From positions 1 to 38,049 of IMG/VR virus record IMGVR_UViG_3300030328_005296: DNA of 38,049 bases; one strand, written 5' to 3'. Below the pieces are notes generated by a model, which did no database searches, was not told the DNA's origin, and was given only the letters and a program-made list of their open reading frames with translations. The stretch's first letter is position 1, and each line of letters opens with the position of its first letter. The position numbers and the translations under genes were made by a program. Of this stretch, positions 1-38,049 are shown piece after piece. This DNA is from a virus.

Positions 1-108
1 ACAATTGGTACAAAACATAGAAAAGCTAGACAGATTAAAAACTTTAAACAAGATATGGATCTGAATAGTAAAATGTTTGATGTTGCACTTGAATATGTTA
101 ATGCCTAA
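1..108 (+). CDS. C-terminal fragment of an unidentified protein (5' truncated)
   Basis: Frame 1 is open from the first base to a TAA at 106-108 and encodes 35 residues, rich in Lys, Asp and Asn and ending in LEYVNA. No start is visible because the gene begins outside the window. The stop overlaps the ATG of the next gene by one base, the tight same-strand coupling seen throughout the window, which supports this being real coding sequence. Too little is present to name a family. Confidence 0.6.
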   Translation, partial: TIGTKHRKARQIKNFKQDMDLNSKMFDVALEYVNA

Positions 109-584
109 TGAATTTAACTAGAATTTCAATAGAAGAAGCTAAGGGGTATATACCATTAAAAGAAAATTATGGTAATAAAGGAGTAGAATATGCTAAATAT
201 TTTACTTTAACCCCTAGTGAAAGAGGTAAAGGTTGGGATAAAGTAACTTACTATACAGCTAAAAAAGTAGGTTTATATTCTGACAAAGGAGAAGGGGATC
301 AGTGGGTTTATATATTATCAAATCCCACTACCCCGGATTTACTCAAAATAGGTTATACTAAAAAAACACCTGATGAAAGAGCAAAACAAATATCCTCTGC
401 AACAGGTGTTGCTTTACCTTATAAAGTTGAATGGGCATACAAATGTTTTAATGGTGAAATTATTGAAAGAGAAGTACACCATAAATTAGAAAATTATAGA
501 GTAAATAGACAAAAGGAATTTTTTCAAATTAGTTTGGAAGAAGCAAAACAAGCAGTTAATTTAATAGGAAATAAATATAAATAA
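108..584 (+). CDS. T5orf172 / MUG113-type GIY-YIG-like protein
   Basis: A 158-residue protein whose C-terminal half looks like the T5orf172 domain, a branch of the GIY-YIG nuclease superfamily common in large phages. Visible signals are VYIL at residues 67-70 and KIGYT at 80-84 (the GIY and YIG strands), an Arg at 91 in the following helix (DERAKQIS), then a Glu-rich ER-E-HHKL segment near 118-128 and a closing EFFQIS strand. The N-terminal 60 residues (Lys, Tyr, Gly-rich) are not recognised. In known families the domain cuts or binds DNA; here the role is inferred only. It starts on an ATG overlapping the previous stop and ends two bases before the next gene. No Shine-Dalgarno is seen. Confidence 0.75.
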   Translation: MNLTRISIEEAKGYIPLKENYGNKGVEYAKYFTLTPSERGKGWDKVTYYTAKKVGLYSDKGEGDQWVYILSNPTTPDLLKIGYTKKTPDERAKQISSATGVALPYKVEWAYKCFNGEIIEREVHHKLENYRVNRQKEFFQISLEEAKQAVNLIGNKYK

Positions 585-585
585 A

Positions 586-780
586 ATGACAGATAAAGAA
601 AAATTAGACCACCAAAAATCAGAATTAATAGAAGATTTAGTAGCTACTAATACAGTTATGGAAGAGGTATGGAGGTACCACCCAGAAAATCCAGATAAAA
701 AGGATGTTGTTAAAGAATTTAACATACTTACCCAAATTAAATCTGATATAGAAAAAGAATTAGCAGAATTAGATAAATAA
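586..780 (+). CDS. Small charged helical hypothetical protein
   Basis: A 64-residue, Lys/Glu/Asp-rich protein predicted by eye to be almost all helix, with a heptad-like C-terminal segment (IKSDIEKELAELDK) suggesting a short coiled coil. No catalytic motif, signal peptide or membrane segment is seen and I do not recognise the family. It begins one base after the upstream stop and is followed by a promoter-like ATATTTATAA element before the nuclease gene at 806. A reverse-strand frame overlaps it, but the continuous + strand gene order and tight spacing favour this one. Confidence 0.6.
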   Translation: MTDKEKLDHQKSELIEDLVATNTVMEEVWRYHPENPDKKDVVKEFNILTQIKSDIEKELAELDK

Positions 781-782
781 TA

Positions 783-793
783 CATATTTATAA
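783..793 (+). promoter_or_regulatory. Putative late-type promoter element (ATATTTATAA class)
   Basis: The core ATATTTATAA lies in the 25-nt gap before the SNase gene, with TATTTATAA beginning 21 nt before its ATG. No TTG-type -33 box lies about 20 nt upstream. The same element at the same distance recurs before genes at 4009, 7387, 20956, 31775 and 33874, so it is probably a promoter of the phage's own late sigma factor. Confidence 0.5.
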
Positions 794-805
794 CCAAACG
801 TTGAT

Positions 806-1150
806 ATGTACATATATAACGCAAAATTAGATAGAGTAGTCGATGGTGATACTGTTGATGCCTCAGTAGATTTAGGGTTTGATACCTGGAAGAAAGTTAG
901 AATAAGGCTAGTTGGGATTAACACCCCAGAATCTCGTACTAGAGATTTAGAAGAAAAAGCTAGAGGATTAGCAGCTAAACAATATGTTGTTGATATGTTT
1001 AAAAAACACAAAAACTATTTTATATTGCAATCTCAAGGAGTTGGGAAATTTGGAAGATGTTTAGGAGAAATATTCTTTGGAGATGTTAAATTAAATGATT
1101 TATTAATAACAGAGGGACATGCTGTAGAATATAATGGTGGTAAAAGATGA
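806..1150 (+). CDS. Staphylococcal-nuclease-like (SNase) endonuclease
   Basis: A compact 114-residue SNase/thermonuclease-fold protein that would hydrolyse DNA or RNA phosphodiester bonds with Ca2+. The family motifs are in order: VDGDT (13-16, Asp15 matching the Ca2+ ligand), RLVGINTPE (34-42; Arg34 and Glu42 match the catalytic Arg and Glu) and KFGR (81-84; Arg84 is the second catalytic Arg). Position 39 is Asn where S. aureus nuclease has Asp, a common variation in the family. There is no signal peptide, so it acts in the host cytoplasm, perhaps in host DNA degradation or recombination. It has its own promoter-like element 21 nt upstream and overlaps the next gene by 4 nt. Confidence 0.88.
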   Translation: MYIYNAKLDRVVDGDTVDASVDLGFDTWKKVRIRLVGINTPESRTRDLEEKARGLAAKQYVVDMFKKHKNYFILQSQGVGKFGRCLGEIFFGDVKLNDLLITEGHAVEYNGGKR

Positions 1151-1572
1151 TAGATAAAAATAAGATTTTCAATTTGTTTATGGAAGGTACTGAAATTAAG
1201 GATGAAAAAACAAAGAAAGAAATTAAAAAATTTATGGAAGGGCCTTTTGCTAAATTAGGCATGTTCGTAAAATTAATACAAAATCATCAAGTATTCCATC
1301 AAAAACTAGAAAAGTTTTTAAAACACGAAAAACCAAATTTTAATCCTAGCAAAACCAAAGAAGCATCTGAATATTCTATTTATAACAAATCTTGGGAATA
1401 TATTAGTCAAATTGATTTATCCCACCATGATGATGTTAATGCCATAATTAATTTTGATCCTAAATTATTATATAGTACACTAGGTATGTCAATAAAATAT
1501 TTTGAGGAAATTGAAGAATATGAAAAATGTTCACATCTTCATAACATCCAAGAAATAGTTAGGAGAATTTAA
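1147..1572 (+). CDS. Hypothetical protein
   Basis: A 141-residue soluble, mostly helical, Lys/Glu/His-containing protein I cannot assign. Its N-terminal 40 residues are Lys/Glu-rich (KDEKTKKEIKKFMEG), followed by a mixed middle with His residues (HQVFHQ; LSHHDD) that do not form a recognised metal site. The start is the ATGATAG overlap with the SNase stop, implying translational coupling. It is the last gene before a host-like promoter at 1581-1611, so it ends the first transcription unit. Confidence 0.65.
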   Translation: MIDKNKIFNLFMEGTEIKDEKTKKEIKKFMEGPFAKLGMFVKLIQNHQVFHQKLEKFLKHEKPNFNPSKTKEASEYSIYNKSWEYISQIDLSHHDDVNAIINFDPKLLYSTLGMSIKYFEEIEEYEKCSHLHNIQEIVRRI

Positions 1573-1580
1573 AAAATAAC

Positions 1581-1611
1581 TTGGAATACCTCCTTTCTTC
1601 TCGTATATTTA
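1581..1611 (+). promoter_or_regulatory. Bacteroidota-type promoter (TTGG - 19 nt - TATATTTA)
   Basis: TTGG at 1581-1584 and TATATTTA at 1604-1611 are separated by 19 nt, matching the -33/-7 arrangement (TTTG, TAnnTTTG) of the Bacteroidota housekeeping sigma factor. It lies in the longest intergenic gap of the window, pointing at the gene that follows. Transcription would start near 1618. This is probably an early or middle promoter read by host polymerase. Confidence 0.7.
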
Positions 1612-1696
1612 TATCACGGGGTTTTGGAAAAAGGGATAGAGATAAAGGTTGATAAGAGGGGGTTGGATAGAAATTAATAATAAAGTTTATAATAAA
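1612..1696 (+). other. G-rich 5' leader
   Basis: Between the predicted transcription start and the first good ATG lie about 80 nt whose first 50 are strikingly purine- and G-rich for this AT-rich genome. G-runs lie at 1618-1621, 1626-1627, 1633-1635, 1647-1648, 1658-1662 and 1665-1666. Most other leaders here are only about 7-13 nt. It may be a structured leader (two-tier G-quadruplex or other fold), or partly coding if the TTG at 1649 is used. Confidence 0.35.
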
Positions 1697-1897
1697 ATGA
1701 GAAACAGAAATTTACTATACAGAAAATTGGAAGCACTAGATAGCACATTAATGAATTTGCATAGAATAGTTAACACCCAGGAACCTGTAGAAACTTATAG
1801 AACGGGACTTAACAAAGCTCAGGAAATAATGGAAGATATTAAAGGTATAATAGAAAGAGAGCCTTTTTCTGCTAACGAACAGAATCCCATCAGATAA
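1697..1897 (+). CDS. Small helical hypothetical protein
   Basis: A 66-residue protein from the ATG at 1697, mostly helix, beginning MRNRNLLYRK and with a predicted helical hairpin (KLEALDSTLMNLHRIV; NKAQEIMEDIKGIIER). No family recognised. An in-frame TTG at 1649 would add 16 residues (Gly, Trp, Asn-rich), but nearly every other gene here uses ATG, and the stretch before 1697 looks more like leader than protein. The gene follows the host-type promoter at 1581-1611, so it heads the unit that leads to the late sigma factor. It ends 5 nt before the next start. Confidence 0.6.
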   Translation: MRNRNLLYRKLEALDSTLMNLHRIVNTQEPVETYRTGLNKAQEIMEDIKGIIEREPFSANEQNPIR

Positions 1898-1902
1898 TAA
1901 GT

Positions 1903-2217
1903 GTGAATCGATTTAACAAATTAATAAATGCTTTTGGTAACCTTGATTTAATATATGAAGGAATTAAAAATAAAGTGTTTACTAGTGAAGAAGTTGAAGA
2001 AATCGCTCGAATTAGATATGGCATATGCACTCAGTGTGAGTATTTTGATAATGTAGGCACTCATTGCGCAGTACCAGGTATGCAACCATGTTGTTCAGAT
2101 TGTGGGTGTTCATTACCATTAAAAACAAGATCAATGTCAGCAGGTTGTCCTAAAAATAAGTGGTCACCTTTCATACCAAAAGAAATGGAAGAAACATTAA
2201 AAGAAAATTTAAAATAA
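1903..2217 (+). CDS. Cysteine-rich probable zinc-binding protein
   Basis: A 104-residue protein with eight Cys: 42, 45, 55, 63, 64, 67, 69 and 82. The pattern C-x2-C, C, CC-x2-C-x-C, C followed by PKNKW is typical of a small phage/bacterial zinc-binding family I recognise by shape but cannot name. The first 40 residues are helical and may mediate partner binding. The start is GTG at 1903; no in-frame ATG precedes Met60, which lies inside the Cys cluster, so GTG is almost forced. A nucleic-acid or protein-binding role is only an inference. It sits 6 nt before the HD-domain gene. Confidence 0.7.
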   Translation: MNRFNKLINAFGNLDLIYEGIKNKVFTSEEVEEIARIRYGICTQCEYFDNVGTHCAVPGMQPCCSDCGCSLPLKTRSMSAGCPKNKWSPFIPKEMEETLKENLK

Positions 2218-2223
2218 ACAGTT

Positions 2224-2994
2224 ATGAAATTATCAGCAGAACAAATCCAATCAAATTGGGAAGTATTCCTAGACAATATAAAAGTACATATCCCAGGAAA
2301 TAGGGGTGAGCAATTACTTAATTTTTATAAACGTTACGAAGAACGTGTTATATTAATGCCAGCTGCTCATAAAAAAGAATATCATGGAGCATTCCCAGGA
2401 GGTTATGTTGCTCATGTAAATAGAGTAGTTGAGGGATCCCTTAGATTATATGATATGTGGAAAGAAATGGGTTGTGATATGACTACATTTACTAAAGAAG
2501 AATTAATATTTTCTGCTATAAATCATGATTTAGGTAAAATGGGAGATAAAGACCATGATGCCTATATACCTCAAACGGATCAATGGAGAAAAGATAAATT
2601 AGGTGAGGATTACATGTTTAATAAAAAATTAGCATTTGCTGCTGTACCAGATCGTGGTTTATTCTTATTACAACAACATGATATTTCATATTCATTTAAT
2701 GAAATGTTAGCTATCCAAACACATGATGGTTTATATGATACAGCTAATGAGAAATATTTAAAAGGATATATGCCTGAACAAAAACCACGTACATCTTTAC
2801 CATTTATTTTACACCAAGCTGACATGATGGCTGCACGTATTGAGTTTGAAGTAGAATGGTTACCAAAGTTTTCTCAAAATAACGTGGAGGGGCAAAAGAA
2901 AAATTATACATTAAAGTCGAAACCTAGTACAAAATCAAAAGCCTTAAATACTATATCAAGTCCAGGGCTAAAAACTATGCTAGATAATTTATGA
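2224..2994 (+). CDS. HD-domain phosphohydrolase
   Basis: A 256-residue protein of the HD superfamily, metal-dependent phosphohydrolases that often act on nucleotides or cyclic nucleotides. The ligand set is visible: His64 (GGYVAHVNR), His101-Asp102 (INHDLGK), His167 (QTHDG) and Asp200 (LHQADMM). The Lys/Ser-rich C-terminal 40 residues lie outside the domain. No second catalytic domain is fused, so this is a stand-alone enzyme. Possible roles are nucleotide-pool modification or signal-nucleotide breakdown (anti-defence), but the substrate cannot be read from the sequence. Its stop overlaps the next ATG (ATGATAC, 4 nt). Confidence 0.85.
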   Translation: MKLSAEQIQSNWEVFLDNIKVHIPGNRGEQLLNFYKRYEERVILMPAAHKKEYHGAFPGGYVAHVNRVVEGSLRLYDMWKEMGCDMTTFTKEELIFSAINHDLGKMGDKDHDAYIPQTDQWRKDKLGEDYMFNKKLAFAAVPDRGLFLLQQHDISYSFNEMLAIQTHDGLYDTANEKYLKGYMPEQKPRTSLPFILHQADMMAARIEFEVEWLPKFSQNNVEGQKKNYTLKSKPSTKSKALNTISSPGLKTMLDNL

Positions 2995-3269
2995 TACTAG
3001 AAATTATTATTGGGGTCTTATCGTTATTGGTCAGTATATTAGGTTATACGACCTTTAACCTTTTAACAAAAAATGAAACAGCAGAGGACATTATTGTTTC
3101 CCAACAAGAATTTATAGATAAAATAGAGGAGCACATCACCTTCTCTGAAAAAAGACTTAAACAAATAGATGAAAAAGGAACATTTAAGTCAGATGATGAA
3201 ATCGGTTGGTTTTTTAATGAAGTACAAAAAATACAAAAAAAGTTATCTCAATTTAAAAATGACCAATAA
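2991..3269 (+). CDS. Small membrane-anchored protein
   Basis: A 92-residue protein with one N-terminal hydrophobic segment (about residues 2-25, IIIGVLSLLVSILGY) followed by a soluble, charged helical tail with coiled-coil character (IEEHITFSEKRLKQIDEKG; NEVQKIQKKLSQFK). No signal-peptidase or lipobox site is seen, so it is probably a membrane-anchored protein with its tail in the cytoplasm. Function unknown. It is translationally coupled to the HD gene and ends 2 nt before the sigma-factor gene. Confidence 0.65.
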   Translation: MILEIIIGVLSLLVSILGYTTFNLLTKNETAEDIIVSQQEFIDKIEEHITFSEKRLKQIDEKGTFKSDDEIGWFFNEVQKIQKKLSQFKNDQ

Positions 3270-3271
3270 TA

Positions 3272-3973
3272 ATGCGCAAAAGAAGGAAAAAGAGTAAAAA
3301 TTATTTTACTCAGGATACGGAAAACGCTATAGTAAGATACAATAACGAACCAGATCCTAAAATACGTAGTGATATTTATGAAAAAGAAATTCATTTTGCG
3401 TTTTTTAAACTTACACAAAACATCATTCATACTTTTAAATTCTACCATACTGAGGTAGAAAATTTAGAACACTTACAACACGAAATAATTACATTTCTTT
3501 TATCTAAAATGCATCTATTTGACCCTACCAGAGGAGCAAAAGCATACTCATATTTTGGTACTATAGTAAAAAGATGGTTAATATTATACAATACTAAAAA
3601 TTATAATAAAAAAATTAAAAAGGTTGGTGTTGAAGCTTTAACAAAACCAACTTCAACACACACTTATAGTCAAGGAGATGAAAGAGTTAAAAGTGATTTA
3701 GATAAATATGTTGATATTTTTGTTAATTATACATCAGAAAATATTTATGAATTATTTCCTAAGAAAAATGATGCCCAAATAGCAGATGCAATTTTAGAAT
3801 TATTTCGTAAAAGAGAAGATTTAGAAGTTTTCAATAAAAAAGCACTTTATATTTATATACGTGAAATGGTAGATGTCAAAACTCCAAAAATTACCAAAAT
3901 AGCAGATAAATTACATACAATCTTTAAAAGTCAATATATTTTCTATTTAGAAAATGGTTATACTAGATTCTAA
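3272..3973 (+). CDS. gp55: T4 gp55-like sigma factor for late transcription
   Basis: A 233-residue protein resembling the gp55-like late sigma factors of T4-like marine phages. The key block is DPTRGAKAYSYFGTIVKRW (84-102), which matches sigma region 2 (core-binding and promoter-melting helices; aromatic-rich, basic). A basic N-terminus (MRKRRKKSKN) and a short aromatic C-terminal tail (YIFYLENGYTRF) follow the family pattern; in T4 the gp55 C-terminus contacts the sliding clamp. It would redirect host RNA polymerase to late promoters. It lies just upstream of the first late cluster, whose promoter-like element at 3988-3998 is a plausible target. It is somewhat longer than T4 gp55. Confidence 0.8.
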   Translation: MRKRRKKSKNYFTQDTENAIVRYNNEPDPKIRSDIYEKEIHFAFFKLTQNIIHTFKFYHTEVENLEHLQHEIITFLLSKMHLFDPTRGAKAYSYFGTIVKRWLILYNTKNYNKKIKKVGVEALTKPTSTHTYSQGDERVKSDLDKYVDIFVNYTSENIYELFPKKNDAQIADAILELFRKREDLEVFNKKALYIYIREMVDVKTPKITKIADKLHTIFKSQYIFYLENGYTRF

Positions 3974-3987
3974 ACTTTACCTATATC

Positions 3988-4002
3988 CATATTTATAATA
4001 AA
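3988..4002 (+). promoter_or_regulatory. Putative late promoter driving the baseplate block
   Basis: CATATTTATAATAAA fills the 35-nt gap after the sigma gene. TATTTATAA begins 19 nt before the ATG at 4009, and no -33 TTG box is present at the expected distance. It is among the best matches to the recurrent late-type element and precedes the whole baseplate cluster. Confidence 0.6.
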
Positions 4003-4008
4003 AACATT

Positions 4009-4362
4009 ATGGGAAATTTAGATAATATAATATTTAAAAAAAAGAAATTTTCTGACATCCTTAGTGAAATTTACGATAACCAAAAGAAAAAAGAAGTACA
4101 AATAACAGGCCTAATATCAGAGTTAAAACCTCTTATAAATGATATAGGTGATGCAACTTTAATCGTTCCACTTATTAAAGAATATATGGAAATTGGCGTT
4201 CGTAACGATGAACAATTAATTAAAATGGCTACTATAGTACAACGTGCGCTTAATAATAGTAGCAACGAAGATTCACTGGGAATAACGGAAGAAGAAAAAC
4301 AACAGTTAATAGAAGAATTAGATAAATTAAATTCTAATTACGAAGATAAGAAAAATGGCTAA
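4009..4362 (+). CDS. Hypothetical protein heading the baseplate cluster
   Basis: A 117-residue, mostly helical, acidic protein with a charged C-terminus (EEEKQQLIEELDKLNSNYEDKK). No enzyme motif, signal peptide or membrane segment. I do not recognise it. Its position under the late promoter and its 8-nt overlap with the needle/hub gene suggest a small virion component or an assembly chaperone for the neighbouring tail proteins; this is inference from context only. Confidence 0.65.
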   Translation: MGNLDNIIFKKKKFSDILSEIYDNQKKKEVQITGLISELKPLINDIGDATLIVPLIKEYMEIGVRNDEQLIKMATIVQRALNNSSNEDSLGITEEEKQQLIEELDKLNSNYEDKKNG

Positions 4363-5677
4363 TAATAATTACGGTTTTACTAGCGTTAATCAACAAGTTA
4401 CCTCAGGAGGTGATGATCAATCTAAGTTGGCAGAAATAATTGCGGGGTTAGGTAATAATATCATCTCAGTGAGAGTTGTTGATATAATTTTAGATGATAC
4501 TCATCCTAAATTTCAACAATATGGAGCTTGGAGTGGGATTGGTACTATTCTATATGAAGAAGTTAGACCTGGACCTCCTGTAGGAACCGGAGAACCTTTT
4601 GCAAGACCATTATTTCCAAATTTCAAAAACTACCCAGTTGTAAATGAAATAGTAGTAGCATTTTTCTTACCAAATCAAAATATTAATGATGGTATTGAAA
4701 GTAAAAATTATTATTATTTACCTCCAATATCCATTTGGAATGCCCCTAATTTAAACGCAATACCAGATACACTTACTTCTGGAGTAAAAACAGTTCAATC
4801 TTCTCAAAGAAAAAGTTATGAAGCAATTGAAGAAGGACAAGTAATAAAAAGTACTAATGAACAAGTTGAATATAATTATAATTCACCTTTAATAGGGGGA
4901 AGTTTTGAACCCAAAAGTAATATTAGACCTTTATTATCTTTTGCTGGTGATGTAATTATAGAAGGAAGATTTGGAAATTCTATTAGATTTGGGAGTACTA
5001 CAAAATCAAGAATTACATTTGATCCTAACGAACTTAATACTACAGCAGGTACTAATGTAAATAAAGAATTTTTTTCAAGAAATGATTGGTCATCTCAAGG
5101 AAACAATGGTGATCCTATTTTAATCTTAAGAAATGGTAATATTAACACAACAGAACCTGGTTATGTTCCTATGATAGAAGATATTAATCAAGATCCATCT
5201 TCAATATATCTAACAAGTACTCAAACAATTCCTTTAATTACTAATTTTAATTCATACCCATCTATTACTAACGAGCCTAGAAGTATTTCATCATATAGTA
5301 GTAGCCAGGCTATTATTTCATCTGAAAGAGTAATATTAAATGCTAGTAAGGATAATATTATAATAGATTCTAACCAAAATATTTCTTTATCTTCTATTAA
5401 TGATATAGGTTTATATTCAAGAAATGGGTTTGTAAATTTAACTGCCAATAGAGTTAATATTGGTAACATTAATGCTAGTGAAGGGGTAATATTTGGAGAT
5501 AAATTTATAACTGATTTTAAATATCTTCTAAAAGATATGAAAATATTAGTAAATAATCTTAGTTTAGAACCTAAACTTATACGTACACAAGGAGCAGCTG
5601 ATAATGTTAATATTCAAATAGATTCAATATTAGATAAAATTAATGAATATACCTCTAATACAATAAAAATATCATAA
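4355..5677 (+). CDS. Baseplate hub/needle-like structural protein (gp5/VgrG-like)
   Basis: A 440-residue protein with an N-terminal beta-rich region that could be an OB fold (about 36-104), the strand pair GDVIIEGRFGNSIRFGST (198-215) seen in hub/spike proteins of large phages, and a run of short alternating strands (about 318-370: ILNASKDNIII, ISLSSINDIGLYS, VNLTANRVNIG) like the trimeric beta-helix or needle shaft of T4 gp5 and VgrG. The C-terminal 60 residues are helical. No lysozyme domain is seen, unlike T4 gp5. It would sit at the baseplate centre and pierce the outer membrane. It overlaps both neighbours, consistent with coordinated assembly. Confidence 0.7.
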   Translation: MANNNYGFTSVNQQVTSGGDDQSKLAEIIAGLGNNIISVRVVDIILDDTHPKFQQYGAWSGIGTILYEEVRPGPPVGTGEPFARPLFPNFKNYPVVNEIVVAFFLPNQNINDGIESKNYYYLPPISIWNAPNLNAIPDTLTSGVKTVQSSQRKSYEAIEEGQVIKSTNEQVEYNYNSPLIGGSFEPKSNIRPLLSFAGDVIIEGRFGNSIRFGSTTKSRITFDPNELNTTAGTNVNKEFFSRNDWSSQGNNGDPILILRNGNINTTEPGYVPMIEDINQDPSSIYLTSTQTIPLITNFNSYPSITNEPRSISSYSSSQAIISSERVILNASKDNIIIDSNQNISLSSINDIGLYSRNGFVNLTANRVNIGNINASEGVIFGDKFITDFKYLLKDMKILVNNLSLEPKLIRTQGAADNVNIQIDSILDKINEYTSNTIKIS

Positions 5678-7356
5678 TGGGAGAGGAAGCATTAAATCAA
5701 TTAATAGAAGAATTTATGAAAACTCCCCAGGGGGAGAAAATAGCTAATGATGATACAATTCAGTTGTTGATTCAGGAACAAGATCAACTAAAAAAAGCAT
5801 TTACTACTTTAACATTAAAAGAAGGTGAAGGAGATACTAGTACTGAACTTCAGAATAAAAAAGAAGAAGTAAATAACAAAATTCGTAGTGTAAATAAACA
5901 AATAGCTTCTAGAGCACCCTCTTTTAAATATAAAGTTGAATCTTTAGTTAAAGATGATAGAGGTAATTTTATTGAAGTTGATGTAAATTATGTCTATAAA
6001 ATAACAGGAAGAGTATATGATGCGGTTACAACAAAACCTTTAAAAGGAGTTAAAATAACACCTGGTGTTTATCCTAAACTTACTCCACCTCCATCAAGTG
6101 ATTTAGCACAAATGGAATTATCTTCAACAAAGGTAGATATTAATCCTTCTAATTATACTTATGTACCCCTTTCTTTTTTACATGTTAAGTTAAACCCTGA
6201 AAAAGAATCAGGAGTTAATGTTTACGAAAAAGATAAAGGAGAAGTTAGAACAGACAAAGATGGATATTTTAAAATTTTAGTTACGTTACCAACCATAGCT
6301 TATAACCAAACAACACCATTATTTTTTGCATTAATAATGACCCAAAAAGGTTATATACCTCAAAAAGCATTAATAGTAAAAGGTGACAAAACAATTAGAA
6401 CAGATTTAAAAGCTGTAAGTATAACTAATATAAAAGAAGCAGCTGAGATAGCTAAAAAAGAATTAATGGTTAAAACTAATGAATTTTTAGATGAAAAAGT
6501 TAACCAATATGTAATGGATCCAGTTGATCAAGTTTTAAATGCAAGACAAAAAAGTGTAAGTAAATTACATAATATAGTCCAAACTAAATTACTACCACTT
6601 GTTATTCAATTATTAATAGCTTTTGGGATAACAAAACTATCAGAAGTAGAACAAAAAACATGTCCTACTGAAGCAGGATTACGACAAGTAATCAGTAAAA
6701 GAAATGGTGTAACAAGACAATTAAATAATATTTATAAATCTGTTATTACAAATACTGCTATAGCGGGTGTATTTGCTTATCTTACAATTAAATTAAAGGG
6801 AATAAGTTTAAAATTAGATTCAATACCTGCTCTACAAGCTACTGGTACCCCACCAAGTAAAGATTTTGGTGGTTTAATTTCATCTTTACCATACTCATTT
6901 ACTGGGAAAATACAAAGAATAAAAGATACAATAGAAGAAATATCAGAAAATAATAAACAATTAAATAAAAAATTAATTTTAGCCTTAATATTTATTTTAG
7001 CAGCAATTATAACAATTTTATTGTTATTAAGAGCAATAGATGATATGTCACAAAAATGTGCTGAAGAATTGGGAGTTGATTTAGATGAACAGTTAGCACT
7101 TGATCAAGAATTATTAAATTTATCTGTAGAACAAGGTTTAGATGGTAACCCAGCTATTAATGAATTAAATGGTTTTATCTTAAGTGTTGAAACTGATGAT
7201 CAAAACCCAGTTGGAGAATTAAAACGTAGAAGAGCAGTTGCAAAAGATAATAGAGGTGTTACATTATTACAAGGAGAATTATCATTTAGTTCAAATGATC
7301 AAATTTTACTTGATGAATTAATATTTTATATACAACAAAATAATTTAAAAGCTTAA
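5677..7356 (+). CDS. Baseplate-cluster protein with carboxypeptidase-regulatory-like and membrane segments
   Basis: A 559-residue protein of unusual architecture. Residues 1-80 are coiled-coil-like. About 106-235 looks like a carboxypeptidase regulatory-like beta-sandwich (ITGRVYDAVTTKPLKGVKI, then TDKDGYFKI at 192-200). After a helical linker come hydrophobic segments at about 304-320 and 358-372 and a strong transmembrane helix at about 433-453 (LILALIFILAAIITILLLL). The C-terminal 100 residues are acidic then basic. It starts on the previous stop (TAATG) and lies between the needle-like protein and gp25, so a virion role is likely. Membrane helices in a baseplate gene suggest a channel or membrane-anchoring function during DNA entry, which is inference. 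Confidence 0.6.
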   Translation: MGEEALNQLIEEFMKTPQGEKIANDDTIQLLIQEQDQLKKAFTTLTLKEGEGDTSTELQNKKEEVNNKIRSVNKQIASRAPSFKYKVESLVKDDRGNFIEVDVNYVYKITGRVYDAVTTKPLKGVKITPGVYPKLTPPPSSDLAQMELSSTKVDINPSNYTYVPLSFLHVKLNPEKESGVNVYEKDKGEVRTDKDGYFKILVTLPTIAYNQTTPLFFALIMTQKGYIPQKALIVKGDKTIRTDLKAVSITNIKEAAEIAKKELMVKTNEFLDEKVNQYVMDPVDQVLNARQKSVSKLHNIVQTKLLPLVIQLLIAFGITKLSEVEQKTCPTEAGLRQVISKRNGVTRQLNNIYKSVITNTAIAGVFAYLTIKLKGISLKLDSIPALQATGTPPSKDFGGLISSLPYSFTGKIQRIKDTIEEISENNKQLNKKLILALIFILAAIITILLLLRAIDDMSQKCAEELGVDLDEQLALDQELLNLSVEQGLDGNPAINELNGFILSVETDDQNPVGELKRRRAVAKDNRGVTLLQGELSFSSNDQILLDELIFYIQQNNLKA

Positions 7357-7362
7357 TAAATT

Positions 7363-7376
7363 AATATTTATAATAA
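7363..7376 (+). promoter_or_regulatory. Putative late promoter before the gp25 cluster
   Basis: AATATTTATAATAA lies in the 30-nt gap. TATTTATAA begins 22 nt before the ATG at 7387. It matches the elements at 3988 and 31752 almost base for base and lacks a -33 box. Confidence 0.55.
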
Positions 7377-7386
7377 ATCAATAATT

Positions 7387-7752
7387 ATGAAAATAAGTCA
7401 ATTGAAAAAAATAGTCAAAGAAGCCGTAAAAGAGGCTATACAAGAAGAAATGAAAGACATACTTCTTGAGGCAGTTAGAGTTCCAAAAACTATAGTTGAA
7501 ACTAAAAAATCAACAACACCTCAATTCGAACAACAAAACCCATTACCAGATGGAAAGAAAAAAGAATTAAGGGAAAATATGATGAATGTATTAAATGGAA
7601 TGATGCCAGGAGCTAATGGAACAATTAATGCTACAACAGCTGATGTACCTTTACAAGTTGGTAGTGGAGACACTACTTCCCCAAATGGTAGATTACCAGA
7701 AGGAAGTGTTAGTATAGACCAAATTATGGGATTAATGAATAGTAAAGGATAG
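7387..7752 (+). CDS. Small virion-associated hypothetical protein
   Basis: A 121-residue protein starting with a strongly amphipathic helix (MKISQLKKIVKEAVKEAI then QEEMKDILLEAV), followed by a Pro/Gln-rich linker, a Met/Asn/Gly-rich middle and a short C-terminal helix (IDQIMGLMNSKG). No family recognised. The N-terminal helix resembles those starting several other proteins here and in marine T4-like phages, and could be a targeting or assembly peptide. It is the first gene after a late promoter and ends 5 nt before gp25. Confidence 0.6.
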   Translation: MKISQLKKIVKEAVKEAIQEEMKDILLEAVRVPKTIVETKKSTTPQFEQQNPLPDGKKKELRENMMNVLNGMMPGANGTINATTADVPLQVGSGDTTSPNGRLPEGSVSIDQIMGLMNSKG

Positions 7753-7757
7753 ATAAA

Positions 7758-8165
7758 ATGGCATTTGGAGCAAGAAGAGTATATCCTAATGATGTAAGAC
7801 CTAGAGTTGCTATTGGTGTTAATTTACCATTTAGCGCACCTGGGGTTTTTGAATCTAACTATCAAACAAGAGATGCTATTAAAAATAATCTTGTTAATTA
7901 TTTTTTAACAAATCCAGGTGAAAGACCAGGAAATCCAACTTTTGGAGCGGGTTTAAGAAAATTTATCTTTACTAGTATTACTAATGAAAGTTTTGATTTT
8001 ATAAAAGAAGATTTACAAGAAAAAGTAAATTTATTTTTTAGTAATATTAATCTTGAGGATATAGAAATAACAAAAAATGTAAATGAAAATACAATAAATG
8101 TATCAATAACTTATAGTATACCCCAAACTGGTATTAATGATACTTTATTACTAAACTTTAGTTAA
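7758..8165 (+). CDS. gp25: gp25-like baseplate wedge protein
   Basis: A 135-residue protein of the GPW/gp25 family, normal in length. Signatures are a central helix (RDAIKNNLVNYFLT), the conserved loop NPGERPGNPTFGAGLRKFIF, and a C-terminal strand pair (NTINVSITYSIP; DTLLLNF). Gp25-family proteins form part of the inner baseplate wedge and help start sheath assembly in contractile tails; the old lysozyme annotation of the family is not supported here. It overlaps the gp6-like gene by one base, the order found in contractile-tail systems. Confidence 0.9.
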   Translation: MAFGARRVYPNDVRPRVAIGVNLPFSAPGVFESNYQTRDAIKNNLVNYFLTNPGERPGNPTFGAGLRKFIFTSITNESFDFIKEDLQEKVNLFFSNINLEDIEITKNVNENTINVSITYSIPQTGINDTLLLNFS

Positions 8166-10060
8166 TGGCAACAGGAAATAGAAATATAGTATATGTAAAC
8201 AGGGATTTCGAATCTATTAGGAGTCAATTAATTAATTACTCTCAAACATACTTCCCTAACACATATACAGATTTTAGTGAAACATCTCCGGGAATGATGT
8301 TTATTGAACAGGCATCATATGTTAGTGATGTGTTATCTTTTTATTTAGATAATCAGATACAAGAAACATATTTACAATATGCTCAACAAACTGAAAATAT
8401 TTTTCAATTAGCTTATATGTTTGGTTACAAACCTAAAGTAACAGGGTTAGCAACTGTAACAATGACTATATATCAACAAGTTCCTGCAAAAACAGAAGGA
8501 GGAGCAGCAGTCCCAGATTATAGTTATGCCTTATTACTTCCTGAAAATACATCTGTTAGTTCAAATAATGGTACAAATTTTATAATACAAGATCAATGTG
8601 ATTTTTCAGTATCTAATTCTCTAGATCCAACTGAAGTAACTATTGCTTCTGTATCATCCAATGAACCAAATTATTACTTACTTAAAAAGACAAGAACAGC
8701 AGTATCAGGCCAAATATCTTCAGAAACTTATACGATGGGGGCTTATCAACAATTCCCAACACTTAATCTATCAGCTGAAAATATAGCAGATGTTGTTGAA
8801 GTATATGATAGTGAAGGTAATAATTGGTATGAAGTAGATTATTTAGCACAAGATTTAATTTATGATGGTATTAAAAATACTAATACTAATGATCCAAATA
8901 ATTTTGTCAATAGTAATGATGCACCTTATGTATTACAAACAGTATCAACAAACAGAAGATTTGTAACAAGATTTACAACTCAAACAAATTTACAAATACA
9001 ATTTGGTGCTGGTCAACCTTTAAATGTTGATGAAGAAGTAATACCTAATCCTGATAATGTAGGTTTAGGTTTACCATTCGAAGAAGATAAATTAACAACA
9101 GCATATTCACCAACCAATTTTGTATTTACAAATACTTATGGTATTGCACCCTCTAATACAACAATAACAGTAAGATATTTAACTGGTGGTGGTACAAATT
9201 CTAATATTCAAGCTAATGCTTTAACAAGAGTTAGTTCAGGTCAAGTAGTATTTGCAACATCAACACAAGCAAGTGCAGTAGAAGCACAATATGTATTTAA
9301 TTCATTAGTAGTAAATAACCCTTCGGCTGCTAGTGGGGGACAAGATGGAGATACTGTAGAAGAAATTAGACAAAACGCATTAGGTCAATCTAATACACAA
9401 TTAAGGAATGTAACAGCAGACGATTATTTAATTAGATCATTAAGTATGCCTGCGAGGTTTGGAGTTATATCAAAAGCATTAACACAAAAACCAAATATAA
9501 ACAACCCAGATGCTACTTTGTGTATTTATGTCTTAACAAAGAATAGTAATGGAAATTTAACGGCAGCATCTGATACTTTAAAAACAAATTTACAAACATA
9601 TCTTAATCAATATAGAATGATAGGAGATGTTTTAGATATTAAAGATGCTTATGTTATTAATATAGCAGTTAATTTTCAAATTGTAACATTACCTAATTAT
9701 AATAATAGTGATGTAATAGCAAAATGTACAACAGAATTACAAAATTATTTTAATATAGAAAAATGGCAAATTAACCAACCAATAATATTAAAAGACTTAA
9801 CAGTACTTTTGGATAAAGTTGCGGGTGTACAAACAGTACAAAATATAAGTATAACAAATAAAGCTGGCACAAGTTCGGGATATTCACAATATGCTTATGA
9901 TATTTTAGGAGCTACTCAAGGTGGTATTATTTACCCATCTTTAGATCCTTCAATATTTGAAATAGCTTATCCTGGTGTTGATATACAAGGAAAAGTTGTT
10001 TCTTTAGGAGCAGGTAGTTATGCTGTGGGAGGCGGATTATCAGGAGTTGGTAGCTATTAA
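8165..10060 (+). CDS. gp6: gp6-like baseplate wedge protein (baseplate J family)
   Basis: A 631-residue protein matching T4 gp6 in length and pattern. Near the N-terminus is the family block DFSETSPGMMFIEQASYVSD, followed by long helices (YLDNQIQETYLQYAQQ; NIFQLAYMFGYKP). The middle is beta-rich. A baseplate-J-like core (about 390-540) includes GDTVEEIRQNAL, RNVTADDYLIRSL and a following domain with VINIAVNFQIVTL. Gp6 forms the ring that links the baseplate wedges. The Gly/Ser-rich C-terminus is variable. Stop-start overlap with gp25 and an 10-nt gap to the next structural gene indicate one operon. Confidence 0.9.
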   Translation: MATGNRNIVYVNRDFESIRSQLINYSQTYFPNTYTDFSETSPGMMFIEQASYVSDVLSFYLDNQIQETYLQYAQQTENIFQLAYMFGYKPKVTGLATVTMTIYQQVPAKTEGGAAVPDYSYALLLPENTSVSSNNGTNFIIQDQCDFSVSNSLDPTEVTIASVSSNEPNYYLLKKTRTAVSGQISSETYTMGAYQQFPTLNLSAENIADVVEVYDSEGNNWYEVDYLAQDLIYDGIKNTNTNDPNNFVNSNDAPYVLQTVSTNRRFVTRFTTQTNLQIQFGAGQPLNVDEEVIPNPDNVGLGLPFEEDKLTTAYSPTNFVFTNTYGIAPSNTTITVRYLTGGGTNSNIQANALTRVSSGQVVFATSTQASAVEAQYVFNSLVVNNPSAASGGQDGDTVEEIRQNALGQSNTQLRNVTADDYLIRSLSMPARFGVISKALTQKPNINNPDATLCIYVLTKNSNGNLTAASDTLKTNLQTYLNQYRMIGDVLDIKDAYVINIAVNFQIVTLPNYNNSDVIAKCTTELQNYFNIEKWQINQPIILKDLTVLLDKVAGVQTVQNISITNKAGTSSGYSQYAYDILGATQGGIIYPSLDPSIFEIAYPGVDIQGKVVSLGAGSYAVGGGLSGVGSY

Positions 10061-10070
10061 ATAAAAAATT

Positions 10071-11234
10071 ATGGCAGTATATAAATTATTCCCTTTACAA
10101 GATGCATCAATATATTCATTCTATCCTTTTATGAATACAGGGATTGATGCAATTATTGAAGCAGGAAATCTTAATGTTAATATCAACCCCGTACCTCAAG
10201 TATTTAGGTATTTAGTAGAATTTGACCAAACTGAGATAAATAGTGTTATTGATAATAAAGTTGGAGGTGCTCAATTTTCAAGTAGTTTAAGAACTTATAT
10301 CGCTAACGCACAAGGTGTTGATTTTAATACAAGTTTAGAAATATACCCAGTATCAGGATCTTGGAACAATGGAACAGGTACTTACTTAGACCAACCCCAA
10401 ACAACGAATGGAGTTAGCTGGAGAGCACAAACATATTCAGGTTCTGGTGGGGTTAATTGGGAAATAGACCCAAATCAATTCGATACATATGTAACAGCTT
10501 CTTGGTCAGGGAGTGATAATAAAGGAGGTGCATGTTGGTATACAGGATCATCTGATACAAGTGCTCAAATTGAAGCAACACAATCATTTTCTTTACGATC
10601 AGTTAAAGATTTAAATGTTAATGTAACAGATATAGTAAAAACATGGTATTCAAGCTCCAAAAGTATTGCAGGAACTTATACTAATATTGTTAATGATGGT
10701 TTTATAGTTAAATGGGAAGATGCTTTAGAATTTAGAACACAAAGTGCAGTTCAACCTATTGTACAATATTATTCTGTAGATACTAATACTATTTATCCTC
10801 CACAATTAGAAATAAAATGGGATGATCAATCATTTGAGACAGGAAGTTTACCTGCAATAGCAACAGCAGATTTTTATGCAGCGTTAGATAGCAACCCAGG
10901 TGTTTTTTATAGTGAAAGTATAAATAGATTTAGAGTCAATGTTAGACCAGATTTCCCAGTTAGGACATTTCAAACATCTTCAGTCGATACAGTTAATCAT
11001 TATTTAAATAGTGATTCTTTATACGCAGTAAAAGATTTAGATACTAACGAATATGTAATTAATTTTGATCCTCAATTTACAAAAATTAGTTGTGATTCAA
11101 CCAGTAATTACTTTGATATTTACATGAATGGGTTACAACCCGAAAGATATTATACCATTTTAATACAAACAACTATTAGTGGTAGTACAATAGTTAAAGA
11201 TGATAATTATAACTTTAAAGTAGTTAACGGATAA
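10071..11234 (+). CDS. Baseplate/tail structural protein with DNRLRE-like jelly roll
   Basis: A 387-residue beta-rich protein. The N-terminal two thirds resemble DNRLRE/CBM96-type jelly rolls (opening FPLQDASIYSFYP; paired strands with Trp in SGSWNNGTGTYLDQP and WYTGSSDTSAQ; DIVKTWYSS and NDGFIVKWEDALEF as the conserved late strands). The C-terminal part is a fibronectin-like sandwich (PERYYTILIQTTISG). Such folds often bind polysaccharides or mediate trimer contacts. Placed directly after gp6, it is probably a peripheral wedge or fibre-attachment protein; a sugar-binding role on the host surface is possible but unproven. Confidence 0.65.
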   Translation: MAVYKLFPLQDASIYSFYPFMNTGIDAIIEAGNLNVNINPVPQVFRYLVEFDQTEINSVIDNKVGGAQFSSSLRTYIANAQGVDFNTSLEIYPVSGSWNNGTGTYLDQPQTTNGVSWRAQTYSGSGGVNWEIDPNQFDTYVTASWSGSDNKGGACWYTGSSDTSAQIEATQSFSLRSVKDLNVNVTDIVKTWYSSSKSIAGTYTNIVNDGFIVKWEDALEFRTQSAVQPIVQYYSVDTNTIYPPQLEIKWDDQSFETGSLPAIATADFYAALDSNPGVFYSESINRFRVNVRPDFPVRTFQTSSVDTVNHYLNSDSLYAVKDLDTNEYVINFDPQFTKISCDSTSNYFDIYMNGLQPERYYTILIQTTISGSTIVKDDNYNFKVVNG

Positions 11235-11776
11235 TGGCAGAAGAAATATTAAGAAGTGAAAAAAATGTTTATGGTAAAGCCGATTATGAAAAGACAATAG
11301 ATACAAGCTTTTCAGAATTAGGAACAACAACAGTATCTGAAGATATTACAGCTACTCCTAACACAAATGAATTTTTCATTCAATATAACACTTTATTTTA
11401 TGATATACCTGCTTTAGGTAATACTAATTCTCATGAGTATCTTGCAAAGACAAGTGGAGAATATATAAATTTTCAACAAAACCAAGAAGAAATAGATGCT
11501 TTACAAGCAGAAATTGCTCAATTAAGAACAGATTTATTAAATGCTCAAATGGATGTAGTAAAAATGGAATTATCTAGCTCAAATAGTCCTGAAGCAAATG
11601 ATTCTTTAAATAGAATTCAACGAGAACTAGAAGCAGTTAGTCAAAATACTACACAAACAGCAGAAAATTTATCTCAACAACAAAATACATCATTTAATCC
11701 TGGGGTAGGTGCTTCCGGAGGGTCAACTGCTGGAGGAGGTAGTAGTGTATCTAGTGGTGGAGGTGGTGGATATTAA
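11234..11776 (+). CDS. Coiled-coil structural protein with Gly-rich tail
   Basis: A 180-residue protein in three parts. An N-terminal polar segment contains FFIQYNTLFYDIPALG. A coiled coil spans about 85-145 (QEEIDALQAEIAQLRTDLL; NRIQRELEAVSQ). The C-terminal 30 residues are almost only Gly, Ser and Ala, ending GGGGGY. The coiled coil suggests oligomerisation in the baseplate. The polyglycine tail recalls Gly-island adhesin tips, but at this length it may just be a flexible linker. It overlaps the upstream gene by one base and precedes the giant structural gene by 12 nt. Confidence 0.6.
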   Translation: MAEEILRSEKNVYGKADYEKTIDTSFSELGTTTVSEDITATPNTNEFFIQYNTLFYDIPALGNTNSHEYLAKTSGEYINFQQNQEEIDALQAEIAQLRTDLLNAQMDVVKMELSSSNSPEANDSLNRIQRELEAVSQNTTQTAENLSQQQNTSFNPGVGASGGSTAGGGSSVSSGGGGGY

Positions 11777-11788
11777 AAAATAAAATAT

Positions 11789-14700
11789 ATGGAAGAAGAA
11801 TTAGATATTATTGTTAATCCCATTGATCCTGTTAGTTTTGAATTACAAAACTATAGTCCTGCTGACGAAAAATTAATAGCATCATCTAACCTAGATACGT
11901 CATTCTCAGATGATACGGATTATATAGAATTTTACATATATGATCAAAATGGTAATTTTATATATCCAAGAGATACTATCCAATTACGTGATTATACAGT
12001 TAGAGATGGTGATGTACTATTAAATCCTTCTGATAACCTATCAAATTTAGGATTTGATATTGGAACATTTAATATAGTTTATAATTTTTATAGAAAAAGA
12101 TTATCATCCGATAGTTTTAACCAATATTTTATATCAGAAATTTCATCTGATAGAAAAGAAATTCGTTTAGATAGTAATATAATTGAAAATGGAGAAATAA
12201 TTGCATCTACTGAAGATTTCATACAATATAGAGATGATGCTCCTTATTTTGTAGATTTTTATTTAAATTTTGGTGAAAATAATACAATTATAGCTAATAA
12301 TATAAGATTAGAACAGGATGAAACTGATGATCCTACTATTTTAATTAAATTATATGAACCACTTCCAGGTGATATTGATGTAAAAGCAGAATTATGGGTT
12401 GGAGAAGTTATATCAACCCCACAAGCTTACCAAGTAACATTCCCAGTTGATGAACAAGTTGAAGATGATTTTACTTATTTACAAGGACCTAATTATAGTT
12501 TAGAGGTAAGACAAGAAACTGCAACATCTGGTCAAGCCTTTTCATTTGATGCTTTATTAAGTAGTAACGTAACAAGTTCAATAAATCAAATTAAAAGTTT
12601 ATTAAATGAAAAAGATATAAATATTAACATTAATTATGAAAATTATGGAAATTTTGTTAATATGTCTTCTGCAAAATCTCGATTAGAAAATTTTTCATAT
12701 AAAGTTGGTTTAATACAATCTTGTAGTAATCAAATTTCAAGTTTTCTTGAAACAGTTGACCAAACTAGTAATACAGTTGATACCAAATTTTATAGTTCAA
12801 GTCAAGCTGTTCTAACAAGTCAAATAAATGAAATAATTGAAAATTTTGATGGATATGAATATTTTTTATACTTTAATAGTGGTTCTTTATATTCTTGGCC
12901 TAAAGAAACAACAACCCCACCTTATGTTTTAGCAAACTCGGGTAGTGCTAAAGCAAAAACATGGTTAGGTAGTACTGACCCATCTAGTGCATATTTTGGA
13001 GGACAATTAACATCAGCATCAAATTATGATGATAATAACCCAGATTATTTATTATATGCAATACCTGAATATTTAAGAGAGGACGTTCAAAACGCGGGTT
13101 ATGAATTATTTGTTGACATGGTTGGCCAATATTATGATAATGTTTGGCTTTATACAAAAGATATAGCAAATAAGTTTAATGCTGACAATAGATTAGATTA
13201 TGGTATTTCTAAAGATTTGGTAGCAGACGCAATTAAAGATTTTGGTTTAAAACTTTATGCAAACAATTTCAACACAGACGATTTATTTACAGCTTTCTTA
13301 GGATTAACACCTTCAGGAAGCACATTCCCAGTTACAAATATTACTGGAAGTATATCAGGTTCTTTAGGAGTTACTGGGTATGAGTACATAACTGCTGAAG
13401 TATCAGCTTCAAATGACATAGTATCATTAAACGATACTCAGAAGCAAGTATATAAACGTATCTACCATAATATACCATATTTACTTAAAACAAAAGGTAC
13501 AATAGCTACTATAAGAGCATTAATAACTTCCTATGGTATTCCTGATACAATATTAAGGGTTAGTGAATTTGGTAGTAAAGATAGAAATGAATCACAAGAT
13601 TATGATTTAAAACAAGATGTATTTAATTACATGATGGATACAAGACCAGATGCAAATTCTTGTTTAACTTCATCTTTTAATCTTAGTACGAATTTTGGTG
13701 GTGGAACAGTAGGAGTAAATGGTAATATTCATTCTCTTCAATTAAGATTTAAACCTGCTTCTATACCAACTGCGTCAGCTAATGTTGCATCTTCGGATAT
13801 AAGATATTCTCAATCCCTTTGGGTAAGTAAAAAAGGAAGTGATATTACAGGTTCTTTACTAGTACTAGAATATACTGGTTCAGGATTCACAAGTGGTTCT
13901 TATTCGGGGTCAGTTCCCAATGCTTATGATAATTATGGAACATTAAAGTGGGTTCCTTCCGCACAAGAAAATCCTGCATTATCCGCTAGTATATATCTTC
14001 CATTTTTTAATGGAGATTGGTGGTCTGCACAAATAAATTTTACAGATGAAACTGGTACAGGTGCTTTAGTAACAAGTTCTTTATTTGCAGCAAATCAAAT
14101 AAATGGTAAAGTAGGTTGGACAGGATCAGATACTGTACTTGGTCATGATACGCGAGATTGGAATAGATCAATCAATGCATTTTTAAATACTTCCTCGAAT
14201 TTAATTCACTCAGGAAAGACTTATCAACCATTTTCTGGTTCTTATCAAGAATATAGATTTTGGAACCAACAAATATCGGAAAGTAATTTCCATGACTATA
14301 CTGTTAATCCATTTTCAAATGAAGGAAATGGAGTTAATAGCACACCTAATCAATTAGCTTTTAGAGCAGATTTAGGTACTCAAATAGATACAGGTAGTAA
14401 TACTTCAATTCACCCAAGAATAACTGGTTCAGCTGTTCAGATAACAGCATCTTTTAAAGATGGAAATAGTGATTTTAAAATAGAGAACCCAACATTTAAA
14501 GTAAATGTAGAAGATATATTTCAAGATCAAGTACCAGCGGGTATAAAAAATAGAATAACAAATAAAATACAAATTGAAAAACATCTCATAGCTGAAGAAC
14601 CATATGGTTTCCAAACACCAACATCTTCAATGGCTACAACTGCCAGCTCCGATAATACTACTTTATCAGGATTAAGATCTATAGAGACTATATCATTCCA

Positions 14701-17700
14701 AAGTCAAAGTTACACTCCTAGTGTTAATTATCTAGAAGTTGGTTTTTCACCTTCTAATCAAATTAATGACGATATTAATGCACAAATAGGTTATTTTAAT
14801 TTAGGTGATTACATAGGTGATCCTAGAGAAGTATCTTCTTCTTCATATACTTACCCTACTTTAGATATCTTAAGAGATGCTTATTTTGAAAAATATATAA
14901 AGGGTTATGATGTAACAGACTTTATTAGATTAATAAAATTCTTTGATAATTCATTATTTAAAATGATCAAAGATTATATACCAGCTAGAACAAGTTTAGC
15001 TTCAGGTGTTGTTATTAAACAACATTTACTAGAAAGAAATAGACAAAGACCAGCTCAAGTAACATCATCATTTCAACAATATTCGGGTTCAGTTAAACCC
15101 TTTCCAAAAGATTATAACACAGGTTCATCAGATCAACCTCAATATGCAACATCAGGTTCTGCAATTTATAAATTTACGGGTGGTCCAGGAGGTTCATTTA
15201 ATAGATACAATGGTTTACAATCTTATTACTATACATTTAGTAATCTTAGTGGTTCAATTAATGTTTTAAATTTTAATGATTCAGCTACAAATAATATGGT
15301 TGGTGTTGATACTGATGACAATGATGCATTCCCAGCTAATTTAGTAACTAATTGTTGTGGAACTTTCCCAATCGAAGTAGGTTCATTTACTGGAGCCGAA
15401 GGTTATCCTCTTACTTCAAATTTTAGTATTAATGTCATGCAATCCTCAATGCCTGGATATCAATCTGGTAGTGTTGGTCAATTTCCTAATTATCAAGTCG
15501 GAGATTTTATTAGTATTGCTGCAACAGATATTGGTGGTGATAGTGGTTTCTTTACCTCTTTTATTACCCAAAGAATGCTTATAACTACAATGAGTTCAAC
15601 TCCTACTAATCAATTCTTTTTAACACAAAGTTGGAGTGAATCAGTAGACAACTCAGTATTAAATTCAACTTATTTTAATCAAAGTAGTTCACAATGGATC
15701 AGTGGTTCATTTAAAGGAGGTAAACACTACCCATATAGTAATTATTTACATTCAGACCAGTCAGAATTTTATAATGGTATATTTAGTGGATCAAATTTAA
15801 TTGTAACAACACAATCACTTAATTCAATGTGCGATGCTTATTTAAATATAAGTGATACACCTGTACAATATTATCCAATATTCTTTTCATTTACAGATAC
15901 TTTACAATCAACAATAACAAGAGATACATTTTTTGATGTTACTAATGTTCCACCCGCTGGATATGCTTGGATAGCTTCTGAACAAACAGATGATCCTATA
16001 TCAGGTATACAACAAGTTGTTGCAATTAAATTTAGTGATTTTGACGTAAATGGAAATGAAGTAGTAAATTACTTAGATGATTTTGCAGATTTAAGAATAT
16101 TATTTTCAGATTCAAATCTACCTTATTCATCCTCAGCCGCAAAATATATAATAACTGGTAGAACTATTTATGCTGATCATGCAATTTGTAATGTTTCATT
16201 AGATGAAGGAAATAATATATATGAAACAGTAGCAGGTGTAACTTATTATCCTATTACAAGTTCACAAGATGGTGGTTCAATGAATTGGAGTTTTCAAGGG
16301 GCAACAAAAGCTAAAACAGGCGCAGGTATTTCTCAGTCATCGGATTTAATTCAACTAAATACGTTTACAAATTATACAACAACTGGACAACAACAAGTAG
16401 TTTTTGTATTTAATGGAGATGAAGATGGAACTGCAGGTGCATTTGTTGATCCATTAGGTTTTAGTAATACAGGAAGTAAATCTATTAAAACAGACGTTAT
16501 TTTATCTAGTGGGTCAGAATATTTTAATAATGCTGCTTTTGTTCCTTCTTATACACCTAATATACCTTTGCTCTTCTCAGCAAGTTTAATTTATAGTTCT
16601 TCATATTGTCCTTCATGTTCAACAAATATAACAGCCTTAGGAATTTACCACTCAGGTTCAAGTTATGAAGGTGGTGGTTTAACAGATCAAAATTTTGAAA
16701 TAGGTACAGGTGGTGTTAATGCAGCATCAGGGTTTTATATAAATGATAATTCTGGAGCTGGATTTAGTTCAGCAGCATTAGCTGCAGCAGCTTCAACACC
16801 TATTGAGGCTAATCATGATACAATAATTTACTTTGATAATGGAGGTAATAGTGCGGCACAAATAACAAATGGAGACTCAATTTATTCAAATACAAGTTTA
16901 TCAACCGAAGCTTCCTTAACAACAACTAAATATTATAAAGCATCTAATGGAGATGAAACTGAGTGGATAACTTTTCAAGCTATTATAAATTTATTCACAG
17001 GTACTACTGTTACCAATGTAGCTTGGGCGTCTCCTAATGGTTCAGGTACAAAAGTTGCAGCAGCAGGATTTACACAAACCTTAGCAGGTGGAGCTACAAA
17101 ATTCCAACCATCACCAAGAACTATTGATTTAGTAAGTACAGAAGTTTTCTATACCCCTTATGATCCACAAATACCAGGAGGAGCAGGTGTAGCTTCAGGT
17201 TCATTAGGTGGTCATCCAAAATTAAGAGCAGGAGGTACAGCTTCACTTGATTTTAGATTCCCAACTTTAACTTTAGATGGTACTCCTCCAACATTACTTC
17301 CACCTGTTGTAGAAATGAGACCTTTATCTGGTAGTACTACTAATTCTAATAATACTGGTTATAGTGCTAGTTTCTCATCTTTTGGGGGTGCTTTTGGATA
17401 TACTGGTTCTTCATTAACTTCTAACTCCGATAATGGTGGTTATTTAATTAATTGGGGTCAAGCAGCTACAACTGTTGCAATTGACACAGCTCAAACAGTA
17501 ACAGATATAATCCAATTTCATGTAGTTTCATCTTATGAAGTAAGATCAGAAAATTCTAATGAAAACTTTACAGCATCTATTTGGAGACAAACACTTGATG
17601 CGGGAGATGGTTCAGTAAAAGCTTTAGGTCAATTACCTGGAACAGAAATAAATGCCTCAAGTGGTATAGCATCATTATCAAGCTTTAGTTTAGTATCATT

Positions 17701-20700
17701 TACAAGCTCAGTTTCACCTGATACTGATACACGAGATTTCTTATTCTTAAGAATTGAAGCCCCTAATAACTTTAAATATTATATAAATCAATTCCAGCAT
17801 AGTGTTACTATGGATTATTATGGATCAGATTCAATTAATTATCAAAATTATAATTTCTTCACACCTTTCTCTACAGCAGCGGGGTATCAAGGAAGTTCTA
17901 CTGTTCTTCAACAATATACTTCTTCAACAGTTTCTTCTGGAGATAGATACAATCAAGCACAAGTAGATATATATTTAAAAGTAACAGGATCCTATGGAGA
18001 AAGAATTATTACATCTTCTATATATGATTCAACTACAAGACCTAACGAAGGTTTTTCTGGATCAATTTATCCTGGTGTAGAAATGTCATTTGCTGGCTCA
18101 CCTCTATTAGGAATAAATAATACAGCAATAACCACATCTAATACACAATCAACTATTAACCACCCAGATGATATGTACTTTATTGAATATTCAATGAGTA
18201 ATTTTGTTGGGGGTGTTATTAATGGTGTTGCCCAAACTTCTCAAGAAATAGAATTTGTAACAAGTAATAATGATGCTTCATTAGTAATTACACAAAGTGC
18301 TAACATAAATTCTGGTACAGAATATAATGTTACAGGATCTGTTAGAATACTTAAATCTAATAGATCTGACATTGTAGATAATGGTGATTTTGATGCAGGT
18401 ATTTACACTACCCCAGGAGAAGTAATTGTTAATATGCCTTTTGTGATACCAACTAGTTCTGCGGCAACTAGAGTAACGGTATCTGGTTCATATGCTGGTG
18501 GTTTCCTACCAAATGATTGCTTTAGATTTGCAGTTGGTAGAGCAGCAGCTAATGTTGGATCAGGTTTTGTAGTAACAAATATAACTTGTAGTTTTAGTCC
18601 AAGTCAATCAATTTGGGCACCGTTAGCAACACCATCTGCATTAAATAATTATGATGTTCCAGCTGTAACAGACTTTATAGTACCAACTTTTTATGGAGCA
18701 GGAGTATTACCATTTAATTTAGCAGATGATTGCCAACCATTGATTAATAATTATAACTTACAAAGACAAAATTCATACTTAATGGATGTTGATTATAACA
18801 ACGAATCAGGACCTATTATACCAGTAAATCAAGCACAAATTCTTGCTAATACTGCTATTAAAGCTGCAATCCCTGATTCTAATTATACTATGAAATCTTG
18901 TATTATACCAAGATATTTAGGTTCAAAATCAACAAGTAAATATTTAAATCAATGGAGTGTAGGAGATATTGGTACATTTGGAAAAAATCCTACAATAGAA
19001 TTAAGAGATGCTTTCTTTGGATATTTTAATGATTTAGATGATCCATATCCAAATATAAATGGAGTAACAAGAGTTAATTTAAATTATTTAATTGATGAAC
19101 AAGGTAATGCATTACCACCGTCTTTAGATAGATTAAGTATTGATACGTTTGAATCAGTATTCCCATCAACAACTACAGCAAAATTAGCAGTAAAAAGTGG
19201 TAAACAAGCTTATCAACCATTAGGAAACCCAGCAGTAATTTCAAGATTAATGAAATTTGTTACACCAATTATGTATTCTCAAAATTCATCAAATAATTAC
19301 ACTAATTTAATACCATTATCAGGTTCAGGTTATATTTCAAGATATGATAATTCTGATGAACAAAGTCAAGTATTTGGACAATTTATGGCAGCTGGTGAAG
19401 CAAGTATTGATTCAACAGGAGTATTACAAGAAGTTGATTATTGGTTAAATCCAACTACTGTTTCATATGGTAGTGGTTCTACTGTTTCAACTTATTCTGG
19501 AAGTAATGGTACACCTACTGGAAGTGTATTTTACGCAACTACTCCTTGGGGGACATTAGGTAGTGATTTAGCTAACCAACAAATAATCAATTTAGAAACA
19601 TCAGTTGTTACCTCTTATGTTAGTGAAACAAGAGGAACAAGAGATGAATTAAGATTTAATTTATACTGTTATACAGGTAGTGGAGATGATACTCAAATAG
19701 GATTTAACTTAATAAGTATTGATGCAAAAGTTTATACTGATACTGGTACTGTTACTTTAATTAAAAATGTAGATGAGTATGGTTGGTTTGATTGGGAAGA
19801 TGCATCACGTGGAAATGATAATATTGTTCCAAATGCAAACCCAACTTCTGTTTCACAATGGTTATATAGTAGAGTACGAAATAATAAATCTGATACCATA
19901 GACGGAATCCAATGGTCAATAGATTGGGAAATGAGAAGAACATTATTTGATTTAGGTATAACAAGAACAGCAGAATTAAGAAGTTCTCAAAATATAACAG
20001 GAATAGAATGGATTATTAAAGCTAACACTGGTAATTATACAATTAAAGTTGGAGATAAAATTAGGTGGAGATTAGCAGGTAGATTTAAAAATGCATCAAG
20101 TGGTTTTCAACAAGGATATTTCTTCCCATCCACTTATGATGGAGCTCAAACATCTGTAAAAATACAAGGCCAAGGTGCATATGATTGGATGTTAGAAAAT
20201 GCTAATAAAGCAGAAGCACCATATTGGGTATATACTGGATCAGCTGGAGGATATTCTAGTGTTATTTCACAAAGTGTTTTAGTAATGTCTTCTTCTAACA
20301 TGAATGAAGCTTATGGGAATGGATTCCAACAAGGTATAGTAGAATATTTCCCAGGACCATCTGAATATTTTCCAGGTGGTGTAGAACCTGAAGGAACTAA
20401 TTTTGAACAAATTTACTTGCCTCTTGAATTACAAGAAGGAGATGAAATTAGATTTGGAAATAATGAAAGCTTTACTTATAAGATATTAGAAGTTTTTGCT
20501 CCACAAGAAAATATTGAAAAAAGTTCAACATACACAAGTGGTAAAGCAAGACTAAAAATTAGAGTAGATGGTCAAATACCAACTAGTGTAAATAAAGATT
20601 TCTTCTTAGTAAGAAGACCAGTTGTTAACCCTAATTCACTATATTTAGAGACTCCGTTCCCTTATGGTGCATTAGCAAGTGCTAGCATTTCTAAAAGAAT

Positions 20701-20905
20701 TGTAAGTGGATCAGATCAATTTGCACTGACAGGCTCAGCTTCAGATTTTACAGGTTCTGGAGATACTTATACTGGTTCATTTAGTAGTATTGAGTTAGCA
20801 ACAACCCCAGGTATTTTATACCCGGACTATCCAACAGAATACTTAATTAATAGTGCTTCTACGATAGTAAATAATTTAATTTCTAAAGGAATAATAGAAT
20901 CTTAA
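11789..20905 (+). CDS. Giant baseplate/tail structural protein (3038 residues)
   Basis: A single open frame of 9.1 kb following gp25-gp6, in the position occupied by large wedge/fibre-anchor proteins of T4-like phages. In order: a beta-rich N-terminal domain (1-230); a helical region (about 270-540) with YLLYAIPEYLRED and YDNVWLYTKDIANKFN; a conserved block NIPYLLKTKGTIATIRALI (about 555-575) and SYGIPDTILRVSEFG; a LamG/concanavalin-like sandwich (about 648-845) with EYRFWNQQISESNF; another conserved block DVTDFIRLIKFFDNSLFKMI (about 1038-1057); then over 1,200 residues of Ser/Thr/Gly/Asn-rich beta repeats with many SGS motifs; and a distinct C-terminal module from about 2310 (DDCQPLINNYN). 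Likely an elongated baseplate-fibre protein. It is far larger than T4 gp7, and equivalence is inferred from position only. Confidence 0.75.
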   Translation: MEEELDIIVNPIDPVSFELQNYSPADEKLIASSNLDTSFSDDTDYIEFYIYDQNGNFIYPRDTIQLRDYTVRDGDVLLNPSDNLSNLGFDIGTFNIVYNFYRKRLSSDSFNQYFISEISSDRKEIRLDSNIIENGEIIASTEDFIQYRDDAPYFVDFYLNFGENNTIIANNIRLEQDETDDPTILIKLYEPLPGDIDVKAELWVGEVISTPQAYQVTFPVDEQVEDDFTYLQGPNYSLEVRQETATSGQAFSFDALLSSNVTSSINQIKSLLNEKDINININYENYGNFVNMSSAKSRLENFSYKVGLIQSCSNQISSFLETVDQTSNTVDTKFYSSSQAVLTSQINEIIENFDGYEYFLYFNSGSLYSWPKETTTPPYVLANSGSAKAKTWLGSTDPSSAYFGGQLTSASNYDDNNPDYLLYAIPEYLREDVQNAGYELFVDMVGQYYDNVWLYTKDIANKFNADNRLDYGISKDLVADAIKDFGLKLYANNFNTDDLFTAFLGLTPSGSTFPVTNITGSISGSLGVTGYEYITAEVSASNDIVSLNDTQKQVYKRIYHNIPYLLKTKGTIATIRALITSYGIPDTILRVSEFGSKDRNESQDYDLKQDVFNYMMDTRPDANSCLTSSFNLSTNFGGGTVGVNGNIHSLQLRFKPASIPTASANVASSDIRYSQSLWVSKKGSDITGSLLVLEYTGSGFTSGSYSGSVPNAYDNYGTLKWVPSAQENPALSASIYLPFFNGDWWSAQINFTDETGTGALVTSSLFAANQINGKVGWTGSDTVLGHDTRDWNRSINAFLNTSSNLIHSGKTYQPFSGSYQEYRFWNQQISESNFHDYTVNPFSNEGNGVNSTPNQLAFRADLGTQIDTGSNTSIHPRITGSAVQITASFKDGNSDFKIENPTFKVNVEDIFQDQVPAGIKNRITNKIQIEKHLIAEEPYGFQTPTSSMATTASSDNTTLSGLRSIETISFQSQSYTPSVNYLEVGFSPSNQINDDINAQIGYFNLGDYIGDPREVSSSSYTYPTLDILRDAYFEKYIKGYDVTDFIRLIKFFDNSLFKMIKDYIPARTSLASGVVIKQHLLERNRQRPAQVTSSFQQYSGSVKPFPKDYNTGSSDQPQYATSGSAIYKFTGGPGGSFNRYNGLQSYYYTFSNLSGSINVLNFNDSATNNMVGVDTDDNDAFPANLVTNCCGTFPIEVGSFTGAEGYPLTSNFSINVMQSSMPGYQSGSVGQFPNYQVGDFISIAATDIGGDSGFFTSFITQRMLITTMSSTPTNQFFLTQSWSESVDNSVLNSTYFNQSSSQWISGSFKGGKHYPYSNYLHSDQSEFYNGIFSGSNLIVTTQSLNSMCDAYLNISDTPVQYYPIFFSFTDTLQSTITRDTFFDVTNVPPAGYAWIASEQTDDPISGIQQVVAIKFSDFDVNGNEVVNYLDDFADLRILFSDSNLPYSSSAAKYIITGRTIYADHAICNVSLDEGNNIYETVAGVTYYPITSSQDGGSMNWSFQGATKAKTGAGISQSSDLIQLNTFTNYTTTGQQQVVFVFNGDEDGTAGAFVDPLGFSNTGSKSIKTDVILSSGSEYFNNAAFVPSYTPNIPLLFSASLIYSSSYCPSCSTNITALGIYHSGSSYEGGGLTDQNFEIGTGGVNAASGFYINDNSGAGFSSAALAAAASTPIEANHDTIIYFDNGGNSAAQITNGDSIYSNTSLSTEASLTTTKYYKASNGDETEWITFQAIINLFTGTTVTNVAWASPNGSGTKVAAAGFTQTLAGGATKFQPSPRTIDLVSTEVFYTPYDPQIPGGAGVASGSLGGHPKLRAGGTASLDFRFPTLTLDGTPPTLLPPVVEMRPLSGSTTNSNNTGYSASFSSFGGAFGYTGSSLTSNSDNGGYLINWGQAATTVAIDTAQTVTDIIQFHVVSSYEVRSENSNENFTASIWRQTLDAGDGSVKALGQLPGTEINASSGIASLSSFSLVSFTSSVSPDTDTRDFLFLRIEAPNNFKYYINQFQHSVTMDYYGSDSINYQNYNFFTPFSTAAGYQGSSTVLQQYTSSTVSSGDRYNQAQVDIYLKVTGSYGERIITSSIYDSTTRPNEGFSGSIYPGVEMSFAGSPLLGINNTAITTSNTQSTINHPDDMYFIEYSMSNFVGGVINGVAQTSQEIEFVTSNNDASLVITQSANINSGTEYNVTGSVRILKSNRSDIVDNGDFDAGIYTTPGEVIVNMPFVIPTSSAATRVTVSGSYAGGFLPNDCFRFAVGRAAANVGSGFVVTNITCSFSPSQSIWAPLATPSALNNYDVPAVTDFIVPTFYGAGVLPFNLADDCQPLINNYNLQRQNSYLMDVDYNNESGPIIPVNQAQILANTAIKAAIPDSNYTMKSCIIPRYLGSKSTSKYLNQWSVGDIGTFGKNPTIELRDAFFGYFNDLDDPYPNINGVTRVNLNYLIDEQGNALPPSLDRLSIDTFESVFPSTTTAKLAVKSGKQAYQPLGNPAVISRLMKFVTPIMYSQNSSNNYTNLIPLSGSGYISRYDNSDEQSQVFGQFMAAGEASIDSTGVLQEVDYWLNPTTVSYGSGSTVSTYSGSNGTPTGSVFYATTPWGTLGSDLANQQIINLETSVVTSYVSETRGTRDELRFNLYCYTGSGDDTQIGFNLISIDAKVYTDTGTVTLIKNVDEYGWFDWEDASRGNDNIVPNANPTSVSQWLYSRVRNNKSDTIDGIQWSIDWEMRRTLFDLGITRTAELRSSQNITGIEWIIKANTGNYTIKVGDKIRWRLAGRFKNASSGFQQGYFFPSTYDGAQTSVKIQGQGAYDWMLENANKAEAPYWVYTGSAGGYSSVISQSVLVMSSSNMNEAYGNGFQQGIVEYFPGPSEYFPGGVEPEGTNFEQIYLPLELQEGDEIRFGNNESFTYKILEVFAPQENIEKSSTYTSGKARLKIRVDGQIPTSVNKDFFLVRRPVVNPNSLYLETPFPYGALASASISKRIVSGSDQFALTGSASDFTGSGDTYTGSFSSIELATTPGILYPDYPTEYLINSASTIVNNLISKGIIES

Positions 20906-20913
20906 AAAGATGA

Positions 20914-20947
20914 TATATTTATAACATATAACAATATTTATATAAAA
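20914..20947 (+). promoter_or_regulatory. Tandem late-promoter-like elements
   Basis: Two copies of the late-type core occur in the 50-nt gap after the giant gene: TATATTTATAA at 20914-20924 and AATATTTATATAA at 20933-20945. The second begins 21 nt before the ATG at 20956, the usual spacing. Neither has a -33 box. Duplication may strengthen expression of the downstream fibre or tail genes. Confidence 0.55.
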
Positions 20948-20955
20948 ACAATACA

Positions 20956-21627
20956 ATGGGATACTTAAATAATGCTGTAATAACAGTTGATGCTATTTTA
21001 ACTACTAAAGGAAGAGAGTTATTAGCACGAAATGATGGTTCTTTTGTTATCACACAATTTGCATTATCAGATGATGAAATAGATTATACACTGTATAATC
21101 CCAATCACCCATCAGGTTCTGCTTATTATGGTGAAGCGATAGATAACATGCCACTTTTAGAAGCCTTTCCAAGTGAGCTTCAAATAATGAAATATAAACT
21201 AACAACATTACCTAGAGGTACAGCTAAATTACCTGTACTTGATTTAGGTTATGCTGCTATAACAATGAAACAAGGTGCTCAGTTAGCAATTACACCTCAA
21301 ACCTTAAATTACTTAGGTAATGAACAAACTTTTGAAACAAGTGGATATAGTGCAACTATAGGTGATGTAAGATTAACAAGTACATTTGCGGGGTCTGGTA
21401 TTCAATCCGATGCTGCAATTACTGCTAACCAAAATGCCACAGAAACTATTGGTACTAGTGTTTCTAAAACTGTTATCGGTACACAAATAAATTTAACAGC
21501 AACAACTGTTAATACATTATTTGGTTCAAATTCTCAATTAAGAACAACTTTAACTGTAGTTGGTTTAGATAGTGGTGCAAGATTAACAATTCCAGTAACA
21601 ATAACTAAACAATCACTAACAACATAA
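20956..21627 (+). CDS. Conserved phage tail/fibre-associated structural protein
   Basis: A 223-residue protein. The N-terminal block (VDAILTTKGRELLARNDG, ITQFALSDDEIDYTLYNP, YYGEAIDNMPLLEAFPSE) is one I recognise as conserved in structural proteins of large environmental phages, though I cannot name the family. It is followed by a beta-rich region (GYAAITMKQGAQLAITPQTL) and a Thr/Ala/Gly-rich C-terminal strand repeat. No enzyme motif. It heads a unit behind tandem late promoters, with two paralogous structural genes after it, so a baseplate periphery or fibre-connector role is likely but inferred. Confidence 0.65.
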   Translation: MGYLNNAVITVDAILTTKGRELLARNDGSFVITQFALSDDEIDYTLYNPNHPSGSAYYGEAIDNMPLLEAFPSELQIMKYKLTTLPRGTAKLPVLDLGYAAITMKQGAQLAITPQTLNYLGNEQTFETSGYSATIGDVRLTSTFAGSGIQSDAAITANQNATETIGTSVSKTVIGTQINLTATTVNTLFGSNSQLRTTLTVVGLDSGARLTIPVTITKQSLTT

Positions 21628-21633
21628 TAAGAT

Positions 21634-22713
21634 ATGGCTTTTAAAAGACTAGACCCAGAAGATTTTGTAGTAAGTGCTGACTCAGTAACTTCTACAGTAT
21701 GGAGTAATAATACACCTTCACTTAATGTTTATAATCAAGGTAATGCGAATTTTACTTCTTCAGTACAAAGAGAAGGTTCATCTGGCCCTTATTATTTAAG
21801 TGTTTACCAAACAGCTTCTACAGATGATACAGCAGCTGTTCAATTCCAAATTGCTTATGCAAATAAAAATGGTGGTGGAGGAGTTAACTTTGACTCCGCA
21901 GTAGCTAATGTTTCTGCTACAACAACAATTTACGGACAATATAGAACTTTAGTTTTAGAAGATGAAAATTCATCTTTTGTATGGGGTACTTCATTTACTG
22001 GAAGTGCCGATAATGATTTTTATGTTATTAGTATCGAAAGAGCAAGATATAAAGAATCATTATTACCTGGTTCATTAAATTTAGTTTTATCAAGTAGTAA
22101 TACAGTTGCTACATATAATAAAATAGAATTAACGGATAATTCAAATATGGTAACTCTACCAACTTATTATGGTACAATGAGAGCTTACCAATTAATTTCA
22201 GGTTCAGATGGTACTTCATATGATGGAGGAACAGGTTACACTGCAGCCTCTGGTTCTTATGGTTTAGTTCTACCAGATATCTCAACAATATTATTAAATG
22301 CGGCTGCATTAAATGATAATACAGCAACTGGTGGAGGTATAAATTTAGTAACAAATTCAGGATCAGATACATTTGGTAATAACCCAACAAAACTATTTAA
22401 TCATATATCAGGTTCAGTTGGAGATGCAAGTGGTAATATTTTTATGTTAAATTCACAAGAAACTATATCATCAGACTATGTGTTTGTTAGATCAAGAAAT
22501 AGTGAATTTAACTATACAGAAAATCCATCATTTATATCAGGTTCATCTGGTGAAGTAATTTATACTTATTTTATTAATAACCCACAAACTTATCCAACAA
22601 CAGTAGGTTTATATAATGATAGTAATGATTTATTAGCTGTAGCAAAATTATCAAAACCAATACAAAAAGATTTTACAAAAGAAGCTCTAATTAGAGTGAA
22701 ACTAGATTTCTAA
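21634..22713 (+). CDS. Structural protein, paralogue A
   Basis: A 359-residue beta-rich, Ser/Asn/Thr-rich protein. It starts MAFKRLDPEDFVVSADSVT and ends with a conserved module: FNYTENPSFISG, then TTVGLYNDSNDLLAVAKLSKPIQ and a closing IRVKLDF. The same order appears in the next gene, so the two are diverged tandem duplicates. Short strands with SGS turns and no Cys clusters or catalytic motif indicate a virion protein, perhaps a fibre or baseplate edge component. It begins 6 nt after the upstream stop. Confidence 0.65.
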   Translation: MAFKRLDPEDFVVSADSVTSTVWSNNTPSLNVYNQGNANFTSSVQREGSSGPYYLSVYQTASTDDTAAVQFQIAYANKNGGGGVNFDSAVANVSATTTIYGQYRTLVLEDENSSFVWGTSFTGSADNDFYVISIERARYKESLLPGSLNLVLSSSNTVATYNKIELTDNSNMVTLPTYYGTMRAYQLISGSDGTSYDGGTGYTAASGSYGLVLPDISTILLNAAALNDNTATGGGINLVTNSGSDTFGNNPTKLFNHISGSVGDASGNIFMLNSQETISSDYVFVRSRNSEFNYTENPSFISGSSGEVIYTYFINNPQTYPTTVGLYNDSNDLLAVAKLSKPIQKDFTKEALIRVKLDF

Positions 22714-22718
22714 AATGA

Positions 22719-23735
22719 ATGAGCGCTTACAAACAATTCAATGCACAGGACTTAATAGTATCTCCGTTTGAGGTAAATAAAAACTTTGATTTTTATGGGC
22801 TAACGTTTAGTAGCATGCCTCAAAACGTAAATTTAACAGGTTCTAATGTTGGTATTGATAGATTTTTTGGTTATAAAGGAGATTATCTTATCTCTTCAAG
22901 TATAACAACAGGTAATATAAATTCAATATCAGTACCTTTAGTTTACGATTCTGTACAACAACTATACTATTCAAATTATATATCAGGTAGTAGTGGCTTT
23001 ACTGGTGATGCTTATACAAGTAGTATTATACTAGGAGCAGATGAAGCCGGTAATCGTATAATTGGTGGTGTTCAACAAACGAATTATGATAATTATGACC
23101 AAACAACTCTTTGGCCTAATAGACAATTCCCAACAGGAAGCTCTACAGTAAACCCACAAGTTGTAGTAATATCAATTCCTTCAAAACTTTTTGGAGATTA
23201 TATCCAACCAGAATCCTTTATATTTAGGTCAGGATCTAATATTTACAAAGATGACGGAGAAGGAAGACTAATGTTTAAAGATGCTAGTTCAACTTACAGT
23301 TATACAGATAGCTATGGTAATGGAGTAGGTAATATTATATACGATCATGGTATTGCTATTTTAGCAGGAGTTGGCGAAAGTTGGGCAACTTCAGTTATTG
23401 ATATTACTTGTTCATTTTCAAGTTCCTATAAAATTTTCGAAACACAATATAAAGCTACAGTTTTTGAAGATGAATTTAATTATTCATTAAACCCAAGCAT
23501 TGTAACAGGAAGTGCCATCCCTACAGTATTTTCGGGAAGTGATGTAGATTATCAAAATACTGCTTCAATAGGTCAACCTTTGGATTTTGCGACAGGTTCT
23601 TATTTTACTCCTTATATTACAACAGTTGGTTTATATAATGAAAACTATCAATTATTAGCTGTAGGTAAATTATCTGAACCTTTACAATCATCTTTAGTGA
23701 CTGATACAACAATATTAGTAAATATAGATAGATAA
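22719..23735 (+). CDS. Structural protein, paralogue B
   Basis: A 338-residue protein sharing with its upstream neighbour the N-terminal pattern (YKQFNAQDLIVSPFEV against FKRLDPEDFVVSADSV) and the C-terminal module (FNYSLNPSIVTG; TTVGLYNENYQLLAVGKLSEPLQ; ending ILVNIDR). The central parts have diverged, which suggests duplication followed by specialisation of the exposed middle. An overlapping out-of-frame ATG at 22715 is not used; the ATG at 22719 opens the conserved N-terminus. This is the last gene of the tail block, followed by a host-type promoter. Confidence 0.65.
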   Translation: MSAYKQFNAQDLIVSPFEVNKNFDFYGLTFSSMPQNVNLTGSNVGIDRFFGYKGDYLISSSITTGNINSISVPLVYDSVQQLYYSNYISGSSGFTGDAYTSSIILGADEAGNRIIGGVQQTNYDNYDQTTLWPNRQFPTGSSTVNPQVVVISIPSKLFGDYIQPESFIFRSGSNIYKDDGEGRLMFKDASSTYSYTDSYGNGVGNIIYDHGIAILAGVGESWATSVIDITCSFSSSYKIFETQYKATVFEDEFNYSLNPSIVTGSAIPTVFSGSDVDYQNTASIGQPLDFATGSYFTPYITTVGLYNENYQLLAVGKLSEPLQSSLVTDTTILVNIDR

Positions 23736-23741
23736 AATTGC

Positions 23742-23772
23742 TTGTCTGTTTAAAATTTTTTAGTTATATTTA
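23742..23772 (+). promoter_or_regulatory. Bacteroidota-type promoter before the replication genes
   Basis: TTG at 23742-23744 and TATATTTA at 23765-23772 are 20 nt apart. Predicted transcription starts near 23779, giving a leader of about 12 nt before the ATG at 23791. The -7 region continues into TATC rather than the TAATAA of the late class, so this is more likely an early/middle promoter for the endonuclease-primase-nuclease unit. Confidence 0.6.
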
Positions 23773-23790
23773 TCATTAAACAATTACTCT

Positions 23791-24273
23791 ATGAGTTGGA
23801 CCTATAAAACAAATAAAATAGGCGACGTTACTCAATTTCCTGAAAACACTTTTGGCTTTGTATATTTAATTACACATAAACCAACCAATAAGTCTTACAT
23901 TGGTAAAAAAGTATTATATTATACTAGAAAACAAAAAATAGGCAAAAGAGAACTTCAAAGATTAGAAAAAGCAGTAGGTCGTCGTCCCTCATATAAATTA
24001 GTAGTTAAAGAATCAGATTGGTTAAATTATTATGGTTCTCAAAAAGAAATTAAAAATCTATTATTAGAAGGAAAAAAAGATGAGTTTGAACGTACTATTT
24101 TAAAATTATCTCCTAATAAAAAGTTATTGACATATTATGAAGTAAAATTCCAAATGATCTACCAAGTATTAGAAAAACCAGATGAGTTTTTTAATGATAA
24201 TATTTTAGGTAAATTTTTTTCAAAAGATTTTATTGATATAAAATTTGAAGATTTTTTGGATTTCGAAGAATAA
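23791..24273 (+). CDS. GIY-YIG endonuclease-like protein
   Basis: A 160-residue protein with the GIY-YIG layout: VYL at 24-26 and YIG at 36-38 within FGFVYLITHKPTNKSYIGKK, then a Lys/Arg-rich insert and an aromatic strand (SDWLNYYGSQKEIKNLL) typical of phage GIY-YIG proteins related to Seg-type homing endonucleases. The C-terminal half is helical and acidic at its end. No separate DNA-binding repeat is visible. It would cut DNA in the host cytoplasm, as a mobile homing enzyme or a repair/recombination nuclease. Co-transcription with primase and a RecB-like nuclease favours the second, but this is not settled. Confidence 0.75.
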   Translation: MSWTYKTNKIGDVTQFPENTFGFVYLITHKPTNKSYIGKKVLYYTRKQKIGKRELQRLEKAVGRRPSYKLVVKESDWLNYYGSQKEIKNLLLEGKKDEFERTILKLSPNKKLLTYYEVKFQMIYQVLEKPDEFFNDNILGKFFSKDFIDIKFEDFLDFEE

Positions 24274-24291
24274 TATTGTATATTGTAATTT

Positions 24292-25221
24292 ATGGTTAAT
24301 CATTTATTGGTCTCCTTAGTAAATTCCGTATTAGGTTCAGGCAAAGCTACTGCTCGAAATAATTATGCTTACCATTGTCCTTTTTGTCACCACCATAAAC
24401 CGAAATTAGAAGTTAATTTAACAGAAAACCGTGAAGGTAAAAATCCTTGGCATTGTTGGGCATGTGATGTAAGAGGCACAACTATATATTCTCTATTTAA
24501 ACAACTTAAATCATCTCCAGAAAAATTTACGGAATTAAAATCTTTAGTAAAGACTTCTAAATCTATTAAAGATACTAAAGTAGTATCAAGTATATCATTA
24601 CCCTCCGAGTTTATTCGTCTAGATACCGTTGATTCAAGCGATATAATGGCAAGACACGCTACTGCGTACCTAAAAAGGAGAAACGTTGGTAAATACGATA
24701 TACTTAAGTATGACATAGGTTATTGTAAAGAAGGATTATATAAAAATATGATCATAATACCAACTTATAATAAAGATGGACAATTAAATTATTTTACTGC
24801 TCGTAGTTTTGAAAAAGAACCATATGTAAAATATAGAAATCCATCAGTAAGTAGAGATATTATTCCTAATGAACATCTAATTAACTGGAATGTACCTGTA
24901 GTTTTATGTGAAGGTTTATTTGATGCCATAGCTATAAAAAGAAACGCAATTCCTTTATTAGGGAAAAATATACAAAGTAGTTTAATGAAAAAATTAGTTA
25001 CTTCTGTAGTAAATAAAATTTATATTGCATTAGATAGGGATGCAATTAAACAAGCTTTAAAATTCTGCGAAAAGTTAATGGCAGAAGGTAAAGAAGTCTA
25101 TCTTGTAGATTTACAGGATAAGGATCCGAGTGAAATGGGTTTTAAAAATTTCACAAAACTGATACAAAAAACAGTACCATTGACCTATTATGACTTAATG
25201 GAACAAAAACTATCTATATGA
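24292..25221 (+). CDS. DNA primase (zinc finger + TOPRIM)
   Basis: A 309-residue primase that would make RNA primers at the phage fork. The N-terminal zinc site is C29-x2-C32 (HCPFCHHHK) with C55-x2-C58 (HCWAC). A middle domain contains NMIIIPTYNKDGQLNYFTARSF. The TOPRIM core shows Glu207 (VVLCEGLFDA), the Asp248-x-Asp250 pair (IALDRDA) and a later acidic DLQDKDPSE near 273-281. It is about the size of T4 gp61, with no helicase fused. The start ATG lies 18 nt after the endonuclease stop, and its end overlaps the next gene (ATGATT, 4 nt). Confidence 0.9.
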   Translation: MVNHLLVSLVNSVLGSGKATARNNYAYHCPFCHHHKPKLEVNLTENREGKNPWHCWACDVRGTTIYSLFKQLKSSPEKFTELKSLVKTSKSIKDTKVVSSISLPSEFIRLDTVDSSDIMARHATAYLKRRNVGKYDILKYDIGYCKEGLYKNMIIIPTYNKDGQLNYFTARSFEKEPYVKYRNPSVSRDIIPNEHLINWNVPVVLCEGLFDAIAIKRNAIPLLGKNIQSSLMKKLVTSVVNKIYIALDRDAIKQALKFCEKLMAEGKEVYLVDLQDKDPSEMGFKNFTKLIQKTVPLTYYDLMEQKLSI

Positions 25222-25985
25222 TTAAAAAAACATATAATAGGATAATTGAATTATCTGATGACCACAAACAAATTACTTTACCTGATTCTAGATATTATAG
25301 AAGAAATGGTGAATATTACCCTTCAGTAACTTATGTCTTAAACTCTTACCCTAAAGGTAAACATTTTCAAGACTGGCTTAAAAAAGTTGGCTATAGTGCT
25401 GATTGGATTGTCAAAAAAGCATCTGAAGAAGGAACCGCTACTCATTTACTTATTGAAAAATATTTTAAAGGAAAAGAAATTAATTATCTTAATGAACATG
25501 GTTACCCTAAGATGGATCCTTTAGTATGGCAAATGTTTTTACGTTTTGTTGACTTTTGGGAAACATATAAACCAACTTTAATTGAAACCGAAGTACATTT
25601 ATTCTCTGATGAATTAAAAGTTGCAGGTACTTGTGATTTAGTATGTGAAATTGATGGGAAATTATGGGTCATTGATTTTAAAACTTCTAATCATTTACAA
25701 ACAACTTATGATTTACAAGGTGCTGTTTATACTCAAATGTATAAAGAATGTTTTGGTAAAGAAGCAGATAATGTAGGAGTATTATGGTTAAAGTCAAAAT
25801 CTAGAGGAGTAGACAAATCAGGTAAAAAAATTAAAGGTAAAAAATGGGAAATGCATGAATCACCAAGAACACAAGAAGAAAACCTTGAAATATTTAAATC
25901 TGTAAAACGTTTATTTGATCTTGAAAATCCTAAACATAAACCAGCGACAACTTCCTTTAAAACTACCGTGAAGAGAACCGTGTAA
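25218..25985 (+). CDS. RecB/Cas4-like PD-(D/E)XK nuclease
   Basis: A 255-residue nuclease of the RecB-like PD-(D/E)XK family. Motifs are in the expected order: EGTATHLLIE with His76; a Glu at 125 (ETEVHLFSD); Asp140 (GTCDLV); Asp153-x-Lys155 (VIDFKTS); and the Gln167-x3-Tyr171 motif (LQGAVYTQMY) typical of RecB nucleases. There is no Cys cluster, so no iron-sulfur domain as in Cas4/AddB. The C-terminal 50 residues are Lys-rich. It probably degrades or processes DNA ends during recombination-dependent replication, given coupling to the primase. It ends the unit before a host-type promoter at 25989. Confidence 0.88.
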   Translation: MIKKTYNRIIELSDDHKQITLPDSRYYRRNGEYYPSVTYVLNSYPKGKHFQDWLKKVGYSADWIVKKASEEGTATHLLIEKYFKGKEINYLNEHGYPKMDPLVWQMFLRFVDFWETYKPTLIETEVHLFSDELKVAGTCDLVCEIDGKLWVIDFKTSNHLQTTYDLQGAVYTQMYKECFGKEADNVGVLWLKSKSRGVDKSGKKIKGKKWEMHESPRTQEENLEIFKSVKRLFDLENPKHKPATTSFKTTVKRTV

Positions 25986-25988
25986 AAA

Positions 25989-26020
25989 TTTGGTTACCTG
26001 AGATATTTTTCGTATATTTA
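25989..26020 (+). promoter_or_regulatory. Bacteroidota-type promoter (TTTG - 20 nt - TATATTTA)
   Basis: TTTG at 25989-25992 and TATATTTA at 26013-26020, 20 nt apart, are the best match in the window to the Bacteroidota housekeeping promoter. The expected start near 26027 gives a 12-nt leader before the ATG at 26039. It would drive the overlapping operon from the esterase through the 1120-residue protein and the zinc protein. Confidence 0.75.
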
Positions 26021-26038
26021 CACCGCAAAATTAAGGTT

Positions 26039-26485
26039 ATGAAAAAGATAATATATTTGCATGGTTTAGAAAGCGACCCAGGAGGACCAAAAGTGTCTTT
26101 CTTAGCAGGAAGAGGTACAGTTTATGCACCTGCTATGGATTATAGAACATTAAATTTAAATGAATTTATTCTTACTTTAGGTACGCCTGATTTAATTATT
26201 GGCTCTAGTATGGGTGGTTATGCTGCTGATATTATTGGTTCACATTTAGGGGTTGATGTTTTATTATTTAACCCCGCTTTACATAATAGACCTATAGATC
26301 TAGATTTAGAACTTGGTAATAACAAATATAAAAGAACTATTATTTTAGGTGTTGAAGATATAGTAATTAATGCTGAATTAACTAAAGAATTAGAAAAAAA
26401 CCATGCTGTTATTGAAGAAATAGAAGGTATGGGCCACAGAACACCACTTGATGTGTTTATTAATATGTATAATAAACATGTTTAA
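26039..26485 (+). CDS. YqiA/UPF0227-like alpha/beta-hydrolase
   Basis: A compact 148-residue alpha/beta-hydrolase, like the small YqiA-type esterases. An oxyanion-type strand YLHGLES (6-12) leads. The nucleophile elbow is G55-S56-S57-M58-G59 with Ser57, and the acid and His are Asp107 (LGVEDIV) and His133 (GMGHRTP), so the triad is complete. It should cleave small esters or thioesters in the cytoplasm; the phage substrate is unknown. It lacks the targeting-like N-terminus of the genes that follow. It is the first gene after a strong host-type promoter and precedes the next ATG by 2 nt. Confidence 0.8.
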   Translation: MKKIIYLHGLESDPGGPKVSFLAGRGTVYAPAMDYRTLNLNEFILTLGTPDLIIGSSMGGYAADIIGSHLGVDVLLFNPALHNRPIDLDLELGNNKYKRTIILGVEDIVINAELTKELEKNHAVIEEIEGMGHRTPLDVFINMYNKHV

Positions 26486-26487
26486 TT

Positions 26488-27021
26488 ATGATCAAATTAA
26501 TAGATCTACTTAATGAAATAGAAATACCTAAAAATAATTGGAAACCTATTTCTAAAGATGAATTAAAAGATATTGAAAAAGAAATTTTAGATTTAATTCA
26601 AAATGCTTACGGCCCTATAGGTGGTCATCCTAATTACAAATCAGTAAGTGATTTAGCTGGCTCTGATTATGAAGTAATAGATTTAGATGATGATCCTAAT
26701 TTAGATGCAGTTACAGTAACCAAACAAAGATCAGGTGGTACTAAACATGTAGGTTTAGGTCATGATGGCACCAGTGCAGGTAAAAGAGGAGCTATAGGTT
26801 ATACTATAGACCAACTAAGTAAACCTAGTAATTATATAGAGGCATCTGGAGCTGTAGAAAATATTTTACGTAAAGCAGGTGTAGTACAAGTCACAGACGA
26901 AGAAACAATTCGTAAAGCACTTAAAGGTAAAGAAATAAAAATGTATGACGATGGTTCATATGATAGAGTTTTAGGAGGAAAAAAATATAGAAAAACAATG
27001 TTTGGAAAACCAACAGTATGA
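26488..27021 (+). CDS. Hypothetical protein with capsid-targeting-like N-terminus
   Basis: A 177-residue protein that opens with MIKLIDLLNEIEI, a short amphipathic peptide ending in L-x-E, followed by an alpha/beta body (WKPISKDELKDIEKEILDLI; GPIGGHPNYKSVSDL; VIDLDDDPNLDAVTV; GLGHDGTSAGKRGAIGYTI). The Gly/Lys/Arg-rich GHDGTSAGKRG loop and the preceding strand might suggest an acyltransferase-like fold, but I cannot confirm it. I recall similar sequences in marine T4-like phages, without known function. It overlaps the kinase gene by 4 nt. Confidence 0.6.
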   Translation: MIKLIDLLNEIEIPKNNWKPISKDELKDIEKEILDLIQNAYGPIGGHPNYKSVSDLAGSDYEVIDLDDDPNLDAVTVTKQRSGGTKHVGLGHDGTSAGKRGAIGYTIDQLSKPSNYIEASGAVENILRKAGVVQVTDEETIRKALKGKEIKMYDDGSYDRVLGGKKYRKTMFGKPTV

Positions 27022-27818
27022 TAAGTTTAGTACAATTATTAAAAGAAGCACAGGGCGAACCTAAAGCTATTATATTAGCAGGAGCACCGGGCGCTGGTAA
27101 AGGATATGTTCTTCGTGGACTAGATCTAGGAGGATTAAAAATATTAAATGTAGATAATATTTATATTGATTTACTTAAAAAAGCCAATGTATCTTTAGAT
27201 TTAAAAAATGCAACTCCAGAAGAAAGAAGTGAAGCAGCTAAAGCAATGGCTGCAGCTAATAAAGAATTTAAAGGTGATCTACAGGATACAATTGAAGGTA
27301 AGCAATCATTTATATTAGATGGCACAGCAGCATCGTATCGTTCTACTCTTAAATTAAAAGATGAATTAGAAGAAGCAGGATATGAAGTATTTATGCTTTA
27401 TGTTTATACAGATTTAGAACGTTCATTAAAACAAAACCAAGACAGATTTGAAAAATCAGGTGGTGAAGATAGAAGTTTAGCACCTGCTATAGTAATGCGT
27501 ACATGGAATGATGTTACTCAAAATTATGATACCTATAAAGATGCATTTGGTAATAATTTTGTATCAGTTTCAAATCTTTTAAAGGATGAAAAATTAGATA
27601 ATTTAGAAGACATAGTTGACAAATATTTAAAACCTTTTAAACCTCAAGGTACAAAACCAAAAGATGCTAAAGCACAAGCAAGATCTGATAAAAGAAAAGC
27701 AGAAGTTAATGCTAAAATCAAAGCATTACTAGCAGATGATGGTGTAAAAAATGTTATTGACAACTCAGTATCAGCAGAAGAAGCCCAAGCAAAACTAAAA
27801 CAATTTTTAAGTTCATGA
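27018..27818 (+). CDS. P-loop kinase (zeta-toxin/polynucleotide-kinase-like)
   Basis: A 266-residue P-loop NTPase. After a targeting-like N-terminus (MISLVQLLKEAQGE; L-K-E followed by Ala at 8-11) comes Walker A GAPGAGKG at 22-29 with Lys28, then a strand with Asp (KILNVDNIYIDLL), an acceptor-strand-like FILDGTAAS, and a lid-like segment with Arg (TDLERSLKQNQDRF; APAIVMRTWNDV). This arrangement fits zeta-toxin or polynucleotide-kinase-type phosphotransferases. The C-terminal 60 residues are Lys/Ala-rich and helical. The phosphorylated substrate (nucleotide, RNA end, or cell-wall sugar) is unknown. It overlaps both neighbours by 4 nt. Confidence 0.75.
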   Translation: MISLVQLLKEAQGEPKAIILAGAPGAGKGYVLRGLDLGGLKILNVDNIYIDLLKKANVSLDLKNATPEERSEAAKAMAAANKEFKGDLQDTIEGKQSFILDGTAASYRSTLKLKDELEEAGYEVFMLYVYTDLERSLKQNQDRFEKSGGEDRSLAPAIVMRTWNDVTQNYDTYKDAFGNNFVSVSNLLKDEKLDNLEDIVDKYLKPFKPQGTKPKDAKAQARSDKRKAEVNAKIKALLADDGVKNVIDNSVSAEEAQAKLKQFLSS

Positions 27819-30800
27819 GTTTAGTTCAAGAATTAATAAAAGGGTTATTACCTGAAGACGAAAAGAAAAAGGTAGTAGCAGTATATGGAGGTGGTTTTAA
27901 ACCACCAACCAAAGGCCACTTTGCTGTTGTTAAACAAGCCATTAAGGAAAACCCTAATGTAGATGAATTTGTTATTAATATAGGAGGTAAAGAAAGAGAT
28001 GGTGTAACACCAGAAGAAGCTATTCAAATTTGGGATATCTATAAACAATACCTTCCAATATCAGCTAATATTAATATTCAATATAGTAGTACTCCTCCTA
28101 TTAAAGCAACTTATGATTATGCTAAAAACCACCCAGATGAAGAAGTTTTATTTATTATAGGTGCTAGGGAAGGAAATGATGATGATTTTAAAGATATATC
28201 AGATAGAACTAAATCATTAGATAAATATCCTAATTTAAATTTACGTACTATAGTAACCCAAGGAGGTGTATCTGGTACAGCGGCTAGAAATGCATCTAAA
28301 ATATCATTAGATAAATTTAAACCATTTGTTCCATCTGAATTATCAGATGAAGAAGTAGAACAAGTATATAACATAGTAGCAAATAAAGTTACTGAAGGTA
28401 AACAAAAGTTAAATGAACAAATTGACTCAGGTAAATATAATTTTACTCCTTATATTGGTTCTTTAACTAAATATATGATAGATAATGGTTTAAAACTAGA
28501 TCCATACCCACAAATCCAAATGGTTCATGATGATATTGATAATGGTATGGATTTATTTGGTAAAACAGCTTATTTTTTACCTAGTGAAAATATTGTTGTT
28601 TTATTTACTTATGGTAGACATCCCAAAGATATTTTAAGATCTTATGCTCATGAATTAGTTCACGTACATCAAAATAATGAAGGTAGATTAGAAAATTATG
28701 GTACAACTAATGTTAATCAAGATGATCATTTAGAACAAATAGAAAGAGAAGCATACGAAACTGGAAATATTATGTTTAGAAGTTGGACTGATTCATTAAA
28801 TAAAAATGAATTAAAAGAATTATTAACTGAAGGTAAGTATGATAGTTTAGTAACTAAATTAGCTAGGTTTACTTTAAATGCTTGGAAAGGTGATTTAAAA
28901 GATGGACAAGAAACAGGATTTTTTGAATTAGAAATAGGCCCTGGTTTAGAATTTGACTACCCACATTTAAAATTTTTATACCAAGCTAAAGCTAAATTTG
29001 GTGACGTTTTTAAACCCACAGGCTCAGCTACACCAAACCCATCTAGAGGACTACCAAAAGTACAATTACGATATTATTTAGCTACTGAAGATTTACCTAG
29101 AATGTGGGAACAAATTGCATTTGATTTAAGAAATACAATTAGACATGAAATAGAACATCTAATGCAATCGGGGCCTAATGTTAAAAAAGGTAAAGAAATG
29201 AAGGGTGATTATTTAAAAAGAAAAGAATTAATGACTGGTGAAAAACCATGGTGGGCAATTTGGAGAGATAAATATAAAGATGCTGAGTATTATAAATTAG
29301 AAAAAGAAGTAGATGCTAACTTACAAGGTTTATATTTAAAAGCTAAAAAAGTAAGAAAACCATTAGAATTTGTTATTGATAATTATTTAAACTATGATTT
29401 AAATTTACCATCAGAAGACATAAAAGGTATAAAAGCATTATGGAGAGAAAGAGCACCTAAAATAAATGTTCCTGTATTTGAATCTAAACCAATTTTTAAT
29501 TGGGAAAAAAAAGTAACTATACCTGGTCCTGTACCACCTGCATTTTTAGAAGGTGATGTATTAACATATGAAGGTTATAAAGAACAAAGAGACTTTCCAG
29601 TTAAAGTTAAAAAAGTTGAATGGGGAGGATTTGAATATTCTCCCAACGAATACACTTATACACTACAACTTTTAAGAGATTTAAACTCCCAGAAAAAAAG
29701 AGGATTGATTTATACATTTCAATCGGAAGAGGACATAAAAGACAGATTAGCAGATAAACAACTTACTAGAGTTGAATTTGAAAGACAGCCTACAAATAGA
29801 AAAGATAGTTTTGATAAACCTATAACTTATAAAAGGATAGGTCATTTTCAAGAATCTAAAATTCCTAGTAATTGGGAGAAAAGAGTAACAATAGTTGGCC
29901 CAGAACCACCTGCATTTTTAGAAGGTGAGTTATTAACATATGAAGGTTATAAAAAGAGAAAGATTGATGGTAAATTAAAACCCCAAAGAGATTACCCAGT
30001 TGAAGTTATTGAAGTTAAATGGAATGAAGATAAAAAGGAATACGATTACACAGTAATGCTTTTAAGAGATTTAGGATATGGAGAAAAAAGAGGAATGAAA
30101 GTTCCTGGAAAATCAGAAAAAGAAATAAAAGATAAATTAGCAAAAAAACAACTTACTAGAGTTGAATTTGAAAGACAGCCTACAAATAGAAAAGATAATT
30201 GGGATAGACCCATAAAACTACCTAAAATGGGGTCTCCTTTTGGTTGGTATGGAGAATCTAAAATATTAGAAAAAGAACCATTAAACGAATTTTCACTTCC
30301 TAAATTTGATGTAGTAAAACCTATTATTGATAAATTCCTAGGAGGAGTAGAAAAAGCAGGTAAAAAATTATTAGAATTAGTTAAAAAAGAAGGCAAACAA
30401 ACTTTAGTGTTAGTTAAAGAAATAGCAGAATGGGTAATTAAAGGAGAAAAACCAAATGAAGCTGAACAAAAGAAAATTAATAAACAAATAAGTGATTTAG
30501 GTTTTATAACTATACTAGGAATAACAGGAAACTTACCATTTGGTCCTTATGCTATTTTATACTTTATAATACAAGAATCAGGTATAGCAAAAGAATTTTT
30601 AAAATTAGATGAAGAAAAAAATAAAGACCCATTTGGTTTAATGGCTTATGCTAGAGAATTAGGTAATTTAAATGAGGAAGAAAGCGAATATAAAGTTTAT
30701 CTTGACATGGATGGTGTAGTAGCTAATTTTGATAAACGTTTTGAAGATTTATCTGGAATGCAACCAAGAGATTTTGAAGAAAAATACGGTAAAAATAAAT

Positions 30801-31177
30801 TTTGGGATTTTATAGATGAAGATAATAAAGTAAGCTTTTGGGTGGGAATACCAGTTATGCCAGGGGCAGCTGAACTAGTTAATGCTGTAAAAAAATATAA
30901 TTACGAATTATTAACAGCACCATCAGTTAAAAAACAATCATACCTAGGTAAAATACTTTGGGTTAGAAACCATAGTGATATATTAGGAGGTAAACCCCGT
31001 ATTAATTTTAAAAAGGCAAAAAATAAACATCAAGTAAAAGACAATTTATCTATAAAAGATATTTTAATTGATGATAGAGAAGATACTATTGAAAGATGGG
31101 AAACAGCTGGAGGTAAAGGTATACACTATAAAAATGCGGGTCAAGTAATAAATGATCTTAAAAAATTAGGTTTATGA
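27815..31177 (+). CDS. 1120-residue multidomain protein: nucleotidyltransferase, two metalloprotease-like domains, tandem repeats, hydrophobic region, HAD phosphatase
   Basis: Order: targeting-like N-terminus (MSLVQELIKGLL); a cytidylyltransferase/NMNAT-like domain (about 18-190) with GGGFKPPTKGH (25-35, T-x-G-H site) and SGTAAR (153-158); metalloprotease-like domain 1 with HELVH (279-283) and a likely third ligand near Glu312 (EREAYETG); domain 2 with HEIEH (444-448) and Glu498 (EKEVDAN); two repeats (about 558-681 and 682-805) sharing PPAFLEG, LTYEGYK and TRVEFERQPTNRKD; a helical/hydrophobic region (about 826-950); and an HAD 5'-nucleotidase-like domain (Asp964, Asp966 in YLDMDGVV; Thr1034; Asp1086-Asp1087). 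Junctions often carry hydrophobic-x-Glu plus a small residue: E339/G340, E556/S557, E680/S681, E814/S815. The frame is intact. Processing into several enzymes is inferred. Confidence 0.8.
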   Translation: MSLVQELIKGLLPEDEKKKVVAVYGGGFKPPTKGHFAVVKQAIKENPNVDEFVINIGGKERDGVTPEEAIQIWDIYKQYLPISANINIQYSSTPPIKATYDYAKNHPDEEVLFIIGAREGNDDDFKDISDRTKSLDKYPNLNLRTIVTQGGVSGTAARNASKISLDKFKPFVPSELSDEEVEQVYNIVANKVTEGKQKLNEQIDSGKYNFTPYIGSLTKYMIDNGLKLDPYPQIQMVHDDIDNGMDLFGKTAYFLPSENIVVLFTYGRHPKDILRSYAHELVHVHQNNEGRLENYGTTNVNQDDHLEQIEREAYETGNIMFRSWTDSLNKNELKELLTEGKYDSLVTKLARFTLNAWKGDLKDGQETGFFELEIGPGLEFDYPHLKFLYQAKAKFGDVFKPTGSATPNPSRGLPKVQLRYYLATEDLPRMWEQIAFDLRNTIRHEIEHLMQSGPNVKKGKEMKGDYLKRKELMTGEKPWWAIWRDKYKDAEYYKLEKEVDANLQGLYLKAKKVRKPLEFVIDNYLNYDLNLPSEDIKGIKALWRERAPKINVPVFESKPIFNWEKKVTIPGPVPPAFLEGDVLTYEGYKEQRDFPVKVKKVEWGGFEYSPNEYTYTLQLLRDLNSQKKRGLIYTFQSEEDIKDRLADKQLTRVEFERQPTNRKDSFDKPITYKRIGHFQESKIPSNWEKRVTIVGPEPPAFLEGELLTYEGYKKRKIDGKLKPQRDYPVEVIEVKWNEDKKEYDYTVMLLRDLGYGEKRGMKVPGKSEKEIKDKLAKKQLTRVEFERQPTNRKDNWDRPIKLPKMGSPFGWYGESKILEKEPLNEFSLPKFDVVKPIIDKFLGGVEKAGKKLLELVKKEGKQTLVLVKEIAEWVIKGEKPNEAEQKKINKQISDLGFITILGITGNLPFGPYAILYFIIQESGIAKEFLKLDEEKNKDPFGLMAYARELGNLNEEESEYKVYLDMDGVVANFDKRFEDLSGMQPRDFEEKYGKNKFWDFIDEDNKVSFWVGIPVMPGAAELVNAVKKYNYELLTAPSVKKQSYLGKILWVRNHSDILGGKPRINFKKAKNKHQVKDNLSIKDILIDDREDTIERWETAGGKGIHYKNAGQVINDLKKLGL
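29756..29807 (+). repeat. 52-bp exact direct repeat, copy 1
   Basis: This stretch is identical over 52 bp to 30146-30197, 390 bp downstream, although the flanking module sequence has diverged. It encodes KQLTRVEFERQPTNRKD. It suggests recent duplication or gene conversion and could support deletion of one module by recombination. Confidence 0.85.
30146..30197 (+). repeat. 52-bp exact direct repeat, copy 2
   Basis: Identical to 29756-29807 and in the same reading frame (offset 390 bp, a multiple of three), so recombination between copies would keep the frame open and remove exactly one module. Confidence 0.85.
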
Positions 31178-31746
31178 ATAAAGAAACAGTTTTAAAAAAA
31201 CAATTTCAAAAACGTGATGTTGAACGTTTAAGAAATTTAATGAAAGGAAAATATGGGGAAAAAACACGTTCTAGTGTAGGTTTCTCTAAATCTCAAGATT
31301 TCTATAAAGAAGGAGATATATGGGAAGTTGATGGTCGTACTTGGACTATTAAAGATGGCATAAAACAAAACATTACTAAATTGGATAAAGCTAAAAAAGC
31401 TCATGTTATGCCTTTATTTTGTCCTAAATGTAACAAATTAATGAAACGTGTAGATAAACCCTACTATAATATTCATAAGTATTGTTTAGATTGTCATGCT
31501 AAAGCAGAGGATAAATTAAGAATAAAAGGTGAATATAAAGAACATTATGATTCAATTAATAATAAAGTTATTAGTAAAAGAATTAATGAATTTAAAGATT
31601 ATGTTAAAGAAAAATTAGAAGAAAGCAATGACTCATTTGTTTCAGAATCAGGAGAAGTAGAAAAATGGGTAGGTAAAATAGATAAAGATAAAGTAGATTT
31701 ATTTACTAAAGAGGTTATTCAACATTTGGAATCATTTAAAAAATAA
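31174..31746 (+). CDS. Zinc-ribbon-containing conserved phage protein
   Basis: A 190-residue protein with a four-Cys zinc site: C83-x2-C86 (FCPKCNK) and C104-x2-C107 (YCLDCHA). A basic helical N-terminus (LKKQFQKRDVERLRNLMKGKYG) is followed by a small beta segment (IWEVDGRTWTIKDGIKQNIT), the zinc site, and a helical, charged C-terminal third. I recall this layout in T4-like marine phages but know no function; nucleic-acid binding is plausible from the ribbon and basic N-terminus. It overlaps the 1120-residue gene by 4 nt and is the last gene before a late-type promoter. Confidence 0.7.
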   Translation: MNKETVLKKQFQKRDVERLRNLMKGKYGEKTRSSVGFSKSQDFYKEGDIWEVDGRTWTIKDGIKQNITKLDKAKKAHVMPLFCPKCNKLMKRVDKPYYNIHKYCLDCHAKAEDKLRIKGEYKEHYDSINNKVISKRINEFKDYVKEKLEESNDSFVSESGEVEKWVGKIDKDKVDLFTKEVIQHLESFKK

Positions 31747-31751
31747 TTTTA

Positions 31752-31766
31752 CATATTTATAATAAA
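31752..31766 (+). promoter_or_regulatory. Putative late promoter before the virion-core cluster
   Basis: CATATTTATAATAAA in the 28-nt gap. TATTTATAA begins 21 nt before the ATG at 31775. It is nearly identical to the element at 3988 and lacks a -33 box. Confidence 0.6.
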
Positions 31767-31774
31767 ATAATAAC

Positions 31775-32371
31775 ATGGAAGATAATTTTGATTTATACAA
31801 TTGGAATAATAAAAGAAGATTAGCTGAAAATAAATTAGCTAGTATATCTGATATGATGTCTCTTAACGATAAAAGAGTAAATGCAGTAGCACAAGCCATA
31901 GAGGATGAATTTGGTATTGAAATTAGTTCTAGATTAAAAGGGGTTATTAGAACTGCCTTAGCTGATTATATTGAGGAAGACCTTGGTTTAGATGTAGATC
32001 AAAATATTAATAAAGATGATGAAGGTTCTTCTTTTAATGTTACACATGGAGGTGATGACCCTAAAATAGGTGCAGAGGAAGAATCAGATGCTAATGTAGT
32101 TGGTGAAAATGAATTAATAAATCACCCTAAATTAGCTTTAAATGTTTTAAAAAAAATTGGTAGACAAACTTTTATTGATGTTTACAAAGAATATGAAGGA
32201 GCAGGACAAAGTCGTAATAGAGAACTAAAAAAAGAACTTATGGGTCTTGTAACACCTGAGGTAGAAAAATTAAAGCTTTCGGATAATGATGAAGAAAAAG
32301 TTTATAAATATATTAGAGATGGATTAGCTGGACTTGAAGGAGCTATGATGAGAAAAAATATTGGATTATAA
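31775..32371 (+). CDS. Hypothetical late protein, possible virion/core protein
   Basis: A 198-residue acidic helical protein beginning MEDNFDLYNWNNKRRLAEN. That opening is one I associate with conserved late proteins of marine T4-like phages, and its NFD-Y pattern is echoed by the gene at 33874 (MDNFDYKAYL). The middle is a low-complexity acidic linker (DDEGSSFNVTHGGDD), and the C-terminal half is helical (KLALNVLKKIGRQTFIDVYKEYEG). No enzyme motif. It is the first gene behind a late promoter. A structural or packaged role is inferred. Confidence 0.6.
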   Translation: MEDNFDLYNWNNKRRLAENKLASISDMMSLNDKRVNAVAQAIEDEFGIEISSRLKGVIRTALADYIEEDLGLDVDQNINKDDEGSSFNVTHGGDDPKIGAEEESDANVVGENELINHPKLALNVLKKIGRQTFIDVYKEYEGAGQSRNRELKKELMGLVTPEVEKLKLSDNDEEKVYKYIRDGLAGLEGAMMRKNIGL

Positions 32372-32388
32372 ATAAAAACAATTATTAA

Positions 32389-32405
32389 CAAAAACAAAAA
32401 CAAAA
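32389..32405 (+). promoter_or_regulatory. CAAAAA triplicate, A-rich translation-initiation region
   Basis: Three perfect CAAAAA hexamers (32389-32406) run into the start codon of the first lipoprotein, the last A being the A of ATG. With no Shine-Dalgarno present, an unstructured A-rich leader is the kind of signal that Bacteroidota ribosomes favour. Regulatory effect inferred. Confidence 0.4.
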
Positions 32406-32939
32406 ATGAAAAATTATTTTATATTATTCTTTTCATTCCTATTATTAGTAGGATGTAACAACAAAGTAGAAAAAGTAGAAAAAGTAGAATCTGACCCTGT
32501 AACAGTTCAATTAAAGATAACAAATAATACAGAAGATATCTTAAGAGTAAATTGTACTTGGTGTGTAGACGCTAAAGATCAATGGGATACAATTCCTGTA
32601 GGTCAAACTTATACTGTCAAGTCTAATACTCATGATGCAGCAGGAACTGTATTTGCAGCATATCCAAAACCTCCAGTTAAGGATGTACCAGAAGGTGGAT
32701 GGGTTCCAGCTGATGGAAACTTTATGATGACTTATGGATATTGGAGTAATACAGCACATATTACTTGTAACTGGGATTGCAATCATAGTTCACCAACTGA
32801 AAAATACCACTACACAGGTGGAAATTGGGTTTATGATATGGCTTGGGAAAATGAAGGCGACGTAATGAATGGTCACGTAACATTTACAGTTAAACCAGCA
32901 GGACCTTTTGATGTAACAACAGTACCAGAAAAAGAGTAA
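32406..32939 (+). CDS. Phage-encoded lipoprotein
   Basis: A 177-residue protein with a type II signal peptide: hydrophobic core (YFILFFSFLLLVG) and lipobox LVGC with Cys17. After cleavage the N-terminus is a Lys/Glu repeat (NNKVEKVEKVES), then a beta-rich globular domain with four more Cys (CTWC and CNWDC), many Trp and a VTFTVKPAG end. The Cys pairs may form disulfides in the envelope. Phage lipoproteins elsewhere often block receptors (superinfection exclusion), which is one possible role; surface remodelling is another. It is followed 3 nt later by a second lipoprotein gene. Confidence 0.75.
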   Translation: MKNYFILFFSFLLLVGCNNKVEKVEKVESDPVTVQLKITNNTEDILRVNCTWCVDAKDQWDTIPVGQTYTVKSNTHDAAGTVFAAYPKPPVKDVPEGGWVPADGNFMMTYGYWSNTAHITCNWDCNHSSPTEKYHYTGGNWVYDMAWENEGDVMNGHVTFTVKPAGPFDVTTVPEKE

Positions 32940-32942
32940 TTT

Positions 32943-33848
32943 ATGAATAAATTCATACAATGGCATAAAAATATTTTCTATAAAATATTAGAAAAATGGA
33001 ACATATCCTCTTACCAGGCAGCTTGGCTGTCCTGGTTAAAGGGATTGTTAATAGGATTACTCTTATTAACATTGTGTGGATGTTCAACTTATCAATTACA
33101 AACAAGTTATACACCAACTGAAGTAATTTATTTAGACGAAGTTAAAGGCGACTCAGTCAATTTATTTACTAGTTTAGAATTTAACACTGTTAGATTAGAT
33201 TTTAGACCTTTAAGACCTAGGTTTTTTTATGGTCATAGTTATGGATATTGGCATACAAGACCATTATGGTTAGATTTTGATTACTGGCATAATGATTTTT
33301 ATTATAGTAATTTTTATTCTTATCACTATCCTTATTACTCTTATTATTACAGACCTTGGAATTATTGGGATTGGTATATGAGACCATGGAGACCTGCTAA
33401 TAATTGGTATCAGGGCCCATTTAATAACCCAAGTTATAATGTAGTTTATAATGCTAGTAGAAGAGGTAGTTTAACTGCTGATGTTAATTCAAGTATATCT
33501 AATAGAGTTCAAATTAATAGAATTGTAAATATTAATAATAGACCAGCTAATAAACCAAGTAATATAATTACTAGATTAATTAATAATTTCAAACCTAGTA
33601 ATAATAACTATAAACCTAATAATAATAACAATAATAATAATATTGTTATAAAACCTAATAATAATTATAAACCTAGTAATAATAACTATAAACCAAGTAA
33701 TAATAGTTATTCAAAACCTAGTAGTAATTATTCAAGACCCTCTAATAATTATTCAAAACCTTCTTATAATTCTAGTCCAAGCTTTAACAATAGCTCAAGA
33801 CCCAGCAATAATAGTTCAAGAGGAGGCAATTCTAGAGGAATTAATTAA
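32943..33848 (+). CDS. Lipoprotein with Tyr/Trp-rich region and Asn-rich repeats
   Basis: A 301-residue protein with a long basic/aromatic n-region (33 residues), a hydrophobic core (GLLIGLLLLTLCGC) and a lipobox LCGC with Cys47. The mature part begins with a beta segment (VIYLDEVKGDSVNLFTSLEFN), then about 65 residues dominated by Tyr, Trp, Phe and His (YYSNFYSYHYPYYSYYY), then a long Asn/Ser/Pro/Lys low-complexity tail with repeated NNNYKPS units. Such composition is typical of Bacteroidota envelope proteins and suggests capture from a host. Function unknown. It is likely co-transcribed with the lipoprotein upstream. Confidence 0.7.
   Translation: MNKFIQWHKNIFYKILEKWNISSYQAAWLSWLKGLLIGLLLLTLCGCSTYQLQTSYTPTEVIYLDEVKGDSVNLFTSLEFNTVRLDFRPLRPRFFYGHSYGYWHTRPLWLDFDYWHNDFYYSNFYSYHYPYYSYYYRPWNYWDWYMRPWRPANNWYQGPFNNPSYNVVYNASRRGSLTADVNSSISNRVQINRIVNINNRPANKPSNIITRLINNFKPSNNNYKPNNNNNNNNIVIKPNNNYKPSNNNYKPSNNSYSKPSSNYSRPSNNYSKPSYNSSPSFNNSSRPSNNSSRGGNSRGIN
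33590..33830 (+). repeat. Asn-rich trinucleotide/low-complexity repeat
   Basis: AAT/AAC-rich tandem codons encode runs of Asn (eight in a row near residue 230) and repeated NNNYKPS or NNYSKPS units in the lipoprotein tail. Unit length is a multiple of three, so slippage would change tail length without breaking the frame. Not CRISPR: no spacers, and the pattern follows the codons. Confidence 0.7.
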
Positions 33849-33860
33849 TATTTATAAATA
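33847..33860 (+). promoter_or_regulatory. Putative late promoter
   Basis: AATATTTATAAATA in the 25-nt gap after the lipoprotein stop, with TATTTATAA beginning 25 nt before the ATG at 33874. It has the core of the late class but the longest spacing. No -33 box. Confidence 0.5.
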
Positions 33861-33873
33861 AAAATATACTATA

Positions 33874-34827
33874 ATGGACAACTTTGACTACAAAGCTTAT
33901 TTAAAAAGCGGGAAAATTTACGGAAATGTAGATTCTCCTAAAGTAATTTCGGAATCAGAAGAAATTACTGAAAAGAAATATAAGCAAGGATACGACGATA
34001 GAGAAGACGAATCTCTAGGTGCTCGTAAAGGTGCTGAAAAAAAGAAAAAACAATCTTTTAAAGATCGTAGAGACGATTCTTATGGAAAATTTGGTAAAAG
34101 AGATGCCGAAGCTAAAGGAAAGAAAAAAGGACCTGGAAAAAACAAAGTCAACAAAGAAAATGTTGAAGAAGTTGAAAAAGGGTACTTTAAGAAAAAATTC
34201 GGCATTGGTAAAAAATCAAGAAAAGAAGAATTAGCTGAAACTATTTCTGAAGCTTATTCTAAAATTCAAGAAGGTGATTACCCATTTGATCAATGTTTAT
34301 CTGATAATGAAGGTAAATATGGTGTTGAAGGTGCTAAAAAAGTATGTGGTGCAATTAGAGCAGCATATGGTGAAGGTTTAGTTAAAGAAGACGCTAGAAC
34401 AGATGCTGAAGAAGAAGGATATGAAGATGGATTTAAAGATGCTAAAAAAGATATGAAAGATGCTCTTAGCAAGATGAAAGTATCTGAACTTAAATCAAAA
34501 ATCAGAGAAGATATTATCGAAATTCTATCAGAACAAGACGAAGAAGTAGATGTTGATGTTGATGAAAAAGAAGAAGTTGACGTTGATGTAGATGTAGAAG
34601 ATGATGTAACTGTTGATTCACAAGGAGATGATATTGAAATCGTTGATAAAGGTGTTAAAGCAACAGTTGACGTAGGTTTATCACCAGAAGAAGAAATTGT
34701 TCAAGATTCACTTAAAGCCGCTATGGATGCTGCAAGTGCTTTAGGAAATGATAAATTAGCAGATCAGATTGGAAATACAATTACATTCTTTACAAGAGAG
34801 TATGTAGTTGGTAATAGAACTGATTAA
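33874..34827 (+). CDS. Acidic/basic low-complexity late protein, possible prohead core protein
   Basis: A 317-residue protein of strongly segmented charge. A short NFDYKAYL opening is followed by a Lys/Arg-rich region (about 50-120: AEKKKKQSFKDRR, GKKKGPGKNK), a small conserved two-Cys motif (PFDQC at 137-141; KVCGAIRAAYG at 156-166) that I recall in marine T4-like phages, a helix, an acidic Asp-Val repeat (about 222-250) and a helical C-terminus. Several I-S-E or I-Q-E plus small-residue sites (27/28, 126/127, 133/134) would suit prohead-protease cleavage, as in T4 core proteins, though charged sequence makes chance matches likely. Role inferred from composition and late promoter. Confidence 0.6.
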   Translation: MDNFDYKAYLKSGKIYGNVDSPKVISESEEITEKKYKQGYDDREDESLGARKGAEKKKKQSFKDRRDDSYGKFGKRDAEAKGKKKGPGKNKVNKENVEEVEKGYFKKKFGIGKKSRKEELAETISEAYSKIQEGDYPFDQCLSDNEGKYGVEGAKKVCGAIRAAYGEGLVKEDARTDAEEEGYEDGFKDAKKDMKDALSKMKVSELKSKIREDIIEILSEQDEEVDVDVDEKEEVDVDVDVEDDVTVDSQGDDIEIVDKGVKATVDVGLSPEEEIVQDSLKAAMDAASALGNDKLADQIGNTITFFTREYVVGNRTD

Positions 34828-34829
34828 TA

Positions 34830-36197
34830 ATGCTTAATGAACGTAAACTTACGGAAAGAGAACTAGATAAGCGTATAGAAGCTATAAAAGGTTTGTTGTC
34901 CAATAAGCGCTCACTAGTTAAAAAGTACGGTAAGGATGCGGAAAAAGTTATGTATGGTATAGCAACTAAACAAGCAAAGAAAAAAGTTGAAAATATGAAT
35001 CTAGATAATCTAAAAGAATTAATTAAAAAATCAATTCAAAAAGAAGCTGGTACTACTACTGTAGATACCGGTTTTTCTGGTAGAGCTGATTATGGAGAAG
35101 AAGATAGAGCTTTAGGCAGAGAAGATGAATTAGAAATGACAGGCTTAGAAGAAAATTATGCTGATTTATCCCCAGAAGAAAGAAAGAAAGTAGGTACTGA
35201 ATATGATTATGAAGATATAGGTCAAGCTTACATAGAAAATATGGGTAGGCCTCATTCATTAACTAATGATGAATTAGAGTATTTAGGTAAAAGAATTGTA
35301 AAACAATTATATAAAGGTGATATTGCTAAAGCATATGATGAAATTGTTATGTATGATAAAAAATTAAACGAGTTATATAAGGGAGCGTCACCTGATGAAA
35401 TTATTAAAATTATTAAGATGATGAATCCTGAAGCTCAGGAAAAATTTCTTAAAAAACTAGCTAAAATAGGTAAAGTAAATGAAAATTCTTCTCAAGATGA
35501 TGCTGTTTATGAATTAAGAAACATAGTTGACCAGATAGAACAATTAAGTGATGATGCTAAAGAAACTATTAGAAATTATTTTCCTAATGAATTATCTAGA
35601 TTAGAGGCATATGGTGTATTTGATATGATATACTCAAATAACAGATATGATGTTACTTTAGGTAAACTTGTAGACAGATTAGAAAGTGGTGATTACGATG
35701 ATTTAGATGATGAAGATTATGTAAATGAAGAAGTAACTAAACCGGAAGAAAAAAAACTTAAAAAAATTTCAAAAGAATTAGACAAAGCATCAAAAATGCA
35801 CAAATCACAATCTGATAGAATTTCTAAAATAGTTAAAGAAAAATTATCAATTGAAGAAGAAGTTGATATCCCAGCAGCCACAATGATGAAAGTTGCTAAT
35901 GCAGTTACTAATGTAAAAACAGCTGCCCAAGTAATGATTCAATTTTATGAAGAATTAGCTGAAAAAGAAAAAGTAGATTTTGAAACTAATGCAAAATTTA
36001 AATTAGCAATAAATAATCTAAAAACTTTAGCTCAAGAAGAAGAAGAAGAAGTATCTGAAAAATTAACTAAAAAACATAAAGTAGATGATTTTGTAGATGA
36101 CTTTAAAAAATCAGATGCACCCCAATTTAAAGGTAAATCAGCAGAGAAAAAAAGAAAAATGGCTGTAGCAGCTTACTTATCTAAACAAAATGACTAA
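34830..36197 (+). CDS. Conserved late protein with phage-type C-terminal module
   Basis: A 455-residue helical, Lys/Glu-rich protein. It starts MLNERKLTERELDKRIEAIKG and continues KKYGKDAEKVMYGIATKQAKK, a conserved opening of proteins in large marine phages. A second module (LKELIKKSIQKE) is followed by an acidic middle and a conserved C-terminus (VDDFKKSDAPQFKGKS; KRKMAVAAYLSK). No enzyme motif seen. Two L-x-E sites lie at the N-terminus (LNE, LTE). It is probably a packaged or scaffold protein of the head, by context. It begins 2 nt after the upstream stop and overlaps the next gene by one base. Confidence 0.6.
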   Translation: MLNERKLTERELDKRIEAIKGLLSNKRSLVKKYGKDAEKVMYGIATKQAKKKVENMNLDNLKELIKKSIQKEAGTTTVDTGFSGRADYGEEDRALGREDELEMTGLEENYADLSPEERKKVGTEYDYEDIGQAYIENMGRPHSLTNDELEYLGKRIVKQLYKGDIAKAYDEIVMYDKKLNELYKGASPDEIIKIIKMMNPEAQEKFLKKLAKIGKVNENSSQDDAVYELRNIVDQIEQLSDDAKETIRNYFPNELSRLEAYGVFDMIYSNNRYDVTLGKLVDRLESGDYDDLDDEDYVNEEVTKPEEKKLKKISKELDKASKMHKSQSDRISKIVKEKLSIEEEVDIPAATMMKVANAVTNVKTAAQVMIQFYEELAEKEKVDFETNAKFKLAINNLKTLAQEEEEEVSEKLTKKHKVDDFVDDFKKSDAPQFKGKSAEKKRKMAVAAYLSKQND

Positions 36198-36670
36198 TGA
36201 CGGCAGCAGAATTAAGAAAAAAAATTCAAATACTTGCTAGACAAGTCTATAAAGACACAGTTAAAGCAGACGATGCCGCTGAGGCCTATCCTGAAATAAA
36301 ATCTTTCCCCCCATTAAAAGACATTATAGTTAATTTATTAACAAACCAATTCGATTCATTTCTTGAAAAAATAGATTGGGTAGCACCTAGGCCAACAACA
36401 TTTAGAATAAATTTACTAAATGGAACAAATTTTTTATTAATGTATACTATTAAAAGTTGGATAGCTACTGTAGAAGGTAAAAAATATTATTTACTTAACT
36501 TAGACGAAGAGGAAAGATGTGCTTTAGCGATTAACAGACTTTTAAGAACAGGCCCTGAAAGTGGTGCTGAAGTAGAAGGAGAAGAAACAACAGATACAGA
36601 TGTTCAAACAACAGATGATACTGCTGCTCCTGAAGACGAAGTAGATGTTAACGTAGACGTAGAAGCATAA
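36197..36670 (+). CDS. Hypothetical late protein with acidic tail
   Basis: A 157-residue protein with an alpha/beta body (AELRKKIQILARQVYKDTV; PLKDIIVNLLTNQFDSFL; FRINLLNGTNFLLMYTI; WIATVEGKKYYLLNL; EERCALAINRLLRTG) and a 40-residue acidic Thr/Asp/Glu tail ending VDVNVDVEA, similar to the Asp-Val repeat of the protein at 33874. Family not recognised. The fold could be a small beta-sheet domain, and the tail suggests interaction with a basic partner or DNA mimicry, both speculative. Its ATG overlaps the upstream stop, and the next gene starts 1 nt after its stop. Confidence 0.6.
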   Translation: MTAAELRKKIQILARQVYKDTVKADDAAEAYPEIKSFPPLKDIIVNLLTNQFDSFLEKIDWVAPRPTTFRINLLNGTNFLLMYTIKSWIATVEGKKYYLLNLDEEERCALAINRLLRTGPESGAEVEGEETTDTDVQTTDDTAAPEDEVDVNVDVEA

Positions 36671-36671
36671 T

Positions 36672-37913
36672 ATGGATCCTATAGAAAAAATCATAAGAGA
36701 AAATTGTTGGAAGTTTGATAAGGGTTATCCCGATAGTCAAGAAGATTTTTTATATTTAAAAAATATAATAGAATCCCATATCCAAGAACAAGAACAAGAT
36801 GAATCATTTTTAGATTTTGTTAAAAGAAATGAAATCGAAGACCTTTCCTTAGATCAGCAAAAGAGAATTTATAACATAGCATCTGGAGAAACTAAACGTT
36901 ATAAACAAAGTATTGGTGATAAGAAAAATGTTTTTAGAAAAGTAGCAGCGGATAAAGGATTAGATAAAAAATCAAAAGCTACTGCATTAAACATTTTTAC
37001 AAGAGATACTGATGGTAGTTCTGATGTAGATGAAGAAGGACTTGACGAATTTGCAGCTTATATGAAAAACCCACTTAAATATGATGACTTAGGAAAAAGT
37101 GGAATTATCTGGGATAAATTTAAAGGAAAAGGAATTAGTGATGATAGATTAAAGGAATTATTAAAACAAGATGGAATAATAAAATCTACAGCAGTTGGCC
37201 CCGGAGAATTATTTTTAGTTTTATTAATGTCAGATGTTTCTAAGGCTAAAAAAGGTGATTTAGAAGTAAGGGACACGGATAATGATGGTAAAGCAGATAC
37301 AGGTTTTGTTAATGCTGGAGGAAAAGAAGTAGAAGTAAAAGCTCAATCAGCTCAATTATCCCCTTATGGTAGACAAGATGATTTAACTCCTTTGTTTAAA
37401 AAAGCTACATCAAAATCTAAAGAAAAAGGTGGAATTAGAGCTGAATTAGAAAAATATTATTCTGAGGAATTTGTTAACGACCATATGACAGAAAACGGGC
37501 TTAAATCTGGCAATTCTCCCGGAAGTAAATTAGGAAATATTATTTCAACAGCTAATAACCTACCAGAAGGAGAAGGAAAAATAAAATTTATTGCCTATTT
37601 AAAAGAAATGTTAAAAAAACTATATACTAAAGGAAATTACGATAATGATGAAATTATTGATAAACATTTTAGTAGTAATTCAATTAATAAAAGTGAATTT
37701 TTAACCGACACGGCTAAAAAATTAGCTAAAGGTTATATAGACAAAGAAGATATTGAAAACTTTTTATTACTTAATCATAATACGGGAGCTTATTTAAATC
37801 TTTCTGCTAATGAATTAATAAAAAATATAGGTATAGGTGATAATTTTTTAATAAAAATTGTATCATACTCAGATGTATCCCCTAGATTAAGTTTAAATGT
37901 AAATAAAATTTAA
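36672..37913 (+). CDS. PD-(D/E)XK-like nuclease or structural protein
   Basis: A 413-residue protein. After a helical N-terminus comes GPGELFLVLLMSD (176-188, Glu179), then GDLEVRD (Asp196) and KEVEVKAQ (Glu221-x-Lys223), the order of a restriction-endonuclease-like PD-(D/E)XK site; a DTDNDGKADTG loop between them looks like a Ca2+-binding or spacer insert. The C-terminal half is helical (KFIAYLKEMLKKLY). I recall similar GPGE/EVKA proteins in marine phages, unassigned. An active nuclease in a late virion cluster would be notable; a catalytically dead fold is the alternative. Confidence 0.6.
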   Translation: MDPIEKIIRENCWKFDKGYPDSQEDFLYLKNIIESHIQEQEQDESFLDFVKRNEIEDLSLDQQKRIYNIASGETKRYKQSIGDKKNVFRKVAADKGLDKKSKATALNIFTRDTDGSSDVDEEGLDEFAAYMKNPLKYDDLGKSGIIWDKFKGKGISDDRLKELLKQDGIIKSTAVGPGELFLVLLMSDVSKAKKGDLEVRDTDNDGKADTGFVNAGGKEVEVKAQSAQLSPYGRQDDLTPLFKKATSKSKEKGGIRAELEKYYSEEFVNDHMTENGLKSGNSPGSKLGNIISTANNLPEGEGKIKFIAYLKEMLKKLYTKGNYDNDEIIDKHFSSNSINKSEFLTDTAKKLAKGYIDKEDIENFLLLNHNTGAYLNLSANELIKNIGIGDNFLIKIVSYSDVSPRLSLNVNKI

Positions 37914-37918
37914 TAATA

Positions 37919-38049
37919 ATGTGTAATTGCGGATGTAATACTTGTGAAACAAAAGGACCTTTACTAACAGAAGGTAGGTCTAAACCCATTTTAACTGAGG
38001 GGTTTAAATATCATATAGGCAAAAATATTCCTTTATTTGAATCGGTTTA
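37919..38049 (+). CDS. Cys-rich N-terminal fragment, truncated at the window edge
   Basis: An ORF opens with ATG at 37919, 5 nt after the upstream stop, and stays open to the last base (43 codons). It begins MCNCGCNTCETKG with four Cys in the first nine residues, then LLTEGRSKPILTEG. The double L-T-E-G matches the hydrophobic-x-Glu/Gly sites proposed for prohead cleavage. It could be a small packaged or zinc-binding protein. The family cannot be named from this fragment. Confidence 0.6.
   Translation, partial: MCNCGCNTCETKGPLLTEGRSKPILTEGFKYHIGKNIPLFESV

What the first reader, a model, noticed from the sequence alone, without database searches (positions are those of the whole stretch)
27815..31177. 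Possible virion polyprotein: five or more domains with protease-like sites at their junctions
One intact frame fuses a T-x-G-H nucleotidyltransferase, two HExxH domains, two tandem modules, a hydrophobic helical segment and an HAD phosphatase. Near the domain borders are hydrophobic-x-Glu motifs followed by a small residue: V-T-E/G at 194, L-T-E/G at 339, F-E/S at 556, F-Q-E/S at 680, Y-G-E/S at 814; L-N-E also occurs at 201, 825 and 954. T4 gp21-type prohead proteases cut at (L/I)-x-E. In jumbo phages such as phiKZ, virion proteins are known to be processed at x-E sites. Together this suggests a packaged precursor cut into several injected enzymes, a design I do not know for this domain set.
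Basis: partly seen in the sequence, partly recalled or inferred. Interest (0 to 1): 0.85.

Follow-up and report, generated by a model that had tools for sequence, protein, structure and literature searches.

The report
Phage effector polyprotein with swappable modules
A phage gene makes one long chain of enzyme modules joined by short cut sites matching those used by the phage's own head-maturation protease, and related phages swap different modules in and out exactly at those sites, so the phage probably packs the chain into its head, cuts it up there and injects the pieces into the bacterium.

Summary
The reported ORF is real: 27815-31177, 1120 aa, with every quoted motif in place. One sequence alone proves little, because it holds 30 hydrophobic-x-Glu (phi-x-E) sites. 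Relatives decide it. In 76 non-redundant relatives from uncultivated T4-like phages and Flavobacterium phage immuto, the gene usually keeps a nucleotidyltransferase start and an HAD nucleotidase end, and shuffles modules between them. Module-exchange breakpoints fall at phi-x-E in 89% (right ends) and 69% (left ends) of near-identical cases, against 12-13% by chance. No other residue is enriched at that position. A zinc-ribbon module follows Glu in 29 of 29 distinct contexts. Modules found as separate genes carry a short leader ending in phi-x-E, like T4 capsid-targeting sequences. Major capsid proteins of these phages carry phi-x-E where T4 gp21 cuts gp23. Contigs with the junctions carry the gp21-type protease; contigs where one such module lacks the Glu do not. 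Best reading: a capsid-targeted polyprotein of effectors, cut in trans by the prohead protease. Packaging, cleavage and injection are inferred, not shown. It works like T4 internal proteins crossed with 'polyvalent proteins'; I found no description of this design. New variant of a known kind.

The parts
27815..27856 (+). N-terminal leader MSLVQELIKGLLPE/ (residues 1-14), capsid-targeting-like, ends in L-P-E
   Evidence: M1, L3, L11, P13 invariant and E14 nearly invariant among 11 relatives; pLDDT <50 at 7-15
27857..28396 (+). Module 1, NadD/PPAT-like nucleotidylyltransferase (residues 15-194), ends VTE/
   Evidence: Foldseek to PPAT and NadD structures; E194 invariant although the following module differs between relatives
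28397..28417 (+). Heptapeptide GKQKLNE between cut sites E194 and E201
   Evidence: Both sites supported by exchange breakpoints
28418..28831 (+). Module 2, zincin-like metallopeptidase (HELVH; residues 202-339), ends LLTE/
   Evidence: AF2 pLDDT 81, weak Foldseek matches to IrrE and selecase metallopeptidases (E 0.04-0.06); motif in 56 of 58 complete relatives
28832..29482 (+). Module 3, second HExxH module (HEIEH; residues 340-556), ends VFE/
   Evidence: Found in other contexts after phi-x-E: ISE/GKYDGL in L004, MAE/GRYDTV in immuto, LNE/GRYDTL in L199
29483..29854 (+). Module 4, tandem beta-rich module copy 1 (residues 557-680), ends FQE/
   Evidence: Exchange unit in L003, L004 and L132
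29855..30256 (+). Module 5, tandem beta-rich module copy 2 (residues 681-814), ends YGE/
   Evidence: Similar to copy 1 by sequence; E814 is supported only by analogy with E680 and by low pLDDT 780-842
30257..30289 (+). Undecapeptide SKILEKEPLNE between E814 and E825
   Evidence: In L006 the same helical module starts after LQE/FSL, at the position of E825
30290..30613 (+). Module 6, hydrophobic helical module (residues 826-933), ends KLDE/
   Evidence: L006 has the same module ending KLDE/ followed by a different module
30614..30676 (+). Linker EKNKDPFGLMAYARELGNLNE (residues 934-954)
   Evidence: KDPFGLxAYA...E recurs before the HAD module in most fused relatives; E954 nearly invariant
30677..31177 (+). 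Module 7, HAD/NT5C 5'-nucleotidase (residues 955-1120) and stop
   Evidence: phrog_2643 E 2e-23, PDB 3bwv; separate gene in about 15 relatives, nearly all with their own leader ending in Glu
27018..27818 (+). Upstream zeta-toxin-like kinase with leader MISLVQLLKE/A
   Evidence: PF06414 E 6e-20; of 44 distinct relative N-termini nearly all are 10-residue leaders with Glu at position 10
26488..27021 (+). Upstream gene of unknown function with leader MIKLIDLLNE/I
   Evidence: Leader pattern read from sequence
31775..32371 (+). Related downstream gene (MEDNFDLYNWN...); relatives carry the KLCKxG module at its C-terminus after phi-x-E
37919..38049 (+). Truncated ORF MCNCGCNTCETKGPLLTEGRSKPILTEG...LFES, probable further substrate with several motifs
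   Evidence: Sequence at the window end

Best explanation
The gene encodes a head-packaged polyprotein of host-directed effector modules. An N-terminal leader (residues 1-14) targets the chain to the prohead core. The phage's T4-gp21-type prohead protease then cuts after Glu at hydrophobic-x-Glu sites in unstructured linkers between modules (E14, E194, E201, E339, E556, E680, E814, E825, E933, E954). This frees a nucleotidylyltransferase, two zincin-like metallopeptidases, two beta-rich modules, a helical module and a nucleotidase, plus short peptides, to be injected with the DNA. Selection keeps a phi-x-E at each module's C-terminus and removes it from module interiors, so modules can be added, lost or reordered as cassettes. 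Shown here: the ORF, the module shuffling, the site-border coincidence, leaders on split versions, depletion of the motif inside modules, and the protease and homologous MCP site in relatives. Inferred: packaging, actual cleavage, injection and the enzymes' targets.
For: Breakpoints at phi-x-E: 89% (R, n=27) and 69% (L, n=35) at >=90% identity, null 12-13%; D, K, N, Q, S, G and others not comparably enriched, and E with non-hydrophobic P3 not enriched. The same cut residue precedes a module whatever lies upstream: zinc ribbon P1=E in 29/29, phi-x-E in 27/29; basic module 38 of 53, the rest being leaderless short genes and a few exceptions; KLCK module in nearly all contexts. Codons vary: 438 sites, 160 nine-mers, 64 tripeptides. 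Split genes carry leaders, e.g. MANLFDLYKLIKE/N, MIKLKHILTE/A, MDRIKELVKE/K. HAD homologues in other phages outside such gene sets are leaderless. The MCP has phi-x-E aligned with T4 gp23 FLTE/A in 9/9. gp21-type protease present in 12/13 contigs with the junction and 0/6 without. phi-x-E depleted inside modules: N-terminal domain 0.18, against 0.34 in other ORFs. All ten proposed sites lie in low-pLDDT linkers, against 3 of 20 other phi-x-E.
Against: No proteomics or N-terminal data exist for any member that I could find. The window lacks gp21 and gp23 because it is a fragment. E814 has little direct comparative support. Some phi-x-E lie inside folded modules and must be protected. Some relatives join HExxH-1 to the next part without a clear phi-x-E (e.g. 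L139, L141, L144). AF2 on the whole chain is of low confidence (mean pLDDT 62). The relatives are related, so counts are not fully independent.
Confidence: 0.83

Rival explanations
1. A polyvalent protein that is packaged and injected whole, or cut by its own zincin domains, as Iyer et al. 2017 (PMC5512222) predicted for such proteins; the Glu-containing linkers are only flexible joints.
For: Two HExxH modules are present; HExxH-1 is in 56 of 58 complete relatives. N4 vRNAP is a precedent for packaging unprocessed.
Against: The same phi-x-E lies at the MCP site, in the protease itself and in leaders of short proteins without any HExxH. Flexible joints do not explain why only E with hydrophobic P3, and not D, K or N, marks the borders.
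Confidence: 0.1
2. The motif marks recombination joints, a DNA-level artefact of module exchange or of relics of ribosome-binding sites (GAAGG) from fused genes, without proteolysis.
For: Breakpoints coincide with the motif; LTEG-type joints could encode GAAGG.
Against: 160 different nine-mers and 41 P1' codons at 438 sites; P1' is mostly N, G, K, A, E or S. Glu also ends the leaders of separate genes, where no joint exists. phi-x-E is depleted inside modules.
Confidence: 0.04
3. A multifunctional nucleotide-metabolism and takeover enzyme made after infection, not a virion component.
For: NadD-like and NT5C-like activities fit NAD and nucleotide metabolism; HAD homologues in other phages sit in such clusters.
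Against: Metabolic homologues lack the leader. The gene lies between tail genes and head genes as in immuto, next to other genes with leaders, and bears a leader itself.
Confidence: 0.03

Closest known systems
T4 internal proteins IPI-III and Alt with capsid-targeting sequences, cut by gp21 (PMC9026906)
   Same: 10-19-residue leaders with hydrophobic residues and Glu; cleavage motif L/I-x-E; T4-type gp21 and gp23 in relatives; an ART among the swapped modules
   Different: T4 carries one effector per gene and removes end propeptides; here several modules are strung together with a site at each border, and modules shuffle
Polyvalent proteins (Iyer et al. 2017, PMC5512222), including P1 DdrB and N4 vRNAP
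   Same: Many unrelated domains in one chain (metallopeptidase, ART, ParB-like, nucleotidyltransferase), mosaic architectures, predicted delivery with the DNA
   Different: There, processing was predicted from embedded zincin or C-terminal assemblin-like peptidases; here sites match the trans-acting prohead protease and nearly every module ends in one
SPN3US and phiKZ head proteins cut by gp245 and gp175 (PMC10052503)
   Same: Prohead-protease cleavage after x-x-E; some propeptides are cut several times
   Different: The 14 mapped SPN3US sites remove N-terminal propeptides (one C-terminal); none separates several enzymes
T4 scaffold gp22 and gp67
   Same: Cut by gp21 into several fragments
   Different: Scaffold degradation that clears the head; pieces are not enzymes
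Flavobacterium phage immuto gp088 and gp087 (NC_055915)
   Same: Isolate homologue: NMNAT-like, HExxH-1, HExxH-2 with LAE/VKE/MAE borders; the HAD is a separate gene with leader
   Different: Starts with a Pol-beta-type nucleotidyltransferase-like part; fewer modules

Membership tests
T4-type gp21 substrates with capsid-targeting sequence | Short N-terminal leader ending in hydrophobic-x-Glu | tested here: met
   MSLVQELIKGLLPE/, near-invariant E14; leaders of split genes
T4-type gp21 substrates with capsid-targeting sequence | Cleavage motif L/I-x-E, Asp not tolerated | tested here: met
   P3 L>I>V, P1 E; Asp not enriched at breakpoints of >=80% identity. Motif and Asp effect: PMC9026906
T4-type gp21 substrates with capsid-targeting sequence | The phage encodes a gp21 (Peptidase_S77) protease | tested here: met
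   10 of 19 related contigs including immuto, and 12 of 13 in a second set; not in the window itself, a fragment
T4-type gp21 substrates with capsid-targeting sequence | Protein present in the head and actually cut | not testable with these tools
   Needs virion proteomics
Polyvalent proteins (Iyer 2017) | Two or more domains of unrelated activity in one polypeptide, mosaic between relatives | tested here: met
Polyvalent proteins (Iyer 2017) | Domain types from their catalogue (MPTase, ART, ParB and others) | tested here: inconclusive
   ART module PF15633 above cut-off and DUF5661 in relatives; HExxH modules match no Pfam family above cut-off, weak zincin fold matches
Polyvalent proteins (Iyer 2017) | Delivered into the host with the DNA | not testable with these tools
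   Needs virion and infected-cell experiments
Polyvalent proteins with C-terminal assemblin-like peptidase | Assemblin-like peptidase at the C-terminus of the same chain | tested here: not met
   The C-terminal module is an HAD nucleotidase

The most novel reading that the evidence does not exclude
A dsDNA phage lineage has turned its capsid-maturation protease into a polyprotein protease: effectors are concatenated behind one targeting leader, delivered to the head as one chain, separated there by gp21 and injected, and the cut site doubles as a fixed border that lets modules be exchanged like cassettes.
Probability: 0.75. Interest if true: 0.88.

Novelty: new variant of a known kind. Interest (0 to 1): 0.8.

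Why it matters
It would be a programmed multi-effector delivery system in tailed phages, with the prohead protease acting as a polyprotein protease, and a simple sequence rule (leader plus phi-x-E borders) for finding injected proteins in uncultivated phages. The rule already picks out recurring modules, some only 18-40 residues long, of unknown function and likely host-directed role. It is directly testable in a cultured phage (immuto).

Tried and rejected
Raw BLAST ends at all identities gave only weak Glu enrichment because distant alignments end anywhere; restricting to >=70-90% identity resolved it. An automatic clustering of fragments merged unlike modules into one large group (M0), so module counts are approximate. 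The first structural alignment misplaced segments and was replaced by A4. One domain-segment alignment failed on coordinates. A search of the window for gp21 found none, as expected for a fragment. Proteomics for immuto: no paper found. Searches for a phage polyprotein cut by a prohead protease found none; most subscription papers are not covered. The DNA-joint idea was tested and set aside.

Full report
WHAT IS THERE. The window is a 38-kb virus record, a fragment. Its gene order (baseplate and tail genes, primase, exonuclease, this gene, then genes that in Flavobacterium phage immuto precede terminase, portal, gp21 and gp23) follows immuto. The N-terminal module has a NadD/PPAT-like nucleotidylyltransferase fold and the C-terminal module an HAD/NT5C nucleotidase fold. 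The first HExxH module models well (pLDDT 81) and resembles zincin metallopeptidases weakly (IrrE, selecase).

CHANCE IN ONE SEQUENCE. The protein has 30 phi-x-E sites, so motifs near borders in one protein prove little. I therefore turned to relatives: 19 from the whole protein, the best 80 of 489 from the N-terminal domain and 61 from the HAD domain.

MODULE SHUFFLING. Fifty-eight complete genes have both constant ends and range from 447 to 1602 aa. Between the ends lies a changing set of modules: a basic DPKKGTG module, a YRYRSIYKK module, a KLCKRG module, a zinc ribbon AIVGxKIxCDNC, a DUF5661 module, an HYD1-type ART, ParB-like modules, short peptides such as DPEDGKAAPYGSGY and KNCGCGQDPCITYG, and the modules seen in the window (ParB-like is my reading of the sequence, with no Pfam match). 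Right after the N-terminal domain nearly every relative has phi-x-E and then a different module.

THE BORDER TEST. In 76 non-redundant proteins I took ends of high-identity local alignments that stop inside both proteins, that is, exchange breakpoints. At >=90% identity, 89% of 27 right ends and 69% of 35 left ends lie at a phi-x-E, against 12-13% for random positions; at >=80% the figures are 70% and 62%. The same test with D, K, N, Q, S, T, G, A, R, L, I, V, P or F in place of E shows no comparable enrichment, and E with a non-hydrophobic P3 is not enriched. At 438 supported sites P3 is L>I>V, P2 is open, and P1' is mostly N, G, K, A, E or S. They are encoded by 160 different nine-mers and 64 tripeptides, so the amino acids are kept, not the DNA.

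INDEPENDENT CONTEXTS. Searching with single modules instead of the gene gives the same result. The zinc ribbon is preceded by Glu in 29 of 29 distinct contexts, by phi-x-E in 27; in one it starts a gene right after the 10-residue leader MIKLKHILTE. The basic module has phi-x-E within 8 residues upstream in 38 of 53 contexts, against 22% for random positions. The rest are mainly 88-103-aa genes that start directly with the module, plus a few longer genes. Of 13 contigs with the junction, 12 carry a gp21-type protease; of 6 contigs where the basic module lacks it, none does (Fisher p = 2.6e-4; fragments make absence weak evidence). The KLCK module shows the same pattern.

SPLIT VERSIONS. In about 15 relatives the HAD is a separate gene and nearly always begins with a leader: MANLFDLYKLIKE/N, MYKLKLTDIYKQIKE/E, MKKVMGNLADLLLEE/S. 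Homologues in Caulobacter phage Cr30, Agrobacterium phage Atu_ph07 and Synechococcus phage BUCT-ZZ01, outside such gene sets, start directly at the enzyme. The kinase gene just upstream has, in nearly all of 44 distinct versions, a 10-residue leader with Glu at position 10. In T4 IPIII, residues 4 and 7 of the 10-residue leader direct targeting, residues 8 and 10 direct cleavage, and Asp at 10 blocks it (PMC9026906).

THE PROTEASE. T4-type gp21 (Peptidase_S77) is found in 10 of 19 related contigs, and gp23 in 9; the others are mostly shorter fragments. In all nine MCPs aligned, a phi-x-E (LVTE, LVVE, IVSE) aligns with T4 gp23 FLTE/A, and the gp21 homologues mostly carry phi-x-E near their own N-terminus and C-terminus. 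The sites in the polyprotein are therefore what the phage's own protease should recognise.

NEGATIVE SELECTION AND EXPOSURE. Inside the N-terminal domain a hydrophobic residue two before Glu is rare (0.18), against 0.44 two after Glu and 0.37 two before Asp; in other ORFs of these phages the figure is 0.34. These are related sequences, so this is supportive, not decisive. In the AF2 model all ten proposed sites lie in segments with pLDDT below 50, against 3 of 20 other phi-x-E sites (p = 1e-5); the model is of low confidence overall.

MECHANISM. The chain is made late, led into the prohead core by its leader, cut by gp21 during head maturation and injected with the DNA. Predicted pieces: 15-194, 202-339, 340-556, 557-680, 681-814, 826-933 and 955-1120, plus peptides 1-14, 195-201, 815-825 and 934-954. 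Timing, cleavage, packaging and injection are inferred.

KNOWN AND NEW. The nearest concept is polyvalent proteins, for which embedded zincins or a C-terminal assemblin-like peptidase were proposed as processors (PMC5512222). The nearest mechanism is T4 internal proteins (PMC9026906). Mapped prohead cleavages in SPN3US remove propeptides (PMC10052503). I found no report of a phage polyprotein of several effectors cut at its borders by the prohead protease. Hence a new variant of a known kind, with direct tests available in immuto.

Noticed in passing
window 32943-33848: Lipoprotein-like ORF with a Tyr/Trp-rich centre and Asn-rich repeats (NNYKPSNN), looks like a Bacteroidetes surface protein in a phage; 32406-32939 just upstream also begins with a lipoprotein-type signal.
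   Followed up: no
window 11789-20905: A single 3038-aa ORF in the baseplate/tail region.
   Followed up: no
window 26039-26485: Small alpha/beta-hydrolase-like protein with GSSMGG motif next to the leader-bearing genes.
   Followed up: no
window 23791-24273: GIY-YIG-like ORF; its immuto counterpart (L020:10869-11306) is annotated 'NAD synthetase', probably a misannotation.
   Followed up: no
L126:2726-3664, L150:8265-9848, L152:8475-10655: Second genes in relatives that also look like polyproteins (KLCK and AAPYGSGY modules after phi-x-E).
   Followed up: partly
L328-L349: Leaderless 88-103-aa genes of the DPKxGTG module in what looks like a different phage group; the same family is in Pelagibacter phage HTVC033P (L187).
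   Followed up: partly
window 31775-32371, 33874-34827; L020 (several genes): A second type of N-terminus, M-(K/E)-D-N-F-D-x-x-x-W-N or MENFDLKKFLVENKLT, shared by many genes of these phages; possibly another capsid-targeting signal.
   Followed up: no
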